Source: Exiguobacterium marinum DSM 16307 | GTDB taxonomy: Bacteria > Bacillota > Bacilli > Exiguobacteriales > Exiguobacteriaceae | Direction: 5' to 3' | Length of the DNA: 64,000 nt | NCBI RefSeq assembly: GCF_000620845.1 | Contig: NZ_KK211189.1 | Coordinates: 2,263,878-2,327,877 of the forward strand | In this document: positions 1-64,000 of the stretch, one piece after another | Layout of the letters: every line of letters starts with the position of its first letter | How positions within the stretch are numbered: position 1 is the stretch's first letter | The notes under the pieces: model-generated | What the model saw: only the letters and a program-made list of their open reading frames with translations | Databases searched by the model: none | Told to the model about the DNA's origin: nothing | Program-made: the position numbers and the translations under genes

Positions 1-489
1 CAACTCGCCAATCGTTTGAATCGGTTGGCGCGTCCCGACCTCGTTGTTGCCGTACATGATCGACACGAGAATCGTGTCATCTCGTAACGCGGCCCGGAAC
101 ACATCTACATCGACAGCTCCTGACGCGTCGACATCGAGATACGTGACGTCAAACCCCTCTCGTTCGAGCTGTTCCATCGCATGAAGCACGGCATGATGTT
201 CGACTTTCGTCGTGATGATATGTTTGCCTTTTCCTTTGTGGGCATAGACTGCACCGAACAAGGCATAATTATCCGACTCCGTCCCACCTGACGTGAACAC
301 GATTTCGTTCGGTGAAGCACCGATCCATTTCGCAAGGACACGACGTGACGAATCGAGCGCCGCTCGGGCATTACGACCAATCCCGTGAATGCTCGACGCG
401 TTCCCATACGTCTCTAAAAAGTAAGGTGTCATCGCTTCAAGGACTTCCGGTCGCATCGGCGTCGTCGCAGCGTGATCAAAATAGTTCAT
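1..489 (-). CDS. iscS: Cysteine desulfurase, N-terminal part (cut by window edge)
   Basis: PLP-dependent class V aminotransferase fold that takes sulfur from cysteine for Fe-S clusters and tRNA thiolation. About 163 codons are visible, beginning MNYFDHAATTPMRPE, followed by a GGTESDN motif and the TKVEHHAVL stretch with the PLP-stacking histidine. The PLP lysine and active cysteine lie beyond the left edge. The ATG at 489 has a GAGGTGA ribosome site and starts 18 nt after the cymR stop, so the two genes form one unit, as in Bacillus, where the YrvO enzyme feeds MnmA. That tRNA-thiolation role is inferred from position. A second desulfurase occurs at 32.5 kb with the NAD genes. Confidence 0.93.
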   Translation of the reverse strand, partial: MNYFDHAATTPMRPEVLEAMTPYFLETYGNASSIHGIGRNARAALDSSRRVLAKWIGASPNEIVFTSGGTESDNYALFGAVYAHKGKGKHIITTKVEHHAVLHAMEQLEREGFDVTYLDVDASGAVDVDVFRAALRDDTILVSIMYGNNEVGTRQPIQTIGEL

Positions 490-507
490 AATAAGGTCAC
501 CTCGTTC

Positions 508-915
508 TTAAATATAAAACATGTAGCCGTCTGACTCTTCTTCTGCGAGGTCAGCGAGTGTCGTCTCATCTAGGACAGTATCGATTGCCTCTTTGATTTT
601 ATCCCAAAGCTTTCGTTTCACCGCATCATCTGCTTCAGAGTCCTCGACAACGGCTAAAGGTCCTTCAAGTAAGCGTATAATTTCTCCTGCCGTCACTTCT
701 TCTGCCGGTTTGACGAGTTGATAGCCACCGTATGCACCACGTACGCTCTTGACGAGGCCTCCGTTTCGGAGCGGACCGATCAGTTGCTCTAAATAATGCT
801 CCGGCAACTCGTGACGTGCCGCGATTTTTTTTAAACTGAGCGGTTTGTTGTCTGTCTCTCGTGCCAACGCAATCATAATCGTTAAGCCATAACGGCCCTT
901 TGTAGATATTTTCAT
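508..915 (-). CDS. cymR: CymR, Rrf2-family repressor of cysteine metabolism
   Basis: Winged-helix regulator of 135 residues. The N-terminus MKISTKGRYGLTIMIALA and the recognition region around residues 27-65 (SLKKIAARHELPEHYLEQL, then RGAYGGY) match the CymR branch of Rrf2. It contains no cysteine, so it is not an Fe-S IscR-type sensor. In Bacillus, CymR works with CysK to repress cysteine and sulfur uptake genes. The start is the ATG at 915, seven or eight bases after AAGGAGA; an upstream in-frame TTG lies too close to that site. It is followed by the cysteine desulfurase gene and is divergent from rarA. Confidence 0.93.
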   Translation of the reverse strand: MKISTKGRYGLTIMIALARETDNKPLSLKKIAARHELPEHYLEQLIGPLRNGGLVKSVRGAYGGYQLVKPAEEVTAGEIIRLLEGPLAVVEDSEADDAVKRKLWDKIKEAIDTVLDETTLADLAEEESDGYMFYI

Positions 916-931
916 CTTCAAGTCTCCTTCT

Positions 932-960
932 GTTATACTAATCGAACAAACGTTTGTCGA
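932..960 (-). promoter_or_regulatory. Likely cymR promoter
   Basis: On the reverse strand TCGACA (955-960) and TATAAC (932-937) are separated by 17 bases, a sigma-A-like arrangement ahead of the cymR ribosome site. The spacer holds the SOS-box-like palindrome described separately. Confidence 0.5.
943..956. promoter_or_regulatory. Candidate LexA (SOS) box between cymR and rarA
   Basis: CGAACAAACGTTTG matches the Gram-positive LexA consensus CGAAC-N4-GTTCG except near the last base, and its core ACAAACGTTTGT is a perfect 12-bp palindrome. It lies just downstream of TATACT (934-939), a possible -10 for rarA, so a bound repressor would cover the rarA start site. LexA control of rarA is inferred. 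Confidence 0.45.
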
Positions 961-975
961 AAGGAATGGTTACGT

Positions 976-2283
976 ATGCCTGATTTGTTTCATCAATCGA
1001 ATGGTGGACCGCTCGCCAACCGGATGCGCCCCGAAACGTTAGATGACGTGATCGGACAGCGACATATCGTCGGCGAGGGCAAGCTCCTTCGCCGTGCCAT
1101 CGAAGCGGATCGACTCGGTACGATTATTTTATACGGTCCACCGGGTACCGGTAAGACGACACTCGCTCGTGTCATTTCGAATTACACGAAGGCGACGTTC
1201 GTCCAATTGAACGCCGTCACCGCCAAGCTCGATGAATTGCGAAGCGTCATTCGTGAAGCGGAGTCCCGGTTTGACTTCGACGATGAGCGAACGATTCTTT
1301 TTTTAGATGAGATCCATCGATTCAATAAACTTCAGCAAGACGCGCTTCTCCCTGCCCTTGAGTCCGGAAAGCTCGTCCTCATCGGAGCGACGACCGAAAA
1401 CCCGAGCTTTGAAGTGAATGCCGCCCTGTTGTCTCGGGCGACGGTGTTCCGACTTGAGCAGCCGGGTGCCGAGGAGTTACGTGCCGTCCTTGACCGGGCG
1501 CTCCATGACTCCCGTGGTCTCGGGAACTACCCTGTGAAAATGGATGAAGCTGCTGCTGACCATTATATCAAAATGGCGGACGGTGACTACCGTGTCCTAT
1601 TAAATGCACTTGAACTCGCCGTCTTAACAACGCCAGAAGTGAACGGGCAGATTCACATCACACTAGAGGTCGCAGAAGAGTCGATTCAACAAAAATCGAT
1701 CAAATATGATAAAACGGGCGACCGACACTACGATGTCATCTCGGCCTTCATCAAATCGATTCGTGGTTCGGACCCGGATGCCGCGCTCTACTGGCTCGCC
1801 GTCATGATCGAAGCTGGCGAGTCCCCGCGCTTCATCATGCGTCGTCTTTACGTGCATGCCGCAGAAGATATCGGAATGAGCGATCCGAACGCGCTACTCG
1901 TCGTCGATGCGGCAGCACGCGCGAGCGAATACATCGGCTTTCCTGAAGCCCGTATACCGATTGCAGAAGCTGTTCTTTATCTCGCGACCGCCCCAAAATC
2001 AAATGCGGTCATCACTGCCATCGACAAGGCGCTCCATCATGTCCGAACAGTCGAAGGTGGACCTGTACCGGTGCATCTCCGCGACGCCCATAGTCCCGGG
2101 GCACGTGAACTTGGGAACGGGGTCGGTTATAAATATCCTCATGATGAAAAAGACGGGTTCGTTCCTCAAAACTATTGGCCTGAGAATTTGGCCCGAAAAC
2201 GACCGAACTACTATAAGCCGACGCCTCGTGGATTCGAGCAACAAATCCAAAAACGGCTTGAGTATTGGGAAAAACGACGCTGA
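976..2283 (+). CDS. rarA: RarA/MgsA replication-associated recombination ATPase
   Basis: Clamp-loader-like AAA+ ATPase of 435 residues that acts at stalled replication forks. Visible features are the N-terminal [17 protein letters not shown] box, Walker A GPPGTGKT at residues 54-61, Walker [11 protein letters not shown] near 112, sensor 1 GATTENPS, and the C-terminal tetramerisation region with [18 protein letters not shown]. The length is normal for the family. The ATG at 976 follows AAAGGAAT. The neighbours cymR and tcdA are the same as in Bacillus. Confidence 0.95.
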
Positions 2284-2306
2284 CTCACAACGAGTCGCGT
2301 CGTTTT
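2271..2306. terminator. Bidirectional terminator between rarA and tcdA
   Basis: AACGACGC and GACTC pair with GAGTC and GCGTCGTT around a short loop. T runs follow on both strands. The structure overlaps the last codons of rarA and abuts the tcdA stop. Confidence 0.75.
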
Positions 2307-3072
2307 ACTTTTGGATTCGATTGATCTCGACTCCTGCTTGTTCGAGCAAGTCGTTAATGACGTAACCGGCAGCTACAAGTCCTGCGACCGATGGGACGAA
2401 TGCGTTCGAGCTCGGTGGCATCTTTGCTTTCCGGATTGGAGCGTCTTTCTTCCCGACGACCTCGTTCACGTCTTCACGCGTCACAATTGGAGATTCGTCC
2501 GAGAAGACGACTGGGACCCCTTTATAAATCTTTTCTTTACGGAGACGTGTCCGAACCATCTTCGCAATCGGGTCATACGATGTATCTTTGATGTCGACGA
2601 CTTTGATGCGAGTCGGGTCCATCTTGTTTGCCATCCCCATACTCGAGATGACTGGAATACCACGGCGCTTACACTCTACGATTAAATGGATCTTATAAAT
2701 AATCGTATCTGAAGCATCAATGACATAGTCGATGTTTTGAGCGAAGAATTCTTCGTACGTCTCTTCTGTATAAAACATCTTCAGTTGAACGAGGTCTAAG
2801 TCCGGGTTGATGTCGAGGAGACGCTTGCCCATCGCTTCTACTTTCGGTTGACCGACTGTCGACAACAACGCGTGGATTTGACGATTGACGTTCGTGATGT
2901 CGATGTCATCTTTATCGACGAGGACGATGCGTCCGACGCCACTGCGCACAAGTGCCTCGGCTGCGAATGAGCCGACGCCACCGACACCTAAAATCGCGAC
3001 CGTTTTATTTTTTAAAGCATCGAGGCCTTCTGAACCGATGGCCAATTCATTTCGTGAAAACTGGTGTAACAT
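2305..3072 (-). CDS. tcdA: TcdA, tRNA threonylcarbamoyladenosine dehydratase
   Basis: E1-like ThiF/MoeB-fold enzyme of 255 residues that uses ATP to cyclise t6A37 of tRNA to ct6A. The nucleotide-binding motif AILGVGGVGSFAAEAL is near residue 25, followed by VLVDKDDIDITNVNRQ, the usual adenylation segment. SSMGMANKMDPTRIKV and a C-terminal glycine/alanine helix (SVAGLVAAGYVI) complete the fold. Start is the ATG at 3072, preceded by GGAGGAAG; an in-frame start six codons upstream would bury this ribosome site. It equals Bacillus YrvM and sits beside the 6S gene, as there. Confidence 0.92.
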   Translation of the reverse strand: MLHQFSRNELAIGSEGLDALKNKTVAILGVGGVGSFAAEALVRSGVGRIVLVDKDDIDITNVNRQIHALLSTVGQPKVEAMGKRLLDINPDLDLVQLKMFYTEETYEEFFAQNIDYVIDASDTIIYKIHLIVECKRRGIPVISSMGMANKMDPTRIKVVDIKDTSYDPIAKMVRTRLRKEKIYKGVPVVFSDESPIVTREDVNEVVGKKDAPIRKAKMPPSSNAFVPSVAGLVAAGYVINDLLEQAGVEINRIQK

Positions 3073-3128
3073 GTTTCTTCCTCCAACCAATTCTATTTTC
3101 TCATACTATTTTACTCGGAATTATATTC

Positions 3129-3153
3129 AAAAAAAAGACGTCTCGCGACGTGT
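3129..3153 (-). terminator. Terminator of the 6S RNA gene
   Basis: On the reverse strand ACGTC-GCGA-GACGT is followed by eight Ts, a short perfect hairpin just past the 6S closing stem. Confidence 0.75.
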
Positions 3154-3165
3154 TTACAAAAAAAT

Positions 3166-3362
3166 CGATGGGGCCCGGAGTGCCGTGACGATGCCTTGCT
3201 TTTGAACCTGCGTATGCAGGTGGGTGACCTAGCGTTTCCTTCACAAGTCCTCCTGCACGTGATGAGGCAGTTGATCCGGTTAGCAGTTCGGTCTCCCGTA
3301 TTCAAAGTGTTGGCTCAAAATAACGAAGGCGGCTCTCGTACACCTCAGGTATCCCATCTGTT
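3166..3362 (-). ncRNA. ssrS: 6S RNA
   Basis: About 195 nt on the reverse strand fold as the RNA polymerase-binding 6S RNA. GATGGG at the 5' end pairs with CCCATC at the 3' end. Next, CCTGAGGTGT pairs with GGCACTCCGGG. A large asymmetric central bubble follows, with TTGAGCCAACAC and GAATACGGGAGACC on one side and AAGGAAACGCTAGGTCACCC on the other. The position between tcdA and the aspS side, the own promoter and the own terminator all agree. This matches 6S-1 of Bacillus by location. Ends are estimated. Confidence 0.85.
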
Positions 3363-3368
3363 GATTTA

Positions 3369-3397
3369 ACTATAGCGCTTCTATAAAAAGAAGTCAA
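3369..3397 (-). promoter_or_regulatory. Promoter of the 6S RNA gene
   Basis: TTGACT (3392-3397) and TATAGT (3369-3374) on the reverse strand are exactly 17 bases apart, a near-consensus sigma-A promoter. Predicted transcription start is near 3362. Confidence 0.8.
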
Positions 3398-3428
3398 TGA
3401 GAAACACCGACTTCTCGTGACAGTTTCG

Positions 3429-4643
3429 TCACAACCATTTGTTACGAAACGCACGGTCAGGATCGTACGTGAACTGTTGACGCTCGATGTTAAAATGCCG
3501 ATTTCGTGAGTCGTTTCCAACACCCGCTTGATAAGCCCAATTCGCCCAATTACTAGCGACATCATAATCGATCAGCTTCGATTCAAAATAGGCTGCTCCG
3601 TATCGCCAATCCTGCATTAACTCCTTAGCGAAATAGTTGGCAACGATTTGCCGACCCCGGTTCGACATCCACCCTGTTGCATTTAGCTCGCGCATGAACG
3701 CATCGACAAACTCCACTCCGGTATCGCCTCGTCGCCATTTCTCGATGATGTCAGAATCGACCCGCCACTCCTTCGGCTTCGAACGAATCCCCTGCTCCCG
3801 AAACAATCGTTTTCCTTGTTCAAGTGCGACCCATTGAAAAAACTCGCGCCACAACAACTCAAAGTAGAGCCAGTACGTCGATTCGTTCACACTATGTGTC
3901 CGCTCGTGCGCTTCTAATTCAAAGAAGACTCGACGCGGGGACAACGAGCCATTCGCCAAATACGGGGACAACTTTGTCGAATCGTCGACCCCGAATCCAT
4001 TCCGTGTCTCTTTATACGTTCGAATCGGCACGGACAAATAATCATTCAACCGACGTTTTGCAGCTAATTCGCCACCTTTGAAGGGGAATGCCGTCCTCGG
4101 GTCTTGCTCGACTTCTTGAACTGGGAATGGGAACGTCACTTCGCGTTTAGACGCTGTCGCCTTTCGGGAGGTGAGTTCGCGTGGTCGAACATCATATTCG
4201 ACTGCTTTACGGAACTCTGTAAACAGGAACGGCATCTTTTCAAATGGGATATCAACTTCTTCAAATAACGTAAATCCTTCGAACGTTTCGTACTCCCCCT
4301 CCCACTCCCCGATTACTTCTTCTTCACGCTTTCGTTCATTGTATCCGATTGCCCTCTGAAACAAGAGACGGTCGGCCGGGTCTATTATGTCGAGCGGATG
4401 CCCAACATGGACATAGAACGGAATCCCAAGAGCATTCAATGAACCCGCCACGTCTTCTAACGTTTCTTTCAAAAAATGAAACCGTTCGTTCCCGAGCGGA
4501 ATGACACCATATCGATTCTCAACGAGCTGCTTTGGACTGATAAAATAATGCCCTTCTATCGGATCATCATGTCGCAGCGCCTCCTCGAGTGGCAAGTGAT
4601 CATCGACGCGTAAATCATTTTGGTACCATATAATTGTTTTCAT
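3429..4643 (-). CDS. Cryptochrome/photolyase, DASH family
   Basis: FAD flavoprotein of 404 residues with the photolyase alpha/beta domain (MKTIIWYQNDLRVDDH) and the helical FAD domain. DASH hallmarks are FPFKGGELAAKRRLNDYL, STKLSPYLANGSLSPR, LNATGWMSNRGRQIVANY, and IDYDVASNWANWAYQAGVGNDSR ending at FNIERQ...YDPD. DASH proteins repair UV cyclobutane dimers in single-stranded or looped DNA, and some act in signalling. The start ATG follows GGAGGAGGT. It is somewhat short for the family, with no C-terminal extension. The gene stands alone on the reverse strand upstream of 6S. Confidence 0.88.
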   Translation of the reverse strand: MKTIIWYQNDLRVDDHLPLEEALRHDDPIEGHYFISPKQLVENRYGVIPLGNERFHFLKETLEDVAGSLNALGIPFYVHVGHPLDIIDPADRLLFQRAIGYNERKREEEVIGEWEGEYETFEGFTLFEEVDIPFEKMPFLFTEFRKAVEYDVRPRELTSRKATASKREVTFPFPVQEVEQDPRTAFPFKGGELAAKRRLNDYLSVPIRTYKETRNGFGVDDSTKLSPYLANGSLSPRRVFFELEAHERTHSVNESTYWLYFELLWREFFQWVALEQGKRLFREQGIRSKPKEWRVDSDIIEKWRRGDTGVEFVDAFMRELNATGWMSNRGRQIVANYFAKELMQDWRYGAAYFESKLIDYDVASNWANWAYQAGVGNDSRNRHFNIERQQFTYDPDRAFRNKWL

Positions 4644-4774
4644 GAAGTGACCTCCTCCATTACTTAGTATGATGGATGACAGTTTAGTACAAAAAGATTA
4701 GGATGTGTTTGAAAAATGTTTTCAAAACCAATTTGTGTGGAATATATTCATCTAGAAGAGAAAGGGGTGCTACT

Positions 4775-4885
4775 ATGGCTAAGAAAGGTAAGATGGGATC
4801 ATTAATCAAAGTCGCGACGGCGGTCGCACCGTTCGTCTACAAATATTATAAAAAGAATAAAGCTAAAAAATCACCGAAGAAATAA
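4775..4885 (+). CDS. Very small basic hydrophobic peptide, function unknown
   Basis: A 36-codon frame with a good AGAAAGGGG ribosome site and an ATG at 4775. The product starts MAKKGKMGSLIKVATAVAPF and ends in a run rich in lysine and tyrosine. The middle (LIKVATAVAPFVYKYY) could form a membrane-seeking helix flanked by positive charge. It has its own terminator directly downstream and is monocistronic. A longer frame to 4703 exists but lacks a ribosome site. No family is recognised. Confidence 0.6.
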   Translation: MAKKGKMGSLIKVATAVAPFVYKYYKKNKAKKSPKK

Positions 4886-4891
4886 CGATCT

Positions 4892-4922
4892 CGTCTCAGC
4901 TTTCACGCTGAGACGTTTTTTT
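4892..4922 (+). terminator. Terminator after the small peptide gene
   Basis: CGTCTCAGC pairs perfectly with GCTGAGACG around a six-base loop and is followed by seven Ts. Confidence 0.88.
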
Positions 4923-4978
4923 CATGTTTTCAAATCGAGTGTGCTAAGATAAATCAATCATTTTATTGAAACGAGGCG

Positions 4979-5632
4979 ATGTTCGTGCACGCAAGGTCTA
5001 TCCACTTTTTACGTATTCTCTTCAAATGGGGCCTCTTCATGACCGGATTGTTCTTACTCGCACTCGGCTCATCGATCATGATCACGGCAAATCTCGGTGT
5101 CTCCACGTGGGACGTCCTTCATATCGGAATCGCTCACCATCTTCCGATTTCAATCGGAACTGTCATCTTATGCGTCGGTCTTCTACTCGTCCTATTCAAA
5201 TACATACTCGATCGCGTCCGTCCTCAGTTCGGGACGCTCGTCAACGCGGTTTTCGTCGGGGTATTCATGAACTTGATTTTAAATGAGCAATGGCTTCCTG
5301 TTTTCGAAGGGATGATCATGAATATCGTTTGGCTCACATTCGGCATATTTGTGATGGGTATGGGAGCCGGTCTGTACGTCGCTGTCGGGTATGGTGCCGG
5401 TCCCCGTGATGGATTGACGCTTGCCTTAGCAGACCGTTTTAAAAAGTCTGTCCGTGCCATGCGGACTTGGATGGAGTTGACTGCTTGTCTTATAGGCTGG
5501 GCGCTTGGCGGACCGCTCTTCTTCGGCACCATCCTATCGATTTTCCTCATCGGTCCGTTCTTCCAGTTCTGGTTAGAACGGTTCCGCCTGTTCATCGCCT
5601 ACGTCGATCGTCTCAAAGTAAAATTTGCATGA
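4979..5632 (+). CDS. YczE-like integral membrane protein
   Basis: Hydrophobic protein of 217 residues with about five or six membrane spans and conserved YczE-type stretches: LALGSSIMITANLGVSTWDV near residue 25, a glycine-rich AGLYVAVGYGAGPRDGLTLAL near 130 and GWALGGPLFFGTI near 175. YczE of Bacillus is needed for post-translational maturation of surfactin-type products, but the general role of the family is unknown. Start at 4979 is uncertain; the ATG at 5039 is an alternative. It is not obviously in an operon. Confidence 0.75.
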   Translation: MFVHARSIHFLRILFKWGLFMTGLFLLALGSSIMITANLGVSTWDVLHIGIAHHLPISIGTVILCVGLLLVLFKYILDRVRPQFGTLVNAVFVGVFMNLILNEQWLPVFEGMIMNIVWLTFGIFVMGMGAGLYVAVGYGAGPRDGLTLALADRFKKSVRAMRTWMELTACLIGWALGGPLFFGTILSIFLIGPFFQFWLERFRLFIAYVDRLKVKFA

Positions 5633-5635
5633 ATT

Positions 5636-5659
5636 AGAGAGGGATTCCCTCTCTTTTTA
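5636..5659 (+). terminator. Terminator after the YczE-like gene
   Basis: AGAGAGGG-ATT-CCCTCTCT followed by TTTTTAT; the hairpin sits between two convergent genes. Confidence 0.8.
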
Positions 5660-6697
5660 TGTGTTCGGAATCAAGACAATCTTTCCGAACTTACCCGATT
5701 GTTTGAAGTACGTTTGCGCTTCACGTGCCTCTTCAAGCGGGAACGTCCGATCGATGACCGGTTTTAGCTTCCCTTCCGCGATCGAACGCAACATTTCCGC
5801 GAACTCATGCCTTGTCCCGAGGACAGACCCATACATCGCAATATGCTTCAAATACAATGTACGGAAATCGAGATGGGTCGTCTGTCCGCCGGCAGAACCG
5901 GAAATGCAGAATTTCCCACCCTTCTTCAATACTTGAAGAGACATATCAAACAACGCATCCCCGACGACATCAAGCACGGCATCGACCGGACCGCCGTTCG
6001 CCGCGATGATATCATCGGCGAGCGTCTCAGAACGATAGGAAAAGACTTCGGTCGCACCGAACGCTTTCAATTCTTGCTCGTTTTTCAAATCACCGACAAT
6101 GGCGAACACTTTCGCACCGAAAACGTTCGCAGCAATCTGAACGTTGAGCGAACCGACACCACCGCTCGCACCTGTGACGACAATCGTCTCACCGGAACGA
6201 ATGTGTAACTGCTCATTCATATGCCACGCTGTGAGTCCGCTCACGGAAAAAACCGCACTTTCGACAAAATCATCGAGTGGCATATCAAAACAAAGGTCGG
6301 CCGGCCAGGCAACGTATTCTGCATAACCTCCGTCATATTCTGAGCCAATAAAGGACATATCGTCTGACAAGTGTTCTTTCCGTTCAGGTCCGCTCGAGGT
6401 GAACGGAAACAAGACGACATGTCGGCCAATCATCGTTTGATCGACCTCGTCCCCAACCTCGACGACTTCTCCCGTGATGTCTGAACCGGGAATACGGGGA
6501 AAATGGACGCCTTCCGGGCGCCAACCTGACTTTTCGCCAGTTCCATACGCCCCTTCTCGCATCCAAATCTCGGTATTGTTAATGGCACAGGCGCGCACCT
6601 TGATCAGTACTTCTCCCGCTTTCGGTGTCGGTTTTTGGATATCGATCACTTGAAGTTGATCGACATTCCCATATCCTACGACTTGCACAGCTTTCAT
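5657..6697 (-). CDS. Quinone oxidoreductase / MDR-family alcohol dehydrogenase-like protein
   Basis: Medium-chain reductase of 346 residues: a GroES-like N-terminal domain (MKAVQVVGYGNVDQLQV...GSDITGEVVEVG) and an NADPH Rossmann domain with ASGGVGSLNVQIAANVFGAKV near residue 150. The catalytic zinc cysteine of alcohol dehydrogenases is not present at its usual place (ACAINNTEIWMREG), so it is likely a zinc-free quinone reductase that reduces quinones or enones. The ATG at 6697 is preceded by GAAGGAGG; a longer frame upstream is not supported. Substrate unknown. Confidence 0.85.
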   Translation of the reverse strand: MKAVQVVGYGNVDQLQVIDIQKPTPKAGEVLIKVRACAINNTEIWMREGAYGTGEKSGWRPEGVHFPRIPGSDITGEVVEVGDEVDQTMIGRHVVLFPFTSSGPERKEHLSDDMSFIGSEYDGGYAEYVAWPADLCFDMPLDDFVESAVFSVSGLTAWHMNEQLHIRSGETIVVTGASGGVGSLNVQIAANVFGAKVFAIVGDLKNEQELKAFGATEVFSYRSETLADDIIAANGGPVDAVLDVVGDALFDMSLQVLKKGGKFCISGSAGGQTTHLDFRTLYLKHIAMYGSVLGTRHEFAEMLRSIAEGKLKPVIDRTFPLEEAREAQTYFKQSGKFGKIVLIPNT

Positions 6698-6764
6698 GGT
6701 GTATCTGCCTCCTTCTCTTTCGTTCATCCATATGTATTTACCCACGAACCATTCATATCACGCC

Positions 6765-6790
6765 CAAAAGGTCACCATTCTCAGGTGACC
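6765..6790 (-). terminator. Terminator after the ABC exporter gene
   Basis: GGTCACC and GGTGACC pair around a seven-base loop. On the reverse strand the stem is followed by TTTT, just past the exporter stop. Confidence 0.65.
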
Positions 6791-6796
6791 CTCCGT

Positions 6797-8509
6797 TTAA
6801 AGCTGTTGGCGTTGTAACAGATTTGTGAAGACGCCGCCTTTTTGGCTGAGCTCTTCATGTGTCCCGTCCTCGACGATTCCTTCGGCCGTCACGACGAGGA
6901 TCCGATCGGCATTCTTCACCGTCGCCAAGCGGTGAGCGATGATGAGCGTCGTCCGATTCGCCGCCAGTTCATTGAGTGAATCTTGAATGATGGCCTCGGT
7001 TTCCGTATCGAGTGCCGAAGTCGCCTCATCCAAAATTAAAATCGGCGGATTTTTCAAGAACATACGTGCGATAGCGATTCGTTGTTTCTGACCACCGGAG
7101 AGCTTGAGTCCTCGTTCCCCGATTTGTGTGTCGAGACCGTGTTCGAGCTCCTCGACAAGCGTCCCGAGATGCGCCTTCTCTACCGCATACATGATATCGG
7201 CATCGGTCGCATCAAGCTTCCCATAAGCGATATTCTCACGCAATGTACCCGCAAACAAGAAGACGTCCTGTTGAACGATTCCGATTTGACGACGTAAACT
7301 CTCTTTCGTCATATCACGGATGTCCATCCCGTCAATCGAGATAGCACCCTTTGTGACGTCATAAAAACGAGGGATGAGTGAACAGATTGTCGTCTTACCT
7401 GCCCCGCTCGTCCCGACCAAGGCCACGGTCGTCCCTTCCTTGATCGACAAGTCAATGTCCGTCAACACTTGGCGATAATCCGAGTATCCGAACGAGACGT
7501 CGTCGAAGACGATATCGCCTTTCAACGTCTCAACATCAACCGCTTCGTCGCGATTCTTAATATCCGGTTCTTCGTCTAAAAGTTGCGTGAAGCGTTTAAA
7601 TCCTGCCATCCCTTTCGGATACATCTCGAGAAGTGCCGTGATCTTCTCAATCGGTTTAATGAGCAAGTTCATATACAAGATAAACCCGACGAGCTGTCCG
7701 TAAGACAACTGCCCTTCATACGTTAAGTATGCCCCGTAGACAAGGACGAGTAACGTCATGAGACGCGTCGTGATGTAGATTCCGGCGAGTGACTTACTCA
7801 TGACCCGATACGCTTCAATCTTCGAGCCGCGATAGAAGTTGTTGTCCTTTTGGAAACGTCCAATCTCAAACGTCTCATTCGTGAACGACTGCACGACACG
7901 TGCCCCTGACACACTGTCCTCAACGCGTGCGTTCACTTCCCCGATATTCGTGTACATCTTTTGCCATGCTTTGTTCATGTTTTTATTCGCATACGTGATC
8001 ATGATGATGAGGAATGGTACCGCGACAACGGTGACGAGTGCGAGTTCTGAGTCAATCGAGAACATGATCCCGAACGCACCAAGTAGCGTCATGATGGCGA
8101 TAAAGAAGTCTTCCGGCCCGTGGTGCGCCACTTCCCCGATATCGAACAAGTCGTTCGTGACCCGGCTCATCAAATGCCCGGTCTTATGGTTGTCAAAGAA
8201 GCGGAACGACTGTTTATGGATATGCGTGAACAACTCTTCTCGCATGTCTGTCTCGATGTTGATTCCTAGCTTATGTCCCCAATAGTTGACAACATACTGC
8301 ATCATCATGGCCAATATGTAAAGAATCAATAGACCGATGCTGACAATGATAATCCAGTTCCATTCCCCACCTGGCAACAAATCATCGATGAACCATTGAA
8401 CGGCGAGCGGAAACCCGAGTTCAAGCAGTCCGACGAGAATCGCGAATGAAAAGTCGAGGATGAATAACTTCTTATGTGGCCGATAATAACTAAAAAAACG
8501 TGCAAACAT
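6797..8509 (-). CDS. ABC exporter, permease-ATPase half transporter
   Basis: Homodimer-type exporter of 570 residues. Six membrane spans occupy roughly residues 15-300, followed by an ATPase domain with Walker A VGTSGAGKTT near 365, Q-loop, signature LSGGQKQRIAIARMFL and Walker B ILILDEATSALD, and the H-loop histidine in TLIIAHRLATV. The architecture matches Sav1866/MsbA-like multidrug or lipid exporters. The substrate cannot be told. It is a single gene divergent from the Fe-S-family gene at 8628. Confidence 0.92.
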   Translation of the reverse strand: MFARFFSYYRPHKKLFILDFSFAILVGLLELGFPLAVQWFIDDLLPGGEWNWIIIVSIGLLILYILAMMMQYVVNYWGHKLGINIETDMREELFTHIHKQSFRFFDNHKTGHLMSRVTNDLFDIGEVAHHGPEDFFIAIMTLLGAFGIMFSIDSELALVTVVAVPFLIIMITYANKNMNKAWQKMYTNIGEVNARVEDSVSGARVVQSFTNETFEIGRFQKDNNFYRGSKIEAYRVMSKSLAGIYITTRLMTLLVLVYGAYLTYEGQLSYGQLVGFILYMNLLIKPIEKITALLEMYPKGMAGFKRFTQLLDEEPDIKNRDEAVDVETLKGDIVFDDVSFGYSDYRQVLTDIDLSIKEGTTVALVGTSGAGKTTICSLIPRFYDVTKGAISIDGMDIRDMTKESLRRQIGIVQQDVFLFAGTLRENIAYGKLDATDADIMYAVEKAHLGTLVEELEHGLDTQIGERGLKLSGGQKQRIAIARMFLKNPPILILDEATSALDTETEAIIQDSLNELAANRTTLIIAHRLATVKNADRILVVTAEGIVEDGTHEELSQKGGVFTNLLQRQQL

Positions 8510-8627
8510 TCTCTTACCCCCTTCTAAACATTAAGTGTACGCTTTTTTCCGAAAGGTGGAAAACAGGATGCATCCTTTTTTCATTCTTTTTTCAATCGGC
8601 GTATAATAAAGGTAAGGAGTGATACAC

Positions 8628-8978
8628 ATGCATGTACACATTACAGAACGCGCGCTCGAACGAATCAAGTCGTTGAAAGGCGAACGCGAGGGACAGATGC
8701 ACCTCTTTTACGAAACGGAAGGTTGCGGCTGTGGAAACAGCGGAATCTTCGAGATTCGATACGTCACGGAGACGACTCCAGAAGACGTTGAGATCGACTC
8801 GAACCTCGGTCCAATCTTAATAAAAAACTGGACGAAAGTATTTTTAGACGAACAGATGAAAATCGATTTCCTTGAAGACCGTCGTACGCTCGTCTTGAAG
8901 AGTGACGGGCAAGTGTTCAATTCGAATCTACTCGTCACGGACGGCACGGGTTGTCAGTTGAACGTCCCGAGCCGATGA
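8628..8978 (+). CDS. Fe-S biosynthesis (HesB/YqkB-like) domain protein
   Basis: Small protein of 116 residues that resembles Bacillus YqkB. An A-type carrier-like fold carries GCGCG near residue 32 and a KIDFLEDRRTLVLKS stretch. The CGC in the first half replaces the usual A-type cysteine arrangement, and a C-terminal TDGTGCQLN adds one more cysteine. A role in iron-sulfur handling is inferred from family only. The ATG at 8628 follows AAGGAGT; upstream in-frame GTG overlaps that site. The stop codon overlaps the next start as ATGA. Confidence 0.72.
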   Translation: MHVHITERALERIKSLKGEREGQMHLFYETEGCGCGNSGIFEIRYVTETTPEDVEIDSNLGPILIKNWTKVFLDEQMKIDFLEDRRTLVLKSDGQVFNSNLLVTDGTGCQLNVPSR

Positions 8979-9172
8979 AACAGACACTGAAACAACATCC
9001 GAGACTGTTGGTGCTCTTCTTCTTGAGCTTCGGGCTCGGACTGTTCGGGATCTATCTGGCGTTTACCGACTCGGTTTACACGATGTCTGCTGTCATCGCC
9101 TCACTGTTTGTGTTCGGTTTTGCGTTGCAGCGAACAGCGAAATATATGCAGCGAGAAGAGAATAAACGTTAA
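8975..9172 (+). CDS. Small two-span membrane protein (YrhC-like)
   Basis: A 65-residue protein whose ATG overlaps the preceding stop by four bases, so it is probably translationally coupled. Two hydrophobic segments (LLVLFFLSFGLGLFGIYLAF and MSAVIASLFVFGFAL) are joined by a short acidic turn, with a basic tail (REENKR). Size and layout recall YrhC, but no diagnostic motif was seen, so the name is tentative. Confidence 0.65.
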   Translation: MKQTLKQHPRLLVLFFLSFGLGLFGIYLAFTDSVYTMSAVIASLFVFGFALQRTAKYMQREENKR

Positions 9173-9238
9173 CAAGAGTATGTGTTCCGATTAAATATCT
9201 ACCATCTCGTGTTGAATCCAAAATCCGTTTCACACATA

Positions 9239-9277
9239 CAAAAAACGAGGATTGCCATGGCAACCCTCGTTTTTTGT
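9239..9277. terminator. Bidirectional terminator between convergent genes
   Basis: AAAAAACGAGG-ATTG-CCATGG-CAA-CCCTCGTTTTTT: the stem reads as a strong hairpin with A/T tracts on both sides, ending both the 8.6 kb unit and the hisS-aspS operon. Confidence 0.88.
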
Positions 9278-9279
9278 GC

Positions 9280-11052
9280 TTATTTCTTCTCTTTCACTGC
9301 CGTACGAATCGACAACTCTTCAAGTTGCGCGTCCACGACAGGACTCGGTGCTTGCGTGAGCAAGTCGCTTGCCGATGCCGTTTTCGGGAAGGCGATCGTG
9401 TCGCGAAGGTTCGAACGACCTGCAAGAATCATGACGAGACGGTCGAGACCGAGTGCGATTCCTGCGTGTGGTGGTGTACCGTATTCGAACGCTTCAAGTA
9501 AGAAGCCGAACTGTTCGACTGCTTCTTCTTGCGTGAAGCCGAGCAATTTGAACATGCGCTCTTGGATGTCGCGCTCGTAAATACGCTGTGATCCGCCACC
9601 GAGCTCGTAACCGTTCAAGACGAGGTCATAGGCGATGGCGCGTACGCTTGCCGGGTCTGTCTCGAGAAGGTGAAGGTCTTCACGGTTTGGCATCGTGAAC
9701 GGGTGGTGGTTCGCATAGAAGCGACCTTCTTCTTCTTCAAACGTCACGAGTGGGAAGTCCGTCACCCATAGGAAGTTGAATTTCGACTCGTCGATGAGAC
9801 CGAGTTCGTGTCCGAGTTTGACGCGGAGTGCGCCAAGGCTGTCTGCGACGACAGTTGGTTTCGATGCGACAAAGAGAAGAAGGTCACCCGCTTCTGCATT
9901 CGTTGCTTCGATCAACTTTTGTGCATACGTCTCGTCAAAGAACTTCGCGATTGGCCCGTTCAAGCCTTCCGTTGTCACTTTGAGCCATGCGAGACCTTTC
10001 GCACCGTATACCGCTGTGAACTCTTGGAGCTTGTCGATGTCTTTACGTGAGAAATTGTCCGCCTCACCTTTGACGTTGATCGCTTTGACTTGTCCGTTTG
10101 ATTCGAGTGCCGCATCGAACACTTTGAAGCCGGCACCTGTCACGGCGTCCGCCACGTCGATGAGTTCAAGACCGAAACGTGTGTCCGGCTTATCTGAACC
10201 GAAGCGACGCATCGCTTCAGCATGAGTCATGCGCTCGAACTTCGCCGGTGTGTCCGTACGACCGAGCGTCGATTCCATGACTTGTCCCATCATCGATTCC
10301 ATCATCGCCATCAAGTCTTCGATGTCCATGAAGCTCGTCTCGATGTCGACTTGTGTGAATTCAGGCTGACGGTCTGCACGAAGGTCCTCGTCACGGAAAC
10401 AGCGCGCGATTTGGAAGTAACGGTCAAACCCTGCGACCATGAGCAACTGTTTGAAGAGCTGCGGTGATTGTGGGAGTGCGTAGAACTCTCCACCGTGGAC
10501 ACGGCTCGGGACGAGGTAGTCACGTGCGCCTTCAGGTGTCGACTTCGTCAAAATCGGTGTTTCGACTTCAAGGAACTCCTCTTCTGTCAAGAAGTTACGG
10601 ATCGTGTTCGACGTCTTCGAACGGAGGCGGAACGTCTCTTGAAGCGCCGGACGACGAAGGTCGAGGTAACGATATTTGAGACGAAGGTCTTCTGAAACGT
10701 TTTCCGCTTCGTCACCGATTGGGATTGGTGTCATCTTCGCCGCGTTCAAGATGTTGATCTCAGACGCGATGACTTCGATGTTTCCTGTCGGCATGTTCGG
10801 GTTCTTGTTCTCACGCTCGAGCACTGTCCCTTTCACGTCGAGGACGAACTCGCTACGAATCGTCTCCGCGAGTTGGTGGACTGCTTCGTTTTCTGGGCGA
10901 ACGACGACTTGGACGATCCCTGTGCGGTCACGAAGGTCGATGAAGATGAGTCCTCCGAGGTCACGACGTTTTTGTACCCATCCTTTAAGTTGTACTTCTT
11001 GGCCGATGAGTGACTCTGTCACCCGGCCGTTCATATGTGTGCGTCCGATCAT
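9280..11052 (-). CDS. aspS: Aspartyl-tRNA synthetase
   Basis: Class IIb synthetase of 590 residues. It has an N-terminal OB-fold anticodon domain ([23 protein letters not shown]), class II motif 2 ([30 protein letters not shown]), the bacterial GAD insertion in the middle and motif 3 ([15 protein letters not shown]). The length is typical of bacterial AspRS. Its ATG overlaps the hisS stop as ATGA at 11049-11052, so the genes are translationally coupled and share the T-box leader. Confidence 0.97.
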
Positions 11053-12332
11053 TGTGCTGCTCCTTCCGATAGTTCACGAATTTTGTCTGCGACGGCCGAG
11101 AGTGGCACGTCGACTTGTTCACCAGTCGTCATATCTTTCAATGCGGCTGCCCCACGTTCGACTTCATCATCCCCTAAGATGACTGTAAACTTGGCTTTCA
11201 GGCGGTCCGCCTGCTTGAACTGTCCTTTGAACTTGCGCCCTTGGTAATCTCGGTCTGCCTTGAACCCTTCCATGCGGAGTAGTTGCAAGAGGCGCGTCGC
11301 CGTCAATTCGACTTCTTTCTCACCTTGCGCGACGATGAAGACGTCAAGTCCTGTCTCGAGTTCAGGTAAGACCCCTTCATTCTCCAAGGCGAGAATGAGA
11401 CGTTCCAACCCGATCCCAAAACCGATTCCCGGCATGTCTGGTCCACCGATATCTTGCACGAGACCGTTGTAGCGTCCACCGCCACAAAGTGTCGTGATCG
11501 CTCCGAAACCTTCTGCCTCGGACATGATTTCAAACGCAGTGTGCGTGTAGTAATCGAGCCCACGAACGAGCGTCGGGTCAATTTCATAGGCGACGCCGAG
11601 TGCGTCGAGTTGTGCGAGCACTTGGTCAAAGTAGGCTTTCGACTCTTCATTCAAATATTCGAGGATCGACGGTGCCGTCTTCATCGACGGGTGATCGCGG
11701 TCGACTTTACAATCCAAGATGCGAAGCGGATTCTTATACAGACGTGACTGACAGTCTTGGCAAAGTTCACCTGCCACCGGCTCGAAGTGACGGATGAGCG
11801 CATCGCGATGGGCGTTGCGGCTTTCCGCGTCCCCAAGCGAGTTGACGACGACTTTGATTTTCTGAAGCCCAAACGACTTGTAGATCGAGTAAGCGAGGCT
11901 GATGACCTCCGCGTCAACGGCCGGGTCGCTACTGCCGATTGCTTCGACACCGTATTGGTGAAGCTGACGGAAGCGACCTTTTTGCGGACGCTCATAGCGG
12001 AACATCGGTCCCATGTAATAGAGCTTCGTCGGTTGGTCCGGATTTCCGAACAATTTGTTCGTCACGAACGCACGCACGACAGAGGCCGTCCCTTCTGGGC
12101 GAAGCGTGTACTCGTCTTTCCCTTTCTTCACGAGCGTGAACATCTCTTTTTGGACGATGTCCGTCGTCTCTCCGACACTACGTGTGAACAGGTTCGTTGT
12201 TTCAAAGATTGGTGTGCGGATCTCTTTATAGTTGTAACGGGCGCTCATGTCGCGAAGTTTCCCCTCGACATATTGCCACGTCTCGACCGTGCCCGGAAGC
12301 AGGTCTTGTGTACCGCGTGGTGCTTTCATCAT
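11049..12332 (-). CDS. hisS: Histidyl-tRNA synthetase
   Basis: Class II synthetase of 427 residues. The start [10 protein letters not shown], motif 2 ([24 protein letters not shown]), His-A box [15 protein letters not shown] near 260 and motif 3 [12 protein letters not shown] are all present, followed by the anticodon domain. The tandem ATGATG at 12332 follows AAGGAGG; an upstream frame reaches into the leader and is ignored. It is the first gene of the hisS-aspS operon, controlled by the T-box just upstream. Confidence 0.96.
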
Positions 12333-12351
12333 CACATTTCCCTCCTTAAAA

Positions 12352-12625
12352 ATACAAAAAAGGCCCTCGTCCGCAAAGGGACGAGAGCCTGTGTAAGTTT
12401 CCCGTGGTACCACCCTCGTTGCAGAGCCATCACTTGAAACTCTGCCACTCGAAATCGGTTAACGCCCGATGAGACGGCTCCCCCTACTCGCTTTCAAAGG
12501 AGCACCTCCAAAGTGTCGTTCGGGTCATCATCCAGTCGATGCTTTCAGCCAAGGCATCGCTCTCTTTGCTGGTGGGTTGACCGTACTCTTCTTTATCGTA
12601 GGTGTTTGACTATATGCTTCATGAT
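12352..12625 (-). promoter_or_regulatory. T-box riboswitch of the hisS-aspS operon
   Basis: On the reverse strand a leader shows stem I features (AGAGAGCGATG, GCTGAAAGCATCG), a specifier region CCGAACGACACTTTGG, the T-box AGGGTGGTACCACGGG (12401-12416, reverse strand) and an intrinsic terminator (12355-12390: GGCTCTCGTCC...GGACGAGGGCC then T6). Uncharged tRNA pairs with the specifier and the UGGN bulge and so promotes the antiterminator. The specifier GAC (Asp) overlaps CAC (His). The 5' end is estimated. Confidence 0.9.
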
Positions 12626-12646
12626 GCCGAATCAAGCCGGTATCTG

Positions 12647-13090
12647 TCAAGCGTTTTTTTCGAGCATGAGTGTGACCGGTCCGTCATTGACAAGTGCGAC
12701 GTCCATCATCTCACCAAAGCGTCCCGTCTCGACGACGAGTCCATTTGACCGAAGTCGCTCGTTGAACTTTTCATAGAGCGTCTCGGCCATGTCCGGTTTC
12801 GCTGCCTTTGTGAAAGCAGGTCGTCGTCCTTTCATCGTATCTCCATACAATGTGAACTGAGAGACTGACAAAATTTGACCAGACACATCTTGAATCGATA
12901 AGTTCATCTTTTCTTGATCGTCCTCGAAGACGCGAAGTCCGGTCACTTTGTCGGCGAGCCAGTTCACTTCTTCTTCAGTATCTTCATGTGTCACACCGAC
13001 GAGAAGCAAGTATCCAGCTTTGATTGCCCCGACGACTTCATCCTCGACTGTGACCGATGCTTCTTTCACTCGTTGCAATAATACACGCAC
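12647..13090 (-). CDS. dtd: D-aminoacyl-tRNA deacylase
   Basis: A 147-residue homodimeric editing enzyme that hydrolyses D-amino acids from tRNA. It carries the two family signatures: [17 protein letters not shown] near residue 77 and the Gly-cisPro motif NDGPVTLML at the C-terminus. It starts [15 protein letters not shown], as is normal. It lies 16 nt downstream of rel, as in Bacillus. Confidence 0.95.
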
Positions 13091-13106
13091 GTTCCTCTTC
13101 CTTTCG

Positions 13107-15296
13107 TCACGTCATCATGACTCGGCTGACCGAATACACGTCTGAGATTTGTTTGATGCGCTCGACGACTTTCTGCAGGTGATTCACGTTTGGAATCGAG
13201 ATCGTCATCGAAATGCGGGCTTGTTTGTTTTGGTCGCCCCGACCGCTGACGGCAATGATATTCGTATTCGTCGCCGACACGGCCTGAAGGACATCGTTCA
13301 GGAGTCCTGAGCGGTCATATCCAGTGATTTCGATATCGACGTTATAGTTTTTCTCTTTCGCCTGACCAACTTCCCATTCGACATCTAGGAGACGCTCCGG
13401 GTGTTGCTCGTTGACGATGTTCAAGCAATCTTTCCGATGAATCGAGACCCCGCGTCCACGGGTGATATACCCGACGATCTCATCCCCCGGTACCGGGTTA
13501 CAACAACGACTCATCCGAACAAGCATGTTGTCGATCCCTTTGACCGTCACGCCTGCTTCCGTCGTCTTTTTCTTCGGTGACTGACTGACTTTTAACTCGC
13601 TGATGGCTTCTGATAGCTCGAGCTTCGGCTCTTTTCGCTGCTTTTCGGTCAACTTATGTGCGACTTGAGCGGCAGTGATGCCTTGATAACCGACAGCGGC
13701 ATACATTTCTTCTTCATTCCCAAAGTTGAATTTCTCGACGACGATACTGAGTGCCGGCTCGTCGATTACTTCTTTCGGTTCGAATCCAAGCTTTTTGATT
13801 TCCGCCTCGACGAGATCTTTCCCTTTCTCGACATTCTCTTCACGCTGTTGGCGTTTGAACCATTGGCGAATCTTATTCTTCGCCTGACTCGAAACGGCGA
13901 GCTTCAACCAGTCCTTACTCGGACCGTAACTGTGCTTCGACGTGATGATTTCAATGATGTCGCCCGTCTCGAGCTTATAGTCGAGCGGGACCATCCGTCC
14001 GTTCACTTTTGCCCCCGTCATCCGGTGCCCGATCTCCGTATGGATTCGGTAAGCATAGTCAATCGGAACAGAGCCTTTTGGTAACTCGAACACGTCCCCT
14101 TTTGGCGTGAACACGTAAAGCATGTCACTAAAGAAGTCGACCTTGAGGGACTCCATGAATTCTTCTGCATCCGTCGTGTCTTTTTGAAGTTCGAGAATCT
14201 CACGAAGGTGCGCGATTTTCTCGTCGAATCCGTTCGTCGAGACATTCTTCCCTTCTTTATACGCCCAGTGTGCCGCAATCCCGAACTCGGCGATGAAATG
14301 CATATCCTTCGTTCGAATCTGGACTTCGAGCGGTTCACCCTTAGGACCGATCACCGTCGTATGGAGCGACTGGTACATGTTCGGTTTCGGCATGGCAATA
14401 TAATCTTTGAATCGTCCTGGCATCGGTTTGTATTGCGTGTGGATGATTCCGAGCACCGCATAACAATCACGAATCGAGTCAACGATAATCCGGACCGCCA
14501 TCAAATCATAAATTTCATTAAATTCTTTTTTGTGCTTGAACATTTTATTGTAGATGGAATAGATATGTTTCGGCCGACCGTTTACATCGGCATCGATGTG
14601 CACTTCTTCAAGAACTCCGTTCACTTCTGTGATGACAGAAGTGACGAGCGCTTCTCGTTCCGTCCGTTTTTGTTTCATCATCGAGACGATCTTGTAGTAT
14701 TGCTGCGGGTTGATATATCGTAACGAAATATCTTCGAGCTCCCATTTAATCGTTGAAATCCCCATCCGGTGTGCGAGCGGTGCAAAGATTTCAAGCGTTT
14801 CTTCTGCCTTTTGGACTTGTTTCTCTTTCGGCATATGCTGAAGTGTACGCATGTTATGGAGACGGTCCGCAAGTTTGATCAAGATGACGCGCACATCTTC
14901 AGCCATCGCGATAATCATCTTCCGGTGGTTCTCTGCGAGTTCTTCTTTTTTCGATTTATATTTGATTTTACCAAGTTTCGTGACCCCATCTACAAGCATG
15001 GCCACATCCGGACCGAAATCGTCCGTCAATTGCTGTAACGAAATATCCGTGTCTTCGACAACATCATGCAAGAGTGCTCCGATGATCGTCGTGGCATCTA
15101 AGCCAATATCAACGAGAATGCCGGCCACTTGGACCGGATGGAGGATATAGGGCTCGCCCGAACGTCGGAACTGACCGGTATGATGAAGTTTTGCGTATTC
15201 GTAAGCGCGTTTCACTTCGGTTATATCGTCGTCACCCATATACTCCCCGAGCGCGTCGAGAAGATCCTCAATACTTACGATTTGTTTTTTGGTCAT
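13107..15296 (-). CDS. relA: Bifunctional (p)ppGpp synthetase/hydrolase Rel
   Basis: Rel of 729 residues. The HD hydrolase domain is intact ([29 protein letters not shown] near 75), followed by the synthetase domain ([25 protein letters not shown]), TGS ([15 protein letters not shown]), a zinc-finger/helical region with RCCNPVPGD and a C-terminal ACT domain. An intact HD motif argues for both synthesis and breakdown of the alarmone. Start is most likely the ATG at 15296; a GTG four codons earlier lies too close to the AAGGG site. Confidence 0.95.
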
Positions 15297-15451
15297 AACA
15301 TTCGACACCCTTTTTCTTACCGCTCCAATCGCTTTGGATTCGTCGCAGCATGGTAGTAGTTTATGTTCAAGATTCTCTAATTTTTATAACCATTATCGAA
15401 AAAATCTGACGACCTGTCAAAGGTTGTCGGTTATTTTCCTCAAAAACTATT

Positions 15452-15480
15452 CAAAAACGGGAAGCATCTGCTTCCCGTTC
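15452..15480 (-). terminator. Terminator after apt
   Basis: AACGGGAAGC-AGAT-GCTTCCCGTT on the reverse strand, running into TTTTTGA. It separates recJ-apt from rel. Confidence 0.85.
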
Positions 15481-15487
15481 AAAAAAA

Positions 15488-16006
15488 TCAGTCTTCGTAT
15501 CGGATGAGTGAGAAGATGTCGTATCCTTCAAGACGCTCTCGTCCACCGAGTCCGTCGAGTTCGATCAAGAATCCGATTCCTGCTACAACTCCACCAAGTT
15601 GCTCAATCATTTTGATTGTCGCTTCAATCGTTCCACCTGTTGCGAGCAAATCATCAAGGATGACAACTTGTTGTCCAGGTTTGATTGAATCTTTGTGCAT
15701 CGTTAAGATGTCCGTTCCATACTCGAGACCGTATGATACACGCACTGTCTCACGCGGTAACTTTCCTTCTTTACGTACCGGTACAAACCCGAGTTCGAGC
15801 GCATAGGCTGCCGGGCAACCGACGACAAATCCGCGCGCTTCTGGTCCAGCAATCAACTCTGCTCCACGCTCACGTGCATAAGCGACGAGCTCATCTACTG
15901 ATTTCTTGTAGACTTCGCCATCTTGCATAAGTGACGTGATATCTTTAAAGCTAATGCCCTCTTTTGGATAGTCTGCTACTTCTTTAATATGCTGTTTGAA
16001 ATTCAT
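15488..16006 (-). CDS. apt: Adenine phosphoribosyltransferase
   Basis: Purine salvage enzyme of 172 residues that joins adenine and PRPP to AMP. The PRPP loop [16 protein letters not shown] is near residue 122 and the substrate region [12 protein letters not shown] near 64. Normal size. The ATG at 16006 begins two bases after the recJ stop, so the pair is cotranscribed, as in Bacillus. Confidence 0.96.
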
Positions 16007-16007
16007 T

Positions 16008-18302
16008 TTATGTGTATGCCTCCTGCATCTTGTTCAATCGCAACGATTGTAACCGCTCTTTGAGCTCTGCCAATGACGCGTATACGAAACGCTCTTCGAG
16101 TTGTTGGCGTCCAATCCGGCGTTGATAGCACGGCGCCTCGGTCAAATCGCGTTTCGGTGCTTCCGGATTGACTCCAGGCAGTCCGTCTTCCATTGTAACA
16201 AGAAATTCGAGTTCAGAGAATACTTGATGCATAAATTGAATCGTATTTTTTGACCATTTTCGCTCTTTTGACAAACGAATCAGGTTTTCACGTAGATTTT
16301 TCCGTTCGCAAGTCGCCATATGCACATAATACGTTCGGAAATCCTCACGCGACGGAAGACGTTCAAAGAACGAGTCCCCTTGTCCGAACGCACAATAGAT
16401 TCGTTCGACACCTTCATGAAGTTTTTCTGCGAGAACCGCCTCATCGTCAGGAAGATCGAGCAGGACGACGAAACGATTGAGTGGTTCATCGTCTTCATGA
16501 AGCGGAAAATCCTCTGATGTTCCTTGGAATGACAGGAACGACGTATGTTCTTTCGGCAGGTCCTTCAACTCTTGCACCGAGTTTTTCTTCCCACGGTAGT
16601 CAAATACTTGGAAGTCATCGACACGTAAATCTTGAATCATGAGCTGAGGCTTTCGCATCCCGTTCCATTCGTTCACCTGAAGACTCCCCATCACCGAGAC
16701 ATGAGCCATCTGCGAGATTTCCGAGACGACGTGTCCGAACCCGAACCCGATACCATCGAGCTCACGCTTGTCTCCGGCGAGCTGTACTTTCAAATGTGTT
16801 GCATCACGTCCGATTTGACGAATGTCACGTAGTTTCGCATCTGCCACGACAACACGTGGTGATGGGTTACCCATCCCAAATGGCGCGAGTTTGCCGATTT
16901 CTGTAATCAAATCGAGCGAGACGTCGTTGACCGTCAGTTTCAAATCGACATTGACCCGAGGCACGAACACGTCACCGGGAATCGATTCCGCTTGATGGTT
17001 CAGTCGTTCCCGTAGCTCAGCGACGTTTTCAGACTGTAACGTCATCCCTGCCGCGGCTGGGTGTCCCCCGAAGTGTGGCAAGATGTCTTCATTTTTAGAG
17101 AGTTCTTTAAACAGGTCAAACCCGTCAATCGATCGCCCCGAACCCTTCGCCTTGCCCGTTTCCGGGTCGTGACAGAGGAGGATGACCGGACGATAGTACG
17201 CTTCGACGAGACGAGAAGCGACGATTCCGACAACTCCAGGGTTCCATTTCTCACTCGCGACCACAAGCACACGGTCCTCTGTCATCGACGCTTCGACGAG
17301 TTCTTTCGCTTCAGCGGTGATCGTCTTGACGATATCTTGACGCTCTTTATTTTGCTTATCGAGTTGTTTCGCGAGCTCAAGTGCTTCCTCGACATGCTCG
17401 GCGAGGAGCATTTGAAGCGCCGGCATCGCCGAGTCGAGACGACCCGCAGCATTGATACGAGGTCCGAACGCAAAACCGACCGACTCCTCATTCAATACAC
17501 TGTCACCGAGACCACACACTTCTCGTAATGCTAAGATACCTGGTCGCTTCGAAGCTTCGAGTGCCGCGATCCCTTTTTTCGCTAGCAGTCGATTCTCTCC
17601 GTCTAGTGGAACGAGGTCGGCAATCGTGCCGAGAACGGCCAAATCAAGGAGTTCCTCCGGCATTCTTCCTAAAACCGCATGCGCCACTTTAAGGGCGACC
17701 CCCGCACCGGCAAGTTTATCGTATGGATATCTCGGGTCGATGTGCGGATGGATAACCGCATAGGCGTCCGGGAGTGTCTCTTTCGGCTCGTGGTGATCCG
17801 TGATGATCAAATCGACACCAAGGTCTTTCAACAATGTCGCTTCTTCAATTCCAGAAATCCCACAATCCACCGTAATGACCAATGTGAACCCTTCATCGGC
17901 CGCCCACTGGAACGCTTCTTTGTTCGGTCCATAACCTTCTGTGAAACGGTTCGGGATATAGCACTCGGCCATGACACCAATTTCAGTCAGGGCGTGCCAC
18001 ATGACAGAAGAGGCGCTGACACCATCGACGTCATAGTCTCCATAGATGAGTACCATCTCACCTTCGTCCACCGACCGCTTGATTCGTGACACGACTTTCT
18101 CCATCTGTTCGAACAAGTACGGATCATGAAAGACGAGCTCTTCCTCGGCATACAAAAATGCTTTGGCCGCCTCTACGTCCTGATGACCACGCTGAACGAG
18201 TAACGTCGCGAGTTGTGCTGATATATTTAATTCGCTTTGTAAACGTGTGACGTCTTCCAAATTTGTTTTTGGATAGACCCACTGTTTCTTCGAATGATAC
18301 AT
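16008..18302 (-). CDS. recJ: Single-strand DNA exonuclease RecJ
   Basis: DHH-family 5'-3' exonuclease of 764 residues used in recombination and mismatch repair. Visible motifs are [18 protein letters not shown] near 85, the DHH motif [12 protein letters not shown], the DHHA1 domain [15 protein letters not shown]...FGGHPAAAG, an OB domain, and a long C-terminal extension typical of Firmicutes. Start is the ATG at 18302 after GGAGTGAAGGAC; a 21-codon upstream extension lacks a ribosome site. It sits between secF and apt. Confidence 0.95.
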
Positions 18303-18368
18303 GTCCTTCACTCCAATCAATTGTAGATTATAGCAGACCGCGTGAAAGATGTGCCGTCTTGACATTTG

Positions 18369-18396
18369 AAAAGGTCTCCCTTCGGAAGGGAGACCC
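18369..18396 (-). terminator. Terminator after secF
   Basis: GGTCTCCC-TTCC-GAAGGGAGACC on the reverse strand followed by TTTT, directly after the secF stop. Confidence 0.85.
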
Positions 18397-18401
18397 AGTC
18401 G

Positions 18402-19328
18402 TTACGCCTCTGTGACCGGCGTATCTTTTTTCTTGTTGATGGTTGTACGTTTGATGAGGAGCCATAAGTAAGATGCGATGAAGATGGATGAATACATCCC
18501 CATGAAGAGTCCGACCAACAATGCGAGTGAGAACCCACGGATCGACTCAGCACCGAACACATACAAGGCGAGGGCTGTCACGAGTACCGTGATGACGGTG
18601 TTGACCGAACGCACAATCGTCTCTTGAATCGAGCGATTGATGATCGACTCATACACATCCATCGATCGAATTTTCCGTTCTTTTTCATACGACGTGATAT
18701 TCTCCCGGACCCGGTCGAACGTAACGATCGTATCGTTGACCGAATAACCGATAATCGTCAGAATCGCTGCGATGAAGTATAGGTTGACCTCAACACCAAA
18801 GAGCGAGAATGCGACGATCATGAAGAACGCATCGTGTAGCATCGCGACCACAGTCGCGACCGCATAAGAGAATTGGAAGCGGACCGTGATATAGAGAATG
18901 ATCCCAATCGAAGCGACGGCTACCGCATACAAGGCATTTTTCGCCAAGTCACGACCGACTTGAGCCGACACGGTGCTGATGTTCGGATCGTTGCCGAACT
19001 GTTCTGTGAACGCCGTCTTGACGCTCGCAACTTCTTCTTGTCCTAATTGTCCGACGAACGTGACATATGCCAAGCGACCTTCATCTGCATATTGGACGCT
19101 CGAAATCTCTTGGTCGACACCCGCGTCATTGAACGCCTGTGTGAACTCTTCTTGTGAGACCCGCTCTTCCGTTTGTACCTCGACACGTGTTCCTGAGGCG
19201 AAGTCGATTCCAAGATTCAATCCCCGGAAGAACAAGAGACCGATTCCGAGAACGACGATGGCTGTCGAAATCAAGAACATCGTGCGCATATGTTTGACGT
19301 AATTCCATTCAGTAAGCTTAAAGTTCAC
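18402..19328 (-). CDS. secF: Protein translocase subunit SecF
   Basis: RND-fold accessory subunit of the Sec translocon, about 308 residues, six membrane spans. The first span is followed by GLNLGIDFASGTRVEV, the typical SecD/F G-box, and later VGYSVNDTIVTFDRVREN, the SecF signature. GTG at 19328 is ten bases after AAGGAG and preferred over GTG at 19337, which abuts that site. It overlaps the end of secD, so translation is coupled. Bacillus carries a fused SecDF; here the genes are separate. Confidence 0.92.
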   Translation of the reverse strand: MNFKLTEWNYVKHMRTMFLISTAIVVLGIGLLFFRGLNLGIDFASGTRVEVQTEERVSQEEFTQAFNDAGVDQEISSVQYADEGRLAYVTFVGQLGQEEVASVKTAFTEQFGNDPNISTVSAQVGRDLAKNALYAVAVASIGIILYITVRFQFSYAVATVVAMLHDAFFMIVAFSLFGVEVNLYFIAAILTIIGYSVNDTIVTFDRVRENITSYEKERKIRSMDVYESIINRSIQETIVRSVNTVITVLVTALALYVFGAESIRGFSLALLVGLFMGMYSSIFIASYLWLLIKRTTINKKKDTPVTEA

Positions 19329-20619
19329 GGATTTCACTCTCCTTCACACCAAACCATCCTTTACGTTTGTCGAACAGGCGACTTGAGACAAGGAGGTGCA
19401 TCAAATAACGTGAGATGAACACGTTTGAGATGAACGTCATCGCAATTGAAATCATGAGCATAATCGCAAATCCTTTGACTGAACTCTGTCCGAAATAGAA
19501 CAAAACAGCAGCCGAGATGAGCGTTGTCAAGTTGGCATCGATGATTGTACTGAGCGAACGACGGTTACCGGCACGGAACGCCGATAAGACCGACTTACCA
19601 GAGCGGAGTTCATCTTTGATCCGTTCTGCCGTGATGATGTTCGCATCGACCGCCATCCCGACACCGAGGACGAGTGCCGCGATCCCTGGGAGCGTCAAGA
19701 CCGCATTGATTCCATTGAAGAACAACATGATCAAATTAATGTATAGAACGAGTGTAATAATCGACACGAGTCCTGGTAGACGATAGAAGAACAACATGAA
19801 GAAGAATACAGCGATAATCCCGATTGTTGCGGCAAATACCGTTTCTTCAAGTGCATCTTGACCGAACTGGGCCGATACCGATGTCGAATAAATCTCATCA
19901 AGCTTGACCGGAAGCGCACCTGCGTTCAAGATGTCAGCGAGGCGTTGACCGCTCTCTGCGTCAATCCCACCACCTGAAATGATGGCTTTATCCGACAAGA
20001 TTGGCCCGTTGACGGAAGCATCTGACACAATTTTCGAGTTCTCTTTTTGAATTTCTTCCTCGTATGTGTCACCTTCTTCGTAATCGAGCCAAATGACGAG
20101 ACGATTCTCGGGAGCAGGACGTTGTGAGATTTCTGACGTCACTTCACCGAATTTGTCAGCGGATTGAAGCGTCAACTCAACGACCGGTTGCCCTTGTTGG
20201 TTGTAGCTGAGTGCAGCACCACGGGGCGCCAAGTCTTTCCCGTCGAGCAAGACGTTGTCATTTACGTCACGGAACGTCAATTGTGCCGTTGACGAGATGA
20301 CTTCGCGCGCTTCGTTTTGGTTCGACACGCCCGCGAGTTGGACACGGATTCGATTGTTTTCTTCGATTCGAACGTCCGGTTCGGATACCCCGAGGACGTT
20401 GATTCGGTTGTTGATGGCGCGAACGGTTGCATTCATCGCCGATTCGTCGATGACATCACCGTCTTCGAGCGGTTGCACTTCATACAAAACTTCGAATCCA
20501 CCTTTTAGGTCGAGTCCGAGATTCGTGTTCTTGACGACCCATGGTGTCGTGAACACAGCGAGCAGGATTGTCGCAATCATGAGGATCGCGAAAATCACAA
20601 TGTTGCCTTTTTTGTACAT
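19318..20619 (-). CDS. secD: Protein translocase subunit SecD
   Basis: RND-fold subunit of 433 residues that uses the proton gradient to help release secreted proteins. After one N-terminal span come NLGLDLKGGFEVLYEV (the G-box), a periplasmic P1 region with PDVRIEENNRIRVQLAGV and PRGAALSYN, then five spans with GVGMAVDANIITAERIKDELR, the SecD signature. It is compact compared with the E. coli protein (615 aa). Start ATG follows AAAGGAAA. Confidence 0.95.
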   Translation of the reverse strand: MYKKGNIVIFAILMIATILLAVFTTPWVVKNTNLGLDLKGGFEVLYEVQPLEDGDVIDESAMNATVRAINNRINVLGVSEPDVRIEENNRIRVQLAGVSNQNEAREVISSTAQLTFRDVNDNVLLDGKDLAPRGAALSYNQQGQPVVELTLQSADKFGEVTSEISQRPAPENRLVIWLDYEEGDTYEEEIQKENSKIVSDASVNGPILSDKAIISGGGIDAESGQRLADILNAGALPVKLDEIYSTSVSAQFGQDALEETVFAATIGIIAVFFFMLFFYRLPGLVSIITLVLYINLIMLFFNGINAVLTLPGIAALVLGVGMAVDANIITAERIKDELRSGKSVLSAFRAGNRRSLSTIIDANLTTLISAAVLFYFGQSSVKGFAIMLMISIAMTFISNVFISRYLMHLLVSSRLFDKRKGWFGVKESEIREL

Positions 20620-20832
20620 ACGACTATTTCCTTTCTAGACCACTGTTCTTGATAAAAACTTCTCTTGTTAACATTACAAATTTTCTAAACATTTATCAAT
20701 CATTTTCCTAAAATTGTAACGGCTGTTCACAGATTATCTGTCCTAATTTGCGTATAAGACTAAATGTTGCGCATAGGCAAAACTTCATGTATGATAAACC
20801 TAACCATTACGAAATTAAAGGAGTCTTCCCTC

Positions 20833-21693
20833 ATGGATAGTACGATTATTTATGCGTTCCTCCTCACCTTGTTTGCAGGACTTGCGACAGGGATCGGGAG
20901 TATGATCGCATTCTTTGCGAAACGAACAAACACAGCTTTCTTATCGATATCACTCGGTTTTTCCGGAGGTGTCATGATTTATGTATCATTCATCGAAATT
21001 TTCCCAAAAGCGCTTGAAGAGCTTGTTGGCGCACACGGAGAATCCACAGGTACGATTTATACAGTCCTTGCGTTCTTCGGTGGTATGTTCTTGATTGGCT
21101 TGATTGATAAATTCATCCCAAAAATGGAGAACCCGCACGAGGTCAAATTCGTTGAATCGATGCAAAATGATCCGTCTACTCAAGAATTGGCGACGACCGC
21201 AACAAATGAATCGACCAACATCACTCATCCGGAAACACAAAACCGCCTAAGAAAAATGGGGATTTTCATGGCACTCGCTATCGGAATTCATAACTTTCCT
21301 GAAGGGTTGGCGACGTTCATCTCGGCACTTGATGATCCTGCCGTCGGTCTTGCCATCGCGATCGCCATCGCCTTGCATAACATTCCGGAAGGGATTGCCG
21401 TCTCGGTTCCAATCTATTATGCGACGGGTTCACGGAAGAAGGCGTTCAAACTTTCGATGTTATCTGGACTTGCCGAACCGGCCGGAGCTGCCATCGGTTT
21501 TTTGATTCTCATGCCGTTCTTGAGCGACACGGTATTCGGACTATTATTCGCGGCAGTCGGTGGAATCATGGTATTCATCTCACTTGACGAATTGCTACCT
21601 GCCGCCCGCGAATATGGGCGTGCCCATCACTCAATGTATGGAATGGTCGCCGGGATGATTGTTATGGCGACAAGTCTGATTCTATTGATGTAA
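20833..21693 (+). CDS. zupT: ZIP-family metal transporter, ZupT-like
   Basis: Zinc (and possibly other divalent metal) uptake protein, 286 residues, about eight spans. Both metal-binding half-sites are present: HNFPEGLATF in span 4 and HNIPEGIAVS in span 5, with SGLAEPAGA between. A loop rich in Asn and Thr (near residues 120-135) replaces the His-rich loop of other ZIPs. Start is the ATG at 20833 after AAAGGAG; an upstream in-frame ATG has no ribosome site. It is a single gene. Confidence 0.9.
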   Translation: MDSTIIYAFLLTLFAGLATGIGSMIAFFAKRTNTAFLSISLGFSGGVMIYVSFIEIFPKALEELVGAHGESTGTIYTVLAFFGGMFLIGLIDKFIPKMENPHEVKFVESMQNDPSTQELATTATNESTNITHPETQNRLRKMGIFMALAIGIHNFPEGLATFISALDDPAVGLAIAIAIALHNIPEGIAVSVPIYYATGSRKKAFKLSMLSGLAEPAGAAIGFLILMPFLSDTVFGLLFAAVGGIMVFISLDELLPAAREYGRAHHSMYGMVAGMIVMATSLILLM

Positions 21694-21698
21694 CAAAC

Positions 21699-21731
21699 AA
21701 TGCCCTGACGAAGCCGTCAGGGCATTGTTTT
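21699..21731. terminator. Bidirectional terminator between zupT and the chemoreceptor gene
   Basis: AATGCCCTGACG and CGTCAGGGCATT form a perfect 12-bp stem followed by GTTTTAATTTG. Confidence 0.85.
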
Positions 21732-23502
21732 AATTTGTTTTAAATACATGGACAACATCTTTTAATTCGGAGGACATATGGCTCATCGTCTCGGCAATCC
21801 CATTGATTTCCTGAATAGCCGCAAGTTGTTCTTCGACGTTCGCACCCGCTTCTTCGACACTTCGCTGTGTCGAGACAGCGTTCGTAGACATATCTTCAAC
21901 CGATACCGCGACCTCTGTCGTATTGGCACTTACCTCTTCCGTCGCTGCAGCAATCTCACTCATTTGACGCGACGTTTCTTCGATGACCGCTACAATCTCC
22001 CGGAACGCTTCGGCCACTTCACCCATTTGCGATACCCCGTTCTCTACGTGCACACTCGACTCCTCAAACGCCGATTCGACTTGTTCTGTGTCCCGCTGAA
22101 TGTCGCGGACGACGGTTTGAATTTGAATCGCGGACTGCTTTGATTCTTCGGCAAGCTTTCGAACCTCCGCAGCGACGACCGCGAATCCTTTACCATGCTC
22201 ACCGGCACGTGCCGCTTCTATGGCCGCATTCAAGGCAAGCAAGTTCGTCTGTTCCGTAATGGCTGTAATGGAACGGGTGATCTTTTCAATCTCTAGCGAC
22301 TGGTTCGACAGACGACTCACCATTTGATTGGTCATTTCATTTGCCCGACGGATTTCTTGCATTCGCTTCTCGGCCAATTGAACCGTATCTAGTCCACCGT
22401 TCGCCGCCTCGAGTGTATGAATCGTCTGTTCATTCACTCCTTGTGAAGCGGCAGCAATTTGATTCAAGCCGTCAACCGCTTGATTGACACCGATCGTTCC
22501 TTCCTCCGCGCGCTTGGATGACCCTTGGGCAGCTATATTCATGTCTTCGAATAATCGTGAGACACCTTGTGTCGTCGTTGCCACATGATCTGTGCTTGCG
22601 TAAAGTTCCTCTGAATAGGCTGTGACTTTATCTGAAGCTTCTCCCACGCGACGAATCAAACCGACAAGGTTATGTTTCATCTCGTTAAACGCCGTCACAA
22701 GGTCTCCAAGTTCATCGTTTGATGCGACTTCGATATCTTCTCCCGTCAAATCACCTTCCGCCATGATTCGGGCTTGACGACCGAGTCGGTTGATCGGTTT
22801 TAGGAATAGGCGTTGTAGTGCTAAGAGAGAAAGAATTCCAATTACGACACCGACAACACTGATGACAATCATCCAAAAAATCGAACTTTCTGCATCCTTT
22901 TGAACCACCTCCGTCTCAGACTCAAGGAGGCCTCCTTTATACTCGACAAGATCTGTCACCGTCATGCGGACACGGTCCGTCGTAGGCGTCACACTCGTAT
23001 TGAGTACAGTCTTATATCCAATCTCGTCTTGTTGCTGGCGAAGTTCGATCGCACGATTCATTTCGCGGTCCAACAGTTCGTTAAACTTTTCCAAGTCTTC
23101 TAGCCAAGATAAGATTTTCTCATCTGAAGACGATGCGTTGAGTTTTTTCATCAACTCATCACGATTCTCTTGAACCCCCTGTAAACTAATGAGTGTCTTT
23201 GGATTTGCGACAAGCATATAATAATTCAAATATCGTTCAGCATCCGTTACTGCCAATGACAAATTTTCTGCGAGGAGCATCTCTTGCATCCCTTCACTGA
23301 GGACCCGATCGTAAGCAGCAGTCGATTGTCTCAACTGATATGACCCGAGTGCTCCAACAATGACGAGGGCGATAATCGTCGGAACTAGTGCGATTGCCAT
23401 ACGTCTTTTAAGTGAAGAACGTCTATTTTGTTTCACACCGCTTCGTTTCCGTGTCCACCCTTTCCAATTTTTGAACGGTCTTACAAATCGTTTCACATCC
23501 AT
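21730..23502 (-). CDS. Methyl-accepting chemotaxis protein
   Basis: Membrane chemoreceptor of 590 residues. A basic N-terminal tail leads into span 1 ([18 protein letters not shown], about 37-54), a helical extracellular sensor of about 150 residues of the four-helix-bundle kind (contains [13 protein letters not shown]), span 2 ([19 protein letters not shown], about 210-228), HAMP, and a coiled-coil signalling domain with [20 protein letters not shown] and [15 protein letters not shown]. The ligand is unknown. The ATG follows GGAG. It is orphan, with no che genes nearby. Confidence 0.93.
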
Positions 23503-23682
23503 ATCGTTCGTTCTCCTTCATCTCGGATTTCTTCTCACCTTGACATTAATGCAAACGTTTTCACTATTCAAATCGATTTTTCGAAATAAGGTGGATGAAT
23601 TTGAAACTAATTCATTTTGACAAAAATAAGTCATCTTTTGTATACTTTAAATCGTAATAATTACGTTTTGTGAGGTATTCAA

Positions 23683-24840
23683 ATGAATGTTGAAAACACA
23701 TCGGTATTAATTATTGGTGGTGGTGTCCACGGAATGACACTCGCCATCTCATATATAGAACAAGGCGGTAAATTAGATGATTTACTAATTGTCGATCCGA
23801 ATTCCGACCCGCTGGCCAACTGGACGCGACAGACCGACTCGATTTCGATGTCGCACCTGCGTTCGACTCGTGTTCACCACGTCTCTTCAAACCCATACGC
23901 CTTGAAGCAATTCGCATCCCGTCATGCCTACCGTTCAAATCATTTCAAAGACACGTTTGGACGTCCGTCGCTCGAACTGTTCAACGATCATGCCTTGATG
24001 CTATGGGACGAACTTCGTCTAAATGACTGCTTTCTCGGGAATGAACGGGTAATGGCAGTTCGTAAAGAAGGGCAGGGTTTTCACGTCCAAACTGACCGAC
24101 GTATGATTGTGGCGGACTCGGTCATTGTCGCGATCGGTCAATCTGCGTCCGTCGTATTGCCGGAATGGACGAACGAACGATGCCAGCACATTTTCACGAA
24201 AGTTCGAGGAGATGAATCAAATGATGTGACTGTAATCGGCGGTGGTATTACGGCACTCCATTATGTCGTCAAGCGCGTCAATCAAGGACATCGCGTCACA
24301 CTCGTAACGAGACGTCCGCTAGAAGTCAGTCAGTTCGATGCAGATCGTGAGTTCATGGGACCGAAAGGATTGGACCAGTTCAATCGTTTACAGCAGGACT
24401 GGACGACAAAACGCTCGTTCATCACACGGGAGAGAAAACCAGGTTCTGCTCCGAACGACCTCGTCTTAAAAGTAAAGCGCTTGATTCAAACGGATGCCGT
24501 TACGCATCAAATCGGTGAAGTAGAACGTCATCAAGACACACTCATGGTAAATGGCGAGCGTCTAGACGACAGTGAAATCGTGTTGTGCACCGGGATACGA
24601 CCTCAACCCGTGAAAGAAACGTTCTTACGACCATTGATCGAGCAACTCGATCTCCCTTTCACGCCGTGTGGAACCCCAGTGTTGAACAATCGACTTGAGT
24701 GGACAGGCGGTCTCTATTTAACCGGTGCATACGCCGACTTGATCATCGGTCCGTTCGCACGTGCCGTCTATGGCGGGCAAGAGGCAGCCCGTAGAATCAT
24801 CCCCCAACTTCTCTCGACACAAAAAAGCGTCCGACCGTAA
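23683..24840 (+). CDS. FAD/NAD(P)-binding oxidoreductase of unknown substrate
   Basis: Flavoprotein of 385 residues with an N-terminal FAD Rossmann motif IIGGGVHGMTLAISY near residue 9, an internal NADPH-type motif VIGGGITALHYV near 182, and ATG/GIR (LCTGIRPQP) late in the chain. The layout resembles ornithine/lysine N-monooxygenases (IucD/SidA-like) and FAD-NAD(P)-binding proteins rather than thioredoxin reductases: WTRQTDSISMSHLRS is near 46. No siderophore genes are nearby, so a siderophore role is not supported. The ATG follows GTGAGGT. Confidence 0.75.
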   Translation: MNVENTSVLIIGGGVHGMTLAISYIEQGGKLDDLLIVDPNSDPLANWTRQTDSISMSHLRSTRVHHVSSNPYALKQFASRHAYRSNHFKDTFGRPSLELFNDHALMLWDELRLNDCFLGNERVMAVRKEGQGFHVQTDRRMIVADSVIVAIGQSASVVLPEWTNERCQHIFTKVRGDESNDVTVIGGGITALHYVVKRVNQGHRVTLVTRRPLEVSQFDADREFMGPKGLDQFNRLQQDWTTKRSFITRERKPGSAPNDLVLKVKRLIQTDAVTHQIGEVERHQDTLMVNGERLDDSEIVLCTGIRPQPVKETFLRPLIEQLDLPFTPCGTPVLNNRLEWTGGLYLTGAYADLIIGPFARAVYGGQEAARRIIPQLLSTQKSVRP

Positions 24841-24853
24841 CGGTCAGACGCTT
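24821..24853. terminator. Bidirectional terminator between the oxidoreductase and yajC
   Basis: AAGCGTC-GACCG-TAA-CGGTC-AGACGCTT hairpin. T-rich tracts follow on both strands. It lies at the end of two convergent units. Confidence 0.8.
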
Positions 24854-24859
24854 ACTTGC

Positions 24860-25147
24860 TTATTCCTCAAATGAGGCATTCGCTTTTTTCACGACTTCTG
24901 CCACTGCACTTCGGTTGAAGCGAAGAAGCGACTGGTCGCATTTCAAAACGACATGTGTGTCTTCGATTTGATGAACGACGCCGTGTAAACCGCCGATTGT
25001 GACAACGCTGTCGCCACGCTCGAGGGCGTTTTGCATCGATTGTACTTCTTTTTGGCGTTTCGTCTGTGGACGAATCAAAAGGAAGTAAAATACGACGAAA
25101 ATCAAGATCATTGGTAATAACGCAACGAGTGTTTCCATGTGTAACAT
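24860..25147 (-). CDS. yajC: YajC, Sec translocase auxiliary protein
   Basis: Small inner membrane protein (95 residues) with one N-terminal span (LVALLPMILIFVVFYFLLIRPQ) followed by the conserved RPQTKRQKE stretch and a small beta domain (GDSVVTIGGLHGVV). It associates with SecDF. In Bacillus (YrbF) it also follows tgt. Two in-frame ATGs (25147 and 25138) are both compatible with the AAGGAAAGGG site. Confidence 0.92.
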   Translation of the reverse strand: MLHMETLVALLPMILIFVVFYFLLIRPQTKRQKEVQSMQNALERGDSVVTIGGLHGVVHQIEDTHVVLKCDQSLLRFNRSAVAEVVKKANASFEE

Positions 25148-25222
25148 TCACCCTTTCCTTCAATATCAGGTTCATTATACCGTGAAACTGAAACAATGTC
25201 ACATAATGTCCGACACGATTTC

Positions 25223-27423
<2,201 letters not shown>

Positions 27424-27426
27424 ACC

Positions 27427-28428
27427 TTACTCCTCTTCCTCAACATAACCAAAATGCGACTTGGCAAACTGTGTAATCATGCGTCCTCGCGGCGTGCGCT
27501 GCAAGAATCCTTGTTGTAATAAATAGGGCTCATAGACGTCTTCAATCGTCTGAGCATCCTCACCGATCGTAGCGGCGAGCGTCTCGAGTCCGACCGGTCC
27601 ACCTCCGAACCGTTCGACCATGGACCGAAGTAACCGGTGATCGACTTCATCGAGACCGAGCGCATCGACGTGAAGACGGTCGAGCGCGTCGGATGCGAGC
27701 ACGGGGTCGATTTCTTTCGTTCCAGCCACTTGTGCGAAGTCACGAACACGTCGCAATAACCGGTTCGCGATTCGTGGCGTCCCGCGCGATCGTTTCGCAA
27801 TCGCTCCGCTCGCCTCAGGTGAAATCGAGAGACGGAACAACTGTGCCGTCCGACTGACAATGGCCGCTAATTCATGCGGTTCATAATATTCAAGCTTCAG
27901 TGTGACGCCGAAACGGTCACGAAGTGGTGCCGACAACATTCCGGCCCTTGTCGTCGCTCCGACAAGCGTGAACGGTGGCAGGTCGATGCGCACACTTCGT
28001 GCCATCTCGCCTTGTCCGTAGACGATGTCGAGACAGTAGTCCTCCATCGCTGGATAGAGAATCTCTTCGATTGTCCGGCTCAACCGGTGAATTTCGTCGA
28101 TGAATAAGACGTCTCCCGGTTCAAGTGTCGAGAGGATTGCCGCCAAATCACCTGGTCGTTCAATCGCAGGGCCAGCGGTCGTCTTGATCCCGACACCCAT
28201 CTCGTTGGCGATGATTTGGGCAAGTGTCGTCTTTCCAAGTCCAGGTGGTCCGTATAACAATACGTGGTCGAGCGTCTCACTGCGAAGTTTGGCGGCCTGA
28301 ATGAAGACCGACAAATTGCCTTTCGCTTTTTCTTGCCCGATATATTGCTCGAAGCGCTGCGGACGTAAGCTCCACTCTTCAGAGTCTTCATATTGCTGAT
28401 GAGATTGTGACAACAATCGTTCGTCCAT
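27427..28428 (-). CDS. ruvB: Holliday junction helicase RuvB
   Basis: AAA+ motor (333 residues) of the RuvAB branch-migration complex. It has [16 protein letters not shown] at the N-terminus, Walker [10 protein letters not shown] near residue 59, Walker [13 protein letters not shown], sensor [18 protein letters not shown], and C-terminal winged helix with the RTPRGRM motif. It is directly downstream of ruvA (10-base gap). Confidence 0.97.
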
Positions 28429-28438
28429 AGCTTCCTCC

Positions 28439-29026
28439 TTATTTCAATAACAGCTGTAGCGCGCGTTTTATGTACGCGTCGGTCGTCAAGATTTCCCCGC
28501 TCAATGCTTTGCGTACTTTCGCAATCTCTCGTTCAGAATATCCGAGTGCGACGAGCGCTTCACACGCCTCGTCTAGTTCTGATGCACCTTGTGCGAACAA
28601 TCCTTCGTTCGGCACATAATCCGGTGCGAGTTCGGATAGCTTCCCTTTTAGGTCGAGGGCCATCTGTTTAGCCGTCTTCTTACCGACTCCCGGGAACTTC
28701 GTCAAATACTTCTCATTCTCGGTTTCAATTGCGTCAATCAACGCATCGATATCGCCAGATGCGACGATGGCGAGCGCTCCTTTTGGTCCAATCCCGCTGA
28801 CGCTAAGAAGCTTATTGAAGAGCTCCCGCTCCCGGCGTGACCGGAAACCGTATAGCGTCTGTTGGTCTTCACGCACGTAATGATGCGTAAATACGATTAC
28901 ATGTTCGTCTTGTTCACGATAAAAAAACGGGTTAGGCACATGTACTTTGTAGCCGACGCCCGAAACATCTAACGTTATATATTCCGCACACACATAGGCG
29001 ACGGGTCCTTTTACGAATTCAATCAC
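28439..29026 (-). CDS. ruvA: Holliday junction DNA-binding protein RuvA
   Basis: Tetrameric junction-binding protein (195 residues): OB-fold domain I ([11 protein letters not shown]), two helix-hairpin-helix motifs ([14 protein letters not shown] and [17 protein letters not shown]), and the flexible C-terminal domain III that controls RuvB ([14 protein letters not shown]). It is the first gene of the ruvAB-queA-tgt-yajC unit; TACAAT, a possible -10, lies about 40 bases upstream. Confidence 0.96.
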
Positions 29027-29083
29027 GGTGTACTCTCCTTTTCGGTCGGAAAAACTGCATTTATTGTACCATAACGGACGACA

Positions 29084-29115
29084 CGAAAAAAGGACAGGCG
29101 TTTACCTGTCCTGAA
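29084..29115 (-). terminator. Terminator after nadA
   Basis: CAGGACAGG-TAAACG-CCTGTCCT then TTTTTT on the reverse strand, between the nad operon and ruvA. Confidence 0.85.
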
Positions 29116-29119
29116 GCGA

Positions 29120-30199
29120 TTACCGTGCCAGCATCCGTTCAAGCGCACGTTTCGACAATTCTGTCGTGTCAGCATCGACACGAATCACATTCACTGGATC
29201 GGTCTCGAGTGATTCAAGCGACCAAAGTAGATGTTGCAAGTCGATTCGATTCATCGTGAGGCACGGACACATGAACGGGTTCAATGAGACGATATCAAGA
29301 TGTGGGTACGTGGCCGCCAAGCGGTTGACGAGGTTCATCTCCGTTCCGACCGCCCATTTCGTCCCCGGCGCACTCGCATCAATCTTGTCGATGATATACG
29401 ATGTCGATCCCGCCTCATCCGCTGCCTGAACGACGTCAAACGTACATTCCGGATGAACGATGATGCGGTGGTCCGGTTCGCGTTCACGAAACGTCTGAAT
29501 TTGCGAGACGGTGAACTTCTCATGGACGGAACAGTGTCCTTTCCAAAGGATGACCCGAATTTGTTCGAGCTCGCCTTCCGCAACCAATTCTTCGTGAAGT
29601 GGGTCCCAGACGGCCATCGCCTCGAGCGGGACCCCGAGGTCATATGCCGTGTTCCGACCAAGGTGTTGATCCGGAAGAAATAAAATTCGTTCCCCGGCCT
29701 CAAGTGCCCATTTGACAATTTCATGGGCGTTTGACGAAGTGACGGTCGCCCCACCGTGACGACCGACGAACGCTTTGATGGCCGCTGTTGAATTGACGTA
29801 TGTAATCGGTATGATTCCTTCTCCAAATCGTTCCGTCAGTTCTTCCCAGGCAATCTCCGTCTGATCGATATCGGCCATGTCTGCCATCGAACAACCGGCA
29901 CGCATATCGGGCAAGACGACAATCTGGTCGTCCCGCGTCAACATATCAGCCGTCTCTGCCATGAAATGGACACCACAAAAGACGATGAATTCCGCCTCGC
30001 TCATCTGTTCCGCGAGTCGCGCGAGCTGGAGCGAATCTCCTGTCGCGTCTGCGAACTGGACGACTTCGTCTTTTTGATAATGATGTGCCGGCAAGAACAG
30101 TCGCTTCCCGAGTCGGTCTTTGACTGCCTGAATCCGCGTCTCCATTTCTTCCACCGAAAGGTTAGCGTACGTCGGTGGAAGTGTTCCGAGTAGTTGCAT
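29120..30199 (-). CDS. nadA: Quinolinate synthase NadA
   Basis: 4Fe-4S enzyme (359 residues) that condenses iminoaspartate with dihydroxyacetone phosphate to quinolinate. Candidate cluster cysteines lie in GCSMADMAD near 110, in HPEC near 230 and in CPCLTMN near 320, matching the three-Cys pattern of Bacillus-type NadA. The ATG at 30199 follows AAGGAGG and lies inside the end of nadC, overlapping it by 38 bases. It depends on Fe-S assembly, consistent with a NifS-type desulfurase divergent from this operon. Confidence 0.95.
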
Positions 30200-31034
30200 A
30201 TTTCATTCCTCCTTGTAAATTCATACTACAGTCAAGCGCGCGCACTGAATGGGTCAATTGCCCGAGGGAGATCACATCGATGCGAATTCCTTTGTATGCG
30301 GCAATCGAATCGAGCGTGATGCCCCCGGACACTTCGGTTTTGATATGACGTGGGATATGCCGGACCCATTCTCTCAATTCATCCGGTGTACGATTATCAA
30401 GCATCACAATATCTGGTTTCGCCGGAATCGCCTCTAAGAGCTGTGTGAACGTCTCGACCTCGACTTCAATCGGGGTCGTATGCCCCACTTTAGCGCGTGC
30501 GGCATGAATGGCCTCTGTCACACCACCGAGTGCGACGATATGGTTGTCTTTGATCATGACGGCATCGTCGAGTCGGAGTCGATGGTTATAGCCGCCGCCG
30601 ACACGAACCGCATACTTCTCAAGCATACGAAGGCCCGGGGTCGTCTTCCGTGTATCGGTAACGTGAATCGATTCGTCATTGAGAGAATCAACGCACTGAC
30701 GTGTCATGGTCGCAACACCACTCACGTGTTGAATCACATTCAATAGGACGCGCTCCGTCTCTAAAAGGACACGTGTCTTTCCTTTCAAGACGATCAGTTC
30801 GTCGCCGATCGCGATTTGATGACCGTCTTCTTGGCAGAACAAGACATCAAACTGCTGAATCGTAGCAAGTTCTTGAACGATTGGTTTTCCGCAAAAGATC
30901 CCTTCTTCTTTCGCAACGATTGTTGCGACCGATTCATCATCCGGGTCAATCAACGCACTCGATAAATCGCCAAATCCGATGTCTTCAATCAAAAAGTTCT
31001 GCAGCTGTTCGCGTAGATAAATCGTGTTCATCAT
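30162..31034 (-). CDS. nadC: Quinolinate phosphoribosyltransferase NadC
   Basis: Type II PRTase (290 residues) that converts quinolinate and PRPP to nicotinate mononucleotide. Visible features are [14 protein letters not shown] at the N-terminus, [35 protein letters not shown] near 140, IKDNHI, and the C-terminal EVSGGI. The tandem ATG at 31034 follows GGAGAGGT; a longer frame reaches into nadB without its own ribosome site. It overlaps nadB by 50 bases and nadA by 38, a tightly packed operon. Confidence 0.95.
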
Positions 31035-32418
31035 ACCTCTCCATTTCAAGGATGCTTTGCGCGAGGAGACGCGCTGCATCGAGTTGTAAAGTTTGTTCAC
31101 TTAATTGTCTTGTCACGTGTTTCGTCAAGGTCAATGATTGGGTATTTTGTAAGAAACATTTCATTTCTTCAAGACTTGGTGAGATTGTCAACCATTTACC
31201 GATTTGATGACGTAACGTTCGGAAGTCATCCGGTTTGATGTCGTAAGCCATCGTCTCACTTGACGTAAAGGATGAGTCATGTAGCTGAAGCGCTCGCGCG
31301 ACCCGTTTCCCGAACACCCAACATTCAAGAAGCGAGTTCGAAGCCAACCGATTCGTCCCATGGACTCCTGTATCCGCGACTTCACCGACTGCGTATAATC
31401 CATCAACGCCGGTTCTTCCCATGTCATCCACTTCGATTCCACCCATATGAAAATGAAGACCTGGACGTACCGGAATCCGGTGACGATCAATCCCAAGCTT
31501 GTCGCATGTCAAAGCGAGTTTCGGGAAGCGGTCCCGTAGTCGTTTCACTGTCGTCGTATCTAGATAAACAGGTCCCGCTTGTTCAGTCAGGACCCAAGCC
31601 ACCTCATCTCGAGGAGCGAGACTGCCAAGCGGATGATGCGCCATCACATGGTTTCCTTCCTTATCAACGAGCGTCGCCCCGGCTCCTCGGAGCGCCTCGG
31701 TTACGAGGTGAGGCTCATCAGTCGCCAGTAATGTGGGGTGAAATTGAATCCGCTGTAAGTGTGTCAGCTTAGCACCACATCGATTTGCCAGAACGAGACC
31801 ATCGCCGGTCACGGTATGCGCGTTTGAAGTCCAATCGATCAGTCCACCAATGCCACCTGTCGCCAACACGACAGCACCGGCTTCAATATGTAGGACTTCT
31901 TCTTTATGAAACGCCATCGCACCGACGACTCGTCCTTCTTTCATCACCAGGTCATGTACGAGGACGTGTTCGAGCATTTTCACGTTGTCTGACAACGACT
32001 GACGTAATTGTCGCATGACATGACGACCCGTCTCGTCGCCACCGGCATGAAAAATTCGATGCGCTCGATGTGCGCCTTCTCGTCCGAGGGCATACTCGCC
32101 CTCTTCAAGATCAAATCGGACACCAAATCGCTCCATCTCTTCAATCGATTGACGACCTTCTTCGACGAGAATGTCTACTCGTGCTGAGCACGATGTCATG
32201 TTTGAAGCGAACATCGTGTCTTCTTTATGTGCCTCACTCGTCTCCTCAAGATACGAACTCGCAATTCCTCCTTGTGCCAAATCTGAGTTACTCTCCGTCA
32301 CCCCGCCTTTTGAAACGAGGAGAACAGATAAAGAACCCGGCACATGCAAGGCCGTTGTGACGGCGGCAAGTCCAGTACCAATAATCAAAATGTCAGTTCT
32401 CTCTTTGTGTAAAGACAC
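30985..32418 (-). CDS. nadB: L-aspartate oxidase NadB
   Basis: FAD enzyme (477 residues) for the first step of NAD synthesis, aspartate to iminoaspartate. The FAD motif IIGTGLAAVTTALHV is near residue 12, followed by SDLAQGGIASS, ATGGIGGL and RFHMGGIEVDDMGRTGVDGLYAVGEVA typical of the succinate dehydrogenase flavoprotein family. The start is a GTG at 32418 with an AGGTGAT site; both are covered by the repeats of the likely NiaR operator. First gene of nadB-nadC-nadA. Confidence 0.95.
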   Translation of the reverse strand: MSLHKERTDILIIGTGLAAVTTALHVPGSLSVLLVSKGGVTESNSDLAQGGIASSYLEETSEAHKEDTMFASNMTSCSARVDILVEEGRQSIEEMERFGVRFDLEEGEYALGREGAHRAHRIFHAGGDETGRHVMRQLRQSLSDNVKMLEHVLVHDLVMKEGRVVGAMAFHKEEVLHIEAGAVVLATGGIGGLIDWTSNAHTVTGDGLVLANRCGAKLTHLQRIQFHPTLLATDEPHLVTEALRGAGATLVDKEGNHVMAHHPLGSLAPRDEVAWVLTEQAGPVYLDTTTVKRLRDRFPKLALTCDKLGIDRHRIPVRPGLHFHMGGIEVDDMGRTGVDGLYAVGEVADTGVHGTNRLASNSLLECWVFGKRVARALQLHDSSFTSSETMAYDIKPDDFRTLRHQIGKWLTISPSLEEMKCFLQNTQSLTLTKHVTRQLSEQTLQLDAARLLAQSILEMERYDEHDLSTRTAAELFD

Positions 32419-32436
32419 CTGTATATCACCTGTATT
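32415..32436. promoter_or_regulatory. Candidate NiaR operator at nadB
   Basis: Direct repeat CACCTGTAT (32416-32424 and 32427-32435), 11 bases apart, one helical turn. It covers the nadB ribosome site and GTG start. Placement between nadB and the divergent nifS-niaR unit fits the known nicotinate-responsive autoregulated repressor of this pathway. Confidence 0.6.
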
Positions 32437-32448
32437 CCATATGTAATA

Positions 32449-32477
32449 TTGACTTGTAAACTAGTTTCGCATAATTT
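32449..32477 (+). promoter_or_regulatory. Promoter of nifS-niaR
   Basis: TTGACT (32449-32454), 17 bases, TAATTT (32472-32477); about 35 bases before the nifS start and just beyond the operator repeats. Confidence 0.7.
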
Positions 32478-32510
32478 TGTGTAGAAGACAACATGAGAAA
32501 AGGGGAGTCC

Positions 32511-33677
32511 ATGATGAACCGCTACTTCGACTACGCCGCTACACATCCAATGACACATGCTGCATTAGACCATTACGTGGCTATGGCCCAAAACGTTTAT
32601 GGGAACCCATCATCACTCCACACACAAGGATATATGGCTGAAGATTATTTAACTGAGGCACGACGTCTATTCAAACAAGCGCTCGGAATTGACGTCTTAC
32701 GCGGAAAATTATTGTTTACCGGAAGTGGATCTGAGAGTAACTACATCGCGCTCACAAGTTTACGGAAACGTATGAAAGGCAAAGAAGTGATTACGTCTTG
32801 GCATGAACATGATTCGGTCTCCCTTCCACTTGAAGAATGGGAACGGGAAGGTGTGATTGTACATCGTTTGAAGTTAAAAGATGGAAAGTTTGATTTGGAT
32901 CAGTTTACGCACCTACTTGACCGTGACATCGGACTCGTCACGCTCCAACACGTCAATTCCGACACAGGATGGGTGTTACCGCTTCATCACATTCAATGTT
33001 TACTGAAGTACAGAAAAATCCTCTTCCATGTGGATGGGGTGCAGGCACTCGGGAAAATCCCAATCTCTGTCGAAGGCATCGACGCCTACTCGTTCAGCGC
33101 CCATAAGGTCGGGGGACCAAAAGGCGTGGGGGCGCTTTATATGGAACGATTGATTCCACCGCCATACTATCCAGGTCATCATCAATATGGGATTCGTCCC
33201 GGTACGATTGACGTACCCGGAATCAGCTCTTTCGTGAAAGCACTCGGGGAACGACAGGAGCAATTGACGCGTTTTCAGAGAAATTTCATGGCGTTTCGTG
33301 CTATCTTGAAAGAGAAGACTTCAAGATATGTCAATTGGCTCGAGTTTGACGAACAAAGTCCCGCTATCTTTTCCTTCGTGTCGCATCAACGCGATGGGCA
33401 ATGGTGGATGACTGAGCTCGATGATCTCGGGTTCCAAGTATCGGCCGGTTCGGCATGTCGTGCCGGCCAGAATGGACCGAACCGCATGCTCGAAGCACTC
33501 GGGTATGAAACGAGTGCCTGCCATGGACTCGTCCGTATTTCCTTCGGCGCACAAACGACCGTCGAAGACACATCGGCCCTCGCCGATGCCATCGTCACTT
33601 TAGCAAGGAGAGTCGAACATCATGAACAAACGTTTAGCCGGCGAAGAACGCCGTCGCACTTTACTTCAGCTGATTGA
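32511..33677 (+). CDS. nifS: NifS-type cysteine desulfurase of the NAD gene cluster
   Basis: PLP enzyme (about 388 residues) probably supplying sulfur for the NadA Fe-S cluster. It has RYFDYAATHPM at the N-terminus, TGSGSESNYIAL, HVDGVQALGK, SFSAHKVGGPKGVGALYM with the PLP lysine near 205, and SAGSACRAGQNG with the likely active cysteine near 325. Tandem ATGs at 32511/32514 follow AAGGGGAG; the exact one is unclear. It overlaps niaR by 56 bases. It is divergent from nadBCA, as in Bacillus. Confidence 0.93.
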   Translation: MMNRYFDYAATHPMTHAALDHYVAMAQNVYGNPSSLHTQGYMAEDYLTEARRLFKQALGIDVLRGKLLFTGSGSESNYIALTSLRKRMKGKEVITSWHEHDSVSLPLEEWEREGVIVHRLKLKDGKFDLDQFTHLLDRDIGLVTLQHVNSDTGWVLPLHHIQCLLKYRKILFHVDGVQALGKIPISVEGIDAYSFSAHKVGGPKGVGALYMERLIPPPYYPGHHQYGIRPGTIDVPGISSFVKALGERQEQLTRFQRNFMAFRAILKEKTSRYVNWLEFDEQSPAIFSFVSHQRDGQWWMTELDDLGFQVSAGSACRAGQNGPNRMLEALGYETSACHGLVRISFGAQTTVEDTSALADAIVTLARRVEHHEQTFSRRRTPSHFTSAD

Positions 33678-34161
33678 ATCGAGCGCTGAACCAATCACAG
33701 GATCTGAACTCGCAAGGCACGTATCTGTCAGTCGTCAAGTCATCGTCCAAGACTTGTCGCTCTTAAAAGCGAAAGGTCATCAAATCATCGCCACAGCCCG
33801 TGGTTATGTCTATTTGCACGGGGACCTTACTCCGTCTACTTATTCGAAAAAGGTAGCTTGTCGTCACACTGCAAACGAGATGGAGGCAGAAATGAACGCC
33901 ATCGTTGATGAAGGAGTCACGATCAAAGACGTCGTCATCGATCACCCAGTTTACGGTTCTATCACCGGTCAACTTATGGTGAAGAGTCGACGCGACGTTC
34001 GCGCATTTCTCGAACGTGTCAAAACACATGGGGCCTCCCCGCTCTCACAACTGACCGGGGGCTTACACATCCATACGCTCGAAGCAGATCATAAAGAGGC
34101 AATCGATGCTGCGGTGAAAGAACTGGACCGCCTTAGCATCCTCGTATCCGAATTAGATTGA
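33622..34161 (+). CDS. niaR: NiaR (YrxA), nicotinate-responsive repressor of NAD synthesis
   Basis: Regulator of 179 residues. The N-terminal winged helix (ELARHVSVSRQVIVQDLSLLK, residues 29-49) is followed by a 3H domain named for three conserved histidines; HPVYGSITGQL and LTGGLHIHTLEAD carry candidates. It binds nicotinic acid in Bacillus and represses nadBCA and its own operon. The ATG lies within the nifS 3' end after AAGGAGA. The likely operator is at 32415-32436. Confidence 0.92.
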   Translation: MNKRLAGEERRRTLLQLIESSAEPITGSELARHVSVSRQVIVQDLSLLKAKGHQIIATARGYVYLHGDLTPSTYSKKVACRHTANEMEAEMNAIVDEGVTIKDVVIDHPVYGSITGQLMVKSRRDVRAFLERVKTHGASPLSQLTGGLHIHTLEADHKEAIDAAVKELDRLSILVSELD

Positions 34162-34196
34162 AGGGACGTCACGAATATGTGACATCTCTTCTTTTT
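34160..34196 (+). terminator. Terminator after niaR
   Basis: GAAGGGA-C-GTCAC-GAATAT-GTGAC-A-TCTCTTC followed by TTTTTC. Confidence 0.7.
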
Positions 34197-34266
34197 CTTT
34201 TGGTTCATGTCCGTTATACTGATGGATGGAACATCTTTCCTGAAACTTTTGAAAGGAGGACTTGTC

Positions 34267-34845
34267 ATGAACGTTCTCGAGCATTTGCTTGCCGCATGCG
34301 GTGTCTTCAGCATCCCCATCGGTATCTTGATTCAATTCATCCCGAACGAACTCGTCCTCGCATACGGCGGCTTTCTCGTTGAATCACATGATGCGCCTTT
34401 CTTTCTTATGTTCCTACTGGCGTGGTTTTCATTCACGCTCAGTCAAATCGCTCTTTATTGGATTGGTCGGTACGGCGGTCGTCCCGTCGCCTTAAAACTG
34501 TATCGCTATTTTCGAATTCGGTCGGACAAGCAACTTCGGGCCGAACGATGGTTTGAGAAGTACGGGGCTTGGATCGTCTGTCTCAGTCTCTTTTGGCGAC
34601 AGTTGTTCGCAGTGAGTGCCGGTGTGATGCGTCTGTCATTCCGTAAATTCTTGACAGTGACGACATTGATTTTTGCGGCCTGGTCCTTCGTGTTTATTCA
34701 TGTAGGGATGATGCTCGGCAATAACTGGCGGATGATCGGGCACTTCATGGACAATGTTCTCCCATTCCTAGCATTTGGAATCGGCACGACCCTCGTCATT
34801 CGTCATTTTCGCCACCAACCAAAGCGTTTGAAAGAATCCGCCTAA
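34267..34845 (+). CDS. DedA/SNARE-associated family membrane protein
   Basis: Polytopic protein of 192 residues. DedA features are the entry IPIGILIQFIPNELVLAYGGFLV near 15-40, a basic patch with RYGGRPVALKLYR, YGAWIVCLSLFWRQLFAVSAGVMRLSFRKF near 100 (a DedA signature with the conserved Arg) and late spans. The family moves lipids (undecaprenyl phosphate, phosphatidylethanolamine) across the membrane; which one is unknown here. Start is the ATG at 34267 after AAAGGAGG. Confidence 0.85.
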   Translation: MNVLEHLLAACGVFSIPIGILIQFIPNELVLAYGGFLVESHDAPFFLMFLLAWFSFTLSQIALYWIGRYGGRPVALKLYRYFRIRSDKQLRAERWFEKYGAWIVCLSLFWRQLFAVSAGVMRLSFRKFLTVTTLIFAAWSFVFIHVGMMLGNNWRMIGHFMDNVLPFLAFGIGTTLVIRHFRHQPKRLKESA

Positions 34846-34865
34846 ACGTGACGGATTCTTTTTTT
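34834..34865 (+). terminator. Terminator after the DedA gene
   Basis: GAATCCG and CGGATTC pair across an 11-base loop, then seven Ts. Confidence 0.78.
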
Positions 34866-34965
34866 GTTGGAAAGGGAAACGATGGAATCTGTCGAATAAG
34901 AACTATGTAAGCGAATTGCGGTCATACATACAGGATACCGCACAACGAAAAAAGGAGGAATCACC

Positions 34966-35739
34966 ATGTTCCATCGTCGCAAAACGTATACGATTCGACC
35001 TGAACGCCTGCAAGAATTCACCGACTTTTTTCATACATACATCTACCCGATCCAAGCGTCCCATGGCGCTCGTCTTGTCGGACGCTGGGTGACGGAAGAC
35101 AAATCTGAGGTCATGGCCTTATGGGAATACCGGGACCGTGAACATTATGAGCAAGTCGAACGGGATTACCGAGGCAGTGCGTTACGGCGAGAAGCGATGA
35201 AAAAACGAGCCCGTCTCGGAAAAGACTTGTATATCAAATCGAGCGAAGAGTTCATGATGCCGACGGGACACTATACGCCACCTCGTACTATCGTCTCTGT
35301 GACGGCCCATATCACGAACGAAGCGGGCGAGGTCCTACTCGTCAAAAACATGCATCGGAACGACTCGTTCGAAATGCCGGGTGGACAGGTCGAAGAACAT
35401 GAGTCACTCGTTGACGCCATCCATCGCGAAGTGCGAGAAGAGACTGGTGCAGAAATAGAAGTGGAAGGCATCACCGGGATTTATCAAAACGTCTCATCCC
35501 GCGTCCTCTGTGTCACCTTCCGCGCGAAATACGTATCAGGTGAGCTCAGGTCGCAAGCAGGCGAGACGCAAGAAGTCGGGTTCTATCCGATTGATGCGGG
35601 TAACGTCGGCGACTATATCAAGCGGGAACATTTCCAAATGCGCTTCCTTGATGCAATCGACCCGATTTATATGCCGTACGCGATTTATAAAGTACGTCCA
35701 TATGAATTGATTGAACGGATCGAACGCCAGTCGGTATAA
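34966..35739 (+). CDS. Two-domain protein: NIPSNAP-like barrel fused to a Nudix hydrolase
   Basis: Protein of 257 residues. Residues 1-100 (MFHRRKTYTIRPERLQEFTD... VGRWVTEDKSEVMALWEYRD) resemble an EthD/NIPSNAP-type dimeric alpha-beta barrel. Residues 110-230 are a Nudix domain with a full Nudix box: the Gly of GGQVEEHE followed by seven residues and REVREETGAEI. Nudix enzymes cleave nucleoside diphosphates linked to another group; the substrate is unknown. The ATG follows AAAGGAGG. It is a single gene closed by a strong terminator. Confidence 0.85.
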   Translation: MFHRRKTYTIRPERLQEFTDFFHTYIYPIQASHGARLVGRWVTEDKSEVMALWEYRDREHYEQVERDYRGSALRREAMKKRARLGKDLYIKSSEEFMMPTGHYTPPRTIVSVTAHITNEAGEVLLVKNMHRNDSFEMPGGQVEEHESLVDAIHREVREETGAEIEVEGITGIYQNVSSRVLCVTFRAKYVSGELRSQAGETQEVGFYPIDAGNVGDYIKREHFQMRFLDAIDPIYMPYAIYKVRPYELIERIERQSV

Positions 35740-35740
35740 C

Positions 35741-35780
35741 AAAAAAAGAGATGATTCGCTATGAGCGAATCATCTCTTTT
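35741..35780. terminator. Bidirectional terminator between Nudix and CNNM genes
   Basis: AGAGATGATTCGCT and AGCGAATCATCTCT form a perfect 14-bp stem with a tri-nucleotide loop, flanked by A7 and TTTT. Confidence 0.9.
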
Positions 35781-35782
35781 GC

Positions 35783-37057
35783 TTATGCTTCTTGCATGTC
35801 TTCTTGCTTCGATTGGCCGGTCTCCACTAATAGCTTACGGACGCGACGTTTTTCCACGTGGAGGACGGTGAACGTCATGTCTTCATACATGACTTGCGCA
35901 CCTTTCTCCGGGATGTCACCGAGCAATTCAACGAACCATCCACCCATCGTGTTTGAATCGATGTCTGGGTCTTTGATTCCCATCTCTTCTGCGAACTCAT
36001 CAACATCCATATCGGCCATACACTCATACACACCTTCACGGAGACGTCTGAGATAGACGACGGATTCGTCGTGCTCATCCCAAATATCACCGACAAGTTC
36101 CTCGAGCATGTCTTCTAGAGTGATCAAACCTGCTGTCCCCCCGAATTCATCGAGGACGACAGCCATGTGAGACTGTTTCTGTTGGAGAATCGGAAGCAGT
36201 TCAATCAGTTTTGTCTGCGGTGACACGAACGTGACCGGTCGAATGAGCGAACGGACATCGGTCACTTCATCTCTCATCATCGAACGCAAGAAGTCTCGCT
36301 CCGACAAGACACCGATGACGTTGTCAATCGAGTCTTTATAGACCGGTAACCGTGAATGACCACCACTGAAAATCGTATCTTTGATTTCATCGAGCGTATC
36401 ATCGATGTCGACGGCCAAAATATCAATACGTGGTGTCAGGACGTCATCCACGGAAATGTCGTTAAAGGCAAATGCGCTGTGCACAAGCTCAGCTTCCGTC
36501 TCGCCGAGAACACCTTCTTCTTCACCCATATCGACGAGCACTTTCAACTCTTCTTCTGTGACTGATGGCTCTTTATCTTTCATCCCGATGAGACGTAATG
36601 TCACATTTTTGAGACCTGTGAACACAACAGTGACCGGTTTGAGGATTTTGACAAGAAAGACAAGAATCCCGCTGATTGCGAGCGAGTACTTCTCTGCGAA
36701 TTCTTTCGCGAGAGACTTCGGTAAAATCTCACCAAAAATCAAGATGAGAATCGTCGTTACGAATGTCGCAACAAGGAGTCCCGTCCCTCCGGTAAAGATC
36801 GTAGTCGCAATCGTAGTCGAGACCGTCGCCGAACCGATGTTGACGATGTTGTTCCCGACGAGGATTGTCGAGAGCGTATCATCGAAATTGTCGACAAGGC
36901 TGAGGACGCGCTTGGCACGTTTATCCCCATCCTCTGACATCCGAATCATCCGCACTCGGTTCACACTCGATAAGGCGGTCTCAGATGACGAGAAGAACGC
37001 TGACAATAGAATCAAAACTGCATATAGAATTAAACTTGACGAGGGCACAGGGTCCAC
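35783..37057 (-). CDS. CNNM/CorC-type hemolysin-family membrane protein
   Basis: Protein of 424 residues: DUF21/CNNM transmembrane domain with about four spans (ILLSAFFSSSETALSSVNRVR, NNIVNIGSATVSTTIATTIF), two CBS repeats (VDDVLTPRIDILAVDIDDTLDEI... and VRSLIRPVTFVSPQTKLIE...), then a CorC_HlyC domain (GTAGLITLEDMLEELVGDI). The family is linked to magnesium efflux and salt tolerance; the actual ion is unproven. The start is GTG at 37057, weakly supported. Confidence 0.9.
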   Translation of the reverse strand: MDPVPSSSLILYAVLILLSAFFSSSETALSSVNRVRMIRMSEDGDKRAKRVLSLVDNFDDTLSTILVGNNIVNIGSATVSTTIATTIFTGGTGLLVATFVTTILILIFGEILPKSLAKEFAEKYSLAISGILVFLVKILKPVTVVFTGLKNVTLRLIGMKDKEPSVTEEELKVLVDMGEEEGVLGETEAELVHSAFAFNDISVDDVLTPRIDILAVDIDDTLDEIKDTIFSGGHSRLPVYKDSIDNVIGVLSERDFLRSMMRDEVTDVRSLIRPVTFVSPQTKLIELLPILQQKQSHMAVVLDEFGGTAGLITLEDMLEELVGDIWDEHDESVVYLRRLREGVYECMADMDVDEFAEEMGIKDPDIDSNTMGGWFVELLGDIPEKGAQVMYEDMTFTVLHVEKRRVRKLLVETGQSKQEDMQEA

Positions 37058-37096
37058 GTTAGCTTCACACTCCGTTTCTTCTTAACAAATAATTTT

Positions 37097-38386
37097 TTAC
37101 TCCACAAATTCGAATTCGAAATCGAGGATTGCGACGACGCTACCGTCTTCGGCACCCAATTTACGAAGATCGTCATCGACGCCCATCTGACGCATTTGAC
37201 GAGCGAATCGCTTGATTGACTCATCATGGTCGAAGTTCGTCATCTTGAAGAGCTTCTCGATACGTGGTCCCGTGATGACGAAGCGTTCGTATTCATCGAT
37301 GTGGATTTGATAACCTTTTTCTTCCTTCTCATAACGATACACGACACGAGGCGTCGCTGTCTTCTCTTCAAGCTCATCGAGTGGGAATTCAGGCGTCGTA
37401 TCGACGAAGTTCGCCACTTCAATCAACAAGTTGCGAAGACCATCTTGAGCGAGTGCAGAGATTGGGAAGACTTTGACATCGTCCCCTACCTTCTTCTTGA
37501 ACTCTTCGAGATGTTCCTCTGCGTCCGGCATATCCATTTTGTTCGCCACGACGACTTGTGGACGCTCGAGAAGGCGTAAGTTATACGACTCGAGCTCACG
37601 GTTGATTGTCGTGTAGTCCTCGAACGGGTCGCGTCCTTCCATTCCGCTCATATCAATCATATGAACGATGACTTTCGTCCGCTCGATATGACGCAGGAAT
37701 TGGTGACCGAGACCGACGCCTTGACTCGCTCCTTCAATGAGACCAGGAAGGTCGGCCATGACGAAGCTACGGTCGTCCGCTGTCTTGACGACGCCGAGAT
37801 TCGGTGTGATCGTCGTGAAGTGGTACGCCCCAATTTTAGGACGTGCAGATGAAACGACCGAGAGTAGCGTAGACTTTCCGACAGACGGGAAGCCGACGAG
37901 TCCGACATCAGCGAGTAATTTCAACTCGAGACGTAACTCGCGCTCTTGACCTGGTTCTCCGTTCTCTGCAATTTCAGGAGCCGGGTTGGCTGGTGTCGCG
38001 AAACGACAGTTCCCCCGTCCACCACGTCCACCTTTGGCAATCGTTGCTTGTTGTCCGTGCTCTGTCAAATCGGCGATGACCGTATCCGTTTGTGCATCGA
38101 ACACGATGGTACCAGGTGGAACTTTGACGATGAGCGGCTTCGCTTTACGTCCGTGCATCCCTTTTGACATCCCTTTTTCGCCATCATAGGCGATAAACTT
38201 CTTCGAATAACGGAAATCAACGAGTGTACGTAACCCTTCTTCTACTTCAAAGACGACATCTCCACCGTGACCACCGTCACCACCTGCAGGTCCACCATCT
38301 GGGACATACTTCTCGCGGCGGAAGGCAACCATACCTTTTCCGCCGTCTCCAGCTTTTACAAAAATATTAACCTGATCGACAAACAT
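37097..38386 (-). CDS. obg: Obg GTPase
   Basis: Ribosome-associated GTPase of 429 residues used in 50S assembly and stress control. The glycine-rich Obg fold at the N-terminus ([27 protein letters not shown]) is followed by G1 GFPSVGKST near 166, G3 DLPGLIEGA near 213, G4 VANKMD, and a C-terminal OCT domain. It follows the spo0B-like gene immediately, with no gap, as in Bacillus. Confidence 0.97.
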
Positions 38387-38827
38387 TTATTTCCCCTCCT
38401 TTATGTGAAACGTAGTACTATCTACGTTCTGTTCGTACACATCGGCTGATGGGTTCACACCTGCCGGGACAGTGCCCGTGACGCGAACCATCAGTCCGTC
38501 CGTGAACGTCACATGAATCGGCCCGTCCGTGTCTTCTAATAAACGGACAAGCATCTCTGCCACTCGCGCGTCATCGATGGCAAGTTGGTCGGTCGAAATC
38601 GTATACGTCATCCGTCCTTCCCAATTCGCTTGAATCACGACAAGGCTCGTCTGCGGCACGTTCAGACGAACGAGCGCACTCTCCTCGTCAGCCTGTTTCC
38701 GATAGCGTTCGTAAAGTTCCTCGAGCTTAGTCGGATCGAGTGCCGCATAGAGTGAGATCAATTGAAGCCGATTCATCCATTCGTGACGGACGGTCGATAA
38801 GAGCTCGAGTGTCTGTTCTGAATCCAT
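38387..38827 (-). CDS. spo0B: Spo0B-like protein
   Basis: Protein of 146 residues placed exactly where Spo0B lies in Bacillus, between rpmA and obg. Residues 12-23 (VRHEWMNRLQLI) match the Spo0B helix hairpin, with the histidine at 14 in the place of the phospho-accepting one. The remainder resembles a shortened ATPase-like half. In Bacillus, Spo0B relays phosphate from Spo0F to Spo0A in sporulation. Exiguobacterium is not known to sporulate, so it is a relic or serves another relay. Length is shorter than Spo0B (about 190). Confidence 0.7.
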   Translation of the reverse strand: MDSEQTLELLSTVRHEWMNRLQLISLYAALDPTKLEELYERYRKQADEESALVRLNVPQTSLVVIQANWEGRMTYTISTDQLAIDDARVAEMLVRLLEDTDGPIHVTFTDGLMVRVTGTVPAGVNPSADVYEQNVDSTTFHIKEGK

Positions 38828-38841
38828 TTGATCCTCTCCTA

Positions 38842-38880
38842 GAAAAAAAGACTCTAACCAAAAAAGTGGCTAGAGTCTTC
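38842..38880 (-). terminator. Terminator after rpmA
   Basis: AAGACTCTA and TAGAGTCTT pair on the reverse strand with further CCA/TGG pairing, followed by seven Ts. It closes the L21-Prp-L27 operon before the spo0B-like gene. Confidence 0.85.
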
Positions 38881-38893
38881 TGCGTCGTTCAAC

Positions 38894-39175
38894 TTACGCG
38901 CCTGGGTAAACGCTCACTTGTTTCTTGTCGCGACCAAGACGCTCATAGCGTACTACGCCGTCAACTTTCGCAAACAAAGTGTCGTCGCCACCACGGCCAA
39001 CGTTTTCACCTGGGTGAATCTTTGTACCGCGTTGGCGGTAAAGGATTGATCCAGCTGAAACTGTTTGTCCGTCAGCGCGTTTTGCACCGAGACGTTTCGA
39101 AATTGAGTCACGACCGTTTTTAGTCGAACCAACTCCCTTTTTCGAAGCGAAGAACTGAAGGTTCAATTGTAACAT
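38894..39175 (-). CDS. rpmA: Ribosomal protein L27
   Basis: L27 (93 residues before processing). The precursor begins [14 protein letters not shown]. In Firmicutes, the Prp protease removes the N-terminal LNLQFF-type extension, which is required for ribosome function; the site lies before ASKKG. Further on are [21 protein letters not shown] and [15 protein letters not shown]. The ATG at 39175 follows GGAGGTGG. Confidence 0.97.
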
Positions 39176-39187
39176 GAGGTCCACCTC

Positions 39188-39523
39188 CTATTGTTCAATT
39201 TGGATATATTCACCGTAGCTTTGGGCGATCGTGTCTAACTGCACGAGCATCCCTTCTAATAACAGTTGGGTGCGTTCCATATCCTGCGGTGATAAGTCAG
39301 GATACGTCTCGACATAAAAGTAACCACCCTCTGTTTGATCTGCCATTTCTACAAGAAGCGATTGACCCGCAAGCGTTTCGACGGCGTTATAGGCACCAAA
39401 TATGATGGCTGAAACACCGGCGCACACCAAGTCAGAACCAGGTTCTGCAAAGTTGGCATGACCAGTCACTTCGACAGAGCGAATCAAATTCGCTTCGTCT
39501 CGTCTTACCTTGACCCGAATCAT
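39188..39523 (-). CDS. prp: Prp, L27-processing cysteine protease
   Basis: Small protease (111 residues) that cleaves the N-terminus of L27. The catalytic dyad is in GHANFAEPGSDLVCAGVSAI: histidine near 22 and cysteine near 34. It is encoded between rplU and rpmA, as throughout Firmicutes, and the cleavable L27 extension is present in the neighbour, so enzyme and substrate agree. Confidence 0.95.
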   Translation of the reverse strand: MIRVKVRRDEANLIRSVEVTGHANFAEPGSDLVCAGVSAIIFGAYNAVETLAGQSLLVEMADQTEGGYFYVETYPDLSPQDMERTQLLLEGMLVQLDTIAQSYGEYIQIEQ

Positions 39524-39526
39524 AGC

Positions 39527-39835
39527 TTACGCTTCGATTTTCTCGATGCGAACTTTCGTGTAAGGCTGACGGTGACCTTGCTTACGACGGTAGTTTTTCT
39601 TAGCTTTCATTTTGAAGACAGTGATCTTCTTAGCGCGGCCGTGTTTTACCACAGTACCGACAACTTTAGCTCCTTCTACGAGTGGAGCGCCGACTTTAAC
39701 ATCGTCACCACCAACAAAAAGAACCTCACCGAATTCTACAGAACCTTCGACATCAGCATCGAGTTTTTCGATGTAGATTTCTTGACCTGCTTCAACTTTG
39801 ATTTGCTTACCACCAGTTTTGATGATTGCGTACAT
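39527..39835 (-). CDS. rplU: Ribosomal protein L21
   Basis: L21 (102 residues) of the large subunit, beginning [18 protein letters not shown] and ending with a basic stretch [21 protein letters not shown], a beta-barrel with a 23S-binding loop. The start is the ATG at 39835 after AGGAGGTGC; an upstream in-frame extension lies in the leader and is not translated in all likelihood. First gene of rplU-prp-rpmA. Confidence 0.97.
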
Positions 39836-39953
39836 ATACGTGCACCTCCTTGTTAAACTCAGACTCGCCATCCTGGGCAGGGCAAAAACCTTTAAAAACC
39901 CGTTCTGTGCGGTTGTAGCCATTTGGGTGCTTCCAAACGAACTAACGTTATAG
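39836..39953 (-). promoter_or_regulatory. Candidate L21 leader RNA ahead of rplU
   Basis: About 110 untranslated bases between the rplU promoter and start, with GC-rich, paired-looking segments (GGGTTTTTAAAGG, GCCCTGCCCAGGATGGCG). Autoregulatory L21 leaders are known in this position in Firmicutes. The structure was not folded, so this is inferred from position and length. Confidence 0.4.
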
Positions 39954-39983
39954 ATAATACCATTCTCAATTATTCATTGTCAA
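39954..39983 (-). promoter_or_regulatory. Promoter of the rplU-prp-rpmA operon
   Basis: TTGACA (39978-39983) and TATTAT (39954-39959), 18 bases apart on the reverse strand. The -35 overlaps the stop codon of rng. Confidence 0.7.
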
Positions 39984-41305
39984 CGACGAGATAAGAAATT
40001 CTGACATTCTTCGGACGTTCCATAAAACGCGAACTCTGGATTCCCTTCAACGAGGTGCACCTCGATGTCACATTCGTGCCAAGAAGCATCGTGCCACTTT
40101 TTTGGTAGCGAGAGTACGACCGCTTCATATTGATCGTTCAAATCAAGTAGTGCACGTTCGAACTGTGAGAAGATGGCCAGTTTCGAAGGCTTGCCGGCAT
40201 ACGTCATTCGATCTTGAATCGAGCGTCCCGTCCGTTCTCTCGACAACTCGAACAAGCCCATCCGTGTGAATCCATACACCTCGACACGTCGCGGATCACG
40301 CGCCCCAAGTTCTTTCATCTTTTTAAGGAGCCGAGTCTGACCTTCTTTCGAACCGCGCAAGAAATCAATAGTGATCATGCCTCCGATGTTACGCAAGCGC
40401 AACTGCTCCATGATTGTGTAGAGGGCGGCCTCGTTAATCGTGTCGGCCGCTCGTCCTTTGTCTTTGACGGCAACGTTCTTTCCGCTGTTCACGTCAATGA
40501 CGGTCATCGTCTCGACTTGTTCGATTAGGACGAATGCCCCTCCGTCTAGCCAGACGACACGACTCTCGAGCTTCTCGATTGCGCCGTCGAGACGTTTCGC
40601 CTCAGGCATTCGTCCTTTCCCGATGTGACGTTTCACGGGGACGTCCAATCGTTCGATTCGTGCTTGTCCTTCTTTGTCATTCAGGAGGACCGATTCGACC
40701 ACATGGCGTCGTACGAAGTGTTCACATAGTAACTCATCTTGTCCATAACGCTGATCAATCACAACAGTCGAACGTTCACGAAGAAGGTTCAGTTCTTCCT
40801 GTAAAGCATCAGGTGCCACTTGCCCGGCTTCCGTCCGAAACAGGACCCCTTCCTCTTCTGAAAGCTCGAGCACCTTCGAGAGACGATCCTGCGTGACGAG
40901 GTCAAGCTTCCGACTAAACAATTTCCGCCGACCAAACGGGAAGTAGACGAGATAGCGTCCGCCGAAACGAATATTTTCTGTCACTTTATGATGCTTACCG
41001 TTGATTCCTTCTTTCGTCACTTGAACGAGTCGCTTTTCCCCGACGATAGCAGCCTGACCGATTGCCGGCACCTCTGGGTAAGAGGCGAGCGCACGGAGCG
41101 TCTCTGCGATCGGCAGGAAGAACGTCGTCTCACCGTCCGTCAAAAAGGCTGCACCGAGCGACGGATGAATCCGTTCGATTGCAGCTTCGACGATCGTACC
41201 GACCGACAGTTGGTCGACAAACCGTTCCTCGACTTCAAGTAAACGTTCTCCGTCCACGAGCATCGCCCGCTCAACCGAAGGGGTGCGTTCATAGATTAAC
41301 TTCAT
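39980..41305 (-). CDS. rng: Ribonuclease G (RNase E/G family)
   Basis: Endoribonuclease (441 residues). It has an N-terminal S1-like domain (GTIVEAAIERIHPSLGAAFL) and a catalytic DNase-like domain with the metal-binding MTVIDVNSGKNVAVKDKGRAADTINEAA near 265 and GGMITIDFLRG near 310. It lacks the long scaffolding tail of RNase E. It occupies the site of spoIVFAB between minD and rplU in Bacillus. Start ATG at 41305 follows AAGGAG; two upstream in-frame ATGs are weaker. Confidence 0.92.
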   Translation of the reverse strand: MKLIYERTPSVERAMLVDGERLLEVEERFVDQLSVGTIVEAAIERIHPSLGAAFLTDGETTFFLPIAETLRALASYPEVPAIGQAAIVGEKRLVQVTKEGINGKHHKVTENIRFGGRYLVYFPFGRRKLFSRKLDLVTQDRLSKVLELSEEEGVLFRTEAGQVAPDALQEELNLLRERSTVVIDQRYGQDELLCEHFVRRHVVESVLLNDKEGQARIERLDVPVKRHIGKGRMPEAKRLDGAIEKLESRVVWLDGGAFVLIEQVETMTVIDVNSGKNVAVKDKGRAADTINEAALYTIMEQLRLRNIGGMITIDFLRGSKEGQTRLLKKMKELGARDPRRVEVYGFTRMGLFELSRERTGRSIQDRMTYAGKPSKLAIFSQFERALLDLNDQYEAVVLSLPKKWHDASWHECDIEVHLVEGNPEFAFYGTSEECQNFLSRR

Positions 41306-41326
41306 GTGCATCACTCCTTTCGACAG

Positions 41327-41350
41327 AAAAAGGCAACTTTCGTTGCCTTT
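41327..41350 (-). terminator. Hairpin between minD and rng
   Basis: AAAGGCAAC-GAAA-GTTGCCTTT then TTTCTG on the reverse strand, immediately after the minD stop, with rng starting about 20 bases on. It could end or attenuate mre-min transcription. Confidence 0.65.
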
Positions 41351-42206
41351 ACACTTTTTTCATTCCAAACTTCATCATCAGTTTTGCCCAGAAGCCGACC
41401 GGTGCCGCGTCCGTCTGAATCGACATGAGCGGGACCGATTCGCCGAGGATACGGCGTGTGATGTTCCGGTACGCCTGTCCGGCATAGTTATCTGGGTTCA
41501 TCGTGACCGGGACCCCACGGTTTGCAGCAGCAATCACTTCCTCATCGTCAATCACGACGCCGAGCAGGTCAATCGAAAGAATCCGCATGATGTCATCGAT
41601 GTCAAGCATATCACCTGACTCGACAAGGTGATTCTTGACTCGGTTGACAACCAGCTTTGGTGCATCGATATGCTCCGCTTGTTCAAGCATCCCGATGATC
41701 CGGTCTGCATCCTGAACAGCTGCCTTCTCAGGTGTCGTGACGACAATCGCCTCATCCGCTCCAGCAATCGCGTTCATGAATCCTTGCTCAATTCCTGCAG
41801 GACAATCAATCAAGACGAAATCATATTCCGTCTTCAACTGATCGACAATCTCCTTCACTTGTTCGGGATTGACCGATGTCTTATCTTTTGACTGTGCTGC
41901 CGGGAGTAGGTACATCTCCTCGAACCGCTTGTCGCGAACGAGCGCCTGGTTCAATTTACACTGCCCTGTGATGACGTCGACGAGGTTATAAATGCTCCGG
42001 TTGTCGAGTCCGAGAATGATATCGAGGTTACGTAATCCGATATCCGTGTCGACGAGACAGACCGAGTGACCAGACAAGGCGAGCCCCGTCCCGATGTTCG
42101 CGGTCGTCGTTGTCTTACCGACGCCCCCTTTTCCTGATGTCACGACGATGGCTCTGCCGTTTTTCACTTCTTTTTCTGTATGTACAGGCTCCACTACTTG
42201 CTCCAT
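41349..42206 (-). CDS. minD: Septum site-determining ATPase MinD
   Basis: ParA/MinD ATPase (285 residues) that holds MinC at the membrane. The deviant Walker A VVTSGKGGVGKTTTTANIG lies about 25-43, after an unusually long N-terminal lead of some 20 residues. LVDTDIGLRNLDIILG and IDCPAGIE follow. The C-terminus WAKLMMKFGMKKV is the amphipathic membrane-targeting helix. A GTG at 42215 overlapping the minC stop is the alternative start. Confidence 0.94.
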   Translation of the reverse strand: MEQVVEPVHTEKEVKNGRAIVVTSGKGGVGKTTTTANIGTGLALSGHSVCLVDTDIGLRNLDIILGLDNRSIYNLVDVITGQCKLNQALVRDKRFEEMYLLPAAQSKDKTSVNPEQVKEIVDQLKTEYDFVLIDCPAGIEQGFMNAIAGADEAIVVTTPEKAAVQDADRIIGMLEQAEHIDAPKLVVNRVKNHLVESGDMLDIDDIMRILSIDLLGVVIDDEEVIAAANRGVPVTMNPDNYAGQAYRNITRRILGESVPLMSIQTDAAPVGFWAKLMMKFGMKKV

Positions 42207-42211
42207 TCCAC

Positions 42212-42883
42212 TCACCCTCTCTGTAATTCCATTGCATATGCGTCTTTCAGACCGGTCATGACGTGCCGGAGACGTGTCATCTCAATCCCGTCACTCGTCT
42301 GATACGCACAACCCATCTCGATTTCAGGAAGTTCTTCCTCGTCGTCGGAGGTGAGAACATGTTCGCCGATTGCTAAAAATTTCGGATGGAGCAGGCTCGC
42401 GGTAATCACCGCTTCTTCCCATCCTTCGACACCCGCACGTACATTTCCTCGTATCGTTCCTAAACAATAGATACTTCCTGTCGCCCGGACTTCTGACCCG
42501 GGATTGATATCCCCAATCACGAGCACAGAACCATCAAACGTCAGGACTTGCCCGCTACGAATCGTCCCACTGTGATAGTGGAACGTCTTTCTGCCGTACG
42601 TCGCTTTCGCTTCTTCCGTCAACATGACATCGCTCGACAAGTCTTCAATATAAAAAACGCCATGACGAGCGACGACCTCACGAATTTGACGTGACAGCTC
42701 CTCGTCAAGATAACGAGTACCCGCATGCAACTTCAGGGCAATCTTCCCGGACGGCGGCTCCATTTCTTGCAATGTCGCTTCTAAGTCCGTAAGCACCTCG
42801 TCGATGCCACTCTTCGGATTGAAGTGAATGGCAATGCCGTTGCGATGTCCTTTAATCGTAATGTGTCGTTTACGCTCCATCAT
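42212..42883 (-). CDS. minC: Septum site-determining protein MinC
   Basis: Division inhibitor (223 residues) acting on FtsZ. The N-terminal domain is followed by a C-terminal right-handed beta-helix (TFHYHSGTIRSGQVLTFDGSVLVIGDINPGSEVRATGSIYCLGTIRG) that dimerises and contacts MinD. No MinE is present nearby, in line with a DivIVA-based Firmicute system. It overlaps minD and follows mreD by two bases. Confidence 0.94.
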   Translation of the reverse strand: MMERKRHITIKGHRNGIAIHFNPKSGIDEVLTDLEATLQEMEPPSGKIALKLHAGTRYLDEELSRQIREVVARHGVFYIEDLSSDVMLTEEAKATYGRKTFHYHSGTIRSGQVLTFDGSVLVIGDINPGSEVRATGSIYCLGTIRGNVRAGVEGWEEAVITASLLHPKFLAIGEHVLTSDDEEELPEIEMGCAYQTSDGIEMTRLRHVMTGLKDAYAMELQRG

Positions 42884-42885
42884 GG

Positions 42886-43389
42886 CTACCCTCTTTTCAC
42901 AACAGGTCGTGTCGTCACGTATCGCGTCATCGGATAATAAAGAATCACGATGGCGATGGCATTGACAAACATCGTCCCTGGAATCTGTTCAACCAATAGT
43001 GTTTGAATCGTCATCAACGTCCCACCAATCGCCGCCATGATCCCGTAAATCGAAACGGTGAAAACGAGAATCATAAACGTAAATGTGATGGTGACGGAGA
43101 AAAAGTTCTCACCTATATATTTTAACACGAAGCTGGCTAAGAGAGGAATGAGTGAAAAAGTAAATACGTAAATTCCGAGCAAGTCGGTGTAGACGATGTC
43201 ATACAGCAATCCGAATACAAGACCAAACCCGAGCGCCGTTTCCCATCGACCGTACAGACTGACAAACATCAGTCCGATGAGCGTCAATAAGAGAAACGGC
43301 GTCGCATAGTGCCAAGAGAAAATCGATGCCCATGTTCCTTCAATAAGAAAAAGGAGGAACAGGGCGATGAACACTTTCATGTTACTCAC
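42886..43389 (-). CDS. mreD: Rod shape-determining protein MreD
   Basis: Hydrophobic protein of 167 residues with about five spans, of the MreD family by position and shape (LFLIEGTWASIFSWHYATPFLLLTLIGLM; GLVFGLLYDIVYTDLLGIYVFTF). It takes part in the elongasome with MreB and MreC. It overlaps the mreC end by eight bases. Confidence 0.92.
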   Translation of the reverse strand: MSNMKVFIALFLLFLIEGTWASIFSWHYATPFLLLTLIGLMFVSLYGRWETALGFGLVFGLLYDIVYTDLLGIYVFTFSLIPLLASFVLKYIGENFFSVTITFTFMILVFTVSIYGIMAAIGGTLMTIQTLLVEQIPGTMFVNAIAIVILYYPMTRYVTTRPVVKRG

Positions 43390-44272
43390 CCGCTGCTCCT
43401 CCTTCCTCGGGACCCGTTAGAAACGGTTCGTCTAGTGTCCGATTAATCACGTACATTTGTGAGAACTCATTGAAGTCGGCCTCCGGTTTAATTCGGGCGA
43501 CTTGTGAGACGCCGTATTCGTCCGTCTCAATCGACTCGATTGTACCAATCACGAGTCCGGCCGGGTAGCGTCCCCCGAGTCCAGAAGTCGATACGAGTTC
43601 TCCTTCTTTCAGCTTGACGCTATTCGATACTTTCGTGAAGAACAATTCGTTCGTTTCGGTATCGAATCCGTCAATAGTTCCATATGTCGCTTTACCGTCT
43701 GCATCTTTGACGACAGCCGAAACGTTATTCGTCCGATTGTTGTCGCTGAGCAACTGAACTTGTGACGTATAGGCACTCGTCTGGATGACACGACCGACCA
43801 TCCCACTTGCCGCGGTTACGGCCATGCCTTTCTCAACGCCTCGTTCTGAACCGACGTTGATGGTGACGTAGCGTTGCCAATCGTTCGGTGTACGACCGAT
43901 GACTTCCGCGGGAATGAGGTCGAAGTCGCGTAACGACTTGTCTTTCGCTTCGACCATCTTTCGAAGTTCCTCATTCTCACGACGCAAATCATCCGCTTCA
44001 ACCGATACCTCGGCGTACTTCGCCAAATGTTCTTTCAGCTGGCGGTTCTCTTCGTAGATATCGCGGACGTCTGAGATGGAAGAGACCGTCGAGTCCATCC
44101 ATCCGATTGGTACCGCGAACACTCGCTGGAACGTGCCGACCACATCACGCGTGACGTCTTGGTACCAGGCTGATTCCGATCGTCCTCGAATCGAAACCCC
44201 TAAAATGACAAAAAACAAGATCAGTACAACTAGCGTGATGATGAGCTTTTTATTACGTACGAATCGGCTCAT
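43382..44272 (-). CDS. mreC: Rod shape-determining protein MreC
   Basis: Elongasome scaffold of 296 residues: short cytoplasmic tail, one span (LIITLVVLILFFVILGVSI, about 9-27), coiled coil (about 70-110, EENRQLKEHLAKYAEVSVEA...), then the beta-sandwich with GSERGVEKGMAV, SGMVGRV and STSGLGGRYPAGLVIGTI. Order mreB-mreC-mreD-minC-minD is conserved. Confidence 0.95.
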   Translation of the reverse strand: MSRFVRNKKLIITLVVLILFFVILGVSIRGRSESAWYQDVTRDVVGTFQRVFAVPIGWMDSTVSSISDVRDIYEENRQLKEHLAKYAEVSVEADDLRRENEELRKMVEAKDKSLRDFDLIPAEVIGRTPNDWQRYVTINVGSERGVEKGMAVTAASGMVGRVIQTSAYTSQVQLLSDNNRTNNVSAVVKDADGKATYGTIDGFDTETNELFFTKVSNSVKLKEGELVSTSGLGGRYPAGLVIGTIESIETDEYGVSQVARIKPEADFNEFSQMYVINRTLDEPFLTGPEEGGAAGE

Positions 44273-44285
44273 CGTGTCTCACCTC

Positions 44286-45323
44286 TCATCGACGTGACGA
44301 GATGCCTGATTTCGAACGGAGGACGTCCATCATTTCAAGAGATTTCCCTGTACCAATCGCAACGCAGTCGAGTGGTTCATCCGCAACGAGTGTCGGGATA
44401 TGTGTCTCGTCTGAAATCACGTCGTCCAAGTTTTTAAGGAGCGCGCCGCCACCAGTCAAGACGATTCCGCGGTCCATCACGTCAGCTGCGAGTTCAGGAG
44501 GTGTTTGTTCGAGCGTCTGCTTGACACCTGCTAAAATCGCTTCGACCGTATCCGAAAGTGCTTCACACACTTCTGTAGATGTGACTTCGATTTGTTTCGG
44601 AAGTCCTGTCACGAGGTCGCGACCACGGATTTCCATCTTTTCCGCTTCGTTCGATGCATCGATGCGCGCCGAACCGACTTCCATTTTGAGCGTCTCGGCC
44701 GTACGTTCCCCGATCATGAGGTTGTACTTGTTTTTGATGTAACGAATAATGGCATCATCCATTTCGTCACCACCGACACGAATCGATTGGCTTGTCACGA
44801 TGCCGCCGAGTGAGATCACTGCGACTTCGGTCGTTCCGCCACCGATATCGACGACCATCGAGCCAGTCGGTTCCCAAACCGGGAGGCCTGCACCGATTGC
44901 TGCCGCGAACGGTTCTTCGATCGTATATGCTTCACGAGCACCTGCTTGTTTAGCTGCGTCTTCGACGGCACGTTTTTCAACAGACGTGATACCGCTCGGG
45001 ACACAAATCATGACGTTCGTCTTCGATGCGAACAAACCGCCTTTTGATTTTTGAGCTTGTTCCATGAAGTATTTAATCATCGTTGCAGTCGTTTCAAAGT
45101 CAGCGATGACGCCGTCTTTCATAGGACGACGTGCAGAGACGTTCCCTGGAGTACGTCCAATCATATCTTTGGCCTGGTTACCAACGGCCTCAATTCTTCC
45201 TGTATCAGTGCGGAACGCCACGACGGACGGTTCACGTACAACAATTCCTTGACCTTTTACATAAACGAGCGTGTTAGCCGTTCCAAGGTCGATTCCGATT
45301 TCTCGGTTAAAACTACGAAACAT
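44286..45323 (-). CDS. mreB: Rod shape-determining actin homologue MreB
   Basis: Actin-fold filament protein (345 residues). Phosphate-1 motif [14 protein letters not shown] near the N-terminus, phosphate-2 [18 protein letters not shown], and adenosine motif [15 protein letters not shown] are present. The start is the ATG at 45323 after GAGAGGAG; the longer open frame upstream has no ribosome site. In Bacillus radC lies directly upstream; here three other genes and a 10-kb island intervene. Confidence 0.97.
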
Positions 45324-45477
45324 AGGTGTTGCTCCTCTCTTCGTTACACTATTTTTTATTATAACGGAAAAATCATGTTTGAAAACGTTCATTCGATTAC
45401 AGGTTATTTACAATAACCACATCTCAGTCCTGTCTCACCGTCTTTTAGTTTGCCTTCTTTTCGGTAAAAAGGCAAAT

Positions 45478-45508
45478 CAAAAAAGCAGACGCGAGTAAGC
45501 GTCTGCCT
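45478..45508 (-). terminator. Terminator after the 45.5 kb membrane gene
   Basis: AGACGC-TTACTC-GCGTCT with an extra outer pair, then CTTTTTTG on the reverse strand. Confidence 0.82.
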
Positions 45509-45521
45509 AAGAAGAGAACGG

Positions 45522-45962
45522 TTACAAACCCGGTTGGAGCGGGATGAGTAACATCGCCCCGTAGAAGAAGACCGAGAAAATCAATACTGGTCGAAAGAAG
45601 CGGGACGGTTTCAGGCGTGTCGCTCCCGCCAAAAAGCTCGATGTCGTCACGACGAAAAGGTAGATGCCGACGTACATGAGCATGAGGCGGACGAGTACCG
45701 TCCACATGCCGAGTTGGTCGATTTCATTAAAAGAGAGCACAATAAGACCAATATAAGCGATGAGCGATAGAGCACCGACCCCGATGCCGACAAGCGGTGA
45801 GACACGGTCGAGCCAATGGTCCTCGTCGAACCGAAGGAAGAGCACCGTACTTACAAATAAAAACAAGATAAACAGGACAATCGAGAAAAGTGTCGGTTCT
45901 AAGTGTATGTAGCTGACGAATAGTGACATCCCGATCATCAAAACCCAAATGATTTTTTCCAT
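45522..45962 (-). CDS. Membrane protein of unknown function
   Basis: Protein of 146 residues with about five hydrophobic spans (IWVLMIGMSLFVSYIHL, FSIVLFILFLFVSTVLFL, VGIGVGALSLIAYIGLIVL, LMLMYVGIYLFVVTTSSF, PVLIFSVFFYGAMLLI). No family motif recognised. Base usage resembles the chromosome. It lies on the reverse strand upstream of mreB and has its own terminator, so it is a separate unit from mreBCD. Confidence 0.75.
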   Translation of the reverse strand: MEKIIWVLMIGMSLFVSYIHLEPTLFSIVLFILFLFVSTVLFLRFDEDHWLDRVSPLVGIGVGALSLIAYIGLIVLSFNEIDQLGMWTVLVRLMLMYVGIYLFVVTTSSFLAGATRLKPSRFFRPVLIFSVFFYGAMLLIPLQPGL

Positions 45963-46026
45963 AAAAACACCTCGTTTGTTTTCTAATCAAAATCCAGATT
46001 CGATTAGAGTAAACTACGTTCCTTGA

Positions 46027-46857
46027 TCACAACTTTTTCAGTGCGGCAAGAATAGATTGTTGTATCAGATCATGCCGCTGCTCTTCATTTAAACGGACAT
46101 ACAGACTCTTCAAAAATGTTTTCACATTATGCACGACGCACCAAAATTTTTCCTCATCAAGATCTTGTTTACGTTCTTCTAAGAGATGTGGGAGCCGCTC
46201 CACATGACGAAGGATGATTTCAGAATCCATCCCTCGTTCGAGTAAACGTAGAATGGGATGGATAAGGCGTTCGTCTTCATCATGCGCCAACACCTCAGAA
46301 CGCATGATTTGATCGATGATGACGTTGAAGAGTTGCGGAAATGACTCTGGATCCAGTTTCGGATTTGCGATCAGTTCGTCCACCGCGTCTGCCGCGTGAG
46401 CAATCGAGTGGGCCCACCCCTTCCCGTTGACATAACCTCTTGTATCTTTTTCGAGCTGAAGATATCGAATCAGACCTTCTGACGCCTGCTGGAATTGTTC
46501 ATCTGTCAAAAAGTTCTCTTCTACATCCCGATGCAGAATCAAGGCCATCAATAAAGTCGTGAATGCTCTCGTGAAGACAGCGTCAGACTGTGTTTCTTCA
46601 ATCCCATGAAACAAGAGAACATGCAAGGACGTCCCAAGGAGTTCACTCATCTTGTCGTAATCGATGTCTTTTTGTTCAATGATGAGGCGAAAGAATATCG
46701 TATAAATGAGTCGGTCACGGAGTTCGCCGTCCGTTGACTCGATATGCTGAACCATACTTGTGAGAATGGCTTCTTTGTTTTTTTCGTAATACGTTAAATC
46801 TCCATCTTTCATCATCTGAAGGGCTTCTTTTAATTCGTTTTCCGACAATACATTCAT
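46027..46857 (-). CDS. DUF2785-like protein
   Basis: Soluble, all-helical-looking protein of 276 residues. The stretch RGYVNGKGWAHSIAHAADAVDELI near 150 (GWAH..AH.AD) resembles the motif of DUF2785 proteins, whose function is unknown. The start ATG is preceded only by a weak purine-rich stretch. It is single, between two small membrane protein genes. Confidence 0.7.
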   Translation of the reverse strand: MNVLSENELKEALQMMKDGDLTYYEKNKEAILTSMVQHIESTDGELRDRLIYTIFFRLIIEQKDIDYDKMSELLGTSLHVLLFHGIEETQSDAVFTRAFTTLLMALILHRDVEENFLTDEQFQQASEGLIRYLQLEKDTRGYVNGKGWAHSIAHAADAVDELIANPKLDPESFPQLFNVIIDQIMRSEVLAHDEDERLIHPILRLLERGMDSEIILRHVERLPHLLEERKQDLDEEKFWCVVHNVKTFLKSLYVRLNEEQRHDLIQQSILAALKKL

Positions 46858-46929
46858 ATTCCTACACCGCTCTTCTCAATATGATTCTCCATATAATCTT
46901 TAGCCAAATGACAGTATAAATAGCGCTGT

Positions 46930-47127
46930 TCATTCAGGCCTTTCATTCGGATGTTGTGATGACTCTTCTTCTCCGGAATAGATCATCCACAAACTCAACA
47001 TCAAACAAATCAATCCGCCCAGACCAGTCGTAATCAAGGACAATTGCTCATCAAAAAATGCTTTACTGACTGCTAAGAAAAGGAGAAACAGCCAACCAAT
47101 CAAATTCCATATCGTAATTCGCGACAT
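46930..47127 (-). CDS. Small two-span membrane protein, unknown
   Basis: A 65-residue product with two hydrophobic segments (NLIGWLFLLFLAVSKAFF and LITTGLGGLICLMLSLWMIY) and an acidic tail. The ATG at 47127 is seven bases after AGGAGG, a convincing site. No family recognised. Confidence 0.65.
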   Translation of the reverse strand: MSRITIWNLIGWLFLLFLAVSKAFFDEQLSLITTGLGGLICLMLSLWMIYSGEEESSQHPNERPE

Positions 47128-47149
47128 TCGATAACCTCCTATGAACAAA

Positions 47150-47251
47150 CTTATTCATCATTATTTCTGCTCTCTTCAAATTCTACATCTCCATTCACAT
47201 TTTTCCAACTATATCCAAAATTTAATGAGGTGCCAGTGCTCTCGTAAACAC
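47150..47251. other. Non-coding gap before the radC remnant
   Basis: About 100 bases, AT-rich, no credible frame seen. The region past it to 47660 holds the radC remnant and then 175 bases of AT-rich DNA without a recognised feature. Confidence 0.5.
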
Positions 47252-47484
47252 AAAAAGCAGACATCACGATGCCTGCTCTCTACTCCTTACCCATTCATAT
47301 ATCCCCGCTGCTTCATGCTGACGTAATGGTCTTCCCCGATGATAACATGGTCGAGACAGGCGATGCCGACGATATTGCCCGCCTCACAGAATACATCACG
47401 AGGGTGTACGATGGAGGAGTTGAGCCCACCGACGAAGAGCGTCTTCCGGGCAATCAGTTGGTTCTTCGTATTCAAATACAGACA
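47252..47484 (-). repeat. Left copy of the radC 3'-end repeat flanking the island
   Basis: Direct-orientation match to 57864-58201, beginning at AAAAAGCAGACATC and ending at the shared CAAATACAGACA. It includes the radC terminator hairpin (47256-47277). About 105 bases, exactly 35 codons, are missing relative to the intact copy; several single-base differences exist. Confidence 0.85.
47287..47484 (-). pseudogene. radC: Orphan radC 3' fragment with in-frame deletion of the JAMM motif
   Basis: Reading the reverse strand gives [26 protein letters not shown], then directly [20 protein letters not shown] and QRGYMNG-stop. The intact RadC has 35 more residues after PRDVF, among them HNHPSGDATPSREDIE, the metal-binding JAMM motif. 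The reading frame is otherwise kept open. The 5' part of the gene is absent. It is most likely the original chromosomal end displaced by island integration. Confidence 0.85.
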
Positions 47485-47660
47485 TCTGAACTAGATATAA
47501 ATACTATAATCACATTTACTTTCGTTCACTATCTTCATATTAAAATTAAATATTTTTGAAGTGGCGCGACAAACTCTTAAATAGAGTTCTTACTTATGAT
47601 GTATCATACCTTCTTTTAACGATATAGACACATGACGACTTCTTCCTAGAGCATTATGCT

Positions 47661-47930
47661 TTGTATGACGTGATGATATTGGAGATTTTTAGATATAGCA
47701 AACCATTCCGCCAAGCAAGCGAAGAGGAACTAAACTGGATCTATACACGACTCACGACTGCTCTTGAGAGGCGAGATGTCATCTTCAGCATTGAAAAAAT
47801 CCTAAAAGGTCGAGTCTTGTTACGCGTCAGCTGTGACAGCGACCTATGTTCTGTGTACTTCAATTTCATGACAGGTCGTTTTTCACGGCCGATAGATTTG
47901 TCTGTTCCTGAAAAAGACATTGCCCAATAA
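47661..47930 (+). CDS. Small orphan ORF, unknown
   Basis: An 89-codon frame (from a TTG; the first ATG is at 47673), product with EEELNWIYTRLTTALERRDVIFSIEKILKGRVLLRV, a mixed helical-strand pattern. No good ribosome site. It ends just before the broken endolysin terminator. It might be a phage remnant or a chance frame; no family recognised. Confidence 0.35.
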   Translation: MYDVMILEIFRYSKPFRQASEEELNWIYTRLTTALERRDVIFSIEKILKGRVLLRVSCDSDLCSVYFNFMTGRFSRPIDLSVPEKDIAQ

Positions 47931-48017
47931 AAAAGGCCCCACTCGTTTTGAAATGCTCCCCGATAGGTAGACAGATGAAATAACAAATCTGTTTATTCTA
48001 TTGGGGAGTGTTTTTTT

Positions 48018-48691
48018 ATGGCGAGAAGTCGGCATTCGATCGAACAAAAACTGAGTGCGCTGCGCATGATAGAAGCAGAGACATACACATGGAAGGAAAT
48101 TATGGAGGCCCATGACGTTTCTAAGGATGCCCTCCGGGTGTGGAAAGTGAAATTCGATACCGGTGGGATTGATGCGTTGAAGGAATCGAAGACATGGAAA
48201 CTGTACACCAAGGAACAGAAGCTCGCGGCCGTCCGTGACTATCTCGATGGGTTCACTAAAATGGAGGTTCTCTCCAAACATCAAATCAGTGATTGGTCTG
48301 TTCTTCGGAGATGGATTAAGAAGTATACTAGTCATAGCGAGTTAACAGATTCGAGAAAAGGGATGGATCGAGCTATGGCAAAAGGGAGAAAGACCACATT
48401 CGAGGAACGCATGGAGATCGTCAGGTATTGCCTGGACAATGGACGGAACATCAACGGACGGCCGAGATGTTCGCCGTGTCGTATCAACAGGTCTATGGGT
48501 GGACGAAAAAATATGACGCCGACGGCGTGCACGAGCTCGAGGACCGGCGTGGACGGACGAAGCAAGAAGAGGAACTGACCAACGAGGAGAAGCTCGAACG
48601 TCGCATCCAACAAATCGAGCGGGAGAACGAGCGCCTCCGGGCCGAGAACCTGTTCCTAAAAAAGTTAGAGGAGATCGAGAGGAGAGGTTGA
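48018..48691 (+). pseudogene. IS3-family transposase OrfA, frameshifted
   Basis: Residues up to the stretch MEIVRYCLDNGRN (near 48440) are in one frame, with a first helix-turn-helix region (SIEQKLSALRMIEAETYTWKEIM, ...DALRVWKVKF) and a second (KTTFEERMEIVRYC). The remainder, QRTAEMFAVSYQQVYGWTKKYDADG and the leucine-zipper-like KLERRIQQIERENERLRAENL, is in the next frame. One missing base around 48443-48446 explains both halves. The IS is probably not autonomous unless the shift is suppressed. Confidence 0.82.
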
Positions 48692-49587
48692 TCAGCCAGA
48701 TCCGGCTACAATTGCGTTACATGGCGATCGAGGAAATGTCGACAACCGATACGTTCCCGGTCGTGCTCCTGTGTGAGATCGCGCAGGTTTCACGGGCCGC
48801 CTACTATAAATGGTTGAAGCGTACCGTCTCGGTACGCGAGGAGGAGAACATGAGCCTACTGGAGGACATCCGCCTCCTCTATGATCAGGTGAACGGGACC
48901 TACGGCTATCGACGGATCACCATGACGGTCAACCGCAGACGACGTCAGCATGGCCTGCCGGCATACAACGAGAAGCGCATCTATCGTCTCATGCGCATCC
49001 ATGAGATCCGTTCGGTCATCCGCCCGAAGCGAAAACGGTACAAAAAGTCGTCCCCGCAGCATGTGGCCGAGAACCTGATGAACCGGGAATTCAGTGCGTC
49101 CCGACCTGACGAGAAATGGTGCACCGACGTCACCGAGTTCAAATATGGCGCCGGGAAGAAGGCGTATCTGAGCGCGATCATCGACCTCTATGACGGCTCG
49201 ATCGTCGCCTATCGCATCGGGAAATCTAACAACAACGCGCTCGTCTTCCAGACGATGATGCCAGCGATCGCGGGGCTCCGTACAGGAGCGGGTCCGATGA
49301 TCCATAGTGACCGAGGATATCAATACACATCGAGAGGGTTCAGTCGCATGGTAGAAGATGCGGGGCTGACCCACAGCATGTCCCGGGTCGGACGTTGTCT
49401 CGACAACGCCCCGATCGAGAGCTTTTGGGGTACCCTGAAAGTCGAGATGTACTACCTGCGTGAGTTTCAGGCCTATAGCGAACTCACGTCGGCCATCGAG
49501 ACCTACATATCATTCTACAACCATGACCGTTTCCAGAAACGGCTAAACGGCTTGAACCCTGTCGAATACAGGTCTCAAGCCGCCTAG
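48688..49587 (+). CDS. IS3-family transposase OrfB
   Basis: DDE integrase of 299 residues. The HTH_21 region (LLYDQVNGTYGYRRITMTV, KRIYRLMRIHEIRS) precedes the catalytic core: WCTDVTEFKYG (first D), IHSDRGYQYTS (second D), and SRVGRCLDNAPIESFWGTLK (E in a DX35E-type arrangement). It overlaps the end of orfA by four bases; in this family the two are joined by programmed frameshifting. The frame is complete. Confidence 0.92.
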   Translation: MISQIRLQLRYMAIEEMSTTDTFPVVLLCEIAQVSRAAYYKWLKRTVSVREEENMSLLEDIRLLYDQVNGTYGYRRITMTVNRRRRQHGLPAYNEKRIYRLMRIHEIRSVIRPKRKRYKKSSPQHVAENLMNREFSASRPDEKWCTDVTEFKYGAGKKAYLSAIIDLYDGSIVAYRIGKSNNNALVFQTMMPAIAGLRTGAGPMIHSDRGYQYTSRGFSRMVEDAGLTHSMSRVGRCLDNAPIESFWGTLKVEMYYLREFQAYSELTSAIETYISFYNHDRFQKRLNGLNPVEYRSQAA

Positions 49588-49655
49588 TTTGGTTTTCATT
49601 ATTTGCCCTGTCTACTTGACGGGGAGCAGTTCAGTTTGAGTGGGGCTTCGTGCGT

Positions 49656-50288
49656 TCAGATGCCTTTTGACTTGATGACCTTGCCATTGAGCTCAAGCGT
49701 CGTCTTGTCGTCCGGTTGCACCCAGGCACCTGAAGCAATTGCATGATTAAACGTCTGCTTGTAGCCGCGTTTTCCTGTTGTATCAACCTTGAACACATCC
49801 ATAGGATTCAAGGTTGAATCGCGCCCCGCCTTCCAGATGTTCGACGAACGGAATAATGTTGGTGAGTACGTAGGATAGTCGATATCTGTGTCGAGCTCGA
49901 TGTGTAGGTGAGGCGAACCGCCATAACGTCCGGTAGATCCGTAGTCGGCAATCTTTGCATTTTCCGGTACGACGACATCCCCGACCTTGACGTAAACCTC
50001 AGCAAGGTGCGCCATGCGGACCACGAGGCGACGCGCACCTTTCTTCGACCCATAGAGGACGTCAACTGGATTCTCACTGATAGCGATGACGCTACCGCCC
50101 ATGAGTGTGTCATTTCCAACAGCAGTGACTTTCATTTTGAAAGGAGCATATACACTCAAATCTTTACGTTTTAGATCCGCCATATCAATCCCAAAGTGCT
50201 GAAATTCCATCGCTTTATGACAAGTGGGATTTTTGTATCCAGCGATGATGCGAGCATTGTTCAGTAACAATATAGCTTTCTCAATCAT
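49656..50288 (-). CDS. M23-family phage endolysin / metallopeptidase
   Basis: Protein of 210 residues without a signal peptide. LytM/M23 features are HFGIDMA near 32 (HxxxD zinc pair), MAHLAEVYVKVGDVVVPENAKIADYG, and GRYGGSPHLHIEL near 122 (HxH). It likely cleaves cell wall cross-links in phage release. Its start overlaps the holin stop by four bases, the usual lysis cassette order. Its terminator is split by the IS. Confidence 0.8.
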   Translation of the reverse strand: MIEKAILLLNNARIIAGYKNPTCHKAMEFQHFGIDMADLKRKDLSVYAPFKMKVTAVGNDTLMGGSVIAISENPVDVLYGSKKGARRLVVRMAHLAEVYVKVGDVVVPENAKIADYGSTGRYGGSPHLHIELDTDIDYPTYSPTLFRSSNIWKAGRDSTLNPMDVFKVDTTGKRGYKQTFNHAIASGAWVQPDDKTTLELNGKVIKSKGI

Positions 50289-50815
50289 TTGTCTTCCTCC
50301 TTTGTAACTATAACTTCCTTCTCAGCTAATTCCTTATCAATAAGAACCTCTCGGCTGACCGGCTTGACTTGTTCGTCCTCTGGTGCCACGTCCTGTGCAA
50401 TACGGTCAACGGTCGGCTCTGGTTTGTCGCCCTGTAACTGCGCGAGGACATCGACCAATTGTTGCGGAAGTGGCACACCTAGAAGCGCGCAGTTCTCGGT
50501 GACTGACAAACCTTTTCGAGCGATATAGTAATAGATCACGAGTGTACGCAGAACAGGCATCGAGTTATTCAACATCTCGTCTGCGAGAACAGCAACGATG
50601 ATAACAAAAAAGACAACACCCTTCCGGATGCCCCCTCAAAACATAACATCGCTATTTATTTTTTTATACTTGGCTGCGGCAAGAAATCCTGTCATATAAT
50701 CTATGACGATTAGTGTGACGAGCAGTTTAATCGCCACATCCCATCCCCCTAATAGAGCGGTGACTCTCGTCGCGATTATTACGACGATTCCCTCTGCGAA
50801 TTGTTGTGTGCGCAT
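50285..50815 (-). pseudogene. Phage holin gene with an in-frame stop
   Basis: A single frame of 176 codons interrupted by TGA at 50633-50635. The first part (MRTQQFAEGIVVIIATRVTA, WDVAIKLLVTLIVIDYMTGFLAA) and second part (GVVFFVIIVAVLADEMLNNS, LVIYYYIARKGLSVTENCALLGVPLP) together match the toxin secretion/phage lysis holin family. The neighbouring second copy reads FEGGIHK here, where this one reads F-stop-GGIRK (GAG GGC replaced by TGA GGG). The ATG at 50815 follows GGAGG. Probably broken. Confidence 0.8.
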
Positions 50816-51007
50816 AACGCGCCTCCTTTTCGGGATCTTGGCAGGTTGCATACACTGAGTGAGCCCCTTTGCATTAGTATGAATTACTCCATGAGAAAAG
50901 GCGCCGATAGAACGACGCCGAAACAAAATGAATTTATTAACATTGTTTAAAATATCTTTTAAACATAAACTTAATTGAGGTGTATAGTTGACAGCTTTTT
51001 GTAGAAT

Positions 51008-51283
51008 TCATCCTATTCTAATAAAAATGCCGTCGCTTTTTTCGATCTTCTCAACATCTTCTCTGCTCTTTTTACCTTCTGGCAAGATTTTCAGAAGTTC
51101 AGTTTGTACATAAATTATTTCCTGCTCAGATAAAACTTTTGGCTTTTCAATCTCTAGATTCGCTCCTTTTAAAAAAGCCAACATTTCACTTCCTTTCAAA
51201 TATCCAAATAACTTCAAGGTATAGATACTATCTTCTTCAAATTCAGCATAATGCACCGCGAACAATTCCCGGTCAGAATACAT
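51008..51283 (-). CDS. Unknown 91-residue acidic protein
   Basis: Frame with an AAAGGTG site and ATG at 51283. The product begins MYSDRELFAVHYAEFEEDSI and has EKPKVLSEQEIIYVQTELLKILP near the middle, mostly helical and charged, no cysteine, no membrane span. It sits between the two holin copies on the same strand. AT-rich. No family recognised. Confidence 0.5.
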   Translation of the reverse strand: MYSDRELFAVHYAEFEEDSIYTLKLFGYLKGSEMLAFLKGANLEIEKPKVLSEQEIIYVQTELLKILPEGKKSREDVEKIEKSDGIFIRIG

Positions 51284-51410
51284 CTGATTTCACACCTTTC
51301 TTTAGACTTCTGTTCGATATTTTATATTCGATTATAAATGCAGTAGTCCTTCTCTTTTGTAAATAGATTATGTTATTTAAAGGATTTGTTCATAATTTCC
51401 GGCAAATAAC

Positions 51411-51743
51411 TCAATACCGCTGTCGACAAGGTACCGATACACTTGTGATTTCAGTGATAATTAGTCCCACTCGTGCAATATAGCAATAGATGACTAGTGT
51501 CCATAAAACAGACATCGAATTATTAATCATCTCATCTGTGAAGACAGCAACAATGATTACAAAAAAGACGATATCTTTATGGATGCCGCCCTCAAACATG
51601 ACATCTCTATTTAGTATTTTATGGTTGGCTGCGGTGAGAAGCCCTGTCATATAATCTATGATGACGAGTAGTTTAATCGCCACATCCCATCCCGCTAATC
51701 GAGAGATGACGACGGCTCCTTATGTTGTTTGTTGTGTACGCAT
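51411..51743 (-). pseudogene. Second, decayed holin copy
   Basis: Homologous to the holin at 50285-50815: ATGCG(T/C)ACACAACAA start after GGAGGCGC, then an early TAA (MRTQQTT-stop), a readable middle (WDVAIKLLVIIDYMTGLLTAANHKILNRDVMFEGGIHKDIVFFVIIV) and a diverged, shortened C-terminus ending VPCRQRY. Compared with the first copy it lacks several codons near the N-terminus. A duplicated and degraded lysis gene. Confidence 0.75.
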
Positions 51744-51860
51744 GATGCGCCTCCTTTTCGGAGTCGTGAAAGATTGTATCCTCTATGTGATCCCCTCATA
51801 ATAATCATTAATGAATAAACTTTGATGTATGGCCAGTCCATATTAGGAGGAGATGTTTTA

Positions 51861-52523
51861 ATGAAATTTAATAAAGCAAACTTACACAGACTCGATAATG
51901 ATATCTCGAATAATATTTTAGAATCGGCAGTTCAAATGATACCTATCGTTGGTGGTCCCATAGCAACACTGGTCTTCGGGAGTCTTCGCGACATTCAAGC
52001 TAGACGCCTAGAGGATTTCCTTCATCAAATTTCAGCAGAAATCAATCAAGTAAAAATCCAATTTGTTGATTTTTCTCTTCATGATGAAGATAAATTAGCC
52101 GCGCTGTTAGAAGACCTCTTTGAAAAAGTTAGTAAAGAACCTCTTAAAGAAAAGCTACATTTTTTTAAATTATACTTTTTCAACATGTTACTTACTCCAA
52201 CAGATACAAATTATGATGAAAGAAGATATTTTTTGCAGTGTCTTGAAAACATGAATCTAATGGATTGTAGAGCCGTGCTTCATTTAAATGAATTCAAAGA
52301 ACCAGTAAGTTCATATGATTTGAACATTGATGGAATATCACAATATAAACTCACTGGTTCATTAAACCGTTTGAAACATTACGGTTTTGTGACTACATCT
52401 TCAAAAGGAATGACTTTCGGCACAACTAATAAAGAATTAGATGGAGATGTTGAAGTCAACTCATACGGTAAAGACTTCATCGATTTTTGTTTAACCGAAT
52501 CAAAAAAAGCATCTGCAACATGA
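51861..52523 (+). CDS. Unknown 220-residue AT-rich protein, possible moron or defence gene
   Basis: The only forward gene inside the phage remnant, with a TTAGGAGGAG site and ATG at 51861. Residues 10-50 (LESAVQMIPIVGGPIATLVFGSLRDIQARRLEDFLHQI) look like an amphipathic or membrane-touching glycine-rich hairpin. Residues 60-130 are helical and the C-terminal third (ISQYKLTGSLNRLKHYGFVTTSSKGMTF) resembles a winged-helix pattern. Low GC relative to neighbours and monocistronic. No family recognised; function not assigned. Confidence 0.65.
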   Translation: MKFNKANLHRLDNDISNNILESAVQMIPIVGGPIATLVFGSLRDIQARRLEDFLHQISAEINQVKIQFVDFSLHDEDKLAALLEDLFEKVSKEPLKEKLHFFKLYFFNMLLTPTDTNYDERRYFLQCLENMNLMDCRAVLHLNEFKEPVSSYDLNIDGISQYKLTGSLNRLKHYGFVTTSSKGMTFGTTNKELDGDVEVNSYGKDFIDFCLTESKKASAT

Positions 52524-52582
52524 CACTTATTTAATAAGATGACTAGCCTCTGGATGAAAAAATACCATTTAGCTACGTGAAG

Positions 52583-52865
52583 TTAAATTTGTTCTTCAAT
52601 CAGCAATTTTTTGTAAGTCATCGTCTCGTCAAACTCTTGCGTCGTGATGTACGTCAGTTCAAGCGCTAAGAATGTCCGTGTCCGAATAGTTCTCTCCGGC
52701 GTACTTCTTGACGTGTGAAACGTACTCTTGACGGATTTCAGGGAAACGGCGTGTTCCGTCCTTATAGATTGCTTTTGCGTAGGCGATTACGAGCGATTGA
52801 TAAAAAGGAAATTAAAGTGATCGGCAAGTTGGTGGCCGTTATGTCGCCGCCGGACTTTAAGTTTT
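52583..52865 (-). pseudogene. Phage tail gene debris
   Basis: Reverse-strand reading gives LKSGGDITATNLP, the sort of C-terminal seen in tail proteins, then IVIAYAKAIYKDGTRRFPEI and EYVSHVKKYAGENYSDTDIL, then, after a frame change near 52663, LELTYITTQEFDETMTYKKL and a stop at 52583. The second piece resembles small XkdX-like phage proteins found before the holin. Identification rests on pattern memory only. Confidence 0.5.
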
Positions 52866-52915
52866 GAGCACTATTATAAAAAGTAATGATTCTAGAAAAT
52901 TTAAATATTAAGCAG

Positions 52916-52967
52916 AGTCAAAAAGTGTTGGATGCCCTCTATAATGGGTTTCCAATATTTTTTGACT
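52916..52967. repeat. 17-bp inverted repeat with 18-base loop
   Basis: AGTCAAAAAGTGTTGGA (52916-52932) and TCCAATATTTTTTGACT (52951-52967) pair at 15 of 17 positions, the other two as wobble pairs. The loop has CCCT...TGGG. It may be a transcription hairpin, an IS end remnant (the right-hand sequence recalls ISL3-type ends) or an operator. Confidence 0.55.
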
Positions 52968-53133
52968 TCGATTTAATGAATTGAACAATCTTGAGCACAA
53001 TCCACATTGTATTAACCTATTTGTTGAACAATACGCAAATGTGAACATTTTATTTGGTATTATAGCTCTTAGAGAGGTTCCACTCTATTTCATAATATAG
53101 TGCTGCATATTCTACTTCATTGGGGGAAAAATA

Positions 53134-54012
53134 ATGAACAGAGATGGAAAAGTTATTTCGTTTATAAATATGAAAGGCGGAGTTGGAAAAACAACATTAT
53201 GTATCGAACTAGCCGATCAAATATCTAATAGACAAAAATCAGATGGATCAAACTATAAGATATTATTAATTGATATTGATCCACAGGCTAATTTAACTCA
53301 AGCTATAAATGAACATTTTTATCCTGCCGATGAGGATATTCCTACGAAATCTATTGAACTTCTTTTTAATAAAAAGCCAATGGGATTCAAGCCAGAAGAT
53401 ATAATTGTAAGTCTACCTAACGAAAACTTGGATTTGATTCCAGGTGAGTTGGAAACAGTATTTTTAGAGAGAGCAAGTGGAAATTCAACTAGTCAAAAAC
53501 TAATGGATTTTATTCTGGATTACAAAATAAAAGAATCATACGATTTAATAATTGTAGATTGCCCACCTACATACTCAATTTATACCGAGATGGCTTTTTT
53601 CGTTAGTGACTACTATTTTATACCGGTAATTCCTGATAAATATTCATTGTTAGGTGTGGATTTGCTAGAACGTGTAGTTTCCGACATTATTTTAAACAAT
53701 AAAAACTCCATATTTAAGGAAAAGGTACCACAAAATATCGGAGTAATTTTTACCAGAGTGAATGTGAAAGAAAAGCCAAAACAAGAAAATTACATGAATG
53801 CTCTTAAGTCATCTCCTCTTGCTAAAGCAAAGAATCTATACATTTTCCCTGAGCATTTTAAAGAATCTAATAAATTGTCTACATTTGAACTTGGAAAGTT
53901 AGTATCTGACACTGAAGATCAACGTTTACAAAAAATGATGGACAACATATGCGATGATTTTTTAGCAAGAATTGATAGCTTTAACAATCCTACATTGGAA
54001 GGAGACGATTAA
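53134..54012 (+). CDS. ParA-family ATPase of a three-gene operon
   Basis: ATPase of 292 residues with deviant Walker A FINMKGGVGKTTLCIELA near residue 10, Walker A' LLIDIDPQANLTQAI near 48, and Walker B DLIIVDCPPTYSIYTEMAFF near 130. It is close to plasmid ParA/Soj ATPases, yet no ParB or replication gene is present. The ATG follows TTGGGGGAAAA. AT-rich, unlike the chromosome. The next gene starts one base after its stop. A role in partition of an element or in defence cannot be told. Confidence 0.85.
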   Translation: MNRDGKVISFINMKGGVGKTTLCIELADQISNRQKSDGSNYKILLIDIDPQANLTQAINEHFYPADEDIPTKSIELLFNKKPMGFKPEDIIVSLPNENLDLIPGELETVFLERASGNSTSQKLMDFILDYKIKESYDLIIVDCPPTYSIYTEMAFFVSDYYFIPVIPDKYSLLGVDLLERVVSDIILNNKNSIFKEKVPQNIGVIFTRVNVKEKPKQENYMNALKSSPLAKAKNLYIFPEHFKESNKLSTFELGKLVSDTEDQRLQKMMDNICDDFLARIDSFNNPTLEGDD

Positions 54013-54013
54013 A

Positions 54014-54433
54014 GTGAATAATTATCTCGATAAGAAGATACAAAAACTTTCTACTGACAAAGATGAAATTCAATTAAAAATGGATTTATACAGTACAATG
54101 ATCCCTTTTTTATTATCTACTGATAATTTTAGTAGGAATAATGAAATCAAAGATTTTACTAACCGATTAAAACTAAAAGAAGAAATGAAAGATTACTTAT
54201 TTGCGAGTAGAACTCAAGTAGCAGGTCGTATAGTTAGGGAAATAGAAGATTTTAATGAAATTCAATTAAAAGAAAACATTCAAATCTTTAAAGCTTATAA
54301 TAATTCCAAGATAAATAATATAAGTGAGCAGTCTAATCGAAATGTTTCAAGGAAAAATAAGAATAAAGCAGAAGAAAAAATACTTAAAATGATGGATAAA
54401 TACAGTAGAAATAAGGATAGTATAGATGAATAG
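54014..54433 (+). CDS. Charged helical protein, second gene of the ParA operon
   Basis: 139 residues from a GTG at 54014, nine bases after GGAG. Rich in Lys, Glu, Asn, without hydrophobic spans; stretches such as LKLKEEMKDYLFASRTQVAGRIVREIEDFNEIQLKENI suggest long helices or coiled coil, and the C-terminal third is basic (SRKNKNKAEEKILKMMDKYSR). It could bind DNA or the ParA partner. It ends eight bases into the next gene. No family recognised. Confidence 0.7.
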   Translation: MNNYLDKKIQKLSTDKDEIQLKMDLYSTMIPFLLSTDNFSRNNEIKDFTNRLKLKEEMKDYLFASRTQVAGRIVREIEDFNEIQLKENIQIFKAYNNSKINNISEQSNRNVSRKNKNKAEEKILKMMDKYSRNKDSIDE

Positions 54434-55106
54434 AGATCGACGAATTCGAAAAGATTTTGAAAGTTACCAGAATTTTTTGAATGAATATTTTCCGAAATTC
54501 AATTCAATAGAAGAAGATTTATATGACTTTTATTCGTATGTAAATAACACATTTGTTTTATGTGATTTACTTATCGAACATAATAAAGTTGATAAAAGTA
54601 ACAACTACTTTAACCTTATTATTGAGTATAGAGAGTTTTATGCGCGGTTACTAACGACAGTTGCAATAAACGATAAATTTTTGATTGAAAACATTTTGAG
54701 GATAATAATCGAAAAAATTTACAGGATTCTTTTTGGAATATTAAAAGACAAAAAAATTGAACGAACTATTCGTAAAGAATCTCGTGAAAAAATGAAAAAA
54801 ATATTGGAAGGAACTATTGAAATCAGTAGATTCGAGTCGTTAAATAATTTATATAACGACTATTCTCAAAAGGTTCATCATACAGATTCTGTTCCTACTG
54901 ACTATTATGATCTTACTAAACGCTTAGAATATAAGGAACATTCTTTGAGAGAATTTATTAAAAGCATGGAAAAAATAGAGAAGATTTTTTTACATGAAGT
55001 TTTTTTAGTTTTGTCGCCTGATAGTGAAAAAGAAGAAACTTCATATAGAATGAAAATTCGAAACAATACTTCTGATTATATAATTAACACTCTAAATCTG
55101 AACTAA
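54426..55106 (+). CDS. Helical unknown protein, third gene of the ParA operon
   Basis: 226 residues, all-helical appearance. The N-terminal half (LYDFYSYVNNTFVLCDLLIEHNKVD...YREFYARLLTTVAINDKF) is hydrophobic-amphipathic; later LYNDYSQKVHHTD near 155 resembles the Y..YS..VH segment of some HEPN-like helical proteins, only a hint. The frame overlaps the second gene by eight bases, so translation is coupled. No family recognised; no catalytic motif is certain. Confidence 0.72.
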   Translation: MNRDRRIRKDFESYQNFLNEYFPKFNSIEEDLYDFYSYVNNTFVLCDLLIEHNKVDKSNNYFNLIIEYREFYARLLTTVAINDKFLIENILRIIIEKIYRILFGILKDKKIERTIRKESREKMKKILEGTIEISRFESLNNLYNDYSQKVHHTDSVPTDYYDLTKRLEYKEHSLREFIKSMEKIEKIFLHEVFLVLSPDSEKEETSYRMKIRNNTSDYIINTLNLN

Positions 55107-55258
55107 TTCTGAAACAGCAACATCTACTATTCAGTAAATTTCTACAAACCCGTCTGACTTTCTCTGCATATATTCTGATAGAGTACTCATGATTACAAAA
55201 AAGCAGACCGTAATAAGAAAGATGAAATTAATCTAAATCACTTAAATAAAAGCAAACA

Positions 55259-55286
55259 AAAACCACCTTTTAATGGGTGGTTTTTG
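55259..55286 (+). terminator. Terminator after the ParA operon
   Basis: AAACCACC-TTTTAAT-GGGTGGTTTTTG; A and T tracts on both sides. Confidence 0.8.
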
Positions 55287-55424
55287 TGCATCAATAGTTG
55301 CATATTTAATTTTACTTTAAAAAATTTTATTTTTACCCATTTCCTATTATTTTAAACTGTTGACTTTATCCACAGAAATAATCTATATTTAAGGTGCTCA
55401 TATACCAAGTTGTATAAGGAGACA

Positions 55425-55459
55425 CCGCTCATCGAATATCGAAGGGCGGCCTTTTTTTT
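55425..55459 (+). terminator. Second terminator-like hairpin
   Basis: CCGCTC pairs with GGGCGG (one G-U) around ATCGAATATCGAA, then CC and eight Ts. It lies just before the convergent DUF3800 unit. Confidence 0.5.
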
Positions 55460-55465
55460 GTGAAT

Positions 55466-56074
55466 TTAAAAAGGTGATTTCTTAAATTTAACATAATCTT
55501 TGTCAAACTGTTTAGCTGAGTCAACGTAAAATACAGGATATGCTGCAACAAGTATATAATTATCACTTTTTGAGTTAAAACGTAAAATGATAATGTAATC
55601 AATGTCAAGCTCATGATCTACAAAACGAATGAACTCTCTGGTCTCCCATTTGTTACTTCTTTTATTTTTTATTTTTTTCTTAAATTGCATAACCCTTGGA
55701 TCACCAGTATTACAAAGTGATAGAATAGCTTCTGTAAAATTTATTCTATGGGCTCTGTAAGTACATAACTTCCTTTCTCCTAATCCTCCTTTTAAATCTA
55801 CTTTAAAGGCCTCAGTATCACAGTTTGTGGGACATATTCTTTTTGATTCACATCTTGTACAAGGTAACACTTTAAATGTTTCACCTAGTCCAAGCGAGAC
55901 CAAATGCCAAAATTCACTTTCTCTTCCTAGTATTAAATGTTCGTGTCTTAAAATGACTTTTTTCCCGTTAAAAATTAATCCTTTACTTTTTAAACTCCGA
56001 AAATATTCGTATATGCGGTCAAAATTTTGATGAAAATCAGTGCTTGAGACAGGAATAATTTCAAAATTACTCAT
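55466..56074 (-). CDS. Partner gene of the DUF3800 protein, unknown (nuclease-like C-terminus?)
   Basis: 202 residues from the ATG at 56074, which overlaps the stop of the upstream DUF3800 gene. The middle has a cysteine group, PCTRCESKRICPTNCDTE near 80, that may bind zinc. The C-terminus (WETREFIRFVDHELDIDYIIILRF...YILVAAYPVFYV) recalls BECR-type RNase folds (barnase/EndoU/colicin-like) in its strand pattern and the AYP end; this is weak inference. AT-rich. Possibly toxin or effector paired with DUF3800. Confidence 0.65.
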   Translation of the reverse strand: MSNFEIIPVSSTDFHQNFDRIYEYFRSLKSKGLIFNGKKVILRHEHLILGRESEFWHLVSLGLGETFKVLPCTRCESKRICPTNCDTEAFKVDLKGGLGERKLCTYRAHRINFTEAILSLCNTGDPRVMQFKKKIKNKRSNKWETREFIRFVDHELDIDYIIILRFNSKSDNYILVAAYPVFYVDSAKQFDKDYVKFKKSPF

Positions 56075-56784
56075 TCCTTTACCACCGTTCCTCTCGGAGT
56101 CCAAACAAAACGATTAAATTTCTTCTCCCTAATCGATGTTGTTGTGATTAAAGAAGTAGAAATATAACTTTCGATATATGAGATGAGTTCTTGTTTAGCA
56201 TCGCTAGTTTTCATTTTTCTAGATTTGTAACTACACGCGCCTATAAATAAATCGCACAACTGCAAAAGTTCACTTTCGTTCGACCTAATTTGTACCATAT
56301 CCTTGATTTTATATGTGGAAGTAAAATAACGTGGATTATTTTTAATAATTTTATTTAATGTATTTAATTTTTCTCCGCCATGAGTATCCTTAATATCCAG
56401 AAAAAATCTATATTCATGTTTATCTTCCATTAAATTATTTAATAACAAATAATACATTTTATAAAACCAAGTATCATGATCGCTATCATTAAATTTTTCA
56501 TGATCTAATTCTTTTTTTCCATTAGCAATTACAACCCTTAGATATAAATCCTCGTGTTGAAAAAAATAATCCACTAATTCCTTATACATTTCAATCTTAC
56601 TTGGAGAAACTTTCACCCATTTAATTTCCGACCACGATGAGACTCCATGCTTAGACTTTATAGAACGAATATTAGAATAGTGCAGAGTTTTATTATCCTC
56701 TTGACATTGAATTGCTCCTAAAACCATTGAGTCAAACCCATCATTTTGAATATGACAGCTTTCATCACAGAAAACTAATTTCAT
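56071..56784 (-). CDS. DUF3800 protein (RNase H-like fold)
   Basis: 237 residues. DUF3800 hallmarks: KLVFCDESCHI at the N-terminus (Asp-Glu-Ser), VVIANGKKELDH, RFFLDIKDTHGGEKLNTL near 128 (second Asp), and ESELLQLCDLFIGACSY near 175 (third Asp), a likely metal-dependent RNase H-like active site. Members occur in phages and accessory islands; activity is unproven. The ATG follows GAGAGGG. First gene of a two-gene unit. Confidence 0.78.
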   Translation of the reverse strand: MKLVFCDESCHIQNDGFDSMVLGAIQCQEDNKTLHYSNIRSIKSKHGVSSWSEIKWVKVSPSKIEMYKELVDYFFQHEDLYLRVVIANGKKELDHEKFNDSDHDTWFYKMYYLLLNNLMEDKHEYRFFLDIKDTHGGEKLNTLNKIIKNNPRYFTSTYKIKDMVQIRSNESELLQLCDLFIGACSYKSRKMKTSDAKQELISYIESYISTSLITTTSIREKKFNRFVWTPRGTVVKE

Positions 56785-57054
56785 AAGAAAACCCTCTCAT
56801 TTAGATAATCATAATCCTAGTCTATATATTAAAATTAATTATTTTTACGTCATTAATTATTTATTATCGTTTATTAATAAAACAAGGGTACTACAAATTT
56901 ATGATTAGTACAATTTAAGTTATCGATTACATTTAATAACCATTTTCCAATATATTTTTCCCTTAATATAACATATATCATTTATACCTAATTCTTGAAA
57001 ACTAAATTCAAATGAGTAGTAAATTTTATATAATATTTTAAAGGAGGTTTCGGG

Positions 57055-57863
57055 ATGAGTGAAAAACGAATAGGACTCTATATTAGAGTTTCGACAGAAG
57101 AACAAGCTGTTGAAGGCTACTCTATTTCAGGTCAGCGTGAACGCTTAAAAGCATTTTGTGTCGCACAGAGTTAGGAAACGATTAAATTTTATGTGGATGA
57201 AGGGATCTCTGGACGTTCCACAGAGCGCCTAGCACTAAAGAAAATGATGAAAGACATCGAGGATGGGTTAATTGATGTACTACTAGTGTATCGACTTGAT
57301 CGACTTACTAGAAGTGTTCGTGATTTACACGACATTTTGGATTTCCTTGAGAAACACAACTGTCAATTCCGTTCAGCAACAGAAGTCTATGATACCTCGA
57401 CAGCTATGGGCAGAATGTTCATTACCATCGTAGCTGCTATAGCCGAATGGGAATCCGCGAACTTAGGTGAGCGAGTAAGACTCGGGCAGATTGAAAAAGC
57501 AAGACAAGGTGAATGGTCCGCTCCCGCTCCGTATGGCTTCAGAAAGAACAATCAAAAACGCCTGGAAGTAAATCCAGACGAGATTGAGGTCGTAAAACTA
57601 AAAGCACATAAGGTTAAAGAGTGTAACAGCTTCCATCAACTATTGATGTATATGTAAAATATGTCCTTCAAGCTGCGAAAATCATATAATTGGCAGATTT
57701 CATCTCTCCTAGACTATTTCATAAACATAATTCATTATGGTGGCTATAAAATTGAACGATGAAGTCTAAAAGGTGCTTAAGAACGAACTTTGACCAAAGG
57801 AGATTTTGTGCAGCTACAAAACATCAACTTCAGGGAAAAACAAATTGTAAAACCGTACAAATT
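57055..57863 (+). pseudogene. Large serine recombinase, decayed
   Basis: Reading from the ATG at 57055 after AAAGGAGG: MSEKRIGLYIRVSTEEQAVEG (catalytic Ser near 13), YSISGQRERL, a TAG at 57172-57174 (codon 40, likely from Trp), then VDEGISGRSTERLAL, YRLDRLTRSVRDLHDIL, EWESANLGERV and GEWSAPAPYGF. Further stops occur at codons 201, 236 and 242, yet the frame stays readable (YFINIIHYGGYKIER, ERTLTKGDFVQLQNIN) up to the radC repeat. The normal C-terminal end is missing. It was probably the integrase of this island. Confidence 0.85.
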
Positions 57864-58201
57864 AAAAAGCAGACATCACGATGCCTGCTCTCTACTCCTC
57901 ATCCATTCATATATCCCCGCTGCTTCATACTGATATAATGGTCCTCCCCGATGATGACATGGTCGAGACAGGCGATGCCGACGATATTGCCCGCTTCGAC
58001 CAACCGTTCAGACACCTCGATGTCTTCCCGACTCGGGGTCGCGTCCCCGCTCGGATGATTGTGAACGGCGATAAAGCACGCCGCCGACAACTTGAGCGCC
58101 TCGCGGAACACATCGCGCGGGTGCACGATGGACGAGTTGAGCCCACCGACGAACAACGTCTTCCTCGCGATGAGCTGATTTTTTGTGTTCAAATACAGAC
58201 A
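57864..58201 (-). repeat. Right copy of the radC 3'-end repeat (part of intact radC)
   Basis: Matches 47252-47484, includes the terminator hairpin AGCAGGCATC-GT-GATGTCTGCT (57868-57889) followed by TTTTT on the reverse strand and the last 100 codons of intact radC. The shared end CAAATACAGACA (58190-58201) is a candidate recombination core. Confidence 0.85.
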
Positions 58202-58528
58202 GACGAAATGTTCTTGATTCAACAGTCTCAATTCATCCCGCAACAACTCATACGCGTCTTGCGGTGAACGAATCGTCGGCATACTCACTTTCGGTTCCTC
58301 GACGTACCGAATCCCAATCGTAAACGCGGCCAGGAGTTGCTCCGCTTTCTTCTTCGTCATCCCTTCGATTTTGCACAAATCGTGGACGGACGCTTGCGAT
58401 AACGCCCGTAACGTCGGGTACACGTCTGAGATGCGGCGTGCCGTCTCCATCGGATCAGGTCCCCGTCCCCCGATTTGAAGCAATCTGGCGATGGCGGTCT
58501 CTACACTACGATCAAGCACCATGGTCAT
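57899..58528 (-). CDS. radC: RadC/MPN-JAMM domain protein
   Basis: About 209 residues. An HhH-like N-terminal region (DLCKIEGMTKKKAEQLLAAF) is followed by the MPN+ domain with FIAVHNHPSGDATPSREDIE (JAMM zinc motif). Its role in repair is disputed; function unknown. Possible starts are the ATG at 58528 (AGGTGAAGGA), the ATG at 58522 or the GTG at 58552 overlapping the maf stop. Here the 3' part adjoins the recombinase remnant, so it may have come from the island. Confidence 0.9.
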   Translation of the reverse strand: MTMVLDRSVETAIARLLQIGGRGPDPMETARRISDVYPTLRALSQASVHDLCKIEGMTKKKAEQLLAAFTIGIRYVEEPKVSMPTIRSPQDAYELLRDELRLLNQEHFVCLYLNTKNQLIARKTLFVGGLNSSIVHPRDVFREALKLSAACFIAVHNHPSGDATPSREDIEVSERLVEAGNIVGIACLDHVIIGEDHYISMKQRGYMNG

Positions 58529-58548
58529 TCCTTCACCTACTTTCAAGT

Positions 58549-59133
58549 TCACAGGAAGCGAGGCGTCACCCCATGCCGTTCGAGCGTCTTGACGAGCGGA
58601 TGGATCGGTAAGCCGACGACATTATAAAAATCCCCTTCGATTCCTTCGACGAAGAGACCACCCGACCCTTGGATGCCATACGCGCCAGCCTTATCGTAGG
58701 GCTCTGTCGAATCCAGATAATCTTCTAGCCATGTTTCAGGAATCTCGGCGAACGTCACATGCGTCGTCGTGACGAATAAATCTTGAGTCGCACCGATGAT
58801 GCTCACACCCGTCAGCACTTCATGGGTCGAACCGGATAATCGTTCAAGCATCCGTTTCGCATCCTCCCGGTCTGTCGGTTTCTCTAAAATGACGCCATTC
58901 AAAACGACGACCGTATCTGCACCGATGACGATGGCATCCCGGTGATGCCTCGCCACATCCATCGCTTTCTCTCGAGCGAGACGAGCTACATAATCATCCG
59001 GTGTCTCCCGACCGTCCGTCCCTTCCGTCACGGTTGATGGGATGACCTCATGTTCGATTCCTGCTTTCGTCAATAGCTCGGTGCGTCGTGGTGACATCGA
59101 CGCGAGAATGACACGCTTCTGTGTTGAATTCAT
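58549..59133 (-). CDS. maf: Maf nucleotide pyrophosphatase
   Basis: 194 residues. Begins VILASMSPRRTELLTKAG, with VIGADTVVVLNGVILEKP near 70 and EPYDKAGAYGIQGSGGLFVEGIEGDFYNVVGLPI near 145, the house-cleaning NTP pyrophosphatase motifs (dTTP/UTP type in Bacillus). Next to radC and the mre locus, and near a prepilin peptidase, as in Bacillus (comC-maf-radC). Confidence 0.96.
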   Translation of the reverse strand: MNSTQKRVILASMSPRRTELLTKAGIEHEVIPSTVTEGTDGRETPDDYVARLAREKAMDVARHHRDAIVIGADTVVVLNGVILEKPTDREDAKRMLERLSGSTHEVLTGVSIIGATQDLFVTTTHVTFAEIPETWLEDYLDSTEPYDKAGAYGIQGSGGLFVEGIEGDFYNVVGLPIHPLVKTLERHGVTPRFL

Positions 59134-59235
59134 TGTATCGACTCCTTCTCTTCTTCTAAAACGGGGTTCCTTCCCGTTTCATTCTTCTCTGTTGATTGTA
59201 GGCAACGTGCCTCTTGAACACAATCATCCGTGGCG

Positions 59236-59268
59236 AAAAAAACGTCCCCTCAATTGAGAAGGGACGTG
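59236..59268 (-). terminator. Terminator of the pilus gene cluster
   Basis: ACGTCCCTTCTCAATTGAG and GGGACGT pair on the reverse strand before seven Ts. It lies between pilO and maf. Confidence 0.8.
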
Positions 59269-59273
59269 GCGAC

Positions 59274-59981
59274 TCATGGTGTCGTATAGTCGTATACCGG
59301 GATATCCTTTTGCTCGAACGCCGGTTCCGGAATGTAGCGATCTGGAACGAGCTGATCGAGGTCCGGACGATAGAAGGCATCGAGCTCGACTGTAAACTCG
59401 AGCGACTGCACTTCTTCAATCGTATTCGGTCCCGTCTCAGCGGGTCCGGTGAATTGGACCGTCCGCAACACGTGAATCCGATTCATCGACTCGATTGACT
59501 CGAGGAACGAGACGAGCGCTTCATACGTCTCTGCTTGCAGGTTGACCGTCGAACGGACCGTAGATGCGTTGACCGGGGCAACATCCGTCGGTTCAGCCGG
59601 TTCGTTCGTCGCACTCACATCAGCCGGATTGAACGGCTCGACCGTTTCTGGTACTTCTGACTCGGCTACCACGCCATCCGCGAATGCGATGCTCGTCACG
59701 TTGACACCCGCAAGAAGACTTGCCTGTGACAACGCTTCGACGACCGTGTCGAGAGCAGGCATCGTCGGAACGCGTGTCTGAAGCGTCTGAGAGTCCGCTA
59801 CGTCAACGGCCTTCCCTTCTTGACGCAACAACTCCAGTTTTGTCTGCTCGAGCGAGAGGTCGCGTTCAAGCGCTTCGACCTCACCTTGTTTGACGTAATA
59901 CGTATATCCGAAGTAAGCCGGTGCGATGATTGCGACGAGGAGGCAAATCGCAAATAACGCATAGATTGTCGAACGTTTCAT
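59274..59981 (-). CDS. pilO: PilO-like type IV pilus inner-membrane protein
   Basis: 235 residues: short tail, one span (IYALFAICLLVAIIAPAYFGYTYY, about 6-29), a coiled-coil stretch (VEALERDLSLEQTKLELLRQEG), and a ferredoxin-like domain (LQAETYEALVSFLESIESMNRIHVLRTVQF). An Ala/Pro/Glu-rich linker lies near 110-135. It forms the PilM-N-O alignment complex. Its start overlaps the upstream pilMN stop by four bases. Confidence 0.78.
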   Translation of the reverse strand: MKRSTIYALFAICLLVAIIAPAYFGYTYYVKQGEVEALERDLSLEQTKLELLRQEGKAVDVADSQTLQTRVPTMPALDTVVEALSQASLLAGVNVTSIAFADGVVAESEVPETVEPFNPADVSATNEPAEPTDVAPVNASTVRSTVNLQAETYEALVSFLESIESMNRIHVLRTVQFTGPAETGPNTIEEVQSLEFTVELDAFYRPDLDQLVPDRYIPEPAFEQKDIPVYDYTTP

Positions 59982-61546
59982 TGACTCACCACCTCCTCAT
60001 TCGTGTCCTCTTCTTCCGTCAATTCTTCCTCTACGTCCTCGAACATGAACGTGAACTCGCCGATATAGCGTGGGAGCGGGTCCTCTTCGAGCGAGTTCGG
60101 TTCTTCTACATCTACATCCGCTTTCAACTCCGTCGTCACACCGAGGAGATTGACGTCGAGGAAGCGCTCGTCGGTCATGAGCGAGCGTTGGAATTCATTT
60201 AAATTCTCTAACGTCTCGAACTGAGTCCGTACGCTCATGATGGAACCGTCTGCGTAGTTATACGTCAAGACGTAACCCGTCGGCGGCAATTGTTCGGTCA
60301 ACGCGCGCAGTGCCGGCACCGCGTCCTTCTCCATGTCGGTCAACGCCGTCACGGTTTGGTCGAGCGAGACCACTTGCTGCGCTTTCGAATTCACCTGTTC
60401 GGTTTGATAAATTTGAACGAGCTGTAACTCTTCTTCGATTCGCATCTGTTCTGCTTCCAACTGGTCAACCTCATAGTACAAGTACCCGGCCGCCCCACCT
60501 CCGAGAAGAAGCGCGACGAGTCCCGTCACGATCGGCCAGCGGAGCGTCACATCGGTCGAGTTGATGAAGTTCGTATCCCGATCCCTCTGAAGCGTCGCCA
60601 TCCCGAGGAGTGGGAGCATTTGATGCGATAACGGTGTCGCATGCACGATGGCGAGCGGTTGCTCGATACGCGTCACTGAGACGAGTGACTCTGACTGAAT
60701 CATACGGACGAGGTCATCTACCTCAGGGACGGTACCGGAAACGTATAATTCATCGATGGCCCGTCCATCTGTCCGTAGCGAATAACGATAGAAGTCGAGG
60801 AAACGGGCGAGTTCGTTCAGCCAGTCATCCAGTTGATTCGCCTTCATCTCGCCTGAACCATCATATGTATACGTCACGACCCCGTCTTTCGTCCCTACCT
60901 GATACGGAAGATCCAATTCAATGGAACGAATGAAACGAATTTGTCCTTCTTCGAGCACGAGCAACTGATGCGAAAATGGCGTGATATGCCAAAGAAGCGT
61001 CGACTGGAACGGGTCGATCTCCGACAAGCGCATGACCCCGTTGGCGACCGCGACGGAACGTGGTGTGATCTTCTTCAAGGCGAGACCACGTTTTTTCATA
61101 TAAGAACGGAGCGACTTCGTCAATTCAATAGAGACGGCATGTAACATGACGTCCGTCTTGACCCCATCTTCTCCTAACACTTCATAGTCGAACGACACGT
61201 CATCGAACGGCAAGATGATCGAGCTCCCGATTTCCATGAAGAGATAACCGCGAATCTCGTCCTTCGGAATCGAGGAAGGAATCTCGACTTTCCGTGACAA
61301 CACCTCGGTCTCGTCTAACGCGACCGCACACGTCATCCCGCGTCGTACTTTCAACTTGCGACAGAGTTCATCGAAGGCGAGCGTGAACGCCGTCTCATCG
61401 AGAATCTTTCCTTCTCCGTATGTATCTTTTGCTAACTGAACCGAGGCGCTTCGTTTGAACACCCCTTGTTTGATAACGGCCCCGTGAATGCTGAGCGCAT
61501 CAAACGAAAAATACGCGACCGTCCCTTTCTCTATCCCACGACTCAT
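59978..61546 (-). CDS. PilM-PilN fusion protein
   Basis: 522 residues. Residues 1-320 show the actin-like PilM domain (VAYFSFDALSIHGAVIKQG; SSIPKDEIRGYLFMEIGSSI; ALKKITPRSVAVANGVMRL), then a PilN-type region: FINSTDVTLRWPIVTGLVALLLGGGAAGYLYY (one span, about 345-365), coiled coil, and a small domain (TGYVLTYNYADGSIMSVRTQFETLENLNEFQRSLM). In most bacteria PilM and PilN are separate; here they are in one chain. It anchors the pilus assembly platform. Confidence 0.8.
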   Translation of the reverse strand: MSRGIEKGTVAYFSFDALSIHGAVIKQGVFKRSASVQLAKDTYGEGKILDETAFTLAFDELCRKLKVRRGMTCAVALDETEVLSRKVEIPSSIPKDEIRGYLFMEIGSSIILPFDDVSFDYEVLGEDGVKTDVMLHAVSIELTKSLRSYMKKRGLALKKITPRSVAVANGVMRLSEIDPFQSTLLWHITPFSHQLLVLEEGQIRFIRSIELDLPYQVGTKDGVVTYTYDGSGEMKANQLDDWLNELARFLDFYRYSLRTDGRAIDELYVSGTVPEVDDLVRMIQSESLVSVTRIEQPLAIVHATPLSHQMLPLLGMATLQRDRDTNFINSTDVTLRWPIVTGLVALLLGGGAAGYLYYEVDQLEAEQMRIEEELQLVQIYQTEQVNSKAQQVVSLDQTVTALTDMEKDAVPALRALTEQLPPTGYVLTYNYADGSIMSVRTQFETLENLNEFQRSLMTDERFLDVNLLGVTTELKADVDVEEPNSLEEDPLPRYIGEFTFMFEDVEEELTEEEDTNEEVVSQ

Positions 61547-61558
61547 GATCGTTTCCCC

Positions 61559-62311
61559 CTACATCAACTCAAAATACCAATCAAAAAAGCTTTCACTAAA
61601 CCAAAACGTCAACATCGTCCCGAGCGCGATAGATGGCACGAACGGAATCGGCTGTTTTCGTCCAATTTTCTTTGTCATCATCAATCCAATACCGACGACC
61701 GCACCAATCAAGCTCGATAGAAATAAGGCGACGAGCACGTCACGCGGACCGAGCACAAGACCGATCATAGTAAACAATTTGACGTCGCCTGCCCCAAGTC
61801 CCCCTTTTGACAAGAAAAAGACGGTCGCAAGGAGCGAAAATCCGAGGAGCGCTCCCGCAAGTGGTGTCCACCAGGATGCTCCAGTAATGTATGTAAGGAC
61901 GAGTAGCACCGGTGCTGTGAATCGCAAAATAACGTTCGGCACGAGCATTGTCGATAAATCAGACACCGCCAGCGCCAGGAGCGTCGACAAGAAAGCGAAC
62001 GCGAGAAGCGTCGTCACACTGAATCCGTAGAGTGAAAAGCTATAGCCATATCCGATGGCTCCGAGCAGTTCAAATATTGGATACGTCGGCGCGATCCGCT
62101 CGCCACACCCGTGACATCTGCCTCGAAGGGCAACATAGCCGAAAATCGGGATGAGTTCCCACGGTGACAATTCGTGACCGCAAGACGGACAATGTGACCG
62201 CGGCGTCACGATCGATTGCTGGCGTGGCACGCGGAGCCCGACGACGTTCGTGAACGACGTGATGACCGCCCCAAGGACGATGCTATATAGGAATCCAATC
62301 AATTCAATCAA
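61559..62311 (-). CDS. Prepilin peptidase (PilD/ComC type)
   Basis: Membrane aspartyl protease of 250 residues that cleaves and methylates type IV prepilins. The cytoplasmic zinc-type loop SHCPSCGHELSPWELIPIFGY and GRCHGCGERI has two CxxC pairs, followed by about seven spans with catalytic aspartates in VSDLSTMLVPN and GGLGAGDVKLFTMIG. It sits between the pilin gene and pilM, and next to maf as comC is in Bacillus. Confidence 0.93.
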   Translation of the reverse strand: MIELIGFLYSIVLGAVITSFTNVVGLRVPRQQSIVTPRSHCPSCGHELSPWELIPIFGYVALRGRCHGCGERIAPTYPIFELLGAIGYGYSFSLYGFSVTTLLAFAFLSTLLALAVSDLSTMLVPNVILRFTAPVLLVLTYITGASWWTPLAGALLGFSLLATVFFLSKGGLGAGDVKLFTMIGLVLGPRDVLVALFLSSLIGAVVGIGLMMTKKIGRKQPIPFVPSIALGTMLTFWFSESFFDWYFELM

Positions 62312-62346
62312 GGAAGGATCCTCCTTTTGTCAGTATATGCCAAAAA

Positions 62347-62389
62347 TAGAAAACCGGCTAGGCTGAGCGAGTGCCCAGCGCCAGCCGGA
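62347..62389 (-). terminator. Terminator after the pilin gene
   Basis: CCGGCT...AGCCGG with inner CGCTGGGCAC/GCTCAGC pairing, followed by TTTTCTATTTTTG on the reverse strand. Confidence 0.75.
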
Positions 62390-62395
62390 GTAAAA

Positions 62396-62875
62396 TTATT
62401 CTATTTCATCTTTTGATAAATTGTTTTCAAGAATGGCTGTGGCCTTTGTATTTCCACCAATTACTTTCTTACCATCTAAAAATACACGGTATTCATACTG
62501 ACCAGCACTTTGAGATACAAACACTATTGCATCATCGTATGCAGCACCCGAATTCAATGGATCTTTTAAATCACTCACATAAGAAGACATATCAACATTT
62601 GTTGAACTTTCAGCTAACGGAGTAAACTCGAGTACAGCTTCACTATCTATTGGATTCGAAGCAGTATACAACTTCGCCGCACTCACCATTTGCCTCGCAT
62701 CAGCAACCATTGCATCTTTCTTCGAGTTCTCAATGATCCCACCAATCGCAACGACTGCGATGGCTGCGATAATCCCTAAAATAACGACGACGACGAGTAA
62801 CTCGACGAGTGTGAGTCCACGCTCATCTTTTAACTGTTTGGCATCTTGCCAAATCATTTTCAACTTTTCTACCAT
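62396..62875 (-). CDS. pilA: Type IV pilin / major prepilin
   Basis: 159 residues. Prepilin motif at residue 20: DERG cleaved before LTLVELLVVVVILGIIAAIA, the hydrophobic alpha-1 helix. The remainder (DARQMVSAAKLYTASNPI...) is the globular head, rich in Ser and Asp, without cysteine. The leader is a bit long (20 residues) compared with typical 6-10. The last two thirds are more AT-rich than the first. ATG at 62875 follows GGGGAGAATG. Confidence 0.88.
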   Translation of the reverse strand: MVEKLKMIWQDAKQLKDERGLTLVELLVVVVILGIIAAIAVVAIGGIIENSKKDAMVADARQMVSAAKLYTASNPIDSEAVLEFTPLAESSTNVDMSSYVSDLKDPLNSGAAYDDAIVFVSQSAGQYEYRVFLDGKKVIGGNTKATAILENNLSKDEIE

Positions 62876-62960
62876 GATTCATTCTCCCCTTTTGTGTAAT
62901 GTGCTGTGAATAAACTAGATGAATTACTAAAGACCTAATATAGAAGTAGAACAATTTTAC

Positions 62961-62993
62961 TATACCTTCAAAATATAGTATTGAAAAGGTATA
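62961..62993. promoter_or_regulatory. 8-bp inverted repeat upstream of the pilin gene
   Basis: TATACCTT (62961-62968) and AAGGTATA (62986-62993) are separated by 17 bases, in the AT-rich gap between pilC and pilA. It may be an operator or a weak terminator of pilC. No T-run. Confidence 0.4.
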
Positions 62994-63017
62994 TTTTCAA
63001 AAGCCTGCATATTCTTT

Positions 63018-64000
63018 CTACTGATTCTGTATATCCCCATAAATTTGGAACATCGGGACGACAATCGAGATGACGATGACTCCGACGACACTTGCCAATA
63101 CAACGATCAGAAGCGGTTCGATGATGGACTTCAATCGGTCGGTTGTCGTCTCGACCTCGGTCTCATAAAACTCCGCCACTTCGTTCAACATCGAATCTAA
63201 ATCCCCACTCTCTTCCCCGACCGCAATCATCTGGGTCATAAGTGCCGGAAAGTTCGAGTTACGCATAAGCGGTTCATGGAGCGGCACCCCTTGCGCCATC
63301 ATGTCACGAGCCTCCATCAGTCCTTTTCGGATGACGCGGTTTGATACGATGCGCTCGGTGATTTCAATCGCCGTCAAAATCGGGACGGCCGCCTGTAAGA
63401 GAACAGCTAAACTTCGTGTCAATAACGCAATCTGAGACTTCATCACGATCGTCCCGAAAATCGGCATCTTTAGTAGCAACCCATCGATAACGAACCGTTC
63501 CCGATCCCGCTTCAACATCCAAGTGAAGGTGAGGACTCCGAGAATCGCGAGTCCGAGCAACAGCCACCAGTAGGCAGCGATGAAGTCAGAGACCGCGACG
63601 ACGATTTTTGTAATAAGCGGTAGCTCACCACCGAGTTGACCGAAGATACTCGCGAACGTCGGGACGACGTTCACCATTAAAAAGGCGACCACACCGATGG
63701 CGACAATCGAGACGACCAACGGATAGGTGAGAGCGGAGATGACTTTCCGCTTTATATCATATTGCTTTTGGAGTTGAAGCCCGATTTGATCGAGCGCTTC
63801 CTCTAAGTTACCGCTCGTCTCCCCGGCGAGTGCCATCGAACTAAAGAAGTTCGAGAAGACGCGCGGATGTTTTTGAATCGCGACGGAATAGGCAATCCCT
63901 TCTTTTAAATCATCCTCGATTTGACTAAGTGCTTTCTTCAACACTTTCGATTCAGTCTGTACCCGTAAAATCGAGGTCGCCCGAACGATTGGGACACCTG
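63018..64000 (-). CDS. pilC: PilC/GspF type pilus platform protein, partial
   Basis: C-terminal about 327 residues of an inner membrane assembly protein; the frame runs off the right edge with VRATSILRVQTESKVLKKALSQIEDDLKEG. Two T2SSF domains: FSNFFSSMALAGETSGNLEEAL (first), with spans LVVSIVAIGVVAFLMVNVVP and DFIAAYWWLLLGLAILGVL, and FPALMTQMIAVGEESGDLDSM (second), last span LLIVVLASVVGVIVISIVVPMF. It stays with the pilA-pilD-pilMN-pilO genes. Confidence 0.93.
   Translation of the reverse strand, partial: GVPIVRATSILRVQTESKVLKKALSQIEDDLKEGIAYSVAIQKHPRVFSNFFSSMALAGETSGNLEEALDQIGLQLQKQYDIKRKVISALTYPLVVSIVAIGVVAFLMVNVVPTFASIFGQLGGELPLITKIVVAVSDFIAAYWWLLLGLAILGVLTFTWMLKRDRERFVIDGLLLKMPIFGTIVMKSQIALLTRSLAVLLQAAVPILTAIEITERIVSNRVIRKGLMEARDMMAQGVPLHEPLMRNSNFPALMTQMIAVGEESGDLDSMLNEVAEFYETEVETTTDRLKSIIEPLLIVVLASVVGVIVISIVVPMFQIYGDIQNQ

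Follow-up and report, generated by a model that had tools for sequence, protein, structure and literature searches.

The question raised by this locus, found in a 64,000-nucleotide stretch of the Exiguobacterium marinum DSM 16307 genome (the window), is whether a ParA-type ATPase encoded together with two helical proteins belongs to a DNA-partition locus or serves another function. The evidence detailed below indicates that this gene trio is most likely an undescribed immunity or addiction module encoded by prophages, and not a partition locus.

A coupled gene trio in a decayed prophage

The three genes are the following.

53134 to 54012 (+): gene 1, ParA/Soj-type deviant-Walker ATPase (PHROG 164), 292 aa, ATG start
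54014 to 54433 (+): P2, helical protein (PHROG 6264), 139 aa, GTG start
54426 to 55106 (+): P3, all-helical putative effector (PHROG 7540-type family), 226 aa, ATG start

The ORF coordinates and the base composition agree with the first-pass annotation, which described an AT-rich, co-oriented three-gene set. The GTG start of P2 lies one base past the ParA stop codon (a 1-base gap), the P2 and P3 genes overlap by 8 bases, and the GC content at the trio is 0.26-0.31 (1-kb bins) versus about 0.50 over most of the window. The same annotation attributed to the trio a terminator of its own. One terminator-like hairpin is present downstream, and this attribution is plausible and is put no higher because the hairpin is near-symmetric, is reported on the minus strand by the scan, and belongs to a class of which about 0.8 sites are expected by chance. 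The surroundings of the trio comprise the following features.

47252 to 47385 (no strand): left copy of a 134-bp duplication, remnant 3' radC
55256 to 55287 (no strand): terminator-like hairpin separating the trio from the convergent PDC-M04 pair
55466 to 56104 (-): PADLOC candidate-defence protein PDC-M04B, a neighbour outside the trio (E 1e-39)
56071 to 56784 (-): PDC-M04A / DUF3800, a neighbour outside the trio (E 2.7e-81)
57055 to 57657 (+): serine integrase of the surrounding element, broken by an in-frame stop at 57172 and truncated in its 3' part
57864 to 57997 (no strand): right copy of the same 134-bp sequence, located at the radC end and sharing 94% identity with the left one

The trio had been placed in an integrated island. 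The element is indeed integrated, and it can be specified as a prophage remnant with radC as its insertion site. An element of about 10.5 kb occupies radC, from about 47386 to 57863, between the two copies of the duplication, both of which extend into the 3' part of the gene. This conclusion is drawn from the 134-bp duplication and from the uninterrupted radC of a same-genus locus (L108), in which radC and its neighbour are contiguous and constitute the empty site: positions 1-1596 of that locus match window positions 45800-47385, and positions 1463-3651 match window positions 57864-60052. The element is bordered on its left by a remnant 3' radC fragment (window 47252-47484 and 57864-58201). 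In three other genomes of the genus (G002, G005 and G006), radC appears split or duplicated, and these partial second copies suggest that radC is a recurrent insertion site in the genus.

The element carrying the trio is a decayed prophage in which the trio is still open. It contains a gene for an M23 endolysin and, as judged by eye, an IS3-like transposase and holin-like small ORFs that are apparently duplicated. The holin-like region has the appearance of a tandem duplication (50516-50868 and 51471-51796), with blocks 79%, 90% and 74% identical and one copy degraded. Just upstream of the trio, a 233-aa ORF (51822-52523, +) with the hydrophobic stretch IPIVGGPIATLVFG belongs to no family and could be another accessory gene. 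On the other side, the PDC-M04A/PDC-M04B pair (55466-56784, -), which belongs to this decayed prophage as well, is intact and oriented towards the trio. A 464-aa serine recombinase resembling the broken integrase of the window is encoded directly after the trio in a viral contig (L006, 7056-8447).

ParA and the partition question

The product of the first gene matches AAA_31 at 8e-35, Soj in the PDB at 7e-30 and, more weakly, the PrgP-like segregation ATPases at 4e-20. KGGVGKTT and D142 are invariant in the ParA proteins of the trio, and the deviant Walker A motif and the catalytic aspartate of the ParABS ATPases are both present. All 42 ParAs match PHROG 164, which is named ParA-like partition protein.

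The likeness to ParABS lies in this ATPase with its KGGVGKTT deviant Walker A motif. The trio differs from ParABS by the lack of a nearby ParB, by its two conserved helical partners and by its carriers, which are mostly integrase-bearing prophages. As first annotated, the locus is devoid of ParB and replication genes: neither was detected among the six neighbouring proteins scanned in the window. The homologous trios are not paired with ParB either, since no ParB_N domain lies near the trio in 50 viral records; it occurs in only two of them, about 45 and 53 kb away, which bears out the initial doubt about a partition locus. P2 fits none of the partition families and would be, at most, a centromere binder of a wholly novel kind. 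A contrast to the trio is provided by another contig of the same genome (C1, 39.6 kb), in which a conventional-looking ParA and a 124-aa partner are encoded at positions 1471-2690 of locus L002; this ParA is 28% identical to that of the trio.

A fixed trio travelling in prophages

ParA, P2 and P3 travel in prophages as a fixed trio whose carriers extend from Bacillota to E. coli. When viral contigs were searched with ParA as bait, 80 loci were obtained, and the order ParA-P2-P3 is kept in 76 of them (67 by automatic ORF calling, plus nine near-identical L031-type loci in which the trio has an alternative P2 start, as checked on L031). Three others (L055, L079 and L081) are cut by a contig end, and in the last one (L057) ParA is accompanied by a P3-like ORF while P2 is not clearly recognisable. 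Neighbouring genes of the trio are separated by small gaps or overlap by up to tens of bases, and the coupling of the genes is not due to chance, since the same order is found in these 76 loci; the trio thus recurs as a unit, a point singled out for verification at the outset. ParA is the productive bait for this type of search. P3 alone retrieved no relative in plasmids, viral contigs, genome contigs or 100 related genomes, and P2 alone retrieved none in plasmids or viral contigs, because both proteins diverge too fast.

The carriers include a Lactococcus garvieae phage (identified by gene order alone), a Fusobacterium vincentii record and clostridia-like genomes. In E. coli, the trio is found in chromosomes (16 of 5426 genomes contain at least 80% of the L084 query), in one record classed as a plasmid and in another record. 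Some carriers, such as L084, could be phage-plasmids. The phylum sample contributed two further genomes (L088 and L090), the distribution in this sample being sparse (three of 398 genomes).

The three genes are also inherited together. The Mantel correlations between pairwise protein distances (r of 0.77 for P3-P2, 0.88 for P3-ParA and 0.75 for P2-ParA) are all above every one of 2000 permutations. In close pairs, the dN/dS ratio of all three genes is about 0 to 0.32, which denotes purifying selection; these values being well below 1, P2 and P3 are therefore real proteins maintained by selection.

A tyrosine integrase is encoded in 38 of the 50 viral trio records, and in 21 records it is no more than 3 kb from the trio. 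Integrases and repressors head the families matched by 150 flanking ORFs. The vicinity of integrase and repressor genes is the usual location, in prophages, of the accessory genes expressed in the lysogen. The accompanying integrases belong to several PHROG families, and in many records the trio is far from any integrase. The idea of a mobilisation system, also raised initially, found no support. The flanks of the trio include restriction-methylation genes, and DUF262 and HsdM genes are located less than 5 kb from it in E. coli (L091). In the window, the trio lies next to the candidate-defence PDC-M04A/B pair; known defence-type genes are found in a minority of the flanks only.

The second and third proteins

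Profile searches, recommended for both proteins by the first-pass annotation, led to two PHROG clusters of unassigned function and to no family of Pfam, NCBIfam or PADLOC, the weak matches with E values above about 0.001 being taken as noise. The component models of PADLOC-DB 2.0.0 are not matched by the proteins of the trio, and HMMER profiles of P2 and P3 gave zero matches in the PDB.

PHROG 6264 is matched by all 42 diverse P2 proteins, and by the P2 of the window at 7e-9. This protein consists of a helical body, a linker rich in lysine and, at the C-terminus, a short helix, and its conserved features are an invariant Y61 and a near-invariant S65-R66. In most relatives the C-terminal helix contains a tryptophan, as in NDKLEKWLKGL, and from its sequence this helix could dock on a partner or on the membrane. 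HEPN and FliS chains were retrieved as structural matches of P2; these matches are weak (Z 5.6) and were left out as evidence.

PHROG 7540 is matched by 25 of the 42 P3 proteins, and the P3 of the window is too divergent to reach this model. The match of 4.7e-31 that it gives with the profile of the family is circular because this very protein sat in the alignment of the profile; its place in the family is established instead by gene position, by R92, E96, Y143, S147 and H151, and by 36% identity to the P3 of locus L004. R92, E96 and H151 are invariant in the 42 proteins, which all have [YF] at position 143 and [SC] at position 147. The corresponding signature, R-x3-E followed 30-120 residues later by [YF]-x3-[SC]-x3-H, is present in 42/42 P3 and 9/10 DUF5677 proteins and in 0/588 background sequences (ORF products of 150-350 aa from the fetched loci and the window), a result that gauges the rarity of the pattern and is no unbiased test, since the pattern was picked after viewing both families.

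The AlphaFold2 model of P3 (pLDDT 90) is nearly all helical. In VIA-align, HepT HEPN toxins rank second and third, with Z scores of 8.3 (116 residues aligned) and 8.2 (114 residues aligned); the top HepT match (Z 8.3, rmsd 3.8) is level with the background, as a designed helical bundle reaches Z 8.8. Foldseek and BFVD searches of the fold gave nothing significant. The canonical HEPN motif Rx4-6H was looked for at H151, and an arginine is at the right distance in only five of the 42 proteins. Against the HepT-like and DUF4145 HEPN families, the profile-profile scores are at or near the shuffled background. The faint HEPN-like pattern initially perceived in P3 is echoed by the high structural rank of HepT, although the canonical motif is absent and the HepT scores stay within the helical background.

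P3 was also compared with DUF5677 (PF18928). Both families have R-x3-E and then Y-x3-[SC]-x3-H, with equal spacing within the second motif, and their profile alignment scores 21.8 versus 8.4 +/- 1.3 for column shuffles and 18.1 +/- 1.5 (maximum 21.3) for shuffles of 10-column blocks. A strong claim of kinship had to be lowered because the block shuffles show one local motif carrying most of the score. The common local motif is solid; homology over the full length is no more than suggested. P3 nevertheless differs from DUF5677 in that none of the 42 proteins reaches the Pfam cut-off, and the profile similarity is barely above the block-shuffled controls. No experimentally tested function of DUF5677 was found in the literature searched. 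The HEPN-like or DUF5677-like nature of P3 is considered as a lead, short of family membership.

Comparison with known systems

The nearest precedent of the trio is a dyad of ParA/Soj and a MAE_18760-family HEPN protein, predicted to be a toxin-antitoxin system in the 2013 HEPN survey of Anantharaman et al. (PMC3710099). The ATPase was suggested there as the antitoxin, on the argument that its gene is located 5' of the helical protein gene. This dyad, which is predicted only, resembles the trio in combining a ParA/Soj ATPase gene with the gene of a helical, possibly RNase, protein, but it has two genes instead of three and no counterpart of P2 has been described for it. HEPN_MAE_28990 (PF18737), taken as the nearest Pfam model of the dyad, is matched by none of the 42 P3 proteins, and hhalign of P3 with two MAE_18760/MAE_28990 members gives a P of 0.63. 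In outline, the trio agrees with the dyad idea. MntA-HepT is comparable in its helical toxin placed downstream of a nucleotide-using regulator, and HepT ranks near the top of the structural matches of P3; its antitoxin, however, is an adenylyltransferase and not a ParA, and HepT-type toxins use the Rx4-6H motif that P3 lacks.

PHROG 164, 6264 and 7540 already contain ParA, P2 and most P3 proteins, but these are clusters without a system-level description. No description of the trio or of its PHROGs was found in the literature searched, most subscription papers and bioRxiv excepted. The initial statement that no such system was known holds for the trio itself, apparently undescribed, and must be amended for the ParA/Soj-HEPN pair predicted in 2013 and for the existing PHROG clusters. 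The trio is a widespread module that is apparently undescribed, although its general type is known.

Proposed function and alternatives

The proposal that the trio is a prophage-borne conflict module, with P3 as the effector, ParA as an ATP-dependent regulator and P2 as an adaptor that together would stop superinfection, is evenly balanced in our judgement. It is favoured on account of the fixed trio (76/80), co-inheritance, purifying selection, the proximity of integrases and repressors and the lack of a nearby ParB. The reading of P3 as the effector is based on the invariant signature, its rarity in the background and the rank of HepT. The PDC-M04 pair, the DUF262 and HsdM genes of L091, the restriction-methylation flanks and the published precedent (PMC3710099) also speak for a conflict module. 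Against it stand the missing Rx4-6H motif, HepT scores no better than those of helical bundles in general, the single local motif behind most of the DUF5677 score and the small share of known defence genes in the flanks.

In such a module, P3 would most likely act as a helical, HEPN/DUF5677-like RNase, the R, E, Y and H residues making up its active site. In the lysogen, P3 would be silenced through binding by the ATPase and by P2, the small adaptor. A superinfecting phage, or the loss of the ATPase, would alter the nucleotide state and release P3, and the free protein would arrest the cell and thereby stop the second phage. We infer the RNase activity, the formation of a complex, the ATPase switch, the adaptor role of P2 and the anti-phage outcome. 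The boldest version, a widespread three-component prophage immunity in which a ParA/MinD-family ATPase senses superinfection via its adaptor and frees a helical RNase with a non-canonical R-E-Y-H site, is put forward tentatively, as somewhat doubtful.

As the benefit under selection, defence against superinfection is favoured over prophage addiction, as far as the sequences can indicate. Addiction, in which the toxin P3 and the antitoxin ParA (with or without P2) would be selected for the retention of the prophage in the lineage and not for phage blocking, is unlikely. It would fit the position of the ATPase gene 5' of the helical protein gene, the argument already made for the ParA/Soj-HEPN dyad, and the situation of the window, in which the integrase is broken yet the trio is intact. 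Three conserved genes and the separate features of P2 nevertheless exceed the needs of a simple toxin-antitoxin pair, and the sparse distribution in the phylum sample (3/398) suggests frequent gain and loss.

Regulation or superinfection exclusion without a nuclease, acting for instance on the integrase, the repressor or DNA entry, is distinctly unlikely. The tight linkage of the trio to integrase and repressor genes is in its favour, as is the short C-terminal helix of P2 if it is a membrane or docking motif; an integrase-specific role is at odds with the variety of integrase families joined by the trio, often far from any integrase. A ParA system that would position or segregate the phage genome or some other cargo, P2 being an unusual ParB or activator and P3 a cargo adaptor, is very unlikely: ParA is a genuine ParA/Soj relative, PHROG 164 bears a partition name and a helical body with a K-rich tail is imaginable in a ParB or activator, but partition is needless for integrated prophages (38 of the 50 carriers have an integrase), ParB is absent near the trio, the invariant R/E/Y/H set of P3 resembles an active site and not a cargo surface, and the conventional-looking ParA of the same genome, on its own small contig, is only distantly similar.

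Implications

A ParA gene in a prophage is routinely given a partition annotation. If this ParA clade proves to regulate effector modules, such a misleading name would have concealed a widely transferred system of phage immunity or addiction. A function could then be assigned to PHROG 6264 and PHROG 7540, and a ParA-type switch might have a role in defence. The versions found in E. coli prophages would allow a direct study of the control exerted by a ParA-type ATPase over an effector.
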